Source: Sipunculus nudus (Eukaryota > Annelida > Sipuncula > Golfingiida > Sipunculidae). From it: a stretch of DNA of 64,000 nt. The position numbers and the translations under genes were made by a program. The stretch lies in contig CM049321.1 in the NCBI GenBank assembly GCA_026874595.1, positions 45,999,797 to 46,063,796 on the forward strand. The letters are read 5' to 3'. Position 1 is the first letter of the stretch; each line of letters opens with the position of its first letter. Positions 1-64,000 of the stretch are shown here, piece after piece. The notes under the pieces were generated by a model. That model searched no databases. It was not told the DNA's origin and saw only the letters and a program-made list of their open reading frames with translations.

Positions 1-320
1 ACCGGTTTGCTATATATATCCGCGCCTTGTTCGACGTAATCTGATTCAGGCCTGCAACAGAGCTCTCCCTAGCGCAACGCTTGCTATTGGGCAACATCAC
101 GGGTGGCGGTCAAGGCCGTATTCTGAAACTGGACTCATTCCGACCAGAAGCGGATTTGCCTGTACGCACTAGAAACCGTTTTACTGTAAACCGGACTAAA
201 GTAAACCGGACTACTGTACACCACCTTTCACGCGGCTGGACTACAGTAAACCGAACTGATGCGGATTTGTGGCCTAGTACGGACACAGTAAACCGATTCG
301 CGATCCGGATTATTTACTAG
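1..320 (+). repeat. Degenerate short tandem motif (GTAAACCG-type)
   Basis: GTAAACCGGACT-like motifs recur around 186, 201, 246 and 288 with variants between. The frame over 81-320 is open but has no recognisable domain and simply reads the repeat (VNRT repeats), so I do not call a gene. Confidence 0.5.
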
Positions 321-2196
321 TCCGGACACGGCCATAGAGTCAGACATTGCAAAATGTTCAGCATCAACAAACGCGATTTGTTTCTAATGGGCAGGTTTTG
401 AAGTAAATTTGCCTTATCTACGGCCTTTTGATTTACAAATTATCTTTAGGCGTGATAGTCAATCCGAGAGCCTGTGGCAAAAAATATTCTCCTGGGATGA
501 AACTAAACTGGTCATCTTGTGCAAAATAATGAACGGGTAGGATAAGTTAGTTGTGGTAATTCATTAGCAGGAAAAACCCGGCGAAGGAATATATATGTGG
601 TCTCAGACTGCGTGTTTATTCTGGAAGTGCATTGATTTTTACAATGACTCAGAAAAATAAGGTCGACTACATGTAGTATATAAATAAAAAAAAGGCAACA
701 TATTGGAAAGAAAACGTGAATATAGGATAAACAATTTTGATCACCCCCCCCCCCACACACACACACACACCCACACACACCATCACACACCACCCCCACC
801 AAACATTTTCACCCCGTCCCAACACAATTACATTAACATTTTGAGAGCTGCGTGTTAATAAGTGTATTTAATATCAGTTTTATCTTTTAAAGCCTAGAAA
901 CATATAATAGTTAATTTATAATCATTGTTATAATTATGTTACGAGGGATCATTATGTAATCGATTTAATGAAAAACGAAATGTATATAATCGCAATGCGT
1001 CTTGCCAATAAACCATTTAGTCAATAAACGTAACGTCTGTAAGAGTTTGCCTCAATAAAAAAAACTGAAAGTTTAAAAGCAAATTTATTTTCGTTCACTT
1101 GTACATGAGTATACTTTTTTTAAGATTAAATAGATCTGCATTTTAAAGATTACTTGGCATATTTATAAAACGGACGAATAAAAGTTTTTCATAAATATTT
1201 AACAAATAAAATTTGTTTATAAATACTGCACGTACATTTATTATACAGATATTATACAAATAGCAAACTTGTTAAACTACATCATAATTTATCTTTTTTT
1301 AATATTAATAACAGATATAAAAAATTAAATGAAAACAAATATGGCGTCCGGTAAAATTATTGGAGGTTCGGTAAATTTTCTGCCCTGCGGGTCCCGTAGG
1401 ACGTTAGACATTTTCTTTAATTTCGAGTCGCGATTTTTCTTCCTGTTTCAAATGAAATTGGAAAATATGAATTTAACATTATACCTTTATTAGAATCCAG
1501 CAGCATTTTATTAGTTATCGTTTTGATAATGAATATGAACTACTTGAAGCTCGGTCTCAGCAAATAATCTGCAAGAGATGCAATGTCTACTTTTTTATTT
1601 AATTATAACTTGTAAGAATAACCGAACAACATTTCATACATGAAAAACAATAACAAGTATTTTGAAGCCATAAACATGTATCAAAAGAACATGAAAATAA
1701 CGTATATATGTATGTAATTGAGCTGAGTGGTGGTAGAGCCCAGGGAAATGTCCATAGACAGATATCCGTTTATAAATTAATAGAACTTCTTCCCTTATGT
1801 CAATGAATTTTACCGAAATAAATTTAAGAATGTCTTGCAATGTCTATCGCTGGGCTATCGTTAAATTATTAACGATGCATTTGAGCTGGCTATCGTGACG
1901 TCATAATCGTTCCATTTAAGTTTGGGCTATAATGATGTCCCAAACTATCAAAACAGCAAGTGAACTGTTGGTCTCAAAAAATAAGCTCACGGTAATGCAG
2001 CTACATCCCGAAAGCTTTTCATAAAGATCTTAAGTATGCAACACATACTAAATGTTATAATACAAATACTGTTTATATATAGCAGTTAAAACTGCATGTT
2101 AACATTTACCATAAAGAAAGCAATATATCAATAAAACATATTCATACCTAAGTGTTGGTATACTTGACATAAATACAAAGCATTTATTAACTCCAT
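321..2196. other. AT-rich non-coding stretch
   Basis: No gene recognised. It holds a C-run followed by CACACA simple repeat (about 743-790) and an area at 1,845-1,935 repeating GGGCTATCGTTA-like words around one palindromic TGACGTCA (1896-1903). The short frames here look like chance. Confidence 0.6.
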
Positions 2197-2210
2197 ATAA
2201 ACACTACTGG

Positions 2211-3544
2211 GTTGTTAGAATGAAGTTATTGAAGAAAGCAAAATGTATTGAAATACCGAATCACTTCTTTAGAAGTATAGGAGGAGTGCCAAATATATCA
2301 GTTAATTTTGACATTAGTTGTATAAAAAGAACTGTATCAAAGTTCTATCAGCACTGCTTACTGGCATGGTCAAATTTTACCTCTTTAGAACCTATTAATT
2401 CTGAGACCATATTAAAACAACAGTTGTGGAATAATAAATATATATTGCTAGGAGGAAGATCGGTATATATTAAATATTTAGATGATATAGGCATCTGATT
2501 TATATACCAAATATTACATGATGATGGTCGGAAAAAAGAAATTTCACAAGTGATTCCCGTTAATACTGTTTATTCTTCTTACTTTATTCACTGGAGAGGG
2601 TTACAGGAGGCGGTTCCACCGAATTGGAGAGAAAGTATTAAAACAGGCTTGTCTAATGATGATATGTTATCTGACGAAATAATACCTATGGGGGATATAT
2701 TTATTAATCTAGAGAAACTAAATTTTAAGCAAGTGTATAATCGATCGATCCTAAAAAAATAGAAGAACCAGTGAACAAAGTAAATCTCCAACTAGATTTA
2801 ACCAACGATTTCTGTTGGAAGAAAGCTGTTAAGCATATATATGAAACAACAAAGGACATGTATTTGAGGCAATTCCAATTTAAAATTCTACTTAATATTT
2901 TGACTGTTAACGAGAAGTTATATATATGGAGATTAACAGATACCAATAGATGCTCATATTGTTTCATGGATACGGAATCTGTTTGTCATCTTTTTTGTGA
3001 ATGTTTTTTTTTACCAAAGCTCTTTATTTCAATATTACAAGTTGGGCCAGTCGAGCAAGGATTTATATGCCAGCATTAACGAGAGAAATAATATATTCAG
3101 GGTGTTCAAGTGATGTTCCATACAAAAAGCTAATTGATATATTTATATTGACATATAAGTTCGTTATTTTTAAATATCGTAAGCAAGGAAGGGTCCCTTC
3201 GCTCTTAATATTTATCAAGTATATAAAAGATAAAGAATTAATCGAGCGTAAGGTAGCAGAAAAAGAAAGAGAAGTACATAAATATGTGGAAAAATGGGGA
3301 AAAATACTCTCCATTTTAAATACCAGATGTTAAATCTGAGGATTTTCGTTTGAATTGTCTTCGTGTTAAATGATTTTGTATATAATTATGTTATTTTGTA
3401 TTGAACCATATTTAGTTCACTTTGAGCTCGATTTAATGATGGGATGTCGATGATGAAAGAGAATAAAATATATGAAATATAAAAAAATGAAATATTCTGA
3501 GGCATTCCAAAAGAAAAGAAAAAAAAATAAAAAAAAATAAATAA
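2211..3544 (+). mobile_element. 5'-truncated LINE, 3' end only
   Basis: Flanked by a perfect 14-bp direct repeat, ATAAACACTACTGG (2197-2210 and 3545-3558), and ending in an A-rich tail (from about 3,510). This is the signature of target-primed reverse transcription with 5' truncation. Its coding remnant is the C-terminal part of an ORF2-type protein, and the family differs from the LINE at 53-62 kb. Confidence 0.9.
2220..3333 (+). pseudogene. LINE ORF2 C-terminal fragment (past the RT domain)
   Basis: Frames at 2220-2498, 2550-2762, 2771-3079 and 3001-3333 together read as the region after reverse transcriptase in L1-like ORF2. They include DTNRCSYCFMDTESVCHLFC, a zf-RVT-like Cys/His motif, and a basic C-terminus ending VEKWGKILSILNTRC. 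At least two frameshifts or stops break it. No RT catalytic motif is included because of the truncation. Confidence 0.8.
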
Positions 3545-3558
3545 ATAAACACTACTGG

Positions 3559-4760
3559 ATTATATATTCTGTGAGAGAACCAGGCCAACATTCTTTATTA
3601 TGATAAATATAAAACAAATGAAAGTCTGGTTTTATATATCACGAGGGATTTATTTACCAGAGACATGAGTCACAGAGTCACATAATATAGTTAACTTTGT
3701 AAGTTGAAGGTCCCTGTCTACAGTATTTGACATTTCCTTGAAGTATACGTAACCTTTACTGGGAGTTTACAAACTTGAATATATACTAGGGAGACTATTG
3801 ACAGAAAGAAAACTAATCAGTGAATGATTTTGGTTGTTTAATCGTGGCAAACAAGTTAGGTACTCTACCTTCTGCCACCAATGGATGATGTAAAACGTCA
3901 AAACTATAGATTCTTCAATTTGATAACGGCACGATCATATGAAAATATGATCAGTGAATAAGCAGTATTATCCAGTGAGCAATAATCCAGTCTTCTACGA
4001 TAACAGATTCTGTATTTTGTATATATATATCGTATAGATATAATATTTGTATATGATTTGTGTATAATCGTGAATAGAATAAACAATTACAATATCGATA
4101 TATGCATTGGTGTTTTTTTTATTAACGTTACAATTAAAACTTTGGTGTCTCAAGAACTTCTCTTGACTTATTTAATAAAATTCTCACTTTTGCTATAATC
4201 ATAAATGGCGACATCGTCTTCTAGATATCTTCATTCGGTCTCTGAGTGTCAGGCAAAATGTTGACACCTGGTCTGGTACGTCCCAGGCAGAATAATTAGT
4301 ATTGTTTACCTGTAGTATGCGCGTCCCTATTCGGGTTTTATTCAATACAAACGGTAATCTTGCAGACAGGCGTTTAGTCAATGTGAAACTAAAAACGTGG
4401 CCAGGGGAAAACTAGGAGGAATGAATCATTCAGCGTTTGATAAGGACAGAAAATGGTGGCACCAAACTACTCAGAGGACAGTGCCAAGGAGTTTCTGTGT
4501 TAGTAATAAGGAGTTTGCTGAGATTTTACCTCTAGCGACAGAGAGGCGGATAGAATAACGCGGCTGCATAGAAGGTAAATCACACTAGGATTCCCTATAG
4601 AGTCCATTCCAGGTTCGGATTATTTTACATACAACCAACTGTAATCATATTATTGAATGAACTGTTTAAATGCTTACCCACACTGACGGCACAACAGTTT
4701 ATATAAAGCAACTTAAAGTTTGCTCCATTGAACATTGCATAAAATATGCACCATGTGATT
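3559..4760. other. Intergenic stretch downstream of the receptor
   Basis: AT-rich, with no coding signal I can support on either strand. A short TA run occurs near 4,018-4,030. Confidence 0.5.
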
Positions 4761-4766
4761 TTTATT
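4761..4766 (-). promoter_or_regulatory. Polyadenylation signal of the adhesion GPCR
   Basis: AATAAA on the minus strand about 140 nt past the stop codon. Position and sequence fit a 3'-end signal, which implies a short 3' UTR. Confidence 0.55.
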
Positions 4767-4905
4767 CTGGAATAATACATAATGTACTTAGCTACCGGGA
4801 ACTCTCCCAGTTGGGAAGGTCCAGCATTTAAATTCTTCTTGAGGGTTAACCGACGATTTCGAATGTCCTCGATGTCACGGCGGATTAAATGTTGGATGTT
4901 TTGGT

Positions 4906-5123
4906 TTAAGCTGTTTCGCTTCTGGTTGTTGCTGTTGTATCACTTGGGGTATCTACTCGCCCGCAGCAGATGAAGGCCGTCCAGGCCGCCCGGATCTGCT
5001 TCACACGGACGATGTAGAAGATGAAGATGAGGAAACCTTGGATCGAGTTGAAGATACAGAATAGATACAGGAAAGGCTCCCGGGCGTCATCGATGGCGAA
5101 AAATCCAAACACCCAAGTCAGAC
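4906..5123 (-). CDS. Adhesion GPCR exon 15: TM6, TM7, C-tail and stop
   Basis: Starts [12 protein letters not shown] (TM6 end), then [20 protein letters not shown] (TM7, a typical B2 FNSxQGFxIF pattern), then a tail of about 35 residues ending RSETA and TAA. Ser/Thr are plentiful in the tail. The acceptor AG (5125-5124) lies inside a 51-bp tandem duplication; only this proximal copy keeps the frame open. Confidence 0.92.
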
Positions 5124-8100
5124 CTAACATTAATGAGAAACAGTACTAGAATCGTCCAAACACCCAAGTCAGACCTAACATTAATGAGAAACAGTACCAG
5201 AATCGTCATCTAAAAGTAACATTCATTCATATGCAAAAATTGTACCGGTTAATTATTGAAAAAAATATCTCAATAATATTCTAATTTAATTGTTAGTAAA
5301 CTCATACCTGTAATATCTTTGTCCAGTATCATATGTTTTCTACATACTTGCGCGGATGTCTTTATGGAAGTAGTCTTATAATCCATTTATATTGCAACAT
5401 ACTTGGTGTTTATAAAGTGTTTATTCCAGACCCTCACAAAGGTCTTTGTTCTACCCCTTCCCGAATAAAAAATGTTTGGTTCTACTGTGAGAAATTCGTC
5501 ATTTATCACTTTAAGATCGCTAATTTACATCGAAATGCTGCTCCGATAAGAGCTAAGGCTCACCAATAACGAGAAAGCAAGCTACAGCCACGATGATTTG
5601 ACGGGACGTGTCATCACGGCTACCTCCTTTGTCCTTATGTCCTCTGTCACAGAAGAATTCTCGAAGGACCATAGAGAAGAGAACAGTGTTGATGATGAGG
5701 ACTAGACCAACAGGCAGCATGAAGGCGTAGTACAGCGCGGCCTGGTTTATCCAACAGCTGAAAACATAACAATATCGACGACTGATGTCCATAATTTATT
5801 GGCCTGTGTGGTGAACTGATAAGAAGACAGTCCTACATCTCATGTAAGGTTTTAAAGAGTTCAAATTTGTTCGTCCTATATGTTTGTGAAAAGTGTCTAT
5901 ATACAGAATTGTTACAACGCATGTAGTTCTTTTACATATTCCGCATTGCGTAGACCCTATCCCCATGCCATCTTTTTACAATATGCATACTAGCAAGTTC
6001 CCTTTAATGGACATGTTCTGTGTTTAAGTTTATTTACCACCCCCTTTTTATTATGCAAAATATATGTTTAAACGTTTAAAATGTAAACATCATAATCTTG
6101 TATAAAAGTAATCATTAAGTAAACTCGTTTTTCGTGAAAACATATATTATTATCTATAGTTTAATTGAGCGTGTCTTGTTGATATAAAATTTTCAATGAA
6201 TAAACGTTTATTATCGACGCAAAAAGGAAAGTCTTTTATGATCAAGCTCCTGTCAGCATAGGGTAGCGACTACACACACATACTTATCGAAAATGAAGAC
6301 ACATATGGACGACGTTTATAAGACAGCTGTACGGTCTGTCCCGATCTGATGTACCAGAGAACGTTCAATTTTTAAATGATTATTCCTTCGACCGTTTTTA
6401 CATTTTTACATGATTTCTACATTTATGAACATGAAGAAATGGCTCTCCTTCCGCTTTCCACATCTCACTTTTTTTTATTATCTCCTGTCTGACATGTTAT
6501 CAAGCGCTCTGTATTGTATCTGCCGCGTCCTAACACGTTCACAGTTACATAATCATTTTTTTCTGTGTTAAATTATTTTCTTTTACAATATAAATATGCA
6601 TTTATGCTTTTACCCTGAGAATATTTCCCGAAGAATTCTTCTAAAAAGACATTATATAATGAGATTTGTTGCCATAAAATAAGTTATATCTTTAAAATGT
6701 ACAAATCGTACACTACTTACTAATTCTCAGGTCCACGGAACATCTTGTAATCCACGGCCGCCACCACGCCAACAACCATTGCTGGGATACCTTTTTAACA
6801 TACTAATTTCGATAAGCCTCTTAATCGTGGAAGATTACATTACAAAAGGAACAATTAAGCAGAGCATCTTGTAACACCTGGTAAACTTAAGACAGGTAAA
6901 CGCAACAGGTAAATGAAAGAAACACCTGTCACGGGTAGCTGCAGGACATGAAAGTTCAGTGATAGCTGCAAAACAGGAAGGCAGCTATTACGAAAGGTCC
7001 ACTTGGGTCAAAGAGAAAGACAGGACAGTTCACAGATAACTACAGGACAAGCATGTCACAGATAACCACACATCTGGCAGGTCACTGATAACCACAATGG
7101 ACGCCTGTAACAGATAACTTTAAGACATACAGGTAATGGATGCCGCGTGAGACGAGCGCACAACTGCATACTAGACAAGCTGGATATAAACGACTAGAAA
7201 GCATGCATCAAACGGGTAATGGCAAGGGCAGACTTGAAAATTTGCAACAAGTCACAGGGAACATGTGGCTAAAATACATCACAGTTACAGGTAGCATTAA
7301 GACAAACACTGTTAGCAGGTTGATAGAAAAATTACGCAGATAACAGGTAGCTAGAAGGAACACATATAACTACACACACATGGGTAACAGGTAGCTACAA
7401 TACATAAAATGCAACGCCTAGACAAAAGGTAAACTTAGGACGCACAAGACACGCATAACATCATATCCGAGGAATTATAAAAGTTTTAGGATATGGAGTT
7501 TTTTTAATTTTTATTGTCCTGATTAGTATTTTATTTGCATGTCATTTCACCTTAAAAATAAATTAAAGTATAATTACACATAATAACAATTACATATAAT
7601 TACACATTGCCATAATTAGTATTAGTATTTCATTCATACATCATTTCACATTTTAAATTTTCCCACAGTCTTGCGGATATTTAACAATGATAATTTAACA
7701 CATACCCCACGCTAACAAAGCGGCCTTCAACATGAATCCGGAGACGTCCGATCCATAGACCTTAACGAACAGGAGATACTGATGGACTGCTTCCACGACC
7801 ATCCAGCAAAACGCAGCCAGAAGAAAGTACAGAAGTAGAGCTGCTACAGCACTGCACACAGCCAGGAGTTCGGTCTTTTCCAGACCTGCCAGCATCAGTG
7901 CGTCAGTACAAAACAAAGATACAGCCAGCTGGAAGAGGATTCGGAAACCACGCCCCTTGCGAAACTGCCTGCAAAAGAAAGCAATTATGACACATCCGTT
8001 ATCACGTTTTAGAATGCTGTTTATTGGTAATAAAATTACAGCGTTTACAGCACTGACATATAACTCTTGTTAGCTTTGAATATTATTTTGCCAGAAAATA

Positions 8101-9442
8101 TCAAATCTAATAATAGCTTAGGATGAATATAAACTTTAACTGGAACAGCAAGGAATGCCTACTTGAATATAAGAAATGTTAAGATGGTCATCACTAGTCC
8201 GAGCAGAGAGAGTGAAAGTCCAACAATCGACAGGAAATGAAGCACTGTCGAAGTGGTTTTCTTCGGATTTCGATCAAATAAAATGGCGAAGTTGGTTAGG
8301 TGGTCACACCGGCAGATAATGCTCCCCTGCTTGCGTTTATGGAAGTGGCATCCCTTGTCCGACCATCCACCGTAGCCGTCCTTCATGGTAAAATCCCAGA
8401 AGACGCATCTATAACCACCCGCGTTGTCGAAGGGGCGAAAGATAATAGACACTGGTTCACTCAGATTATACACCGGAATTCCACCTATACTTCCGCCGAT
8501 CACACAACCAGCCAGCGTCCCCTGCTCTGGTACATCAACGCTGATGTTATCACCGACCATTGACATAAAGAGATTTTTATTGCTGTATACCATATACGAG
8601 ACTCTGATGGATTCATCCGGTGAGGCCATTCCCTCTTTTATCAGTTGAGTTTGAATGCTGTTGATTGGCAACAACATAACAGTATCTACAACTGTGAGAT
8701 CTACCTTCGAATAATTTTGGTAGCTATTGATATTATCGTGTTGGAAACTTTCATTGACATTACTGGTTCCAAAGCCAGAAAATGACGTAGAGTGGGCGAG
8801 CTTCCGAGTCTCGACAGCAATAAGTGGTCGTACCACACTCCATGATTCTTCCTGCGCGAGGTCCACATGGTTAATAATAGTCTCCGTTGCATTCAGGATA
8901 CGGCTAGTTGCTCGGTTGGTTTTCTGGGCATCTAGGAGCGTTTGTCGGTCTACCCGGATTAGGTTATCCACGGTGCGTATGATAGCAATTCCAGCAGCTT
9001 TATCAATTTGTGAAATGTTTGCTATGTTTTTCAATATTCTAGATGTCAATATAACATCCGTGCTGTTCAGTGACTCCGCTGCTCTGGTTATCTTTTCTAC
9101 AGTTCTGGCTACTTGTGCTGCATTTATTTCTGTAACCTGTGTTTCCGCGACAGCCTTCAGTTCTGTTTTTGGACAGTCAGATATCCATTTTACAGGTCCC
9201 CAACATGCACCTTTGTTGCCATTAGCGACACAAGCGGCAGAGCCAAACGGCATGCCCGTGCTTAGGCAGTTAAGTAGAGTTTTCCCCACCAGTCCAGCAG
9301 GTGTCGTGGGAAATTTAAGCGCGCCATACTTTTCAGTTTTGATCGATCTTTCGAAGCAGAATTCTGCAATAGGGTACGATACAAAACCTATCAGTTTACA
9401 CGCATAAGGATATTTTAGAGCTAAAACACACACACTTACATT

Positions 9443-9475
<33 letters not shown>

Positions 9476-12400
9476 TGCTAACTTTTAATATTATGAATCC
9501 ATATTAACTGATGGCTCGTTTCAAGACAATATTGAATACTTTCGCTGATAATGTGTGTTTTTGAAGTATCGATGAGGTTTACTAAACGTTTTCTAAAACT
9601 ATATTTTCTTATATGCCGAGGTCTGCCAAATAAGGCCAGATCGGCTATCATAAACAGTGATCTTGCGCCTAAATTCAAAGAGCAGTCCGTATACACCCTA
9701 AATCGTATATCAAATGACGATTTTAACATTACGTCAAATAGGAAAGTTGTCGTCAATAATTTGAGTAAGCTGCATGCTGAAATACGTGCTTTAATTTTGT
9801 GTAAATATTGGACGTTTTTAGATCTTACCATTATTGTACAATTCCAGATCGTCCGCTTGCATTTTGTGCCGTTTGAACAGTTTATTCCCAGAGCAAGTTG
9901 ATTCCATATTTTTCACCAGCAAAGAGTGTAATAGCACCTTTTGAGAATACATATCTGCGAGGAGACTAGTGTTCGCCATGTTTGTTCTCACTTCAGACAG
10001 TTTCTGTCTGAAGATCTGTTTTTTATTGAGGTTATAACGTAACACCGTTATGATGTCGCTCTCCAGATAATTCACGGTGAATTCTACAACCACGACCTGC
10101 CACCTTAAATAGAAAACGACGCTCCATTAGATATTTAGTGATACTGTGTGTCCCGCCCTCTCCTACTTACCCGAACCTTCACAGGACATAGCACATTTAA
10201 GTGTTCAATATTCAGAACTATATTCTTATAAATCACGGAGCTTATTTCTGTCCGGTCAGCAAAAAGTGCCGAATGCCTTTAATAAACCGTAAACCTTGTT
10301 TTCTACATAACTTTCATGGCAAATATGATACGCATTTCCCAGTTCTGAGCAAACTTCCTATGTGTCTTTTGGCTAATTTGAAAGATATAAAATATCACTA
10401 AATGTCTCCGATAGAATCGTTTATTGCAGCGACTCCCTTTTACGGTGGTATTTTCTTTCTAACATGGTATTCTGCATTCTAAATATTGTATCTTGTTGTT
10501 TAATTATAGTTGTTTCTGTTTCGCTTCCGGTTCCGGGTTTCGGGCATGTTCCTCAACCTAAATTTTCCCATGCAATGAAACACGGTAACTTACGACGGGT
10601 GCCCCTCTACAGACCAGGTGATGTTATAAATATAAGCACCAAATGTGTTCCTTGGTGCTATCCCCACCAAGCTGTAAACCATTTGGTAAAATACTCCGGA
10701 TGAACCCCGGCCCTGAAGAAGCCAAGCTCGTATGTAACGTTTCTTGTCGCTCGCTGTAATCTCGGGTAAGTGTAGACGTCCCCAAAGTGTAAACAAACCT
10801 GTATATGCATAATACACATTCTCATTTCAGAAAGCATTTCAATAGAACATCGAGATATAGTCGCTCATTTAGCCAGCAGGTGAATCAGATGCCTCATGAT
10901 AAGAAGATCCCTTTCTACATGAAGTGTTTCTAACCAAGTTCAGATGCACAATCTTACATGAAATATGAAGGTGTACTCATGTATATATAATCATTACAAT
11001 ATCATTTGAAAGCCAATAAGGAAAATGTGGGATTTACGCAGTGAGGTTTATGGTTATAGGCAAGAAATTAAATAGAGTAGCATTCCAGTGTGACTTTATT
11101 CAAAGAATTTAAACAAATGAGTCAAAGTAATAATAAAGAGGAGAAGGAATGAACATTTCTTCGAGAGGAATACCAACACCTGCATACCTCTAATTCTGAT
11201 ACTGGTTGGATATGACGTCACTTCATCTAGTAAGTCGCGCCCTTTGACGGTGCAGTGATATGATCCCATTACAAAGCTGACATGTGAGTTGTTCTTTTTT
11301 ACATTTGCCACGTTCAACCTGAAACCCACAGCACCCGGTTGCACCGATAAAGGAAGACCGTCTTTATACCAGATGACGGGCGTTTCTGGGTAGTAGTTTT
11401 TCGCTTCACACACCAACATGTGGTCTGAAATCCAAAGCACATTGTCGTTTGTGGATTGTTTTATATTATAAGGCGTTTGGCTTGTGTGTCAGGATTAGTG
11501 TATTTGTACTCTCTATGCAATAAGCGGTATTTTACCTTCGATATCGGTTTCGTCTAACTCCGTATAGTTTCTGGACTCATTTATCAGTCTGACAGGGTCT
11601 GCAAAATAGGAAAAAGCAGTCATGGAGTACAGAAATGAATTAACTACATACACAAAAACTTGGTGGATAATTAGAACGTTGATTGAAGGATTGAGAGAAA
11701 TGTGGATACATCTTCCATGCCAACGTATCAGTAGTACATAAGAAAGTACCTCTAGAGACAACAAATTTATGACCATTGCTATAAAAAATAACAATGTAGA
11801 TGGTATTAGCAGTCGATACAGGGTGAAGTCATTCCAAAAATTTTCTGGTTCGCTGATCTGCTTTTGATAAAATATTACTGGCTATTGAGAACAAATTTAA
11901 AACTTATTGGCCTGGTAAGCTGGCATTTTCACACTATTATGTAGAGAAATAAGGTGATGAAATTGAGCAAATCTGGTATTATCCGAATGTCAACAATCTT
12001 AACAAATGTTTAACCATTGTTCATTGGTTCTTTCCCCGCCTATCAAGTATATAATATCTGTGCACATTTTAGGGCTATTTGATATATCGTATGGACAGTA
12101 AATATACTTAAACGCTCACAAGCAAACCTCTTTAATCAAATAAGCCTTTTTCAAAACTTTTGGAAGTAATAAGTCCAAACATATAGAACTAGGTGGCATT
12201 TCATCTATTGTAGTGATACCTGGTATTTCCGCATCTTTTTCACATATGAACTTCCTGCTTGCATTGCAGTCTTCTCGATTCCAGCTATTGCGTTCTTCGT
12301 TGATGATCATGGTCACGCAGCTTCCCTTACCGTTGCTGGATGCGGTTGAGAAAAATGTCTGATTTACTTGTGCGTCGATGAGATTAAAGTAGTTGCCGGT

Positions 12401-15400
12401 TTTTTGTTTGAATCCAAGCCATACTGTAACGACATTATAATGACAAATCTTCTGATTCATAATAATATTTTCGTGATTACGATGATAGTTTATATGAGAT
12501 ATATGATCCTTAAGACAGAGTCAACTGATAAGGATAATTTATTCATTAGAATGATGACACACTTAAAGTGAGCCTTTATCATCCGTGCATGAAACAATAG
12601 ATTTTTCCTATGTAGCCGAGATCAAATGAAAAATCACCAAGAAAATTGTTATGTGTTGCGATTGACATTTCAATAGTTACGTATGCAGTTGTTACTTCTC
12701 AGTTCTTTGTTGACAATTATTTTTTTATTTTTACCCAGATTCAAAAGCATAATAGAGATAAACAAGAAAAGGTGTCTCTTGAGCAGTATGTGTTGCATAA
12801 ACAGAAACATTCTTCAAAATGACAAGATATATATATTTATGAATTCAAATACAGACATAACGTTTAACAGGAGGTTAAATTACAATGAAGCAATGTGTGT
12901 CAGGCATTCGCTCAGACATTCACCATTTCCATGGTGCAGATTGGGGAAACAAACAAAGAACACAATAATGGCACCAAAGTCTTATTTTCCCATTATTAAT
13001 ATATAACCTAAAGATTTACTAATCATAAAGCACGGTCATTACCTGCTTTGGAAATTGGAGCTGTCAGGTTATTTTGTACCTTTGGAGTGGATATGTATGG
13101 AGCTCAAGAAATTTAAAAAATCATATCATATTATATAATGTGAGATTCAAAGAAAATGCGTGCCAACATGTTTCAAATCTAACAAGAGCTGTTAGTGCAG
13201 GGTTTGTTGTAAGAGCAGTTAAAACTTCGATAAAAGCACCGAATAGGAAATGGATTTCCCTTTTAACATATCGCTTGCAAAAAAGTTAGAAAATTAGATG
13301 CCTGAATGTTGGTGAGGGTATTTATTTAATATTTTGGTGATTGAGAGAGACATTGAAACACGCAATATTATGCAAATTAGTTGAATTATTGAGCAAAAAA
13401 GTCATTTGTGTAATAAATAATATCGTGTTATGCAAGGTGTAATAGATATAAACAGGTCGAGAAGTCATGAAAAAAGTTGCGAGGTTTTATTGTCTATAAT
13501 GTGTAAAAGCCACATACAAATGTTGTTTCACCCTGAAAAAAATGAAGTCATGCGCCATTCATAGAAAGCTTTATATCTCATTAAACATTCTGTAGGTAAC
13601 TGTTCTTTTATAAGCATGGACCTTACAATTCAGATTCCCTTGATGGTTCCTGCTCACACACATTGCAACATTGCTGAAATTTTTAAAACTGAAACTGCTT
13701 TCTTAATACAGAAGTTGAGCGGCTTATTCCTATATTGATGTTTGTCTATTTCATAGAGGGATTTTTATAGGCTCCAATGTGCAAAACCACCTGTTCCTCG
13801 TTTTATTTTTGCTCCCATGTGTCAACTGCCTGACGGCTAACATTACAAATACTGACCCTTTATGAAAGCATGAGTAATAGGTGGCATGTTCAAATGTTTA
13901 TTTTTTACTTTGAACCATTTTTAAGGTCATTCTTCACGTTGCCTGTTGCCTATTTTCTCTCACTTATGGGCGATGGCGGGTGGAGAGCTTCCCTCTGATC
14001 ACTCACCCATGGGTTTTAATTGAAAATAACAAAAATTGAACCGCTCTCTGAACTTGACAAGGTTATTGGATCTGAAACAGTCTTAATTGGACTTTGTTGT
14101 AAAATTATGAGAAATTATCCTTAACCAGAGAAATAATTATGCAAAAATGTACACAATAACAGCCACCTTACCCGGTTCACCAGTTCGCAGATTCTGTCGA
14201 ATAGCTACGTGTTTGATCACAGAGTTACTGAAGCTGCCGATTGGCATCGTTACCCTTCCTTCCAGAACATAACAGGCATGGACAGCCGTGTCAAACCTCC
14301 CGTTGATATCCGTTGGGTGGTGGTAACATTTCTTTAGCAGGTCATTTCCATGCCAACCCTTTGGGCAATAAGGTGCCCCTGAAATATCAAACCAAACCTA
14401 TTAACTGTTTTATTTACTTTGTCAGCTGAAAGAATTTGAAAATAGAGTTTAATATATCCCTTTAGGGAGATCCTGCCGTGTAGAAATGGATCATGGGAAG
14501 GGCGGAATATCAGTTACGTCAGAATTTCTTTCTCGAATACACTCTCATAATTAACTGTGCACACCAAGACGGGGGGGGGGGAATTGGGTAACGAAGAGCA
14601 AGACGTGAAACAAGAGTCCCAAAAGAGCAAATACTAGAGATCAGTGTTACCAGCTGGAATAGACAGGCATAGCACGGCTAGACCGTACAAGCACAAGAGT
14701 GCTTTACTCAAAAGGTAGGATGATGCTGAAATTAATTGAAATGAAGATAACAGTTTGACTGGCAAGACTGGACTGGAACAGAAAGCTTGCAGCACTCCAA
14801 ACAAGAACAGTACCAGGACAGCAGGCCTATCGGGGCTATAACAGCTATCAGCAGACCTAGTCGCTCGGAGTGTTAAATCCAGTCAGGTTCTTTGAAGGTA
14901 TCTCCCCCTGAGATCGAGAACTCGATTTATATAATTTCACCCAGTGGTAGGTTTGATGTAGTGTTTTTTTACGTTTCTATGGTTCAGAGCAGGATCTGTC
15001 CAAATTAGTGCATTTAAAACATGAAATTATAACAAACTTACGTCATAAATTTACCTATTGATTTGAATAAGTAACGAAAAAGTATGTGTATGTCTATATC
15101 AAATGAGTAAAAACGGAAACAAAGCTCTAACTGGCATATCAGAATCACATCAGAAAAACACAAGGTCACCAAATAATATCCGATAAACGAACGACAAAGC
15201 AGCCCGGCTTTATAATAATAGTGCTCCCTATTCTCTATGCAAGCACATACGCACAAAGGCCCTTAAAATTGTAAAGCATTAATCACAATAGATGTATTAT
15301 TATAATAGAGTTAGGACCTCTATGTCCTGTTATTCTACACCATCATATAAATATAAATCCCAATTACCTTTAGTTAGCTTCACTCGGACCGACTTCCTGT

Positions 15401-18400
15401 AACAGATGAAGGGCAGCCTCTCCTCACAGCTAGCCATCATCAGTTCGACGTGGGGCGATGTTCTGTTCTTCAGCATCCCCTTCACACAGTCCCCCCTCAG
15501 GGACGGGTGGCCGTCCCTCCATTTGATCAAACCGCCGCTATAACACCAGGGCAAAGGATACAGTGTCCTGTCATTTTAATACTACTTAATATTTAACACA
15601 ACATTAATGTAGTATAGGAATATTTCAGTTCCAGTACGGTTGCACCAATGCATGAGCATACTGCGAAACTATCCCTTTTGTCCCGAAAAAATAAAGTCCT
15701 TGATAGTACACAGGGTGCAGTAAGAACGTTAAAAAGAACGGTAAAACCAGCGGTTTTAATAACTTCTGTTCATGTATGTGGACCAGTTGGTTTACACTGG
15801 TCCAGGGATTACGTAGCTTCGGTTAGGATAGGAAGTTAGTTCACAAGCGAGCGTTGGAAAGAGGGGGGGGGGGGGGGGGATTGTGCCTAAAAAGGTTTGA
15901 GGGGAACGGTTAGGAGACGAAGGCTCTTTAAAATAAGCTTAACCATTTAAGTGACCTCGACCATAAATTTGTTAATTCAGAGTGAACGTAACACAAATAT
16001 GATAAGTCATGAAAGACAGGTGGGTAGATTGTTCCTATACCTTGTATGACTGAAACTGACTATTATCTTTGATTATTGTATCACGTACACTCTAAGAAAA
16101 AGGGGTTCCTGATGGTTCTTTTAAGAACCCAAAAGGTTCTAGATAGTACACAGGTTCTTTCTGGAACTCTTTCCCCTTTAATAGGTTCCAGATGGAACCT
16201 GGAGGCTCGTGGCATGATCATAAGTCAAAAATGAGGTTCTAGATGGAACCCGCGCCTTGACCGGATACCAAGATGATTAAGACGCGCATGCGCAGTTTTA
16301 TTTGAACTAATGAAGTCAACGGTCGGGTTGTTTGGGTTGCTCGATATGTGAGAAGAGGAAACACAGTATATGAGGTAAGACTGATGTTTATGTATAATTT
16401 AATTTTATGTGAAGAACGTCAAAGTTATATGTCTAGAGATTAACTGTCCAGTGAATAAGTCTCTGTCTGCGAACGGAGTTACGTTCAATTAATCTAAACC
16501 TGGACAAAGTCCGATTATAAACATGCTATTGCGTGCAATCGTTGCAGCAAAGTAATAAATGTTCATAGTAACACCGGCCGAATTAGAAACAGTTCCAGCA
16601 TTGTAAAGGAACAGTCACCAAACAAAAGTGAAAATCGGCTTGAGTGACTGAAACTGAACAGGCTGGATGATTATGCATGGAATTCATTCATAACATTAAT
16701 AACCTGTATACAATGTTTACAAGTCTCTATCATTTATTATTTCTTTAGACTGTTCGACAAATCATTTATTGTACATTAGGCAAAAGAATACAAGCCTTGC
16801 TATTTTAAGTTTAGTCAGCAAATGGTAGAAATAAGAGCACTCTTTTGTAAACTGCTGGGGATTTTCAACACTTTGGCCTTGAACCCAAACGGACTCTCTC
16901 AATATAAAGTCACACCCAATTGCACATTGACTGAAGGTGTTCACTAATTAACTCGGTGTTGTATAGTGGGCTAATTATTACAAAGCGTAGACTTTACTTA
17001 AATAGCACATGCATTCCTCTTTGCGGTGACTAGATACATCTGCCTGGCTATTAAGAGAGCAAATGTAAAAGAATTTGACATGAATTTTCATATGAAAAGG
17101 TAAGTTTATATATTGTGTTTTGAAAGTTATTCCAGAGTTATACTTAAATTGTAACCTGTCAATTGGTACCAATACACATGGAATTGTGTATCACAAAACA
17201 AAAATCTAAGGTTTTTATGTCTGTATTTACATCTAATTGTCAGGAACATACAATACATTTTGAAGAATAAGACAAGGTTGCTTATTAATTATATTGATAC
17301 ACCGTTGTAATCCAATGCACACATATGCATTCTATTTTGTTATGTTTATATTTTGTTTTGGAGACCTAAGTATTGGGGTTTTCACTATATATGGACATGT
17401 GGGACATAACTGGGCCTCTCACTGTGTGGTTACGCTTAATTACACATTCGTTTAAGGCGTCCTCTAATTAACCTGGTGTTGCATTGATTAATTACGTGTA
17501 TTACCAAGTACAGAATACACTGGTCACCCATCCATTCTTTCTCTTTGCAGGAACCAGATACATCTGCCTGGCTAGCAAGAATGAAATGAAAAAGAAAGAG
17601 GGCTGACGATTATAATGTGGTACGTTGTTCAGGAGTTATATCTAAATCATAAAAAATGCTTTAATAATGCACATGTGATTGTGTATCACAAAGCAAAAAA
17701 AGAGTTATTTTTGTCTCTGTTAAGCACCTATAACTATATAAGGAGACTACAAATAATTTGAAAGCAAGGTAATACGTATTACAAGGCAATTAAGAAAAAG
17801 TCAGAATAATTCTGCATTCTATGTTACAATACCTTTGTGAAAAGTACGTGTTTATAATAGTTATTGTATTCATCATCTGCAGTTCATATGACTTAACATT
17901 TTTCGTGTCAAAGATATTTCGGGACGCTTCCCAGAACATTATAATGTTAACAGCATCATCATTCAAAATGCAATCCCCACCCAGAGAGGGAGAGAGAGAG
18001 AGATGGAGCGAGTTCCTTCACAGACCAGAAACTTCGTATGTTTATTTATTCTCAACTGCTGCTAACATATTTCTCATCTCTTATTTTTTTAGATCGATTC
18101 TCCGTACCTTTCCTTGCCAAGTACGCATCACACAATTTAGGGATATGATGACACTGAATCAGAGATTAGTTCGACCGTCACAGTGTTTGGACTTTATCGC
18201 CGATCATACAGCTCATCGATTCTATGCAGACATTTTGTTTGAAGATTTGTATACATAGAAACAATACATTTGCCTATGGGGCTGGAATTAGATTGAATCG
18301 CTCACCAAGGCGTATCAGCTGTATATAGCGATACAAACATCGTGCAAGACACTTGTTGCATCACCTGTTGTGTATCGATTATATGTTGCTGCGACTTCAT

Positions 18401-20168
18401 ATATTTTATTTATAATGCAGATAAGTTTTAGTTTTATAATACAGAATTACTACAGAAGAGGACCTGGACTCGCAAGAGAACACACAAATAATTCATCAAA
18501 AATATTCTTGACGTTCACCGGATATCAAACCCACAAAAAAATCAGAACACTGCGCATCCTGGATGTTCTATTCTTATAGGGATGTTGGTGTGTGCAGATA
18601 AGAGAGACAGTGCGAAATATTCAGTTTCATTGTTAGTATATACCAAGAAAACTGAAATTCTTGATGGCAAAACACATTTGCCTGAATTTTAAAAACTCTA
18701 CGCTGAACAATAACAAGGGAATTTATTTAAGTTTGAGAAAACGACTCGGAACTGTGCGAGGTGTTCACGAACTCTGTATAGCAAATGCCAGTTATATCAA
18801 TTACGTGCATTTATTAGGTAATGCTTTTTGTAATTGCTCTTTTTCCACAGACTGGTCTTTACAACTTAATAAAAATGTGTTTCCTTAAAAACTGTTTTCA
18901 TTTTGCCTCGAAGGTTTATCACATTTAAAGGATACAACTATATACATATGACCCTTGCAGGTACCCACCTTCTTTGAGAAATGCTTTTATATATTTTTGC
19001 ATATCAATCAAAACTGTCAAATATGTATGGACATATGACGTAATTAATATATCCTAAACGTATAATAGGAAATCCTATCTATTTTCTTAAATAAAAATGA
19101 ATTGAAGGTTCTATGAAGAACCCTACACATTGGTTACACGAAGAACCTTTTAAGGTTCCCCACTCAGTCTACCGTGAAAAATCTTAGAGGGTTCCCCACT
19201 CAGTCCACTCTGAAGAACCCTTTTGGGTTCTAGTTGGAACCCTTTTTTCTAAGAGTGTGTGTTAGACCTGTATTGGCCCATATAAAAATGTCTCCGTTTT
19301 GCGCATTCTACCTCCTTATAAATCCTACTTAACAACAGAGACAACACTAATATTCAAAACACTATTTAATATCTCTGTTCAGTTTTGCAAGGGCACAGAC
19401 ACGAATGCAGTCTACATTTTAATATAGCTTTTTGTAATGTTAAGAAATAATGCAGGAGTATAAAAAAGAACTTAATAATGTGTTTATACGTTCTTGAAAT
19501 AAATCATCTCTATAAATCCTCTTTACTTGATTGTCACTCTGAAATGACTCACATTGTTCATGAAGAGCTTATTTTAAATCACATGCTTATATACATTTAT
19601 GTACATGTGTCTATATAAACAACCTGAGTGATCGTCTTATAATTTAAGTTGTTTTGCAATAATATTTATTTTATTAAGTGAATTCTCGATCCTGTCTGTG
19701 CTCTTGTATAGCCATAGGTCGTGTAGGTTGATTAAGTTAAAATTTCCCGATTAGTTTATGTTTGAATTCGCGTATAAACATGCATACTGAAATCCATATA
19801 TACCGACACACAGTCAGAAATTCCCGATTACCGCGGCCGGTAATAAGACATACAACACAAAGAGTACATACCTTCATCTACCCTGTAATCCTTTTAAAAA
19901 TATGATCAGTTTCAAGACCAAGGACCGTCCATTCAAAATCATCTTTTTTTGAATATATTACACACCGAGAATGACATGCAAACGGACTAATAATGACCCA
20001 ACATCAGCATATACACAGTAAACAAGCGAAAATAAAACCCACTTGCTGTTAGATGTTGCTAGTGACGGTGACATTCCGTCCCACACAAGCCGTCCTCCCT
20101 GTTTCTTCATACCGACCCAGACACTCCGTCCTGCAGATTATGCACTTCGTATCAGTAAGCAATCTTAT

Positions 20169-20226
<58 letters not shown>

Positions 20227-20336
20227 GGAAAGGGTATACACAGAAAAGTGGTTCACTGGCAGTGAATCACTTTTCTGAGTATACCCTTTCCATATATAAA
20301 ACAATGAACCAGCATGGCTATTCATACATCTATATG

Positions 20337-20396
<60 letters not shown>

Positions 20397-20404
20397 CATA
20401 TAAT

Positions 20405-20440
<36 letters not shown>

Positions 20441-23073
20441 TTTATATATAAGCATATGCTGTTATTCTCCATCTCATATCGACGTTTATTACGGTGAGTA
20501 TAGCGTTTTAAAGGACAGAAATTTCGGTGACTCCGGAGAACTCTGGAAAATCATATGTGGTAAAGGAGCATCCAAAACGAAAGGGATCAATGTCAAATTC
20601 AGTAGGACCTTGTTAAAATAGATGTATCATGTATTAGCATTTTACGTCATTATCATATATTATATTGTTATCTGATTGTTATGACATATACTGAAGCAGC
20701 AGAGAGAGTTTACTTAAGTGAATAGTTAACTTAAAGAAGTCGAAATAATCAGTCACTGGTGCACAAACCAGTTGAGGTTTTCTCTGTTAAAGTTATTCGC
20801 ATGTGTGGTTGGTCAGGTCGAAAAAAAATTATTCCCAGGGTATAAGAAAGCCGCAAAAAAGTGCTCAATCGGCCTTAATTTGAAACTGGAAAAAGGTCGC
20901 TTTTGCACACGGCACAGATAAACGTTTCAAGTCTCTTTTGCCGAGTGCCAATACCTCAAACAGGTTGCGGGGTACATTGTTAAGTATTGTATGACCCGGA
21001 TTACATTTGGCTGCAAAAAACTCGTTGTCCTTACGGCAGGTGAAAGAAAATAAGGCTGACTGTCAATTGAAAGATTTCATCCCTTTTGGTCATAACTTTG
21101 CTCAGCAAACATGACATCCACACACGTACAATGGTCATCTTTAAAGATGCTTTTATTTGACAGCAAACGAATGTGTATAAAAGAGAACTTAATGTATATC
21201 AGTATTCATCTACTGATAAAACATTAAGTGATCAATATATAAAACAAGAAAAATCCCTAATCCTATTGTAGAGAAACATCTGATTGTTGAAACTTAGCAG
21301 TCTCCACGATACAAGAAAAATGCGTAAAAATTGAAACAAATTATGATCTCTCAGGTCCATTGTATATAATAAAGCCACCCATGTCGACAGGCTAACCAAG
21401 TTAAGAACACTCCATTGACCCTACTGAAAAGCTACTGCCAAATGTGTATTTTGTAAATTTTTATAGAATATCAACAATACAAGTGACAACCATAATAATA
21501 GAAAATTACAGTCGGCACAGCCTCTTTTTTTCTGCTTAGCATATTCTTGATCAATCAGACTGCCAATCTTAAATATATTACATGAAAAACACATTGTGGA
21601 ATTAACATGATTACTGTAATTTGGCTGTAAAAGACATGTATATTTGCCTGAAAAATGAGGGAACTATGTTTAACGAAACCCATGGGTTGTGAAATACGGA
21701 TTAATAGGATGTTCCAGGACAAAAGCAATATTCGTTGTTTATCCTGGGTGGTCGTATTAGTGGAAGGTCACATTATATTTGTACTAACGTTTTATTATTA
21801 TTTTTTTTTTTGCGGGGTGGGCTTATTAGCGTGTTGAGGTCGCCAAGCAGTATTGCACTGGATAGGCAAGGAGCCTGTTTTAAAGGAGAATTACATATGA
21901 CCCCATGAGATATAAAGGTTTCTAGATCCAAAGTGAATGGTTTATGTCCTGCTAACGGACAAAAGACCAGGATGGAAAATGGACAAAGGGTGATTCCTAA
22001 AGCACAGCAGACTTTTAATCAAACGAACGAGAGTTTCGAAAATTTTCGACGGGGAAGAATGTTAAACTTCAAAGGTGTGTTTTTATTAATGAAAGATTAA
22101 GTTCCAAATGAAGACCCTCAATCTGATATTCGGGTTGAAATAATGCAGGCATTTGATCCTGAAACTGATCAACATCCTATAAAATACAGGCCTAAAAATA
22201 CCACCTCATTTTTTAATAGGTACTCCATATATAGCACACAAATATAATTATATCATTTGCTAAACCGCTATCTTACCTTTCAATGTTGCCATCAAGTTGT
22301 CGAAATTTTTAGTTAGGCCTGATTTGACAGCAGGTGGTTTGAGGATGTCCAGTCGTATTAATTCCGCGTAGTCCTGATAACAGTGCTGCTCAGCGGCCGT
22401 TCTGTTCACCTCGTCTGTGTTCAGTTTGAAGCAGTATGTGTATGCTTCTTTACCGTTCTCGCCAAAGGTAAAGTTGTACCCATCAAGGCAAACCCGTTGC
22501 CCTATGTATATCACATAATCTTAATATCACTTAATCTTTCTTAATGTATAATAACTGAAGTTAAAAAAAATTAAACCTATAATTTATCTGTAGAAAGATC
22601 TGTTCAAGGTTACCCCTACTACATAATATAAATAGTTTCACCTCAATGAGCTCATTTGTAGTATTTTTATTTGTTTCGTCTGGCTTTTTTCTCTCTCTTA
22701 TCGCGACCCGTCCTTATTTCGCTGGTATATCTCGATTTTAATAAATGTTAGTCATGTACAATTTTGGAAACATATTAATTGTAACTGGAGAGAGAGAGTT
22801 GGCCATGAACTTTGTTAAATGCTCAGTAAAAATGCAATGACAGTAGAGAATAACTGTTATTGTGTTTCACTTATGTATGCATATATTTGATGTATTTGAC
22901 CCGTATTAGAGTCTCCTAATGAACCAATTGCTGAATGTGTATAAAACGTTTACAAAAAACTCCTTACCCCCAAGTGGCTTAACATCCTTGTTTGACTGTT
23001 CGGGCCTGGTCTGTCCAAATACGCGTGACGTCATCGTTAGAACCAACGTAATAACCAATAGAGTGTGAGCCAT
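4906..23073 (-). CDS. Adhesion GPCR with two C-type lectin domains and an Ig-like domain (15 coding exons)
   Basis: Surface receptor expected to couple extracellular binding to G-protein signalling through an autoproteolytic GAIN/GPS module. I joined 15 exons by splice sites and phase; they total 3,738 nt and encode 1,245 residues with no internal stop. Order: signal peptide (1-20), C-type lectin domain 1 (about 38-190), lectin domain 2 (about 199-328), short linker, Ig-like domain (about 355-430), unassigned region, hormone-receptor-like Cys cluster (about 612-665), GAIN, GPS with [13 protein letters not shown] (cleavage expected between L953 and T954), helices 1-7 (about 971-1200), and a short tail. 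TM6 reads FLVIGLTWVFG across a splice junction, as in family B2. Both lectin domains keep the disulphide cysteines but lack EPN/QPD and WND, so calcium-dependent sugar binding is doubtful. The ligand is unknown and no vertebrate subfamily is assigned. Every junction uses GT-AG. Confidence 0.9.
5104..5205. repeat. 51-bp tandem duplication across the exon 15 splice acceptor
   Basis: Units 5104-5154 and 5155-5205 differ at one base (t/c). Each holds the first 20 nt of exon 15 plus its acceptor AG. Use of the outer acceptor would add 51 nt (in frame) but brings a TAG after about 9 codons. Confidence 0.95.
5564..5757 (-). CDS. Adhesion GPCR exon 14: TM5 to TM6 start
   Basis: Reads [20 protein letters not shown] (loop 2 and TM5), intracellular loop 3 with [17 protein letters not shown], then [12 protein letters not shown] entering TM6. 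Acceptor GTTTTCAG, donor GTGAGC, phase 1 out. Confidence 0.9.
5758..6720 (-). other. Receptor intron 13 (exons 13-14)
   Basis: AT-rich intron with no recognisable element or additional exon. Confidence 0.6.
6721..6790 (-). CDS. Adhesion GPCR exon 13: TM4 to extracellular loop 2
   Basis: A 70-nt exon encoding [22 protein letters not shown]. Joined to its neighbours it reads LLAWGIPAMVV and GPENYCWINQA; the Cys in YCW is the conserved loop-2 cysteine. Acceptor TTAAAAAG, donor GTAAGT. Confidence 0.88.
6870..7450. repeat. Degenerate intronic tandem repeat (ACAGGTAACTACAGGACA-type)
   Basis: In the receptor intron between exons 12 and 13. Words such as ACAGATAACTACAGGACA, ACAGATAACCACA and GGTAGCTACA recur about every 25-35 nt for nearly 600 nt. 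The frame at 7140-7343 is this repeat read through, not a gene. Confidence 0.7.
7706..7968 (-). CDS. Adhesion GPCR exon 12: TM2 to TM4 start
   Basis: Reads [19 protein letters not shown] (TM2), then [20 protein letters not shown] (TM3), whose FCWMxxEAxxQY matches family B2 receptors, then LLAWG entering TM4. Acceptor TTTTGCAG, donor GTATGT. The chain continues from TM1 as LIFKQFRKGRG. Confidence 0.92.
8163..9420 (-). CDS. Adhesion GPCR exon 11: HRM-like motif, GAIN domain, GPS and TM1
   Basis: The 1,258-nt exon opens with [13 protein letters not shown]. Next come [20 protein letters not shown] and a Cys/Trp cluster ([11 protein letters not shown]) resembling a hormone-receptor motif, then a long helical GAIN region. 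The GPS has [18 protein letters not shown] and [13 protein letters not shown], with all four cysteines and the HL|T cleavage triplet. The following stretch, [20 protein letters not shown], starts TM1. The acceptor is GTTTTAG; just upstream in transcript sense lies a (TA)n run (9,440-9,475). Confidence 0.92.
9440..9475. repeat. (TA)n microsatellite in receptor intron 10
   Basis: Pure TA broken by one G, ending about 20 nt from the acceptor of exon 11, in the branch-point region. Confidence 0.9.
9829..10103 (-). CDS. Adhesion GPCR exon 10: unassigned ectodomain segment
   Basis: Reads [18 protein letters not shown]..., then [20 protein letters not shown] and [10 protein letters not shown]. Two acceptors are close together; only TATTTAAG (ends 10104) keeps phase with exon 9, and the nearer GGCAG would run into a stop. 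The donor is AATG|GTAAGA. Degenerate copies of this exon occur at 31.6 kb and 40.1 kb. Confidence 0.8.
10594..10753 (-). CDS. Adhesion GPCR exon 9: region after the Ig domain
   Basis: Encodes [20 protein letters not shown]... ending [11 protein letters not shown]. No named domain is recognised; it is probably the start of the membrane-proximal ectodomain. Acceptor GATTACAG, donor GTC|GTAAGT (strong). The phase-2 exit decides which acceptor exon 10 must use. Confidence 0.75.
11188..11424 (-). CDS. Adhesion GPCR exon 8: Ig-like domain
   Basis: Reads [25 protein letters not shown] with the first Ig cysteine and core Trp (VIWYKDG), then [14 protein letters not shown] with the YxC of strand F. 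The domain fits one exon with phase 1 at both ends, as modular Ig exons usually do. Acceptor GATTTCAG, donor GTATGC. Confidence 0.87.
11536..11598 (-). CDS. Adhesion GPCR exon 7: linker between lectin domain 2 and Ig
   Basis: A 63-nt exon encoding [21 protein letters not shown], acidic with two N-glycosylation sequons (NES, NYT). Acceptor TTTTGCAG, donor GTAAAA, phase 1 at both ends, length divisible by 3. It could therefore be skipped without a frameshift. Confidence 0.8.
12220..12423 (-). CDS. Adhesion GPCR exon 6: C-terminal half of lectin domain 2
   Basis: Reads [19 protein letters not shown], then [20 protein letters not shown] and SRKFICEKD, ending the lectin fold. The acceptor is GTTACAG (12426-12424 = CAG) and the donor CAG|GTATCA. 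No EPN or WND triplet is visible. The exon joins to exon 7 as AEIPDPVRL. Confidence 0.88.
12424..14171 (-). other. Receptor intron 5 (exons 5-6)
   Basis: No exon recognised. A stretch near 13,968-14,030 (GGGCGATGGCGGGTGGAGAG onward) resembles one near 26,186 (GGGCGATGGCAGCTGGAGAC), suggesting a short dispersed repeat. Confidence 0.5.
14172..14378 (-). CDS. Adhesion GPCR exon 5: N-terminal half of lectin domain 2
   Basis: Begins [20 protein letters not shown] and continues with [17 protein letters not shown], the canonical start of a second C-type lectin domain (CPxGW, KCY, ACxxLEG). Acceptor ATATTTCAG, donor GTAAGG, phase 1 at both ends. It had no usable start codon, so it shows only by splice sites and homology. 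Confidence 0.88.
14379..15367 (-). other. Receptor intron 4 (exons 4-5)
   Basis: Contains a G-run (about 14,573-14,581) within a relatively G/A-rich piece (14,560-14,900), then AT-rich sequence. No exon recognised. Confidence 0.5.
15368..15537 (-). CDS. Adhesion GPCR exon 4: C-terminal half of lectin domain 1
   Basis: Reads [17 protein letters not shown], then [16 protein letters not shown], the closing cysteines of a C-type lectin domain. The calcium-site triplets (EPN/QPD, WND) are absent. The acceptor is GTTATAG and the donor GTAATT; the phase-1 end joins to exon 5 as [12 protein letters not shown]. Confidence 0.88.
16087..19258. mobile_element. DNA-transposon-like unit with inverted termini, in receptor intron 3
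   Basis: The left end ACACTCTAAGAAAAAGGGGT and the right end, reverse-complemented (ACACTCTTAGAAAAAAGGGT), form an imperfect inverted repeat. Subterminal TGGTTCT/AGAACC words repeat inside both ends (16,108-16,250 and 19,107-19,245), as in many non-autonomous elements. The interior holds a diverged direct duplication of about 515 nt and no recognisable transposase; the longest frame (17821-18258) matches nothing I know. No clear target duplication. Superfamily not assigned. Confidence 0.75.
16850..17775. repeat. Diverged direct duplication (about 515 nt spacing) inside the TIR element
   Basis: Matching words at constant offset: AGATACATCTGCCTGGCTA near 17,030 and 17,550; CTAATTAAC(T/C)(C/T)GGTGTTG near 16,945 and 17,465; ATTGTGTATCACAAA near 17,182 and 17,682. 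Confidence 0.75.
20043..20130 (-). CDS. Adhesion GPCR exon 3: lectin domain 1 core (VWVGM)
   Basis: This 88-nt exon is easy to miss. It was found because exons 2 and 4 do not join in phase. Acceptor CTGCAG (ends 20131) and donor GTGGGT (20042-20037) give [20 protein letters not shown], the WIGL-type core strand of a C-type lectin domain. It enters in phase 1 and leaves in phase 2, exactly bridging exons 2 and 4. A TA-rich region with a hairpin begins about 40 nt upstream in transcript sense. Confidence 0.85.
20174..20438. repeat. Cluster of (TA)n microsatellites
   Basis: TA arrays at about 20,174-20,225, 20,341-20,391 and 20,408-20,438, separated by the hairpin and by short ATACATATAATC-like spacers. 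Confidence 0.95.
20220..20298. repeat. 79-bp near-perfect hairpin between TA arrays
   Basis: Arms 20220-20257 and 20261-20298 match at 36 of 38 positions around a 3-nt GGC centre. It sits between (TA)n blocks at about 20,174-20,225 and 20,341-20,438. Confidence 0.95.
22277..22501 (-). CDS. Adhesion GPCR exon 2: N-terminal half of lectin domain 1
   Basis: Encodes [14 protein letters not shown] and [15 protein letters not shown], matching the opening strands and helices of a C-type lectin domain (first cysteine pair, then the helix ending in HC). The acceptor is ATACATAG and the donor GTAAGA, both phase 1. Several N-x-S/T sites are present (for example NFT, NRT). Confidence 0.85.
22968..23073 (-). 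CDS. Adhesion GPCR exon 1: start and signal peptide
   Basis: The ATG at 23073-23071 opens a hydrophobic leader, [20 protein letters not shown], a good secretory signal with likely cleavage before Q21. A second in-frame ATG lies 48 nt upstream (23121), but it would put polar residues before the hydrophobic core, so I prefer the internal Met. The exon ends in phase 1 at a GTAAGG donor and joins exon 2 to give DVKPLGGQRVC. Confidence 0.8.
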
Positions 23074-23197
23074 GTCTGCGTCTTCAAGCACCTGACTGAT
23101 AAGAGTGTGACTCTGGTTCACTTTGTTAGGAGTATGAAACTTGTTGGTAATAATGCCTGAATTAACCTCGATTTGATTCCTCCACGTGTTATTTGCT

Positions 23198-23260
23198 CCA
23201 TTAGCTGGAACCCATTTACCATTAGCTAGAGCTCATCTGCCATTCGCTAGAACTTATTTA
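23198..23260. repeat. Three tandem 21-bp units upstream of the receptor start
   Basis: CCATTAGCTGGAACCCATTTA repeats three times with point differences, 125 nt upstream of the receptor ATG. It could lie in the 5' UTR or promoter; no function can be read from sequence. Confidence 0.85.
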
Positions 23261-23687
23261 CAGTTATTGTTTTTGGTTCTGTTTCTATATTTACTTTTCT
23301 CTTATGTCAAAGATAACTCGGAAATGCTCGATGATGTGTGGGTTTATAAGCTCACATCCCCAAATGAATCCGTTAACAAAGGGAATTATTTTGTACGTAA
23401 ACATCTGTGGATACATCAAGCAAATGATAAAAATTAACATGTGTATGTGTGTGTGTCATTGATACATAACAATGTAACTGTGTATACATATTCCCACTCT
23501 GTTCATTACTAATGGAAGGCAACATTACAGTAAAATCGATATAATTATATATATATATATATATATTTATATCTGTGTGTGTGTCTGTGTGTAACTGATT
23601 CAGATGAGATATCACAGACACGATTTCACCAGGAGTTATTCCAAGGAAGCTTGACGACTGTATATATGTGCTTGATGACTGGATGAG

Positions 23688-23692
<5 letters not shown>

Positions 23693-23750
<58 letters not shown>
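23693..23750. repeat. (TA)n microsatellite
   Basis: Uninterrupted TA, with a shorter TA/TG tract at about 23,543-23,592 beside it. Open frames across here (IYIYIY) are repeat translation. Confidence 0.95.
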
Positions 23751-23752
<2 letters not shown>

Positions 23753-24998
23753 CCACGTCTGGGGACTTATGTAACGAGTGTCTAGTTGACTTGAAATGTC
23801 GAGGTTAACATCATCAAAGAGTGTATGACCGGCTGTATTTGTAATCACAACATAAACAAAAGCATATGGCAATAATTCCACTTCATGGTTTTAAGGAATA
23901 ATTTACAAAAGAAAAAAGAGCTCGACATTTTCAGTAAGCTGACGACAATGCCAACTACATGAGACCATATAGAAAGAATAAGGGTGGTTTTCAGAACTTA
24001 AAAAATAACATGCCCTATGCACAATATTTCCCACACTTATATGGACGAAAGATTAGAAACATTAACAAAACCTAACGTATTTCAAGTCTAACTCGACATG
24101 TGGCACGAGATTCTCTTTTATGAAAAATCATAATAAGAAATGTGTGGTCATAGATGTAACTAATTATGAAATTTGTTCTATAACATAAACCTATTTATTT
24201 TACATGGATTGCACAGATAGTTATTATAACTAATCGCGGCACTCCCCATGGCTCAGATGCTGCCGTTCGGAAGGAAGGGTAGAGGAAACCGGGAGAACCC
24301 GGACGGACAATCACAACCCACTCTCTATTTCTGGGCTCTTTATATCAGCACCGTATTATTGCATATATAAATTGTATTTTCGTTGCACAAACATTCTTCG
24401 CAAGATCAAGAAAATCTTGTTCAACCAAACAAGATCAACTTCGGAACTTTTGATTTTGATAAAACAAGGCGTTTGTATATATCGTTTTCGGTATTACTAG
24501 TACGGTTACTCGCTGTATAAGATTTTCGCCAAAAAAAATCCAGCACAATCCCCCAAAACTGGAATAAAATACCAATGCCCTCCAGTGTAAGTGTTGTTTA
24601 ATCGCTGATGCACCTATGGTAATCAATATATGTACCCTAAATTATATAATATTTGAATTTTACCAGCTGTCCTGCATTTACTACGACTCCAGAGCTCACA
24701 CAAAGAGTTTTAACTTAATCTTAACTGAAAAGATGTCACGCCTACCTACCTTTATTCTCAACTGACTATTAATGTTATCTTTAAGAAAAGCTGGTCTGGT
24801 CAGTCGCTGATTCCAAGCAACAAAACATTTTGGCTTAAAAGAGCACATTTCGGACTGTTAGAGACTGTATCAACAGCCAATATGAGAAAAGTTTTTTTTT
24901 TGTATTTTTTGTGAAGATAAACGTCTTCAATTTTTTTTCAATGCTGATTTATATTATTCTTAAGGCAAGTATTTACATCTGCTGACTTCCATTTCGGG
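23751..24998. other. Intergenic stretch with a fragment of a common repeat
   Basis: No gene seen. At about 24,245-24,310 the sequence includes GGAAACCGGGAGAACCCGGA, similar from memory to a repeat tail common in aquatic animal genomes (usually read as TCCGGGTTCTCCGGTTTCC). Not verified. Confidence 0.4.
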
Positions 24999-25315
24999 TC
25001 TGGACTACGTGATAGGGCGGTAGCACTCGCTTCCTGACATTTTATTTTGTATCCTGGTGTCACCCAGGCCCGGTGTCTACCATACCCGCAGGTCCTAGCT
25101 GGTAATCATCCTCATTGCTGTGTCATAACACCGAGCCACCTTCCAAAGACGCACTCATTTGTGAGTGATACACAGCTTTGTGGTACAGCCTTCCCATTAA
25201 GCCTGCAGAGCGTTCACCCTTGGTTATGGCTGACGATGAAAATCTCACGGCTGAGATTTGAACTCAAGACCAGTGACCCGTCTTCTGTCAGCCACAGAAG
25301 CTGGTGTGTTATGTA
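24999..25315 (-). mobile_element. Possible tRNA-derived SINE
   Basis: On the minus strand GAGTTCAAATCTCAG (about 25,246-25,260) resembles a tRNA B box, with TGGCTGACAGAAGACG upstream as a weak A-box candidate. The piece is more GC-rich than its surroundings and ends near 25,000 in AT-rich DNA. The plus-strand frame 25047-25316 has no recognisable domain. Confidence 0.3.
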
Positions 25316-27845
25316 AGTGTGTTATGCATTGTTTCCTTTGATTGTGAGGGTAGAACACCACTGAGTTGGTTAAATCCAACGTGTAAAACAAGTGTCATCT
25401 AGTTACAAGTACAATTTTGGTGTTAACGTTCAGTAAAGTAGTTTTTTAAACATATTTTTTCCCATAGTAAACCAAATGAACAAAGTGTCATGACACTTAA
25501 GTTGATTTGCATGAAATAATATCCTGACATACAGCAATCGATCACATTTTTAGAACTTGAAGTTTTAGAAATGTTTTACGATCGCTGCTTCCTTGTATAA
25601 TGCAAACTCTGCCAAGGCCTGTAAACGACAAAAACGTGTCTATCATCTAAATGCTAGGTTACAGTAACATAATTTCGGTTTCCAAGGAGATTTCTTAGGA
25701 CTTACCTGGTGCAAATGTATTTGATACCCTCTATTTCATATGGTTACGATTGATGCCCTGTTAACATAAGGACAACCGGTCCCTGTAGGAAAGCAATCTG
25801 CTATGGCTCAGCTGACTTTAAGCCACCTCAATTGACATATAGTAGATGCGAAAAAAAAACGAAAACTGTATGTAGCTCTATCAGTCTTGCGCGAATAAAG
25901 GCCATCCTGGTCGACATATCTACATCTATAACAGGATCGTTTAAGCGCAAGCTTAACGTTACACGGTAACTGAACTGAAGTTCTTCTCACAAGCTGAAAA
26001 ATCCTGTGTAGCGGGACTGATCACAATCTGGCAATCATTTTTTTCAAATAATATGTGCCCTTCAACTGTGAATCAAAGGGTCATACTGTTCATATAAGCA
26101 AATACATCAGTGGATACCAATAAGTAATCCCACAGTGCACCACACTAGATGAAATGCCATGATATTAACATATATATTTATGTCGAGGGGCGATGGCAGC
26201 TGGAGACCTCTAGACCTTACCCATTTAAATCCCAATAATATTTACTAAAGGTGAAATGAAAGCTTTTATTACTCTATGTAAATGCCAAGCAGTCGATCAA
26301 ACACATGAAGGAACACAATTTAATAAATTTAAAGCACACGCCAATGCTATGCAAAATAAAACGCAAAAAAATATCGCAAACTTTCGATATTTTTACGAAT
26401 CTACTATAAATAGAAAGATTAAGAGGCATCCCTTTGGCTGAGCATGACTAAAGCTTAGCTGAGTTAAACAGGAAAAAACACTTTGTTCATAGTAAATGTC
26501 CGGTTTGTCCGGAATGTCTACGATAAATGAAACTCATGAAGAATATACTGTTAAGCAGATTATGCAAACGGACAATTATATAATATAATCCTGTCTTATT
26601 ACCACATATATCACACGGGTAAACATGTATGAGCATAACAGAAGTGCAGTCAAATATTTTTATGACATTCCTGTGCCAACGCTTAGCTCATGTAACTATA
26701 ATACAATAAGCTGCATCGGTTTCTGTGGATATAAGTTTTAATGATATGGTACAAATACCCACGGGTTTGAACATTCGAAGGAAAAATAAAGCCATTAAAA
26801 TGTCAAGCTAATACGTAAACAAATGTTACTAAGATAAATAAAATTTGATAGAAACAAATTCCTAAAAAATATATTAACTATCAGCTGAAATATGAAGAAG
26901 CATTTGACTAATTTAAGCAAAAACATTATTGAATATACTTATAAATTTCACGGAAGACCGATACATGTGTATGTGTGCTGTGCTAAACTGTCAGAAACCT
27001 TAATTGTCGTGCGCTATAAAGTTTTCACAGCTAAATTACTATGGTACATTTTTATAGTTACTGCCTTACTGGACCCTTATGTATGTATTAGGAATAAGGT
27101 CATTCTGCAGCATTGGTTAACAAAATCACCTCTTTGGGTGCATAATTAAACTTTGTGACTGATACATGTTGCATAATGTTGATTTTTATGGGAACACATA
27201 GACGCTGTTTTCATTAGGTTACGGGCCCCCGGAAAAATTCCCGTCTTATAACCCAGTGTAAGCTGACCATTATGTGGCCTTAGTCAACACCCCACTATAA
27301 ACAGCTAGTACGTGTTACAAATTAGTGCTTGACTGCATGTTACTGTTCAAATGGACCAAACAAAAAAAACTGATCATATAGAGATTTATCTAAAGTGTTA
27401 AATTTAAGAAGGGCTCAGTTTAATACAGTTGTTCTAAACCTAGAAACATATGGGTGTCTTCAATTGTATAACCATGTGTTATGTTGAAGGATAGTTTCCC
27501 GAGATATGTATGCTCATTGCATAATTAGTTAATTTTAGTTATCCTATGAGCATACAAATTGTATTTTCCTTACATTGTACAAAGTTTTTGCACTAGGTCT
27601 CAAAAACATACTGCAAAAGAGCCAGTGGTTTAACTCAAAACATATATGCTTCCATCTGGATGAATTCTTTCTGACTATTGTATGCTAAATAATAGCTTCC
27701 AGGAACAATACTGTACTGAATACACACATCCAAAGAGACAGTATTAAAACAATTTAAGTGACGAAATTAGAAGCAGAGAATGGCAAGGGAAATTAATGGC
27801 AACAGGTTTCCAGTCCTCCAAAACCTGCGTGTTTCATAGTAAACG
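25316..27845. other. AT-rich intergenic stretch
   Basis: No supportable gene or element, except the short GGGCGATGGCAGCTGGAGAC repeat near 26,186 shared with receptor intron 5. Frames at 26256-26441 and 26892-27149 show no domain. Confidence 0.5.
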
Positions 27846-27849
27846 GTTC

Positions 27850-28490
27850 ATACGTCAGTCTTTGGTCTCTCCTGGTTAATACGTCAGTCTGTGGTGTCTT
27901 CTGGATAATAAGTCAGTTTGTCGTCTCTCCTGGTTAATACGTCAGTCTGTGGTGTCTCCTGGTTAATACGTCAGTCTGTTGTCTCTCCTGGTTTAAACGT
28001 CAATCTGTGATCTCTCCTGGTTGATAAGTCAGTCTGTGGTCTTTCCTGGTTAATACGTCAGTCTATGGTCTCCTGGTTAATACGTCAGTCTGTGGTCTCT
28101 CCTGGTTAATTTGTCAGTCTGTTGTCTCTCCTGGTTATAACGTCAGGCTATGGTCTCTCTTGGTTAATAAGTCAGTCTGTGGATTTCCTCGTTAATACAT
28201 CAGGCTTTGGTCTCTCTTGGTTAATATGTCAGTCTATGGTCGCTCCTTGTTAATACGTCAGTCTGTAGTCTCTCCTGGTTGATAAGTCAGTCTGTGGTCT
28301 TTCCTGGTTAATACGTCAGGGTATGGTCTCTCCTGGTTAATACGTCAGTCTGTGGTCTCTCCTGGTTATTATGTCATTCTATGGTCTCTCCTGGCTAATA
28401 CGTCAGTCTATGGTTTCTCCTGTTTATTAAGTCAGTCTGTGGTCTCTCCTGGTTAATAAGCCAGTATTTGGTCTTTCCTGGTTAATACGT
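27850..28490. repeat. 29-bp minisatellite, about 22 copies
   Basis: Unit close to GGTTAATACGTCAGTCTGTG followed by GTCTCTCCT (29 nt), with variants such as GATAAGTCAG and single-nucleotide length changes. About 640 nt in total, ending at the TTCTTTAGAC junction. Confidence 0.95.
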
Positions 28491-29473
28491 TCTTTAGACA
28501 AAGACAAAATGCATACATTGACTGCAGCTGTGTTAGTCTTTCATTTATGCAAATAAGACGAAGACACCTTCATGTATACTGTGTAAATACATTTTACACG
28601 ATCTTTCGAAGACTAGAGCTCTTACATCAGATGGCAGGTGGAAGTTGTATAAATAATGCGAAACAAGACTAATGTTTAGTCTGAGAATTAAAGGACATAG
28701 ACAGTCAGTTAATTCGGAAGACACACATTTACATGCGCCTTAACTCAAAACCACACATCAGACTGCAAGGACGGAACGTCAGACTAAAATGTCATATAGC
28801 CTACACACAACAAAACTGAAACCATCTGAAATATATGACTGTTACGGAAGAGGACTAAATCGCGATGCCGTTTATGTGATGCAATGCAGACACTGAGGCG
28901 TATCGTAATATTAAAAGCACAGAAAGGTGCCACCATATCAGTTATGACTTGATCAATATCATTTCCCGCCCATACGTTCACACTCCCGCCACATACACTG
29001 TCGTGTTATGAGACCACCACACAAGCACATTAAAAGTAATATTTAGTGAGGTACATACACATGAACTTCTGCTAACCTCTGTCATGTATAAACTTATAAT
29101 GGACTTGCATAACCATATTGGTACTTTCCTAATTGCCAAACATCTGTTCCGCCTATAACAACATTATGGATGACTTTCCCACCATCTATCAATGTACCAG
29201 AGGGCGCATAACGTCTGTGGATATATGATTGGAAATCTATAAACTGAAATTATGGATAACGTAACCATAACTCAATAACTATAACTGGTACAAGCTCAGA
29301 ATATTAAGTCAAGAAACCAATACACTGTACCGCACATTATTATTATCATACGTTATTCATAAAACTATATGTGTGTGTGTAGCCACTTTTTATACAACGT
29401 TTACTTTCTACCTGTTAAGGGAGCTCAAAGTTAAAAGTAAGTCTCCACGAAAGCGTCTTTATCTTAATCTTTT

Positions 29474-29543
<70 letters not shown>

Positions 29544-31549
29544 TAGTTAGGATACAAAAAAAATCACCAAATGAGAAACATTGATCAAGGGCTGTTGCAA
29601 ATGTAAAATATAAATTTATTATGTAATTACCTTAAGGCCTTTAGAGATAATGCTTGTCTCGTGATCCCCTTCTGATATACGCCCAAAGTACGAACACACG
29701 GGTGACGCGGAATATGTGTACAAGCTGATGTCTGTCAAACGCACTGTTTATGCTGTTCGAGGCGTCCACAAGGTCAAAGATTTAACTCCAGCTCGGGTAA
29801 TATTTTTTTTTTCTTCGTACACCAGTCATGCTAACAAGACCACTGCCGAGCGTGTGATGATTATCAGCGGTTGACTTGTATCCACAAGCCTGACACTGGA
29901 AACCGATGGATTGCGGGTATATATGTTCTATGGCAAAGCTGTTTAAAAAACATCCTGGTTGAAAGGGTGCGGCACATTTACGAGCATGGCCATAAAAATG
30001 TCCCATTGCGAATAAACATGTAACATAATAATGATTTCATAACATATTCTGTATTATATGTATCATAGAAGATACATATTTCCTGTAAATTGAAAAATAA
30101 ACGAAAAATACTTGTAGCAATACGCTACCGCAAATTGAAATGGATTGATATGCGGAAATTCACGGCTATACCCAGCCCTAGTAATGTGTACAAAACTGTG
30201 TATGTTGGTTCTGTCCATTGGGATTCCATTAGTTGTGAATTGTCATGGAAACAAAGATTTTGTAGTTGCAGAGTTCGGCCTGATCATATGCATGGTCACC
30301 CATTGTTCATGAACAAAATTCTAACATAACTGTAGGCTTAACAAGGAATTGGATCGCATTTAAACATCGTGGGGGGGGAGGAAACACCGAAAAATACAAA
30401 TGGGTCATGTATCCCGTCAGATAATGTGCTGTAAATGCTTAGAAATTATAGGACTGAACAATGCGATCTCCAGTGAAAAGCTACTAGTTCGTCATATTAC
30501 ACTACCGACCGTCTCGGTAGCGGTGTTGTTGGTATTTTGTAATACGCTGAACCCAAGAATCAAACATCACTACAGAAGAAAGGAAAGTAATTAAATACCT
30601 GGGGAGGGACAATAGTATTAAGGTTTTATCAGCCGACAAAGGAAGCGTTATTATCCTTATAGACACGGGGATTATGACAAAAAAAAATCAATTAAATACC
30701 AAACAGCAGTAATGCATATGAAAAAAATTGTTGGTTTTTTTCTTCCTGATCAGCAGGTGTCAAATAAAAATTTAACATTCCATAATTTTCAGTTTTTTCC
30801 ACACAAAATTCGGCAAATAGGATGATACATGCTACACAACTATTATTCTGTTATATGCGGATTATTATAATTATCCGGACAATATTAATTATGTTGCCAT
30901 GTATTTATTTATTTTTCGGGTGATATTTGTGAGGATATGTGCAAACCGTTTACTCCATAGATCTTATTGAAATAGTATTGAAACATTTTGCTGGATCTTT
31001 TGTGATAAATTAAATATTACACTGGCATAAAGATGCAGCCTCTTACGCTTAATACTAAAGGAAACATAAGGCAGATAAGGATATATATATGTGTGTGTGT
31101 GTGTATACTTACTAACCTCTTCACGCAGCGGCTATGCACTGCAGGCGTCCCAGATCTCCTTGCTGTAACCGCTGCTTGTTATAGCCAGGTTCTCTTGGTC
31201 TAACCACCAGAGTTGACACAGAACAAAGAATTGTAATCAGACCAATGAGAGTGAGGCATCTCATTCTTTAACCATCCATCATTGGTCTGTTTTAACCGGT
31301 TCTGGCACAGGGCCAAGAATAAAACCAATGACAATCAGACCAACAACAGCGGTTAGCGCATGTTTGAAAAGCCAATGAACCTTGCTATACAAAGAAGCGG
31401 TTTTAGCCAGAGAGAGTATGCAGCCGTAGTGTACAGGCGCTGAAGTCTCCATGTGACGCCATGGCTTGTAGTCAGACCTATCAGACACACAACACCGGAG
31501 CAAATGTTTTAAACGCGATTTTGTAACACTTTCTTTTAAAATGCCTCAC
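28491..31549. other. Intergenic stretch with a long TA microsatellite
   Basis: Holds (TA)n at 29,476-29,539 and a TG run near 31,090. The area 31,195-31,345 contains repeated and inverted copies of CAGACCAATGA-like words. The minus frame 29782-30006 is cysteine-rich (HARKCAAPFQPGC, CQACGYKS), but I cannot identify it. The minus frame 31279-31503 has one hydrophobic stretch (ALTAVVGLIVIGFILG) and no known family. Confidence 0.4.
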
Positions 31550-31609
31550 CTCTATATTCTAACTGAAGTGTGTCTGTGTGTGAGAATGTGTGACACATAA
31601 AGGCCTTAC

Positions 31610-31783
31610 CAGCATGATACAATTCCAAGGCGTCCGCTTGAACATAAAACACTGTGAACAGTATTTTCCCAAAGCGGGTCGATTCCATATTATTCACCAG
31701 CCAAGAGTGAAATTAGCACTTTTGAGAAAACATTTCTGCGGAGTACCCTGTGTCCGCCATGATTGTTTTCCTCTCAGAAAGAG
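31610..31783 (-). pseudogene. Decayed copy of adhesion GPCR exon 10 (block A)
   Basis: The minus strand reads MADTGYSAEMFSQK, then WLVNNMEST and VQADALELYHA before an intact GTAAGG donor. It lines up with receptor exon 10 ([34 protein letters not shown]). A 1-nt loss and a 1-nt gain create a stop in between, and the 5' part of the exon is lost at a TA run near 31,785. No other receptor exon was recognised beside it. Confidence 0.85.
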
Positions 31784-31888
31784 ATATATATATACAGTAC
31801 GAGCAAAAAAACGCACGATAAATCTTTCCGTGATCAACAATCATTCCACGTTTCAGGAAAGTACATGCATGCACATTGGAATCTGTAC

Positions 31889-32632
31889 GGGTCGGGTTAT
31901 ATTCTAGATTGTGCGGGACGGGGCAGGTCGTAATAAAGTCTTTACGGGGCTAGGCGGGCTGAGCGTTGACAATCTTATCTGGCAGTTCAGAAGGACATTA
32001 ACATCAAACTGTAAATCAATATCAAAATACACTGATGTATGGATATCAAAATGTTTTCAGGTGGTGTACTGATTTACATGTGGTTGGCCAGTACTGTTCT
32101 CAAGGGTAACTTTGCGCACATATAGCATGAAGAAATCTATATATTTAACAAGTTAAAGTAAAAGCATTCACAAGAAAACAAAAGGCCTGTTTATTTTCCC
32201 TGTTTAATTTGAAAACACCTTTCAGGTAGAATAAATAGCGATGTGTATAATAAATCAATGTTAGCAATCATTCATATCTTTTTGAATAGTGTATGGATTA
32301 AAATGAATTTTATTCCAATCATCAAACCTTTTATACAGTTTATGATAAATATGGCTGATCCTTGCTTGTGCTAAAAAAACTACTGCTGGTATGTAAACTT
32401 ATGTGTAATGAAACTATGAAATCATGGTTTATTGGTTTGCGTGCTTGGTTGCTGATTTCAAACGTGAAACATGCGGGAAGGGGCGAGTGCTAGCTTTAAG
32501 AAATTTCGGCGGTGCGGGCTGATAAAAAAAATCATAGTAATTGTGATGCTGGGCGGGCCGATTTTTTTCTTTGACACTGCGTGATGCGGGCAGGGTGCAG
32601 GTTCATTTTTTTCCGTTCAGCGCAGTACCATA
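31889..32632. mobile_element. Possible non-autonomous element with G-rich subterminal repeats
   Basis: Two G-rich patches (31,889-31,965 and 32,470-32,632) with words such as GCGGGACGGGGCAGG, GGCGGTGCGGGCTG and GGGCGGGCCGAT enclose AT-rich DNA. They are absent from the collinear block B, so they look inserted. This style recalls hAT-type subterminal repeats, but no termini or target duplication could be fixed. Confidence 0.35.
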
Positions 32633-33204
32633 ATGCATATATGAGAAATGTCCTGACTATGGGTGGACCTAGCAGCCTCATATTAACAAATGAAAATTAA
32701 AAAAGGCACATTTATCGCAAAAATCATGGCAATATGTTAATTAAATATCAAAATATTAGAGTTTTGCATGATACTTTACTCAAAATGGATACATCATAGC
32801 ATAGGCGCGACAGACGAACAGTGCATGACAGACTTACAGTGCTGTGATCTAATCACCACAGATATACATTAAGTGATAGGCAAATATCAATTTGCAATAC
32901 GAAGGAACTTAAACTGCACATTAAAAGCACAAAGCTGCCTAAACAGCATTACATTCGATTGATTGAGTTATTAGCGGCCACCGTTAAATAAAGTCATTAA
33001 ACCAAAAAAGTCCTGATACAAAAGCCATGTATTTCCTAATTTCATTGTGAGGAATAATAGAATTTAAACTAAAAGGTATATATTATGAGGCGCTAATGGA
33101 ATCACCATTCAGCATACTTAGTTCTTATTTATCACGGAGCAATTTACCCAGCTCCTTACACTATGGTGAAGAACCCCAGTCAGTTGGAATAATGATGGAT
33201 CATG

Positions 33205-33253
33205 ATGGCAGATGTGCGCCTGTTCCTCGCGCTCTGTCTGAAATTGCTAGCAG
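33205..33253 (+). CDS. Candidate alternative first exon (A) of the PAN/C-type lectin gene
   Basis: ATG at 33205 gives MADVRLFLALCLKLLA, a signal-peptide core, then a phase-1 exit at a canonical donor, CAG|GTCAGT (33254). The same phase is needed by the lectin exon at 44,984, so A could splice there over 11.7 kb and give an in-frame protein of the same length as the copy-B model. A second ATG directly upstream (33202) is in frame. Alternatively A is the first exon of a truncated duplicate, since a relic of exon 2 starts at 34,106. Confidence 0.5.
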
Positions 33254-34105
33254 GTCAGTCGCATTAACATTATTTTTGTAACGTAAGATTAATATGCAAA
33301 CAGCGCATTATATTAAACATGATGTTCATGCAAAACGTATGTTGAGTAACGTGAAATGTCATTTGATGGCCTTTATTCCGAAAACATTACAGCTTCCAAG
33401 TAAACGCACAATGAATGCCCGTGTTAGGTGCCCTTGTGGGATAATTGGCATGTCTTAGAGAATAAAGCTAAGATAACGTCGTCCTTTGGTCCTGAGGAGA
33501 TTTACTGAGGAAGATTGGTTGATGGTTGGTCGCATGAAACGTTTTGCTGATAAGTACATTAAATGGTCTATTTTATATTGAACTGGGAGTCAGATGGAGA
33601 GCTCAAAATTCCGAGAATAAGAGCCATAAGGACAGGCTCAAATAAAAGTGGAGGTTTGCAATCGTACGTTGGCCAGGAGAAATACCTACTAGGTTTTAAA
33701 AGCTGTCTCTGTATAAAGCTTTGTACAACTGTTTCTTACGTTTCGTATATAATGATATAACATTTTTACTAAATACTCGTCCTCGAATGATGCAATGGCC
33801 ACTCTGCATTATGTCATTCTGATTGGAATCCTTTATGGACTCTGATAGTTTCGTTTTCTTTCTAGAGAGGGCAAGATTTGTCTAACCCTTGCTTTCAGAC
33901 TAAGACACTAAAAAATAATCTAGTCTTTAGTCCAAGCTACTGGTGTTTCGCTAGATATAAATCACATTTTAAGGTATAAGACAAGTCTTGAATCAGCACT
34001 TTTATGGGAACAAATTGTAAGTTTTAATAGCAATGTATGGCATTGCACTGCGTTATTTGGTTAAAGTAAACTCGGAATTATTTTCTTCCCTTCGTCTCAT
34101 ATTAG

Positions 34106-34140
34106 GAGATGGAATCAAGTTGGATAAGTTCATGGAAATC
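34106..34140 (+). pseudogene. Relic of lectin exon 2 (block A)
   Basis: The acceptor region TTCGTCTCATATTAG matches that of the live exon (TCCGTCTTATTTTAG), followed by GAGATGGAATCAAGTTGG in place of the exon start. Similarity fades within tens of nucleotides, so the block A gene copy is broken off here. Confidence 0.5.
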
Positions 34141-34384
34141 CCATTACGAATACTTTAATTATGTGCGAAGTATTTACATTATCACAAAAAACAAGACAAG
34201 TGAAAACCTGTACTACATACTAATAAATGCAAAGATAAATGTAATTAAACATCAATTATGAGGTCCTGACATAAATATACACAAAATAATTTCAGCTGTA
34301 ATGTATCATGTTGAAAGTGTGTCTGTGCGCATACATACAACACATAATCATATGAAAATTCTTTGCCCTGTGATGAGGACATAA

Positions 34385-35435
34385 ATCTCTATGATGATAA
34401 CATGACATCTCTATGATGAGGACATGACATCTTGTTACATATGTCTGTTTTATTGTGAGCTGTTGACATGTCTCTTTTATTGTGCGCTGTTGTCATTCGG
34501 ATTCGTGTTTGGCTGAAACCTTGGCGTTGCTATGAGACAGCGTTCCTTGTTCTAGCTGGCCGGGTGCGGCCTACGTGTAGACACAGCGGTCATGCTAGTC
34601 TGTGGCTTTCTTGCCTGATCGAGCCGGGCAGGCCCACGTGTGAACCCTGATATGTAGAAACACAGCATTTGTTGTTCTAGATGTTTCCCGTAACGTGTGT
34701 ACTATTGGTTTCTTTGGATTGTTCGAGAAATGGAAAGTTCTCGGCTCGGGGTGAGAAGTTATTTAGTAGGGGCTGTATTTTAGAGCATGGAGATGAAGTG
34801 AGAGAATATTCCAACGGACACAGAAGAGTAGCCCTTTTCCGATAAATGCAGCATTTATAGATTTTATCCTAAATTTGTAAGGGATTTTATATAGTCTTCA
34901 GTTTGCCTTCCGGATCACTGCCACTGCCAGGATTTGACTTTTGTATTACAGTAGATTGATTTTGTAATTACATTAGACTGTTATTCTCTGATAAGATTTG
35001 TGTGAACTGTTCATCCGGCTTATACATTTTAAAGGATTTATCGCTGTGACAGTGGTGGTATTCGGGTACTATGCATTTTGTTTATTTAACTGTGTGATTG
35101 TATTGATTTGCTATTATACTGTTGTTATACTGTGAGATTGTATTGATTCAGTGAATCGTAATGTTAGGGTTGTTTTAAGAATAAATTATAGTTATTTGTT
35201 AACAAAAGACCACTGACCTATTTATTCATTCCCCTAGATATTTCATGCTGCCTGGTGTTACAGAATCTGATTTTTTTTATCTCCATAACAAAATTTAGGC
35301 TCGTCACGACTACGTGATCTGTTGATATTAGGTTCAGTAACAATCTCTATGATGAGGATATTACATTTATATTATGAGAAAAAGAGTCTCTATGATATGG
35401 ACATGGAACTCTTTGATGGCAGCATGACATCTCTG
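34385..35435. repeat. CTATGATGAGGACATGACAT short tandem array split by the LTR-like insert
   Basis: Copies at about 34,388-34,432 and, more degenerate, 35,345-35,430. The split array identifies the pre-insertion site. Confidence 0.7.
34433..35342. mobile_element. Solo-LTR-like element (910 bp, TGTTAC...GTAACA)
   Basis: Begins TGTTAC and ends GTAACA, flanked by ATCT on both sides (34429-34432 and 35343-35346). It is inserted within an array of CTATGATGAGGACATGACAT units that resumes afterwards. An AATAAA lies near the right part (about 35,180). It is more GC-rich on the left and carries two internal tandem duplications (around 34,440-34,500 and 34,555-34,645). No coding region, as expected of a solo LTR. 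Confidence 0.7.
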
Positions 35436-38400
35436 CTCATACAATAAGAATTTTTGGCCCTCGGCTTCCGAAGATGACAGTACAGGGAAATGGACCTTCA
35501 GAGCGACTGGCAAGAAATGCATATGCATAATATAAATTACCAGTATTTTGACAAACCAAAAAAAAGAAAATTTCAGTCATTACATGAAAGGATGTGCATC
35601 TTTGCAAATAGCAAAAATGGCATGAACTTTTCGCTACGTTTAAGTGATCAACGTTACAAATATACAAGAGACTTGGTGACAACCTAACTCGTGCCCGTTT
35701 CCTTCGATCTCAGGAAGATAAGGATATAAGTAATTTATGTATAAAAGAGTCGATCCCCACAATTAAGATTACGATAAGGACTGACAATATTGGCCGTATT
35801 CGCCGTAACAGGCGATTTCCGTCCAGAAATAAGCATAGGTTATTATCATAGACCAATTCCTACAAATATCGCCCAGCCTTGCGAAATGTCTAAATAATTA
35901 GGGAAGTGTTGCCCTTGATGACTTGCGCCAAATTTGGTCACATTAACTGGGCTACACTTACGTTGGGACCATGAAATATGAACATAATTTGAATTCAGGG
36001 GTGGTGGCAATTCTGATTCTTTATTGAATTAACACTTAAAAATATTCGGCACAAAGAAGTCTGGTCGAAATTATGGGATGGTCGCAATTGTAGGGATGTC
36101 ACAAAGCGTGGTTCTACTGTATATGTAAAATGTTATGTAAAGTACATTTGACCCTTTTTGCTATTGCTTATGGAATTTTCAATATTAATTTATATTTCTA
36201 TTATATTATGTAAATTTCGTTTATGTATAACAAAAACAACCTTGAAATTTGTCACTTTGTCCGACTTTCTTTCGAAGAGCGTGCTTGCGGTGTTCTAGAT
36301 TTTTAATCAATATTTGTTTGTGTCATATTCATAAAAGCAATCACGAATGACCTTTATATCAGCATTAGAAATGAACATAGACTATGGGACATACATTCAC
36401 CCGTATGCGTCATGCTCTCACTGAATGAAGTTATCAGAGTGTAGCATTTCATCAGGTGCCGTAAATTTTTTTTCGTGTATAATTAATTGCAGATGTTTCT
36501 GATACTGAACATCAGGTATCAGAAATACATGATGAAACATACCCATTATAAACACTGCTAAACCCACTTCTCTATAGGGAACCAATATGAATCAGTACGA
36601 AATATTTCACATGTAAAAATTTAATAATATAGCAAGCATAATTTTACCCATATTAATTTTGCAGTCATTAGTATATATAAAATATTGCATATTTCAGCAA
36701 ACATAATTAATACTCAAACCTGTACATTGTCAAGGGTTTCCTGTTTAGCATTCACTGAGGCAAATATGACAGCTATAAAGCAGTTGGATGTGTTAGGAAC
36801 CAAGAACCTCTGAGTTAGAGGTCTTTTAACTTTTAAGGTTGATCCATTATCAATTGATAACAAGTTTTAGGGGAAGAAGGGCTGCATCCTATCAGATGAT
36901 CAGTGTCAATGAAACACGCACCAGTAATGTCCGTATGACATCTAAATGTATGCCACTGCACCATGCTGAATTCTACATTTCTTTGAACATCGGTTTATGC
37001 TTCTCAGATATTAAAGACTGGTAATTGTTTCGAGTAACTTATAATATGGCATGCATTACGCCTAGAGGATATTAAATTAAGTATTTAAAATACTTGCTAA
37101 GAAATGCGTGCAAAATTTCTATATATTTCTATATATATTTCTCCGAGAAAATATTATGCAGGATAGATAAAACAGCGTTTTCACAATAGCGAAAGAGAAA
37201 AACATAACCAAAAGCCCCAGCACCCAAGCATGAGACTTATTTAAACCCTGATCCATAAGTAGATCCCCTTGGTTAACTGAAGCTCTGGTCTCAAAATCTT
37301 AAATTTGTTTATGGCTTCACCAACGAATCTGCCTAATATATGAGATATGCCAAGAATAAGCGCCTTTGTACGGTCGTAAAAGGATGCCCAAGTATTTTAT
37401 TTGAAGAATCGTTGCATAAATAGTCTCACGAACTTCTCGCACACACGGAGATGCTAAGGAGGAATGGATGGACCAGTGGATACAGTGGATACTTCTAAAG
37501 CAGACGGAAGGGTGCTCAACTGCATGGACTGCAATTTTACCGAACCAGGTGCATGGACCAATATGGATATTATATGTGCTCAATTAAACTGTCAGTGGAA
37601 ATCTATATTCTAGCAATTGAAATATATCCTTTGCTTTGTTAATTAAATTTAGGTTCTACTTTCTAAATATGTCGAATCGTACAGGAAACCACATAGCATT
37701 TCAAATCATGGTCATCATAGAATCTTTGATGGATATACGTGTACGGATTAATTAAAGAATCATATAGCAGATTCAAATGGCCCTGGATTTAGACGGATAG
37801 GATCTGTATTTTAAGTTAATTACTGACAGGGTATTATTTCAGAAATGCGATAAGGTATTTGTGATGTATGCAGATAAAAGCAATACAGCGCTTTAAATTT
37901 AAGAGTTAAGGCGGAAAGCAGGAGTTAGCAACACAATATTACGCATTGAAGTCGCCGGTCGTAGCATTCATGGCGAGGCAGAGTTAGACATTTGTTCTGG
38001 TCGCTGAATTGCGCTTGGCAAGTCGCTTCTGTCTACTATTCACCAGAAGATGAACATCGTTTAAGACGGGTCCAAGTGATGTAATTTTAAGCATGTCCAG
38101 TGTCGGGATAAAGTGCAGTAATCAATCTAAATGTTACATGTGATAACAGCGAAATGTCATGTGCACAGACGAAGCGGTTGTTTGTCCAGTTGAGTCAACG
38201 ACAGGAAGATTTTAGCGAAACATTTTATGAATATCCCATTTAATTGGATGGTAATTTTGTGCAGATAGAAAGTTCAGCATTCGTGCAGGGTTCAGGAAAT
38301 ATCAGAGTATCTGTTAAAAACATTTAGGTTGCAATATAATTTCAGTGTACCCATTATCGCTATTGGATTATGTTTCTTTTATGGATATAACTTTTTTATA

Positions 38401-39140
38401 AACTTAACTGTTATCATTCATTGTAAGTTCTGAAAATGGTTCTGTTTCGATGATATATTTACGTGAGGTACACCACCACATTTTTTATGATTTTATTAAG
38501 AACCTATACGTTGTGAGAATAATGTTATATAAGATTGTGCGTCAACGAGAAACTTTTGGTGAATATTGACAGTGTATTGTCAAATAGCGTTTTGACACCT
38601 CTTTTTTCAGAAACTTACTGCGTGTGGAATCACTGCCGGTCACTGTAGAAGCAACAAAACAAATCTGTTTAACTCAACTAGGAAAATACAACAGTTTAAC
38701 AAAAATGCGGTTAAAATGACATAAAGCAATCATTAAAGGTGTTGAACGGAGGCTAGTGAGGTAAGAGCAGTTAAACTCGAGGTACAAGAATAAAGCATAC
38801 AATCGGAAGATATTAATCGAAAACTCAGTAACATAACCATAAACAAAACCGATGAGTAAGTATATAGTAGAGTTATGTAGTGAACAGTGCGCAGCAGAGA
38901 TGCTACATCCCAGAAACAGTTGAAACTGTAGAGTAAATGGGTACATAAAATTCTGGGAAAAAATGCAATTATATGCAGATGAAGCTTATTAATTACTATT
39001 AATTATATGTAAGATTGTATCACCATTATTAACTCTCCTTAAAATCTAAATCTCCCTTTTGGTTGTTCTAAGAAATCAGGGTTAACCAGGAATTTTTAAA
39101 TACATTTTTATTATTTTAATAATTGTGTACTTTGTAGTGA
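35436..39140. other. Intergenic stretch, no gene seen
   Basis: AT-rich. A perfect 10-bp inverted repeat TTTCTGATAC/GTATCAGAAA occurs near 36,497-36,526. The short frames (for example 36839-37024, 37317-37583, 38674-38946) show no domain or splice-supported exon. Confidence 0.5.
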
Positions 39141-39414
39141 TTAACCCTTTACTGTTTACAAGCCACTAAAGAGCACTCAAAATGGGCAACTAGAATGCCA
39201 TGATATGTATAGATTCTTTCAGGACAAAAATATTGCATATTATTTCTAAGTTTCAATGATTTTCAATAATCTTCAGCAAACCCTCTTAGTGGGAACTGTT
39301 GCAAATTTGATAAAGATACAAAAAAGGCTTGAAAAGATATGGCTGTTAGTGTAAATATAAATAGAGTCAGAATTTGTCGAAAATCTAAAATAAATGTAAA
39401 CAGTAAAGGGTTAA
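39141..39414. mobile_element. piggyBac-like MITE (TTAA-flanked)
   Basis: Ends TTAACCCTTTACTGTTTACA and TGTAAACAGTAAAGGGTTAA are perfect inverted copies. TTAA at each border matches the target site of piggyBac-type transposons, and TIRs starting CCCTTT/CCCT are common there. 274 bp with no coding capacity, so non-autonomous. Confidence 0.85.
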
Positions 39415-40112
39415 ATCAACGTTAGCTCTTTGTTTTGTAAATCACCTTCGATAACCCTTCTTAACAAATAAAACAATATAATTAATAAAATTATTAAAAA
39501 AAATAATAATTGGTATTATATGTAAGAAAATTAGAGCTTTTTAAAGATTGCCTATCAGTGTTTGCCTTTTTTATATTTACCGGAAGCTGGTTGACAGGAC
39601 ACTACTTAGATTAGCATAGGCGTGTACTGACAAACGACGTGTCTAACACTGATGCACATCCCGGAAAAAGTTAAATGCTTAATACGATGAGGAGGAGCGA
39701 GATCTTTGATACATTTTATGTTAATATTGATAAAAGGTACACATATCGTTGCCTTATATTCATGCAACCATTGTCAGAGATGCTATTGTCCTAGTGATCG
39801 TATATGAGATATTTTTGGCTGTTTAATCATGAAGCCGCTAAGTTGGAAAGCAATAAGGCAAGAGGGGAGCAAAAGTCCTAAAACAGTAAGCCTATAAAAT
39901 ATTCGGTTTAATATGGTTGGCGGTCAATTGCACAGCCTAAAAAGCAAGCATCCTCAACATTAACTACTGTACACTTAACTATACTCACTGGTCTAAAAAT
40001 TACGAAATTAATTTGGAAATTCTCATAAGGAGGTTTTAGTTCAGAAATACCCAAGAAAGCCTCGTGATGCGTGAATCTCTGTGTGAGAATGTGTGCCACA
40101 TTTAGGTCTTAT

Positions 40113-40368
40113 TAGTATGATTCAATTCCAGAGCGTCCGCTAGAACATTATATTGTTCTTACCAGTATTGTCCCACAGCGGGTCAATTCCATATTTTTCA
40201 TCAGACAAGAGTGTAATGAGACATTTTGAAAAAAAAGTTTCTACGGGGAGGCCTGTGTCCACCTCGATTATTCCTCACTCAGAAAGATTCTATCTGAAAG
40301 TCTGTAACTTAATAAGGTTATAAGTGATAACCTGATCTCATTAATTCAAGGTGAATTCAACGACAATT
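40113..40368 (-). pseudogene. Decayed copy of adhesion GPCR exon 10 (block B)
   Basis: The minus strand keeps the acceptor-like TGTTTAAG, GTTGAATTCACCTTG (receptor GTAGAATTCACCGTG) and AAAATATGGAATTGACC (receptor AAAATATGGAATCAACT). The donor is lost (GTAAG became ATAAG), and stops and indels break the frame. Homology continues some way into the upstream intron (TCTGCCCTC and TTCAAAATTCAGA words), so it came from genomic DNA rather than cDNA. Confidence 0.8.
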
Positions 40369-41908
40369 CTTAAACAGAAGAGAACAGTCCATTGGGTAAT
40401 TAATAATCTGGATTCTGCCCTCTTTTTATTCTCCGAACTGAGACACAACGCACCCTTTTTATTGGTTCAAAATTCAGACCTATCTCACTCTATATAGAGA
40501 ACTCCGAGCATATAAAATGACCGATCATGTAGCACAGGCCATATAGTTTTCTTCTTTTCCTTTATAAACTTGATACACGAATTACCTAAAGATCTTATAC
40601 GTGTATATATAATGTGCAGGTGTATGTTTGCATACTGAGCATATTGAGTATATACGAGAACATAGGTAACATATTTCCATCTGATATTTATTGCTAATCT
40701 TGACTTAACACAATACATTTTTCGGCATTAGATACAACACTAAGATTCAAAACAAAAACTCTTCCAGTTCCGCACTGTTATTCAATGATTGTTATCAAAA
40801 ATAGATATTTGATTTGATCTGGCAGGAGCATGCCAAAAAATATTTCCCTATGAACGAAACATTGTTCTGTAGTTTTGTTACACTTTACACCATACATGTA
40901 AAAACAGTTCAAACTTCCTCCGGCCGCTTGTATAACATTACTGATTAAGACCTAGCAATTAACATGCAGCACATGTGACCCATATTGAAGACAAACATGG
41001 AATGAACAATTTGCTGGTTGGGCTTCAATATTTAGATCTGTACTTATCATTTCTCAGTCTGCCCGGCCTTTTAAAGTAAGTCGTTTCTAACCAAGCTTCA
41101 TTTATATCCCCACATGGGTCTAACAGTAATTCTCTAATTTTCAGCTACCTAATGGCAAGGAAATTACATGAGAAAAAGACTAAATTACACAAGGTGCAGC
41201 AGAAATTACTGCTTCAATTTACGAGAATCAATCAAATATCGTAACTGACGATATAAAAATAAATCTTATCTTCTATTCCAATTCACCTTGTCTCCCCTCC
41301 CAACATTCATTGTTAACCATAACCTTTTAGTTGGTTTCTATATGCCAAGGAGGTACTCTGGAGAAACATGAAATAAATTGAAATAAATGTTGGGAGACAA
41401 TTTGAGGGAGATACTGCATTATTATCAGCATATTGTGCCCGTTTTAATTCACTTTATTTTTAGACCAAAACAGGCGTGACAGACTTACACCATAGTAAAT
41501 GACAAAGGTTATGGTTTGATAATGGACCTGATTCTATATTTTAAAGGATGTCTTAACTAGCCACAGAGACATAGTAACTGAAATGTATGAATCATCAGTT
41601 TGAGACAATAAATAACTCAATCCATACATTAAAGGCATAAAACCCCCGAAATAGTAATACACTTTATCGATCGAGCTTATAGCTGCGACTGTAAAAGTCA
41701 TTCAGCCAGCAAAAGACATCCTGATACAAATGCCATGCGTTTCCGAAGTTCGATGAAGGGTTTAATAGAATATTTTCTAAAAGGAAAACAAAGATAGGTT
41801 ACCAATGGATTTACGAATTCGGTATAAGTAGCTCTAATTTATCACGGAGCAGTTTATTCGTATCCTCACCTGAGGAAACACTCTGGTGATGAGTCAGTTG
41901 GGCCCAAT

Positions 41909-41957
41909 ATGGCAGATGTGCGCATGCTCCTCGCGCTCTGCCTGAAATTTCTGGCAG
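41909..41957 (+). CDS. Lectin exon 1 (copy B): signal peptide
   Basis: ATG at 41909 gives [16 protein letters not shown], then CAG|GCCAGT, a GC where block A has GT. GC-AG introns exist but are rare and usually have a stronger context, so use of this donor needs RNA evidence. Phase 1 fits exon 2. Confidence 0.55.
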
Positions 41958-42622
41958 GCCAGTTGCTTTTATATTATTTTTGTGACTAAAGTTTAATTTG
42001 AAAACGGTGCGTTGTTTTAAACAAAATACTTCTGCAACACGCATGTGAAACAAAGTGACGTGTCATTTGAGTCTTTATTCCAAAAACGGTACAGCCTTAT
42101 AGTAAAACGGCATATTGCAATAATTGAAGGTTTATAGTGCAAATGTACCTATTGTACTCTCTAAAAGTAGCGTATGTTGAAAACCGTTCACGGATACTGA
42201 TGTAATTAAGGGAATTACTTGACTGAATCAATTAAATGACACGTAGCATTGTAGAACCTCTGTGAATTGTGCGCATTATTCTACACCCTACAACTGATTC
42301 AGTATGTCAGACTTAAGCCGCCTGTCAAAAAGGTAACGTATTGTAGATGATACATCCGACAGAGAGGTTTTCTCATCTTTGAATTCTTGAAGATATTAAT
42401 TAAACTGTGACATGAAAAAATCAATCTCATTAGACATTAATGAAAACCAGTTTTAATAAACAGTGGTGAAATTATTTTATGCTCATATGAGTTAAATAAA
42501 TGTAATATTGTTTTAGCCAGTCTGAGCGACAAGATGTTTTTAAAGATAAATGAAAGGTTCAATCAGTTATTTTTTTTTCTGGTCAAACATTTATCCTGTC
42601 TTCGGGTGTCGTTCAGACATAT

Positions 42623-42665
<43 letters not shown>

Positions 42666-45600
42666 TTGTGGCATTAACATAAGGCCATGCTGTCAAATCA
42701 AAGATGAAGTAAGCAGGTATGACCAAAACAAGTTGTGGAATATTGATTCACATAATGCATTTGAGGCGTTCTGTATTAAATAAAAGGTCCACAGTGCCAT
42801 TTAGGTCCATTAAATGTCTATAATTGACGCAGCATGTGATCCTTTTATACACTTAATCTATGAAGGATATTTGAAACCTTATTCATATCAACCATGCCTA
42901 AATTATCGGTGACAACCAAGAATTAGCCAGAGGGCATTCAGGTACAGCACAAATTTCTTCAAAACCTATATAATTCATAGTTAACTCAGTAAAGCTAATT
43001 TGTAAATAAATGTATTTGAACGCTGTCTTCCCAATGCCCTATCATATTTTTTTTCCATAAACGGACACAAAGCAAAAGACATTGAAAGTTGCAATGGTAT
43101 CGATCTACAGTGCTGTGTGGTGAAAATCTCCTTTTGGGATCATGAATGACACATACTTCCATGTCAAAATATGCAAAAGCTCTCCGCACACTAAGACACC
43201 ATGAATCGTGGTTGTTCGATGTTCTCAGAAATATAATATTTTATACTTGGTCCGAATCCATTCAAAATGATAAAAAATCCAAATCTCCATGCCAATCAAT
43301 AAATTAGAAATCTGATCAAACATTACCAAACTGATTCATTATTAACAATTTCCAGACAAGACGCTTCTATGGTCTAGGGGTTGAGTATAAGGCTCAACGT
43401 CGTAAGGGATGAATTCGAACCTCAACCGAATAGAGGTTCGATTTTTTTTAGCCTTTCCGGGATGTGAGTGCTGCACTGTCGCGATGTACTCGTAGGCGAA
43501 TTTACCTTTTATTTAAAAAAAAGACCGATGTTTATGGATCCGGATGCACAAAATCTAATCACGCAATCAAAGCCGGGTCCAAAACAAGACAAAACTGATC
43601 ATTTAGATACATCAGGTTAAAAAAAACACATATTAAGATCACGCATCCATCTCTCCACACAGCCATTAGTATATCTGATAAGGGGTAAGACTTTTCCTTA
43701 TCAATATCAAAATGTTCCACGGTTGTCTCAGAATAGTCTGCTGCATGCAGTTGTGAGAAGTATCCTATTTTGTACCATTACTTTGCTAACCTTATGAAAA
43801 GAGCCACAGCATAATAGTTTAGAATTGTCTGAACAAAATGTCCAGCAAGCACATTGACGAGAGCAGGTATTTCGACGAATTAAATGAAAATTGGTAAAGC
43901 ACCTGATGCCGAGGAATTCCCGTCGATATGTTCACGTTCAGCAGGAGTAGATTTGTCGCGGGACTAGGAAAACCCTTTGAACGAAATAGATGGCATACGT
44001 ATCCACGATAATCCTTGTATATAGTGGGGACACTTCTTCCGATGATTGTCATTATGATAATTGCGATATGACTAAGACAAACGTGTCATTGAGAACTGAG
44101 GATTTATACTAATAAAGGTATCGTGGCCTTCCGATTAAAAATTTGTTTCGATGGCTTGTCGCGAGAAACGATTTGCTGATACGTACATTAAAAGGGTCTA
44201 TTCTGTGATCTTGTACGGAGAGCTCAAATTACTAGATTAAGACGTACAAGGACAGGCTCACACAAGACTGAAAGTTCTACAATCTTCCCAGACATCCAGG
44301 CACATGGCAGACACAAGCCGTGGACGGGTTGGCCCGGAGAAGAAAAAAATGTCAGGTTGAGCACGGTCACGTAGGGCAAAAACATGTCAAGTGGAAAGGC
44401 ATTCAAGCGATGCAAATCTACCAAGTGTTCTGACTGCTGGAGAAATGTTTTGGTAATACCAATAATTTCCGGATGCACCAGACCAGTCAAGAAATGTTTC
44501 TTCGCGAAATTTTACAATGTAATAACAGGATAATATAATTTTCGCTCAGGACGATTTTACAGTAATACCATTTTGTATTTATGGGCAGCTTTATGCCATG
44601 TACAGTTTTAAAATCAGGCTCTGTATAAAGGATTTGACGATTGTTTGTCACATTTCATATTTTAAAAGATACATTTTTTATTAATTACTTGCCGAATCTG
44701 ATCGGAAGTATTATTATACTCTGGTCGTTTTGTCTTACCCTTGCTTTCAAACTGTGGCACAAAAGAAGTCCTGCCTGTTGTCCGAGCTACTGCTGTTTCG
44801 CTAAAATGTGTGTTCATGGGATAAGGCCTTGAAACATTTCTCCCATGGAAGTTGAGAGTAATAACGTTACAGTTTACTAACAATGTATGGCACTGCTCTA
44901 ATGTTTTAAGTATGCTTTTTTAGTATTTTCTTTAAGTGATTAGGGTAAATCCGAGATTACATCCTCCTTCCGTCTTATTTTAGCAGTAGGAAGTATGTCG
45001 CAATCAGATGGCGAGAAGAAAGTCCAAACTGAACTGCAACGTGTCTACAAGGCCTGGATGACCGAGACTAAATGCCGTGCGTTGTGTAGCAGCCAGGAGC
45101 CTCCAGCTTGCATTAACAGCTACATATCAGAGAACCTTTGCATCTTGTACGTGGAAGCACCGCTAAGTGCACTTTTGTACCGGAAGTTTTCAACTTCTAC
45201 TGAAGGTGGGATTTCTTTCATATAAATTCAGAGAATAGAGTGATAATAGTCGTCATGTCTCCAAACTGATATTGTATGTCCAACCTACACAATTCGAAAT
45301 AGATTTAGATAAAAATAGGGGTGTGAACCTACTACCTGCAGCAAATAAGTCTATGCCCTAACCATTAAGAAATCACTCGGCCCACGGGAACACACATAGG
45401 TGTGTGTCAAGTGCATTTATATTTATAGTAGGACAAACAAACTGAAGTTAATGCTGCCACTCCAGATTCCTTGGTCTTGCTCCAGGCTTGAGATTACAGA
45501 TAACAGATGTTCTTACAAATTTATAGTTTATGCTTTCCACGGTAAGGATATATTAACCTTAAAAGGGCACGTTTTTGTTACCATAAAATATCTTGCAACT

Positions 45601-46944
45601 ATCTTCTTAAGCACGGTGAATTGAGAGTAATTTGTATTTAAGTCATTATGGAGAAAGCAGACACCAAGACAGTAAAAGACAGACAACACTTATGTTTCTA
45701 GCCATATAAAACGATCTGTAGAATTTTTTTATGTGAAAGTGTAATTTCAAAGACATCGGCCTTTCTCAAATAATAAGGTGTACTACCCCTTACACATTTG
45801 CCTGCATATGCGACAAAATTAAGCTACACTTTTTCTGGTGACTTTTTTCTGAGATTAAATGTAAATCCTACATGTTCTTGTAAATACCGAATGCATGCTT
45901 TCAGGGCATTTTATTAATTTTTTCCTCAGTTCGGCAATATTTTGTTACCATGGTCCAACTCGCGATTTCTTTGTTAGACATGGCGAATTGAGAATGTGAT
46001 TTGTATTCAGTAATTCTGCAAGAGGCAGTGACAGAGCCGGAGGAGACAAGAATAAAGGATTTTAGTTCATATCAGGCCCTAGAAAGAAATAACTACAGTG
46101 CTTAGCCATATGTAGCCTTCTTTCAAATGTAAAAGTGAACTTTCCAAAAAATACACTCCAGACTTTGTGTCACAATATATTCTAAAGATAAGCATATATT
46201 TATTGATAATCTGCTTCTCTATATGGTAAAAAATTATATATCTTTATGGAATGGCTTTAATATGAGATGTTAACTAGGACACGTATTTTTTATGAAACTG
46301 CTAAATTATTTAAATCATTAAAAAACGCGTAAAGAGGTTAGACCTTGACATAGACCCACAGTCTTGAGTTCACACATGCAACGCTCTAAAAAATAGCTTA
46401 GCCATTTGTAGATTTCAAGAATTATTACATTGACATTAGGCTTGAGAAACTTTTTATAATCCAGTTTTCAGTAACTTTAAATTCCTTGTGATTAATTCAT
46501 GATGTTTTTTTTAATTTCGGGTAAGGCATATGATTAATATGCATTGACTGCATAGGTTTTCCTTCTATTTGGCAGGAATTCAGTTACCACTGTCAATTTG
46601 TGTAATTCTCTATGTTTAACCCGTGTCCCACAACAGCGGATGTTAACTTCCAGGTTCTTTTCAGTCAATCAAAACAAAAGGCAGACCTGATGTCATACAT
46701 ACGCAATGTACTCTCCAAATGCAATATAAGACAGCTGTACATTAACAGAAACAAATATAATTACTAATAAACAAAGTCTTCCGATTAACTGGTTCACATC
46801 ACGTGACTCTGCGCAGACAAGTGTAGGTTTGCACTATAGTTCACCTCTGGCGGCTGGCCTCCAGCGCACAACCCGCGTTGTCAGTCTGTAGATATAAATC
46901 CAGCGTTAATCCACAAATGTCCTGTTTTAGAGCCCTCTGTCAAT

Positions 46945-47000
<56 letters not shown>

Positions 47001-48739
47001 GCTGCATTCAGCTATTACTCTCCGTCTGTTACCGAGTAACTTCTCTCTCGCGAAACTCAGCACCGTTGCAACACAGTCCTGTTATGACGAAGTCCTGTGT
47101 CTGTTACCGGGAGCCTGCTAGATTGATCAGAATCCGACTCCTCCCGACTGACTCTCCGAACATACTGACACTACTGCCTCACAAGGCTAACCGGAAAAAG
47201 TAGATCAGCCCGTCCGGCTGTCCGCAGCTACCAACAGGTATTTCTACACTCTTCCAATGCCGCTGCCAGCTTCCTTGTCGATTCTCTCTCGATTACTGCT
47301 CACTATCTAGTTTTGTACCGGTTCCTGACATCACAAGTCCCGACAGTTATCAGCTCGATTCACTTGCTCCGCTGTCACAAAAATAAAAAATTCAGGAGAC
47401 ACGCCCCTAGGAGTAATACGTAGGAAAAAACTACCCTGCCTGACACAGACTTGGTGGCGCCAGCTGAACACCGTTGCGAAGAGACAAGTTACAACTCGAA
47501 AAAGAAAAATACACAAAAGGCGCCAGCGTTCTACACATCAATTAAAACAATTAAAAAACCCAGTATTATCAGTATTATTTCATTTCAGCCCTGATGAAGG
47601 TAAGGCTTCACGACAAAGGTAAAATGACTGTTTCATTCGTTCACCTTTGGTCCTGCAAGAAATAACGGGAACCCGTCAACTTTTCCCTCAGAAAGCACCT
47701 CTTAGGTCACCAATATAATTATGGTTAGAACTGGGCTCTTTAAAAATTAAGTAATGTCTTTATTCGTATATTGTAAATAAACAAGGGTTCGTGATTTAAC
47801 AAGAGATTATAACAAGATGTCGCCCCCAAACGTGAGGAGAGGCATAAGAGCTTTGCTAAATAAAGCAACACGTCGTTTCTTCAACGAAAGGTGATAAGAG
47901 ATAAGACTTCGATTTGATTAAATTGAACATTTAAATCAAGGTCGTTCCTTTTTTTTCTTGACACACTTAATCTTTGCTCCGTTTCCTGCAGCAATACATC
48001 TTTATATCCCGAGCTCCTATTTTCCTTTAACTTAACTTTAGTTTCAGCTTTATTTAAAAAAGGATTGGAATCTGACCATATTACTCATCCATTTTCTAAA
48101 TAAACTTTCTCAGTAGGCCTTGTTTTCCTTGGTTCAGTACCAAACAACAGTGTACTTATTCTTCAACTCGCTAGATGAGATATGATAGATATTTAATGAA
48201 CTTTCTATTCAAATACACTTTCTTTTGATCATAACAGGTCAAAAAGAATTTTTAAAGTAAAACATATTCCAGAGGTTATTTCGAGTTTACCCTGTTTTAG
48301 TCTAACCCGTCATGTAAAAATATCTTGTAAGACTTGTTTCATAAATTACTTTTATTATAATTATTATTATTATAGATGTATATTCATGAAACATATTTTA
48401 TTTTATCCAAAGATGAAAATGACCATTGCATCATAAGTAACATTATGACGGGAAAATACACATGTTACAAATTCCTCCTTAAACCTCTCACCTGGAAGGA
48501 ATCTGAAGGAAACTGTTCCAATCTGGGCGCCTCGCTGGTCAGCATCGAAACTCTGAAGGAACAGGAGAATATCAGGAGTGCAATCAGGAAAATCAACGGA
48601 CACGGTAATTCCCGGGTACCTCCGTCATTTTAATATGGTATTCAGACTATTTGCTACGTTATACTTCCTTATAACAGTACTTATGAAGACGTGTGTGAAG
48701 GTCCGAATGCCGCTTCTTAAATCACTGTGATACATACAC

Positions 48740-48831
<92 letters not shown>

Positions 48832-50414
48832 GTGGAACTAGAACACACAGAAAAATCGGTTACTACCAATGGGTAACGAACCGGTGATCTTCCGATTTCT
48901 GGTCGGCTGCTTTAACCAATTTAACCACAGATCCCCAACCCATCTGTGTATTTGTACACTTCTATAGAATCCAGGAGTGTACTCAGGGTAGAGACGTCAG
49001 AGTACTACCCACTGCATTTGTTAGCACGGCGACTTTGCATCCAGCAGAGAAAACTGGTGGCTTTATATGGCGTGTGGCATATTTTTTTGTAGAGAATTGT
49101 ATGAAACTACACTGCGATAGCTATGCATCCTATTGCAAGGATATCCTATTGACACCCTATTGCCATTGTATATAGCTGGAAATATTTACATTGGCTTACA
49201 TATGAGGAATTAACAAAGAATAATACAGCAGACTTTATATTTAAAGTGTATGTCTCATGAAAAGGATTTCTTGCCTGTAAATCGTACTAATGCTCATTAA
49301 GCACATAACCTCAAATAGACCTGTCTGTGACTGCATGTCTGTAAGACATTTTACAAGATGCAGAAAGGTTGATCATAAATGCTGAATTGTAATTAATACT
49401 TTTTCCCCACAAGGTACATATCTTGTGACTTGTTTAATGATTCAGATATAATGAAAATATATTTCCACTTGGACCATATTTAGAGCTTCCATACTGTCTG
49501 TCAATTATATAGGAGAGATTAAAACTGGCGCTTTAACAGGAAATAGTCATGCCAGAACATAACTTGAGCGTATGAGCGAGAGACTTGTACCATTTGTTTT
49601 TACTCGAGATAAGGCAAGTCCTGAGTTGAGTCCACGATTTTGTTGTCTCGATCTTCTATTCGAGGGTTATGTAATCTGACTCAAAGGTCAGACCTAGCAG
49701 TATAGACCGACTTCATATCGGGCAAAGTGGAAATAAAACTGTATCTAAAACACATCATGAAGATTTAAATATGTGCGAATTAATGACATGTTATTAAAAA
49801 AAGGTAAATAGTCATAGCAGAACATAAATTGAGCATATGAACGAAAGCAATGTACCTTTTCTTTTTACTCGAGATGGGGAGGGTCCAAAGTTGAGTCCAC
49901 GGTTTCGTTGTCTCGAACTTCTAATAGAGGGTTATGCAATAGGACTCTAAGGTCAGAACTAGCAATATAGACCGCCTTCATTCCGGACAAAGTGGACTAA
50001 AATTGTATGGCAAACGCATTAGGAAGATTTTAAATATGTGCGAACTTATGACATATTATTACAAAAAAAGGCAATACTAAGAAGCGAGAAAATAAGTGCG
50101 CATGCGCTCAACATCTGTTGATTTACCGGAATACTTCTTTTAAATACCTTACTTTATGACGGAGACATGACATATCTCCTGATATTTTAGGAAATTTTTG
50201 GACCTCGGGTTCTGATGCTGGCAGTGAAGGGTACTGGACCTGGACAGCTACCGGTCAGATGGTAGGCTGGTGGTTCAACAATTGGGTCCCGAATGAACCA
50301 AACAACTTTAGAGGAAGTCAACACTGCATGATCTTAAATGGTTATTTAGACCTGCAATGGGACGATGACCACTGTGACAGAAGATGGAACGCAATCTGTG
50401 AAAAGAGTATTTAA
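41909..50414 (+). CDS. Secreted PAN-like/C-type lectin protein (4 coding exons)
   Basis: Predicted secreted lectin. Exons 41909-41957, 44984-45205, 48413-48604 and 50191-50414 join in phase (687 nt, 228 residues). Order: signal peptide (1-16 or so); PAN/apple-like segment with [20 protein letters not shown] and [10 protein letters not shown]-type lectin domain from about residue 95. The lectin domain has [41 protein letters not shown] (EPN at 190-192), QWDDDHC (WDD where WND is usual) and WNAICEK. EPN predicts mannose-type, calcium-dependent sugar recognition by family rule. The only weak point is the first junction, where exon 1 copy B has a GC donor; copy A at 33,205 has GT. Confidence 0.75.
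42623..42660. repeat. (TA)n microsatellite in lectin intron 1
   Basis: Uninterrupted TA. Confidence 0.9.
43364..43436 (+). mobile_element. tRNA-like SINE head
   Basis: 73 nt. The ends CTTCTAT and ATAGAGG can pair as an acceptor stem. TGGTCTAGGGGT fits a Pol III A box, and GAATTCGAACC fits a B box about 30 nt later. The D and T arms pair poorly, so I call a tRNA-derived SINE or pseudo-tRNA rather than a working tRNA gene. Confidence 0.5.
44984..45205 (+). CDS. Lectin exon 2: PAN/apple-like segment
   Basis: Acceptor TCTTATTTTAG, donor GAAG|GTGGGA, phase 1 at both ends. Reads [20 protein letters not shown], then [19 protein letters not shown], with a C-x3-C...C...C-x-LY spacing typical of PAN-like modules in invertebrate lectins. 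The assignment is by pattern and could be a degenerate form. Confidence 0.75.
45540..46160. repeat. Diverged tandem duplication in lectin intron 2
   Basis: Two units about 390 nt apart share GGTGAATTGAGAG/GGCGAATTGAGAA, TAATTTGTATT/TGATTTGTATT, TAGCCATAT, and TGTGAAAGTGTAATTTC/TGTAAAAGTGAACTTTC. Confidence 0.65.
46947..46998. repeat. (CT)n microsatellite
   Basis: About 50 nt of CT. The frame 46943-47203 (MALSLSLS...) is repeat translation. Confidence 0.95.
48413..48604 (+). CDS. Lectin exon 3: N-terminal half of the C-type lectin domain
   Basis: The acceptor TTTATCCAAAG (ends 48412) keeps phase 1; the earlier TTATAG acceptor at 48,375 would hit a stop. Encodes [20 protein letters not shown] and [20 protein letters not shown]. 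Donor CACG|GTAATT. Confidence 0.82.
48742..48826. repeat. (TA)n microsatellite in lectin intron 3
   Basis: TA array with one CATATA break, directly next to a minus-strand SINE. Confidence 0.95.
48836..48945 (-). mobile_element. tRNA-derived SINE (minus strand) in lectin intron 3
   Basis: The minus strand reads GATCTGTGGTTAAATTGG, an A-box-like word, and GGTTCGTTACCC, a good B box, about 40 nt apart, then a short tail ending at the TA array. This is the layout of a tRNA-SINE whose 3' end is a TA microsatellite. Confidence 0.6.
49541..50070. repeat. 265-bp tandem duplication, two copies, before lectin exon 4
   Basis: Copy 1 starts AAATAGTCAT at 49541 and copy 2 at 49806. Shared words include TTTACTCGAGAT, GTTGAGTCCACG, GTTGTCTCGA, GAGGGTTATG and AAATATGTGCGAA. 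Roughly four in five positions agree by eye. Confidence 0.9.
50191..50414 (+). CDS. Lectin exon 4: C-terminal half of the C-type lectin domain and stop
   Basis: Acceptor GATATTTTAG. Reads [40 protein letters not shown] and [19 protein letters not shown], then TAA. The EPN and WDDDHC elements mark a likely functional calcium site. It follows directly on a 265-bp tandem duplication in the preceding intron. Confidence 0.88.
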
Positions 50415-50712
50415 TGTTGTTCTGTTGTTTTATGAGACCTCGACAAATTAGTAGTTTTGCACCCCTCCCCCTCCCCCTTACACACACACTAAATTGGTTG
50501 TTTGAATGACTGTTTAACTCGTCTGCAGGCAAAATTATGACCGGAATTTGACTACATTAGGGAATGACTAGGATAGCACCGAGGGAATAACCCAGTTTAT
50601 ACGTAAGGTATTCTTTGCCACTATTATACGCCATTTCTTACAGATTCCTTACCACTGCGAGATCGAAAAAAACTTTGTCTCGGTTAAGGGCGGTTCATTT
50701 GTTTATATTAAG

Positions 50713-50718
50713 AATAAA
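50713..50718 (+). promoter_or_regulatory. Polyadenylation signal candidate for the lectin gene
   Basis: AATAAA about 300 nt past the lectin stop codon. Confidence 0.45.
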
Positions 50719-51851
50719 AGCTACAGTATAAGTTTATGAATACGGTGAGAGTAGAAGAATTTTAGTGCATCGATATGATTTATTAAGCTCCGCCTTTGGT
50801 CTGAATTATAGTGTCTATATAGTGTCGTATGTCAATATTATGCTATGTAAATATAGACATTCGTTTGCTAATACGACGTTAAACAGTTATAAATGCACAT
50901 CAGTTTTTATAATCTTAGCTCCTGGGATTTTATTCCCTTATAAGCAACAAGTTGTAACCCTACGTGCCTATTTGGAGTCCATAATTAAGAAGAGTAGTGT
51001 GTCGTGTGGACATTGCATTGCCCTTTATATATAGATGACTTGAAATGTTGTAAAGTACTAGACGATTTGTAGATTTACATGAGACATTTACAATTTCGTA
51101 ATTAAAATATCAAGAAAAAATTATATAAAATAAGACAAGTTGCTACTCTCTTTTGGTTTACAACGGATGTGGCTCTTCATTTGATGAACAACTGGAATGC
51201 TATTCGGCAGTTTACTTTTCATATCCAGGGATACAAATCCTGTGGGACTTTCCCCTTAATCTCGATCTGATTTATTTTCTTGTCTATGTCCCGCCCCTCC
51301 ACAAAGTCTGAAGAACATGATCTGCCTTTCCCTCATGACTGCCATTAATTGTGTAATAATATTGCATTCCCTATTCAAATGCTTCATATAGTTTAATTTC
51401 TGGATGATGAATATTAAACATATATACATATAAACATACATACAATAATCAAATATCTCTAATGTCAGCAAAAGTATTCTGTAAAAAAGTTTGTTTGAAT
51501 ATGATGTGTAAATTTATCAATAAAATATATGTTGCTTGATGTTTGTTTTACTTTATATGTAAGAAAGGCTCATGAACAAATACATACTTACGTATATATG
51601 AGTGTATGAGTAAATGATAACATGGGTATTGAATGACATGGCGCCTATAAAAAAATGTGTACAGCGTTGGTATGCATCCACATATTATATAGCCAGTATG
51701 TCAACACCCGAAAAATAATTTTCAATTCATCCTTTAAAAAGGATACATGATCTTAATTAATGTATGTCGTTGTAAGTCATTTGTAACTATTACATGTATT
51801 GGTAAAATTGATATGCATGTAAGCAGTTTCTCAGCAGTGTTCAGTTTAACA

Positions 51852-51852
<1 letters not shown>
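50719..51852. other. Intergenic stretch after the lectin gene
   Basis: AT-rich. Frames at 50765-51034 and 51256-51471 have no recognisable domain. No element boundaries seen. Confidence 0.5.
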
Positions 51853-51898
<46 letters not shown>

Positions 51899-51899
<1 letters not shown>

Positions 51900-52011
51900 C
51901 GAAAGTTAAGATAAACAGTGACGCCTTTTAGATAGACTAACTAGTTTATTTACACACATAATAAACTATTAAGTCTATCTAAAAGGTGTCACTCTTTATC
52001 TTAACTTTCGC
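51899..52011. repeat. 113-bp hairpin followed by a conserved-looking tail, between TA arrays
   Basis: Arms 51899-51950 and 51960-52011 match at 48 of 52 positions. The tail CTACAGACTAACACGGCTAT (52,018-52,037) follows. TA arrays flank both sides (51,853-51,897 and 52,046-52,101). From memory, the words CCTTTTAGA/AGACTAAC and ACAGACTAACACGGCT resemble a repeat end found in other animal genomes; not verified. Confidence 0.9.
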
Positions 52012-52042
52012 TTCAACTACAGACTAACACGGCTATACCACT

Positions 52043-52108
<66 letters not shown>

Positions 52109-53320
52109 TGGTCCAAAAGTACTCGTACTCATAGTACTCGTATTCATGAGTACATTTTGAGTACTCAGTAATCGTACTCGAGTACTTTTTAAAAATCACG
52201 AAAGTACTCTTACTTGTACTTGAGTACTTTGAAAGTACTCGGTACTCATATGAGTATTTCATGAGTACTTAGGGTTTTTCATATATCATTAAAATTTCTC
52301 AATAAACTTTAATCTCAATTTATTATATTAGAAATATTTTATTATAGTATATTATAGTTAGATATTTTATGTATAATATATAACATATATAATATTGTAT
52401 ATAATAGTACTTAAAGTAATCCATCTGTTACTATAACTGAAACTATTACAGCATTTTGGCATCGATAACTACTACTATTACTATTACTTGGTTCCTATTA
52501 CTAATACTATAACTTTTTAATATAAAATATAAATAAATTGAACTATTTTAATATTAATACATTCATGCAATTTATGTGTACATGTATATACAGCATTATA
52601 TATTTCCAGCAAGATAAGTACAACATAGTGATCGATAAAACATTAAATCAGCAAGTTCATACTGAGTAATATTTTGGGAGAAAAATTCTAATTTTTGAAA
52701 GATCCCAAAATAAAAATGTTTGCCACAATTCAATACAATTAAATATACTCAGAACCTGTTCATCATAACATAAACTCAGCAGTGCTCTTGAGCCTGGGCT
52801 ATCAAGCTTGAATTGATTTATATATGAAACTAAATGTGATCGTAGTTTTGGCAGATTTTCAATGGGAATTGCAGTCTTTGATGAGCTCTGTACACAGTCT
52901 GTGGCACAACTAAGACTTAACTGTTGGCTGTCAACTAATTAACCCTTGAACAGCTGTGACTATCAGACCATACATCCTGTAGCTACAACAACATAGGCTG
53001 CACCATCACATTCTACTATCAGCTAATAATAACTTGCCCAACATACTGTGGACGCTCACAAAGGACTTCTCCAATGTTTTATGACCAAGCCTTCTTAATG
53101 AATCAACAAAGGGATCCAGGGGTTAACCTCAAGCCAAAGTCTTCTGTTCAGAGCCCACTGGACCATGAAAGCACCCAGCGTTTTCTAATCACACTACACC
53201 AAGCCCTTTACTGTGCCCTATCAACCTAATCAAACAAACACTCAATTCATCAGTGGACTTCCGGTTAACATGGCGGACTAATGGCAACGCCTTAACGGAG
53301 CTCTTAAAAAACAAGCAATA

Positions 53321-54298
53321 GTGCTACATATTATGGCAGAAACCTTTAATATAATAACGAGATCCAGGAGCAAATCGGACTTATCCAATCAGGAAGCAGC
53401 AGATATGGATAAATATTTAGAAAGTCAGAAAAAGAAGGGCAAAACCACTTCGACTACGAGGGAGGAACCAGAGCCGGAGAGACCATGTGCACAGGCAAGT
53501 GGGCCCATTGTCACCTTCATTGAAGCGAAAGGCGCCGAGTTGGAAAGCTCGTTTCAAAAGGCTTTACACGAGTTCCAGGCGTCACTCATTGAGGAAATAG
53601 AACACTTAAAAAAAGACATGCAAGATGTAGACAGAAAATACTCAGAACTTACAGAGAAGACAGGAGAAATTACACATAGTATAGAGTACTCACAAGCAGA
53701 GATAGAGACATTGAAAGTAAAACTGGAAAGAGCCGAGTCAAAAAACCAGGTTCTCCAGGAGGAGATAGACACACTAAAGTCAGAGAAACGTCAGACAAAC
53801 GAACAACTCGATAATATGAAAACAAAACTTGTAGACATTGAGCGACATAGTCGCGAATACAACCTAAGGCTATTGGGAATAACAGAGGAACAGGGATAAA
53901 TATGTGAAGATATCGTCGCCAAGGTCATAAAGGAACAAAAGTTAATGGGTGACAAAACAACAGATGACATAATGAAAACAATAGAACTGGCACACAGAAC
54001 AGGCGCAAGAAAGTCAGGGGTCAATAGACACATCATTGTGCGCTTCATGAAAAGACCCACTAGAAACGGTGTGCTGAGATCTCAAAAGGAGAACAACACA
54101 GAGGGCGAGCGTAGAAAAGTCTTCTTTGTGGAGGATCTCACAAAAGAAGACTACCTTCTCAAAAAGAAAGCTATCCCCCAGATGCGTTCAGCCTTTAAGG
54201 ACAGATTGAAAGCCCGTTTTTGGCGTGGACGACTTATAATAGACGGGAAGCAAGTTCCTATTCAAGACACAAGTTCTCAAGCCAGTCAACCAGATTAA
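53321..54298 (+). pseudogene. LINE ORF1 (coiled coil plus RRM-like, one in-frame stop)
   Basis: RNA-binding chaperone of the retrotransposon. Acidic/basic start, then a long heptad-rich coiled coil (about residues 60-185, LKKDMQDVDRKYSELTEKTG and following), then an L1 ORF1 RRM-like region (RHSREYNLRLLGI, ELAHRTGARK, RHIIVRFMKR) and a basic end. The single lesion is TAA at 53897-53899, in frame, between GITEEQG and ICEDIVAKV. A second ATG at 53333 could also start it. Confidence 0.85.
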
Positions 54299-55170
54299 TC
54301 TCACTCCTTCCACGTGTTGGACCTGGTATTCCACAAGTACCCATTGAGTCGACAGGGGGCGACGGTCTAAATACGAATTCGGCCGAGGACCTCCGAGTGT
54401 TTGTCACTTTGTGCTTCATGGGAATCCTCTTCATTGGTGATGGATATGAGAGACTCAGAGTAAGAAAGACCGCATACTGTGTTATCGCTCACGCTCGAGA
54501 CGGACGTTTGATGTTATGTGTACTTTGGATTTTTGCTTATGCCACCGTGATGATAGGTATTTATGTCGAGATCTTTGTTAGTTACATAGTAATTGTTCAA
54601 TCTTATCTAAACCACCCCATTACTAATTAGAACATTGCTTCATTTATGTAAAACGTTTAAAAACGGAGACTACGGCTTCAATACCGGTGGCAGTGACTTA
54701 CAAACTTTGTGTATTTGTGCATTCAGCCACATTGAACCACATGATATATTAATATTCTATGGCACAGTTTTATATTCCCCAGTTGTCAGTTTGAACATGA
54801 AATACCTGAAATTAATGTGTGCTCTCCTGAAATAGTACTTGTATCACTTAACTTCTACCAAATACTAACACATCTACTGGTTCTGTATAGTTTTTAATCA
54901 TAGCATATAAGGTATTTACACTATTACAACCTACAATGATTAGAAGATGTGTAGGACAGGCTAAAAGGAGACTACATTATTGACATGGGTCACTAACTAT
55001 TTCCAGGGCATGCTTCAAATCAGTTTACTAGCTTGACTTATGTTCTGTAGTAGCTTGATGCATGCATAACATGAATATTATCAGGGAATATTTTGATTTG
55101 CAATCCATCTTCATATTACTCCGAATCAGACACAAAAGAATTTGTATGTTTGCCAATGGCACAGACCCGT

Positions 55171-55302
55171 AATTCTTGCCCCCTTGTATTGTATAAAATA
55201 TCTGAGTGAACTATATAAATATTAGAAGACGGCGAGAATTCCTTGCCCCCTGTATTGTATAAAATATCTGAGGGAAGTATATAAATATTAGAAGAGAGCG
55301 AG
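55171..55302. repeat. 66-bp tandem pair in the LINE spacer
   Basis: Units begin AATTCTTGCCCCC (55171) and AATTCCTTGCCCCC (55237) and share TGTATTGTATAAAATATCTG and ATATAAATATTAGAAGA. Confidence 0.9.
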
Positions 55303-57527
55303 AATGATTCTAGGTATAATGTTTGTTATATACACACAATGACTGTAGATACCTTAAGATCTAAACTTGAAAAACAATATTTCCTGTCTATTTAGGCTAT
55401 TTCTTAAGTGCATAACACCACTTGAGTGAAATTTCACCGATAACAAACATTTTACCTCTCAAAATCTTTTATTTTCAACAACCTACTCATAGAGAATTTT
55501 ACACGGTCTAAAGAGAGAAACACGTATTGGATACATAAGTATTTTGCAGTCAGTTCACAGTCACTGTCCTAATAAGCAGTATATTATTTGCATATTAGTA
55601 ATGATACATGGTAATTACCACACCAGTAGTTGATTATAAAAAAAAACAAAAACAAAAAAAAAAAAAAAACAATTGTTTGTATATTACACCCAATAGGTGA
55701 AAGGAATTAACGATGGGTTATAGTCTCTGGTACAGTAAGAGAGAGATAACAGAGAATATTGCTAGACTTTCATGAACAATTTACATATGCCTAGACTATG
55801 TCTTACATAATTCTTTTCAATGGCAAGATTTGACCTGATTAGCTCCTTTAATTATTTAATAGTAACAATGCAGCAGTGAAGAGATTAACAAAGACTATCT
55901 TAGGAACGGCAATGTTTACCTCCAGTCTTAGATTTGTGTAGCATCAGACTAGATATGGAAACCAATGGTCTCAAGGTTAAATCATTTATAACCGCTTTTG
56001 CCTGGAGTTCACTCATGCATTTGCCCTCTTGTTTATTTTAGTGATTGGTTCAGTATATTGGTGCATATCCATAGATCTTTGATACCTTCATCTAACACTT
56101 AAGATTGTAGAATCCACCAGGAATGGTACTTGTATGACATCCACCTATGCATTTGCTATGGGTGTAAACCACTCATAACTCTGGAATGATTCAATGTATT
56201 CAGTTTAAGGGTGGTACAATCATCAGTCTCGGAGTTTTCTCATAAACCAGACAGGTAATGCTGCCGACCTATCCATTCACGAGTCTTTTTTCATTAATAT
56301 TTAGCCATAATGGTTTGAAATTACCAATGTCTAATTGTCTATTGATCTTGGATATCACCACCTTTATACTTAAGACTATCCTCCCATATGCTTGGAAACA
56401 TTGACGCCATTTTCTCATAAATGGTCTGTCACATTAGATTGAAATAATGCTCATCACACATATCTTAGATACCTACTCCCACTCGACTGGTGGGGTCTTC
56501 TGCAATGGTTAATAAACAGTCTCCATCTGCTGGCTTGCTCTTGGTGAATATCGCTCATATTTTAAGAGCTTATGACTGTATCAACCCGATATTTCGCATA
56601 TTTATGAGTCCTGGATAGCTTTGTTATGGACAAGACGTGGTACCATCTGACATTCTTTTCTTGTAGAATTCATTGATGCATTATTATTTAGCAGTAGTTT
56701 GGTGTCTCTGTGTGAACTGTTGCATGTTTATTGTTCTCGAGTTCTTGATTAAGAGATTAAGGGCAACACATTAGAAAACATTCATGTATTTATATCAGGA
56801 TTGCTTTAATATATCAGCCCCGAATTTGACATATCCAAATATTTCGGAAACCTCCAACTTACATACAAGCCACAATGCACTACCTACAATCGTTTTCAAA
56901 TAGTATAGGGCCATTATCGACCAAACAGGTGGCATCATCCATCTTGTAGTTTTTTATGTAAAAATAGCCTCCTCATTAATGGTCTGGTGTACTCAACTGA
57001 AATTCTGAATGTCAATAGATCCATAGAAATGGGTTATCATGTATTCAAGGTTTTTTTACCACCTACAACTAATATCATTTTGTATTCATTGTTGATCCAT
57101 AATTTATTTTTTTTTTCTGTAAAAACTACACATATCTGAAGAAATAAATTGGCATCTCTGATGCTGCCACTTGAGAATCATGTCTTATCAGGAACATTCA
57201 AGCCTTATTTCGACCATGCCTCTGTGATTTAGCAGATGCCTGCAGTCAATTGTTGACTAACTATTAGCAGATGCCTGAAGTTGATTGTGGATTGCCAATT
57301 TTCCATCTTTACTTAATGTTGATCAGAATTATGCTGCATTTCTCACAACATTTCTTAGCTTTCACCTTTAACATAGCCCGCATATTCTTCCCAATATGAT
57401 TCAATATAGACAACTGCCATTACTCACTCATTATTGCAGTTGAAAGGCGAACGGGACTTTAGATTTACATTAAATGAGGCACTATATCTATGAATGTAAA
57501 TGCAAAGTTGTTGATCCTTTATATTCT

Positions 57528-57530
<3 letters not shown>

Positions 57531-57590
<60 letters not shown>
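57531..57590. repeat. (TA)n microsatellite
   Basis: 60 nt of uninterrupted TA inside the LINE spacer. Confidence 0.95.
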
Positions 57591-57591
<1 letters not shown>

Positions 57592-58039
57592 CTGGCATAT
57601 CTGCTATGAGGCATTAATGTACTCAAAATGACCGCCTCAAGTACGATTTTGTAAATAACCTTTTTCATGGCCATCCTCTTTACAGGGATTCATTCTGCCA
57701 GTAATTTATAATATGATTTGGTATATATTGTGAATCACAGTCTATTATTGCTATTAAATTTAAAGCTTTCAATAACAATGTAGAGAGCTCCACTGATTAG
57801 CAGTCAGCACTCGACAGGCACTCTTTCTGCTACTCATGTAGCAGAACTTATTGCATGTCATTACTGGTAAGCTTATTATCTCATGTTTATTACATATTTT
57901 ATATTATTTAAGGTATTTATGTATTTCTACATGTCTACTGTATACGTTGTATGTATTGTAGGTACATTAACAGATGCAGGAATATTCATATATATTGGCA
58001 TTTCTGCCAATTCAGAAAAACTAATCAATATAATCAATT

Positions 58040-61000
58040 ATGACCAATATTTGTCAGATAACATCACTTAATGCTAGAGGTCTAGCAAGTTATCCAAAAA
58101 AGATAGAAGCTTTTCATTGGTTGAATAGAAAGAAAAGTTCTGTCATATTTTTACAAGAGACTCACAGTACAATAGATTGCGAAAATAGGTGGAAAACAGA
58201 ATGGGGTAATGAGATATATTTTAGCCATGGCACTACCCAAGCAAAAGGTGTTTGCACACTGATTAAAAACAGATCAAGAATTCAGGTTAAAGAGGTAATT
58301 AATGATAATTTTGGAAGATATTTAATTATTAATATAACAATATGTGAACACGACCTAACCTTAGTAAACATCTATGCACCTAATAAGGATGATCCTAGGT
58401 TCTATGAAGATTTGATTAACTCTGTAAATCACATTGCCACAGGCAGTTTAATAATGGGAGGAGATTTCAATTTAACATTAAATCCAGCATTAGATAAAAT
58501 AGGAGGAAATTCTAATAGTCATAATAAATCTAGACAAGTAATAAATCACTGGATAGATTTAGAACAACTGTCGGACATTTGGAGACTACAACACCCGAAT
58601 AGTTTGGAATATACATGGCATAGATATCTACCTGATCCAGATTAGATTATTTTCTAATTAATGATAGCCTAATTAATAGTATAAGTCAGTCAGAAATTAA
58701 AGCAGGATATAAAAGCGACCATTCATTTATTACTATTAGTATAATTAAAACAGAACATAAACATGGACCAGGCGCTTGGAAATTAAACTGTTCACTGTTA
58801 AACGAAGAAAGTTACCTAACCACAGTAAAAGAATGTATAAAAACAACAGTCCTTAATAATAAAGAAACAAACCCAACATTATTATGGGACACCATAAAAT
58901 GTCAAATAAGAGGAGAAACCATAGTTTATGCAGTATATAGGAAAAAATTGAAAACACAAAAAATAAAACTTTTAGAAAAAAAATTCATGACCTACAAAAT
59001 ATATTTAAAACAACAGGTGATATTAAAGACCGAGAAAACTGGGAGGAAGCAGTTAACAAACACAGACAACTTATTGAAGAAAAAACCAGAGGTGCAATAG
59101 TGAGATGTAGAACCAAATGGTACTCAGAGGGAGATAAACCAACTAAATACTTTCTCAATTTGGAGAAAAGAAATTACGATAAAAAATCTATACTAAAACT
59201 TAAAGATCAACATGGGAAAATAATTTCAGAACACAAAGATATTTTAAAAAAAGAATTACAATTTTATAAAAATTTATATACAGCCAGAGATTATCTCAAA
59301 TCCCCAAATAGAAATTTTCTCTCAATAGAACATCTTAAAATTCTTGATGAAGATGAAAAGGAATTATGTGAGGAAGAATTAAAAGAGGAGGAATTAAAAG
59401 CTACAATTGAATCAATGTCTCTTAATAAATCGCCAGGTCCTGACGGATTCCCAGATGAGTTCTATAAAACATTTTGGGGGGACTTAAAATAATATTTTAT
59501 AAGTGCTATTAACTATTCCTTCAATACAGATTGCCTTCCAATAACTATGCGTCAAGGAGTTATATGCCTCATTCCCAAGAAAGAAAAAGACCATTTATAT
59601 TTGAAGAACTGGCGCCCCCTTTCACTTCTAAATACAGACTACAAGATAATAGCAAAAACATTAGCAAATAAACTTAAACTAGTTTTACCCTCTTTAATAC
59701 ACTCTGATCAAACTGGATTCATGAAAAATAGGTATATTGGAGAAAATATTATTAAAATTATAGGCATAATCTCCTATTTAAGAACAACTAATAAATGCGG
59801 TTACTTGTTATCAGTGGACTTTGAAAAAGCTTTCGAACAATTAGAACGGCCATATATTCAAGATACTCTTAAAATACTTAACTTTGGAACTAAATTCAGG
59901 AAGTGGATAAATTTATTATACAGCGATATTTACAGTTGTGTACTAAATAGAGGCTGGCTTACAAAATTTTTTCCAGTAACTAGAGGTGTAAGGCAGGGCT
60001 GCCCTATTTCTCCTTACTTATTCTGGCAGCAGAAACTTTGGCAACCGAAATAAGGAACAATAGTAACATAAATGGAGTAATAATAGATCAGAAAGAACAC
60101 AAAATTATACAATATGCTGATGATACAGTTTTAACATTAACAGGCGGGCCTTTGTCAGTGCAAGAAACCTTATTAGTATTCTCAGATTTTGAACAAATAT
60201 CGGGACTCAAAGTAAATATAGAAAAAACAATAATAATGCCAATAACTGCTAACACACATAATCACGATACATTAAAATCCCTAGGCTTACAATGGTGCAC
60301 CAATCCTGTAAAAATTTAAGGAATATCCATTCATCCGGAATGGAAAAAATGATAGAGATCAATTATAAAGAAATCCTGAGTAAGATTAAAGTTATTATTA
60401 ATACCTGGAGTAACAGAATAATGTCTCTTGCAGGCAGAATAACTATTATAAAAACCTGCATAATTTCACAGCTAACTTATTTATTCTTAGTACTACCAAG
60501 TCCACCAAACAATTATATCAAAGATATTGAAAAATTAATATTTAAATTTATTTGGAACAACCAACCAGATAAAGTTAAAAGATCTACAATGATTGCACCA
60601 AAAAATAAAGGAGGGCTGAATATGATTCATCTTCCATCTAAGATACAATCTTTAAAAATTTCATGGGTTAAACGGTTCCTCAATGGACCTGTAGAAGATG
60701 GTTGGAGACAGATTATTAATGTACAATTTAAAAACCTGGGTTCATATATTTTTAAATGCAATTAAAAAAGAACATGATATACACAATTTCAGTGACTCAT
60801 GCGACCCGTTCTGGAAAGATGTGTTACACCATTGGTGCAAATACAATTTTAATAAGACCGTTAAAACACATGAAATTCAATTATAAACCTTATGGTATAA
60901 TTCTCGTATAAAGGTTAAAGGTACAGTAGTTTTTTTTATAAGAAATTATATATGGCAGGCATAAAAACGCTTTCTGACATAACCAAAAAATCAGGAAACC

Positions 61001-61797
61001 ATCTATCATTTTTGCCATTTAAAGAATTCACTAACAAATACAAGGTTAATACAAGTTTAATAAAATATGTAGGTTTTGTGGATGCAATCCCAAATTGTTG
61101 GAAAAAAGAGTTAAAGAATAATCCTTGTTTAGAAGTACAAGAATAAACGGTGGACAAAATAATAAATATGAAAAATACAACTCAGTTTGTATACTTAAAT
61201 ATTATTAATTCTGTCTCTTCGAAACCAGAAAAGCAAATAGAGAAATGGATTGGTGAACTAAGGCTACAAAATAAAGGAAAAATATTTAAAGCATTCAAGA
61301 ATATTGTTAAAATTACTATTTCAGAGAAATTAAGAATGTTCCGATTCAAATTATTACATAGAATTTTACCACTTAATCCTCTTTTATATAAAATGAAGAA
61401 AAGCGAAACTAAACTCTGTTCATTCTGTAAAAAACAAAAGGAAACTTATCTACATATATTTTACCACTTTGAAGTAACCAATAAATTGTTAATAGCTTTT
61501 GAAAATTGGTCAAAAGACCTGGAACAATCTTTAAACTTAGGCAATGTAACAGGAACAGTATTAATATTAAACATCTCAGGTGACAGCCTACTTGATACCT
61601 TATTACTATTATTAAAACATTATATATATATATATATCTGCAAATGTAGAGAGAAATTACCAACATTCTCTGTGTATAAAAGTTATGTCACACAGATTTA
61701 TAAAATGGAAAAACAAATTGCGAGTGCGAAGGGTAAAATAGAGAAACATAAACAAAAGTGGAAGAACTTTCAAAACATACATATTGAAAACGAATAA
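58040..61797 (+). pseudogene. LINE ORF2: endonuclease and reverse transcriptase, degenerate
   Basis: An APE-type endonuclease opens it (ITSLNARGL, IFLQETHS, LTLVNIYAPN, MGGDFNLTL). Reverse transcriptase follows: SPGPDGFPDEFYK, WRPLSLLNTDYKI, LLSVDFEKAFEQLE, VRQGCPISPYLF and the catalytic YADDT. Then come the thumb and a Cys/His motif (KLCSFCKKQKETYLHIFYHF). Lesions seen: frameshifts near 58,632, 58,980, 60,020 and 60,340, stops at 59,490-59,492 and about 60,317, and further breaks near 60,760-61,146. It cannot make a full protein. The frames at 58040, 59100, 59547, 60038, 60292, 60698, 60952 and 61150 are its pieces. Confidence 0.9.
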
Positions 61798-62000
61798 AAC
61801 AACATAAAGATAAAAACCCATTTAACCCACATTTTGAATTAGAACAACAGTTTTATCTCTGTTATGTACCTATGTTATTTGTATCTGTTTTGTATGTATG
61901 ACTTTCAATTATCTTTCTCTACATTTTGTATTTATGTACAATGTACCTCATTGTTTGTACTATTTGTTTGGAATAAAAAAAAACCCACTCAATTCATCAG

Positions 62001-63316
62001 ATGTGTTAGCTAGGGTTGTAATAGAAAAGTAATAGCTATTATTCTAATACTTGGGGTATTATTACCATTACTAGTTCAAATTTCTTTTCTATCAATAGTA
62101 ATATTACTCTTACTAACTTTGAAAACCTGTTATATTCTATTAATATTAGGTATTACTATTGCCTCATTCCTTGTTGTAATATGCCACTGATGTAACTGTT
62201 GTTAATACTCATAAATTATTAAACATGATGAATGACATAGTCAGTCTGTCAGATATGTTGTTTTATACTATTTTCACATATATCGGTTGTCATTAAATAT
62301 CTTCATTAGGCTACAGCCACATATTATTCATAAGTTGATATTATATAAATAATAACATATGGTTGTTATTATTATTGTTATTATTATTGTAATCATTGTT
62401 ATTATTATATGATTACATACGGGTAACATATGGTTATATGCTTTATACAATGTCAGTGAGTTCCTTTAACAATATAACTTTTATATATTAACTTTTATAT
62501 AACTTTTTGTGTCGAAGTTTCTGAACATTCCCACCACTATGTTAAAATTGTATATTTTGTCCTGGCTAAGAAATATATTTTTGAAAACCTACGAGACCAG
62601 ATGTTTCTTCAATGCAAACCCTCTACTATAATAAGTTAATGCTTTGATATATTTCAACTGTATATGGCCTGTTTATATGCCCTAGAGTTTGCATTTCACC
62701 TTAGTATTTTGATTAAGCATAACACAACATTGTATATATTTTATATTGTCCGGGGTGTTCATTAATAAAAATATTTTTAACTTTGTGAGTATATATTTAA
62801 TTTAATAACATCATTAAACAAGTTTGGTTAGAAAAAGTACTCATTAAAGTACTCGAGTACATTTTGAGTACTCGGTACTCGTACTCGAGTACTTTTGAAA
62901 AAAGTGCAAAAGTACTCATACTTGTACTCGAGTACTTTAAAAGTACTCGGACCCAACTCTGATATATATATAAATATATTATACACGTGCATGTATTTAC
63001 TGGTACAATTTTAATATAGATTTAAGTTACCTTGTTATTTTTAAAAGTGCCGTGAGAATTCGTATAACGGTTTGTAAATTTACACTATTTTTATTATTGT
63101 TATTAATAATATTATTATCAATATTACTAAATAGCAAATCTACACAAATGTACAGGCTCGAAACATTAGAAAGACAAAGATTCCGTTGGGATGGCCATTG
63201 CCGTTACCTTTGTCTGTAAAATTATATTACAATTGTTAATTTCACTTTACATATGATTTAGCTCAGATCTTTATGTGGATATGCGCACTGCTTTCGGGCA
63301 GTCACTTGGAAGCAGG
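62001..63316. other. Right part of the hAT-like element and flank
   Basis: 62,030-62,170 is rich in TATTACTATTAC-type words, mirrored by a similar patch at 52,430-52,520 on the left side of the LINE. From 62,962 on, the DNA is AT-rich flank. No gene. Confidence 0.5.
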
Positions 63317-63370
63317 ATGGCAGATGAGCGCATGGTTTCGTTTATCTTTCTTAAGCTACATGCTGCTCAA
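63317..63370 (+). CDS. Third copy of the lectin signal-peptide exon (C), partial or decayed
   Basis: GTCACTTGG then ATGGCAGATGAGCGCATG matches copy B (GTCAGTTGG, ATGGCAGATGTGCGCATG). The start reads MADERMVSFIFLKLHAAQ, still hydrophobic, but no GT donor lies at the expected place and the frame runs on to 63,451. It may be the first exon of a further lectin gene extending past the window, or a relic. Confidence 0.4.
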
Positions 63371-63459
63371 TTGCATTTTTATAGGGTTTGGAACATTTTC
63401 ACTTTTGGCACAATAAGCCCTCAGGTTGGAGTAAGGGGCGAATTGAGCTGATGCTGTGG

Positions 63460-64000
63460 TTGGCGTCATGTTCACGAGATTTAAATTTCGCAAATTTTGT
63501 CATTTCTTTGATTCGCGAGGGTACTTTTTCCGCGATTACCATAACCTTACATAACCTACTAAGAGTATATCCATTATTATATGAATCATAAATTTTATAA
63601 AAATTTTGGTGAATAATCTATGCGCAAAAAGTATCACATTTAGTAAAAGGAACATGATGTGACAGGATATAATTTATAATAGAAATATCTGATTTATAGG
63701 TAACATTCACGATCTTTTATGATTTATAATAGCAATATTTTACCTTCCACTTGCCTTCGATTGTGGGGCGAAGGTTTTATTTTGGCGATCATTTCCCTTT
63801 CTCGAATATCTCGAATTTAAAACCCTCGCGAACAAAAGGACAACCACAGTATTCCAATTGTGATAAGACCCATGCGTTTCTGCCGCTCAAGAATCAACAA
63901 TGAATGGCTAACCTAGACCCTAAACCCGTAAGCTTGCTAGGTTCAATCAAAACAGACATGGTAAGACATCTGTTCCCAAAAGCGAACACTGCTGGTACAC
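63460..64000. other. Window end, no feature recognised
   Basis: AT-rich, with no exon or element I can support. Confidence 0.4.

Follow-up and report, generated by a model that had tools for sequence, protein, structure and literature searches.

Does the minus-strand receptor locus in this 64,000-nt stretch of Sipunculus nudus DNA (the window; C16:45999797-46063796 in an assembly of 1.43 Gb and 153 contigs) encode one adhesion GPCR that carries C-type lectin-like domains (CTLDs) and an Ig-like domain at its N-terminus, or does it hold something else that a gene model has made to look like one? We consider it about 90% probable that a single gene, belonging to a family with further copies on the same chromosome, encodes in this order a signal peptide, two CTLDs, an Ig-like domain, an unnamed region of 160 residues, an HRM-like stretch, a GAIN/GPS unit, seven helices and a short tail.

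Reconstruction of a 15-exon receptor gene

The sequence-only reading had proposed a minus-strand gene running from 23073 to 4906, with 15 exons and a phase-consistent frame of 1,245 residues. Anchoring the exons on the raw sequence by frame and splice sites, an independent rebuild again gave 15 exons, with an ATG at 23073 and a stop codon ending at 4906 (Table 1). The open, phase-consistent frame was upheld and the exact length was corrected: the final model comprises 3,726 nt and 1,241 residues with no internal stops, and AG/GT borders together with a single open frame are found across all 15 exons. The frame is open from exon 4 onward and a direct join of exon 2 to exon 4 is out of phase. 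Scanning of the 6.7-kb gap for an exon leading from phase 1 to phase 2 returned 22 candidates, among them the 88-nt exon at 20130-20043 that codes for the lectin domain core [16 protein letters not shown], and this small lectin exon was confirmed by the paralogues described below.

Our first reconstruction, of 1,270 residues, started exon 4 at 15567 and exon 11 at 9420. Both starts were dropped: similarity to the paralogues is lost upstream of an acceptor at 15537, and upstream of 9363 it fades while paralogues B27 and C24 run into stops. Because better acceptors were seen in the paralogues, exon 4 was moved to 15537 and exon 11 to 9363, which brought the protein to 1,241 residues. The 170-nt exon 4 with its AG acceptor fits in all four full loci, and in each of them exon 11 starts with AATT after TTGCAG. 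Phase-1 introns border every extracellular module (exons 2-4, 5-6, 7, 8 and 9-10). A tandem duplication with a 51-bp period also lies at the acceptor of exon 15 (window ~5207-5106, minus strand), where it provides two candidate 3' splice sites; exon 15 could start at 5174 or at 5123, and the upstream option, read from the sequence, leads to an early stop.

Table 1. Exons of the window gene (window positions) and related loci (positions on contig C16)
Feature	Position	Strand	Content and evidence
Exon 1	22968..23073	-	Start codon; signal peptide assigned by eye ([20 protein letters not shown]); GT donor; homologous exon in 3/3 full paralogues
Exon 2	22277..22501	-	CTLD1, first part; Lectin_C 27.6 bits for CTLD1; paralogue exon matches
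Exon 3	20043..20130	-	CTLD1 core (VWVGM...GGRLVWDG), 88 nt, GTGGGT donor; splice/phase scan; 74-89% identity in 3/3 full paralogues
Exon 4	15368..15537	-	CTLD1, end; 170 nt, AG acceptor, fits 3/3 full paralogues
Exon 5	14172..14378	-	CTLD2, first part; open frame and paralogue exon matches
Exon 6	12220..12423	-	CTLD2, second part (VWLGF...); CTLD2 profile to Ly75/DEC-205, E = 1.3e-13
Exon 7	11536..11598	-	Linker, 21 residues; open frame and paralogue exon matches
Exon 8	11188..11424	-	Ig-like domain; Ig_3/Ig_2 matches; PDB profile titin 3.1e-08
Exon 9	10594..10798	-	Unnamed conserved region, first part; no Pfam match
Exon 10	9829..10103	-	Unnamed conserved region, second part; no Pfam match
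Exon 11	8163..9363	-	HRM-like Cys-rich stretch, GAIN, GPS (HL|T), TM1; GPS 61.2 bits; acceptor TTGCAG|AATT at 4/4 loci
Exon 12	7706..7968	-	7TM after TM1; 7tm_2; 91% identity in A41 and B27
Exon 13	6721..6790	-	7TM; 7tm_2 and paralogue exon matches
Exon 14	5564..5757	-	7TM; 7tm_2 and paralogue exon matches
Exon 15	4906..5123	-	7TM end, short C-tail, stop; 7tm_2 and paralogue exon matches
A41	about C16:41251377-41271667		15/15 exons, one strand, in order
B27	C16:27218148-27238294		15/15 exons, one strand, in order
C24	C16:24150168-24168913		15/15 exons, one strand, in order
D27	exons 11-15 at about C16:27269788-27273794		5/15 exons, and a chance-level exon 2 match (E 0.36)

Four full copies lie on one chromosome

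A search of the genome with the 1,270-residue model gave 39 matches, all at five places on contig C16: the window gene and loci near 24.16, 27.23, 27.27 and 41.26 Mb. This search scored 37 of its 196 first-look candidates and may therefore have overlooked remoter relatives. When searched exon by exon, all 15 exon peptides proved collinear at each of the three full paralogous loci (weakest exon E = 0.002), in agreement with the earlier claim of a single gene. The window copy and A41 form the closest pair, at 70.3% identity, and the other full pairs share 63.3-66.1%.

B27 is open throughout its 3,798 nt, with no stops. In A41 a one-base length change breaks the frame early in exon 11, and the acceptor of exon 12 has no AG; C24 is interrupted by an in-frame stop within exon 10, and its exon 12 has neither the usual start nor the usual frame. 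Judged by these lesions A41 and C24 look like pseudogenes, although assembly error could also have produced them, and the chromosome thus apparently holds two intact full copies (window and B27) and two broken ones. Because two of the four look disabled, the family does not seem to be strongly retained.

The fifth locus, D27, has the core of HRM-like stretch, GAIN and 7TM in common with the others, but its make-up upstream differs. The 17 kb upstream of its receptor exons, of which roughly the first kb is N, contain no lectin or Ig exon, and the N-terminal part of this gene may be encoded at a greater distance or differ in type. Its product matches the GPR128 GAIN subdomain A model of Pfam at 24.3 bits (cut-off 22). 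Two upstream frames (within C16:27261001-27273800) appeared VWD-like by eye, a suggestion that we rejected as Pfam gave no match. D27 groups with B27 on a long branch in a five-row FastTree tree, a placement that we do not trust.

Purifying selection acts on every module past the signal exon

We calculated dN/dS between copies by the Nei-Gojobori method with our own script, as point estimates. Between the two intact copies, window and B27, the value is lowest for exons 12-15 (0.19), followed by exon 11 (0.31) and linker plus Ig (0.37), and reaches 0.42 for both CTLD1 and exons 9-10 and 0.45 for CTLD2, with dS at 0.59-0.78 outside the signal exon. Purifying selection (dN/dS 0.19-0.45) is therefore evident on every module past the signal exon, where the value of 0.92 over 35 codons gives no clear sign of constraint. 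The five other copy pairs, from which the A41 exon 11 rows were left out as invalid owing to the frameshift, behave alike, with 0.19-0.54 for the modules past the signal exon and 0.33-1.20 for the signal exon. Overall, change in the ectodomain is two to three times as fast as in exons 12-15.

The membrane part is an adhesion GPCR core resembling ADGRG

Residues 967-1202 match 7tm_2 at 149.0 bits (Pfam cut-off 20.6), which marks a class B2 seven-helix domain, and residues 912-955, directly before TM1, match GPS at 58.1-61.2 bits (cut-off 22.5). The sequence of the GPS is [14 protein letters not shown], in which cleavage at HL|T would fall between L949 and T950; this motif, which had been described as intact, is present in the window copy and retained at all five loci. 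The Pfam GAIN model finds no match in the window protein, and the GAIN domain is called from an alignment to ADGRG6 that runs through GAIN and 7TM. Single-sequence structure prediction of exon 11 reached a mean pLDDT of 35.4 and was set aside.

Over GAIN plus 7TM, the best PDB match is ADGRG6 (8.8e-67), followed by ADGRG2 (6.3e-60). With the 7TM alone, ADGRG2 scores 153.6 bits, ADGRG6 153.1, ADGRL3 146.9 and ADGRG4 140.7, and lower scores are obtained for ADGRG3 (75.2), ADGRG1 (74.6) and ADGRG5 (64.8). By these comparisons the core appears ADGRG-like (group VIII), nearest to ADGRG6 and ADGRG2 among solved structures, an assignment that we keep soft because ADGRL3 nearly ties the best ADGRG on the 7TM while ADGRG1, G3 and G5 fall far lower.

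The ectodomain combines two lectin-like domains, an Ig-like domain and an unnamed region

In the full 1,241-residue model, Lectin_C scores 60.5 bits over two stretches, above the Pfam cut-off. Taken separately in the window copy, CTLD1 (27.6 bits) and CTLD2 (42.5 bits) both pass the cut-off of 22.6. With an E limit of 1, CTLD1 is matched by Lectin_C in all four copies (best 2.1e-6), and as a profile against the PDB it retrieves L-selectin and convulxin at E of about 0.05 only. For the CTLD2 profile, the best matches include Ly75/DEC-205 (1.3e-13) and mannose receptor domains (2e-7). Within residues 1-345 of the window copy there is no EPN, QPD or WND triplet or near variant, as the sequence-only reading had noted, and by eye the three full paralogues have no calcium-site triplets; the window copy thus lacks the usual calcium site of calcium-dependent C-type lectins.

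The Ig-like domain scores 14.7 bits against Ig_3 in the full model, under the Pfam cut-off of 30. When the region is isolated, Ig_3 is found in four of four copies and Ig_2 in three of four (best E 1.5e-5), with the window copy under the curated cut-off, and as a PDB profile the region retrieves titin-like matches (3.1e-08).

Exons 9-10 encode a conserved region that was absent from the earlier domain list, 160 residues long and invariant at 60 of 160 columns in the four-copy alignment. It has no Pfam match and no convincing PDB profile match; a SEA fold, guessed from its pattern, was discarded when neither gave it backing. Two CTLDs, GPS and 7TM were recovered as first described, the Ig-like domain with weaker profile scores, and the HRM domain was not: with HMMER filters on, none of the four copies gave a Pfam HRM match even at an E limit of 10, and the Cys-rich stretch ahead of GAIN resembles HRM in its Cys and Trp spacing by eye only. 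In one of the four copies this stretch matches GPR128_N, weakly (E = 0.035), and it has no match of note in the PDB. A single-sequence PDB search with the exon 9-10 and HRM-like regions, up to E = 10, returned nothing.

Phase-1 intron borders are the usual sign of exon shuffling. Shuffling of this kind would explain how a pair of CTLDs and an Ig-like domain came to stand ahead of an existing adhesion GPCR core.

Proposed working of the receptor

By analogy with adhesion GPCRs, the product is most likely a surface receptor whose lectin-Ig tip would bind a large partner and which would signal via a tethered agonist. The lectin-like and Ig modules would contact this partner on another cell, in the matrix or on a microbe, most likely in a calcium-free manner, and for this reason the partner would perhaps be a protein rather than a sugar; the ligand may be microbial, cell-surface or protein. 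The GAIN domain is expected to cleave itself at HL|T, given the motif. Load on the N-terminal fragment, or its shedding, would then expose the tethered agonist TNFAILF..., which would turn into the seven-helix bundle and presumably activate a G protein. The structural side of this proposal has good support, and we consider the tethered-agonist mechanism somewhat more probable than not.

A different ligand is conceivable, in that the lectin-like domains could after all bind sugars through a non-classical site, which would make the protein a glycan-sensing immune receptor. The CTLD signatures are in keeping with this, as is the faster divergence of the lectin-like domains relative to the 7TM (dN 0.27-0.35 vs 0.11), which is common in recognition domains, and in the available text of a study on parasite-exposed snails the responding genes include lectins and GPCRs, though not the present gene (PMC8791074). 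Against these points, the absence of EPN, QPD and WND from the window copy, and by eye from the three paralogues, leaves sugar binding doubtful, and we retain a probably calcium-free partner as the preferred reading.

One gene probably encodes the receptor

The long modular N-terminus is joined to the 7TM by genomic comparison, as 15 collinear exons at four loci. This arrangement could also serve two products, a full receptor and a soluble lectin-Ig decoy released by polyadenylation within one of the introns from exon 8 to exon 11, for which the modules are suitably separable at their phase-1 borders and each of the four copies has hexamers in both intron 9 and intron 10. The intron 8 hexamer, however, is absent in all three full paralogues, and we regard such a second product as unlikely.

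Nor is the window copy likely to be a recently silenced pseudogene within a decaying family. Two of the four copies have a frameshift, stop or lost splice site, the window copy reads KGACWG where three paralogues carry R or Q, and the upstream site of the exon 15 duplication leads to a stop, all of which would fit such a history; against it, all 15 exons are open with usable splice sites, and exons 12-15 show a dN/dS of 0.19 versus B27, a value that mostly reflects older history. We judge silencing decidedly improbable and treat the window copy as an intact gene.

Last, the possibility that the model has merged two adjacent genes, one for a secreted lectin/Ig protein and one for a separate GPCR, is very unlikely because four copies are collinear: order, strand, phases and short introns agree at four loci (from the Ig exon to the GAIN exon the introns measure 389, 490 and 465 nt in this gene and between 353 and 1,467 nt in its paralogues), the bridging exons 9-10 are 51-74% identical between copies, and the AATAAA/ATTAAA hexamers that the window copy has in introns 8-10 mean little in sequence so AT-rich. 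Comparison of the copies thus supports one gene.

Other lectin, receptor and mobile elements

Two exons of a separate C-type lectin gene lie at 48376-50414 of the window on the plus strand, opposite to the receptor and ~25 kb from its 5' end; they score 18.6 bits (under cut-off) and 31 bits with Lectin_C and contain EPN and WDD by eye. The window also includes remains of LINE-type retrotransposons at 58034-61797, 53282-54298 and 2741-3079, all on the plus strand, with an endonuclease (25.0 bits, cut-off 24.5), a reverse transcriptase (86.4 bits), a zf-RVT match under cut-off and, by eye, an ORF1-like coiled-coil frame. Rfam gave no match in the window at gathering score.

Elsewhere in the genome, no Lectin_C/7tm_2 pair within 100 kb was found outside the family among the matches listed (150 candidates scored per search and compared by eye), in a Lectin_C set from which the family's own lectin exons are themselves absent. 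The matches listed include many intronless ORFs of ~360-380 residues on contigs C1-C17 with near-equal Lectin_C scores. Three of these stand in tandem at C7:29982001-29991000 (one, when rescanned, scored 43.7 bits) beside a 605-residue ORF with MULE transposase and FLYWCH and a 224-residue ORF with CARD, a grouping suggestive of a mobile or virus-like element, present in many copies, that carries lectin and CARD genes. A dense 7tm_2 array at C17:20.25-20.45 Mb, with 19 of the 130 matches listed, seven of them in 791-residue open frames, is a probable recent expansion of another receptor type.

Relation to known receptors

ADGRG6 (GPR126), the best PDB match alongside ADGRG2 over GAIN and 7TM, has an HRM-like domain before GAIN, as well as CUB, pentraxin and SEA domains; to our knowledge it has neither a C-type lectin nor an Ig domain, and neither exons 9-10 nor the HRM-like stretch of the window gene matches the ADGRG6 chains in the PDB. 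Likeness to ADGRG7 (GPR128) is weak and comes through the GAIN subdomain A of D27 and the HRM-like stretch of one copy, and we know of no lectin domains in ADGRG7. DEC-205/Ly75 and the mannose receptor, whose CTLDs rank near the top in the CTLD2 profile search, are endocytic receptors that have no GPCR part. Polycystin-1 unites GAIN and a C-type lectin domain in one protein; its membrane part is eleven-helix and channel-type, whereas the window gene carries a class B2 seven-helix domain. The rhamnose-binding lectin of latrophilins (ADGRL) is likewise a lectin-type module in an adhesion GPCR but not a C-type one, unlike the window domains, which match Lectin_C.

The closest precedent comes from amphioxus, in which adhesion GPCRs with a Lectin C-type domain were published by Nordstrom et al. 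in 2008 (PMC2246102). In the extracts available, somatomedin B, Kringle, lectin C and SRCR are given as unique to amphioxus among GPCRs to those authors' knowledge, and LDLa, Ig I-set, CUB and TNFR are listed as further domains (PMC2246102). Compared by description only, these receptors share with the window gene a C-type lectin domain in the N-terminus of an adhesion GPCR, and because of that report a C-type-lectin adhesion GPCR is not a new kind. We regard the receptor described here as a variant of that kind, with its modules in the order given above and with intact and apparently lost copies together on one chromosome. In the parts of the mostly open-access, preprint-free literature available to us, we found no C-type-lectin adhesion GPCR outside amphioxus (PMC2396169, PMC13197933, PMC10140915, PMC5620054, PMC6408891 and PMC8791074). 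Specifically, in the available text of a 2026 adhesion-GPCR review the one mention of lectin concerns a rhamnose-binding module (PMC13197933); the main text of a bivalve C-type lectin survey does not contain GPCR, 7tm, G-protein or GPS (PMC10140915); and an excerpted study of an octopus adhesion-GPCR expansion gives leucine-rich repeats in 5 of 22 sequences, with the word lectin absent from its main text (PMC6408891).

A broader proposal, that this is a fast-turnover, single-chromosome family in which phase-1 exon shuffling set different ectodomains on an ADGRG-like core (lectin-lectin-Ig in four copies, another type in D27) to give cleavable tethered-agonist receptors for innate recognition, with a hitherto unnamed domain in exons 9-10, is tentative and on present evidence rather improbable. 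The locus nonetheless provides a full-length adhesion GPCR, tested by comparison of copies, whose likely ligand-binding part is made of lectin-like and Ig modules. If such receptors do sense microbes or cells, innate recognition would be tied directly to a tethered-agonist GPCR switch, and with two intact copies and two apparently decayed ones, alongside D27, where the search found no lectin exon, the gain and loss of such receptors becomes testable.
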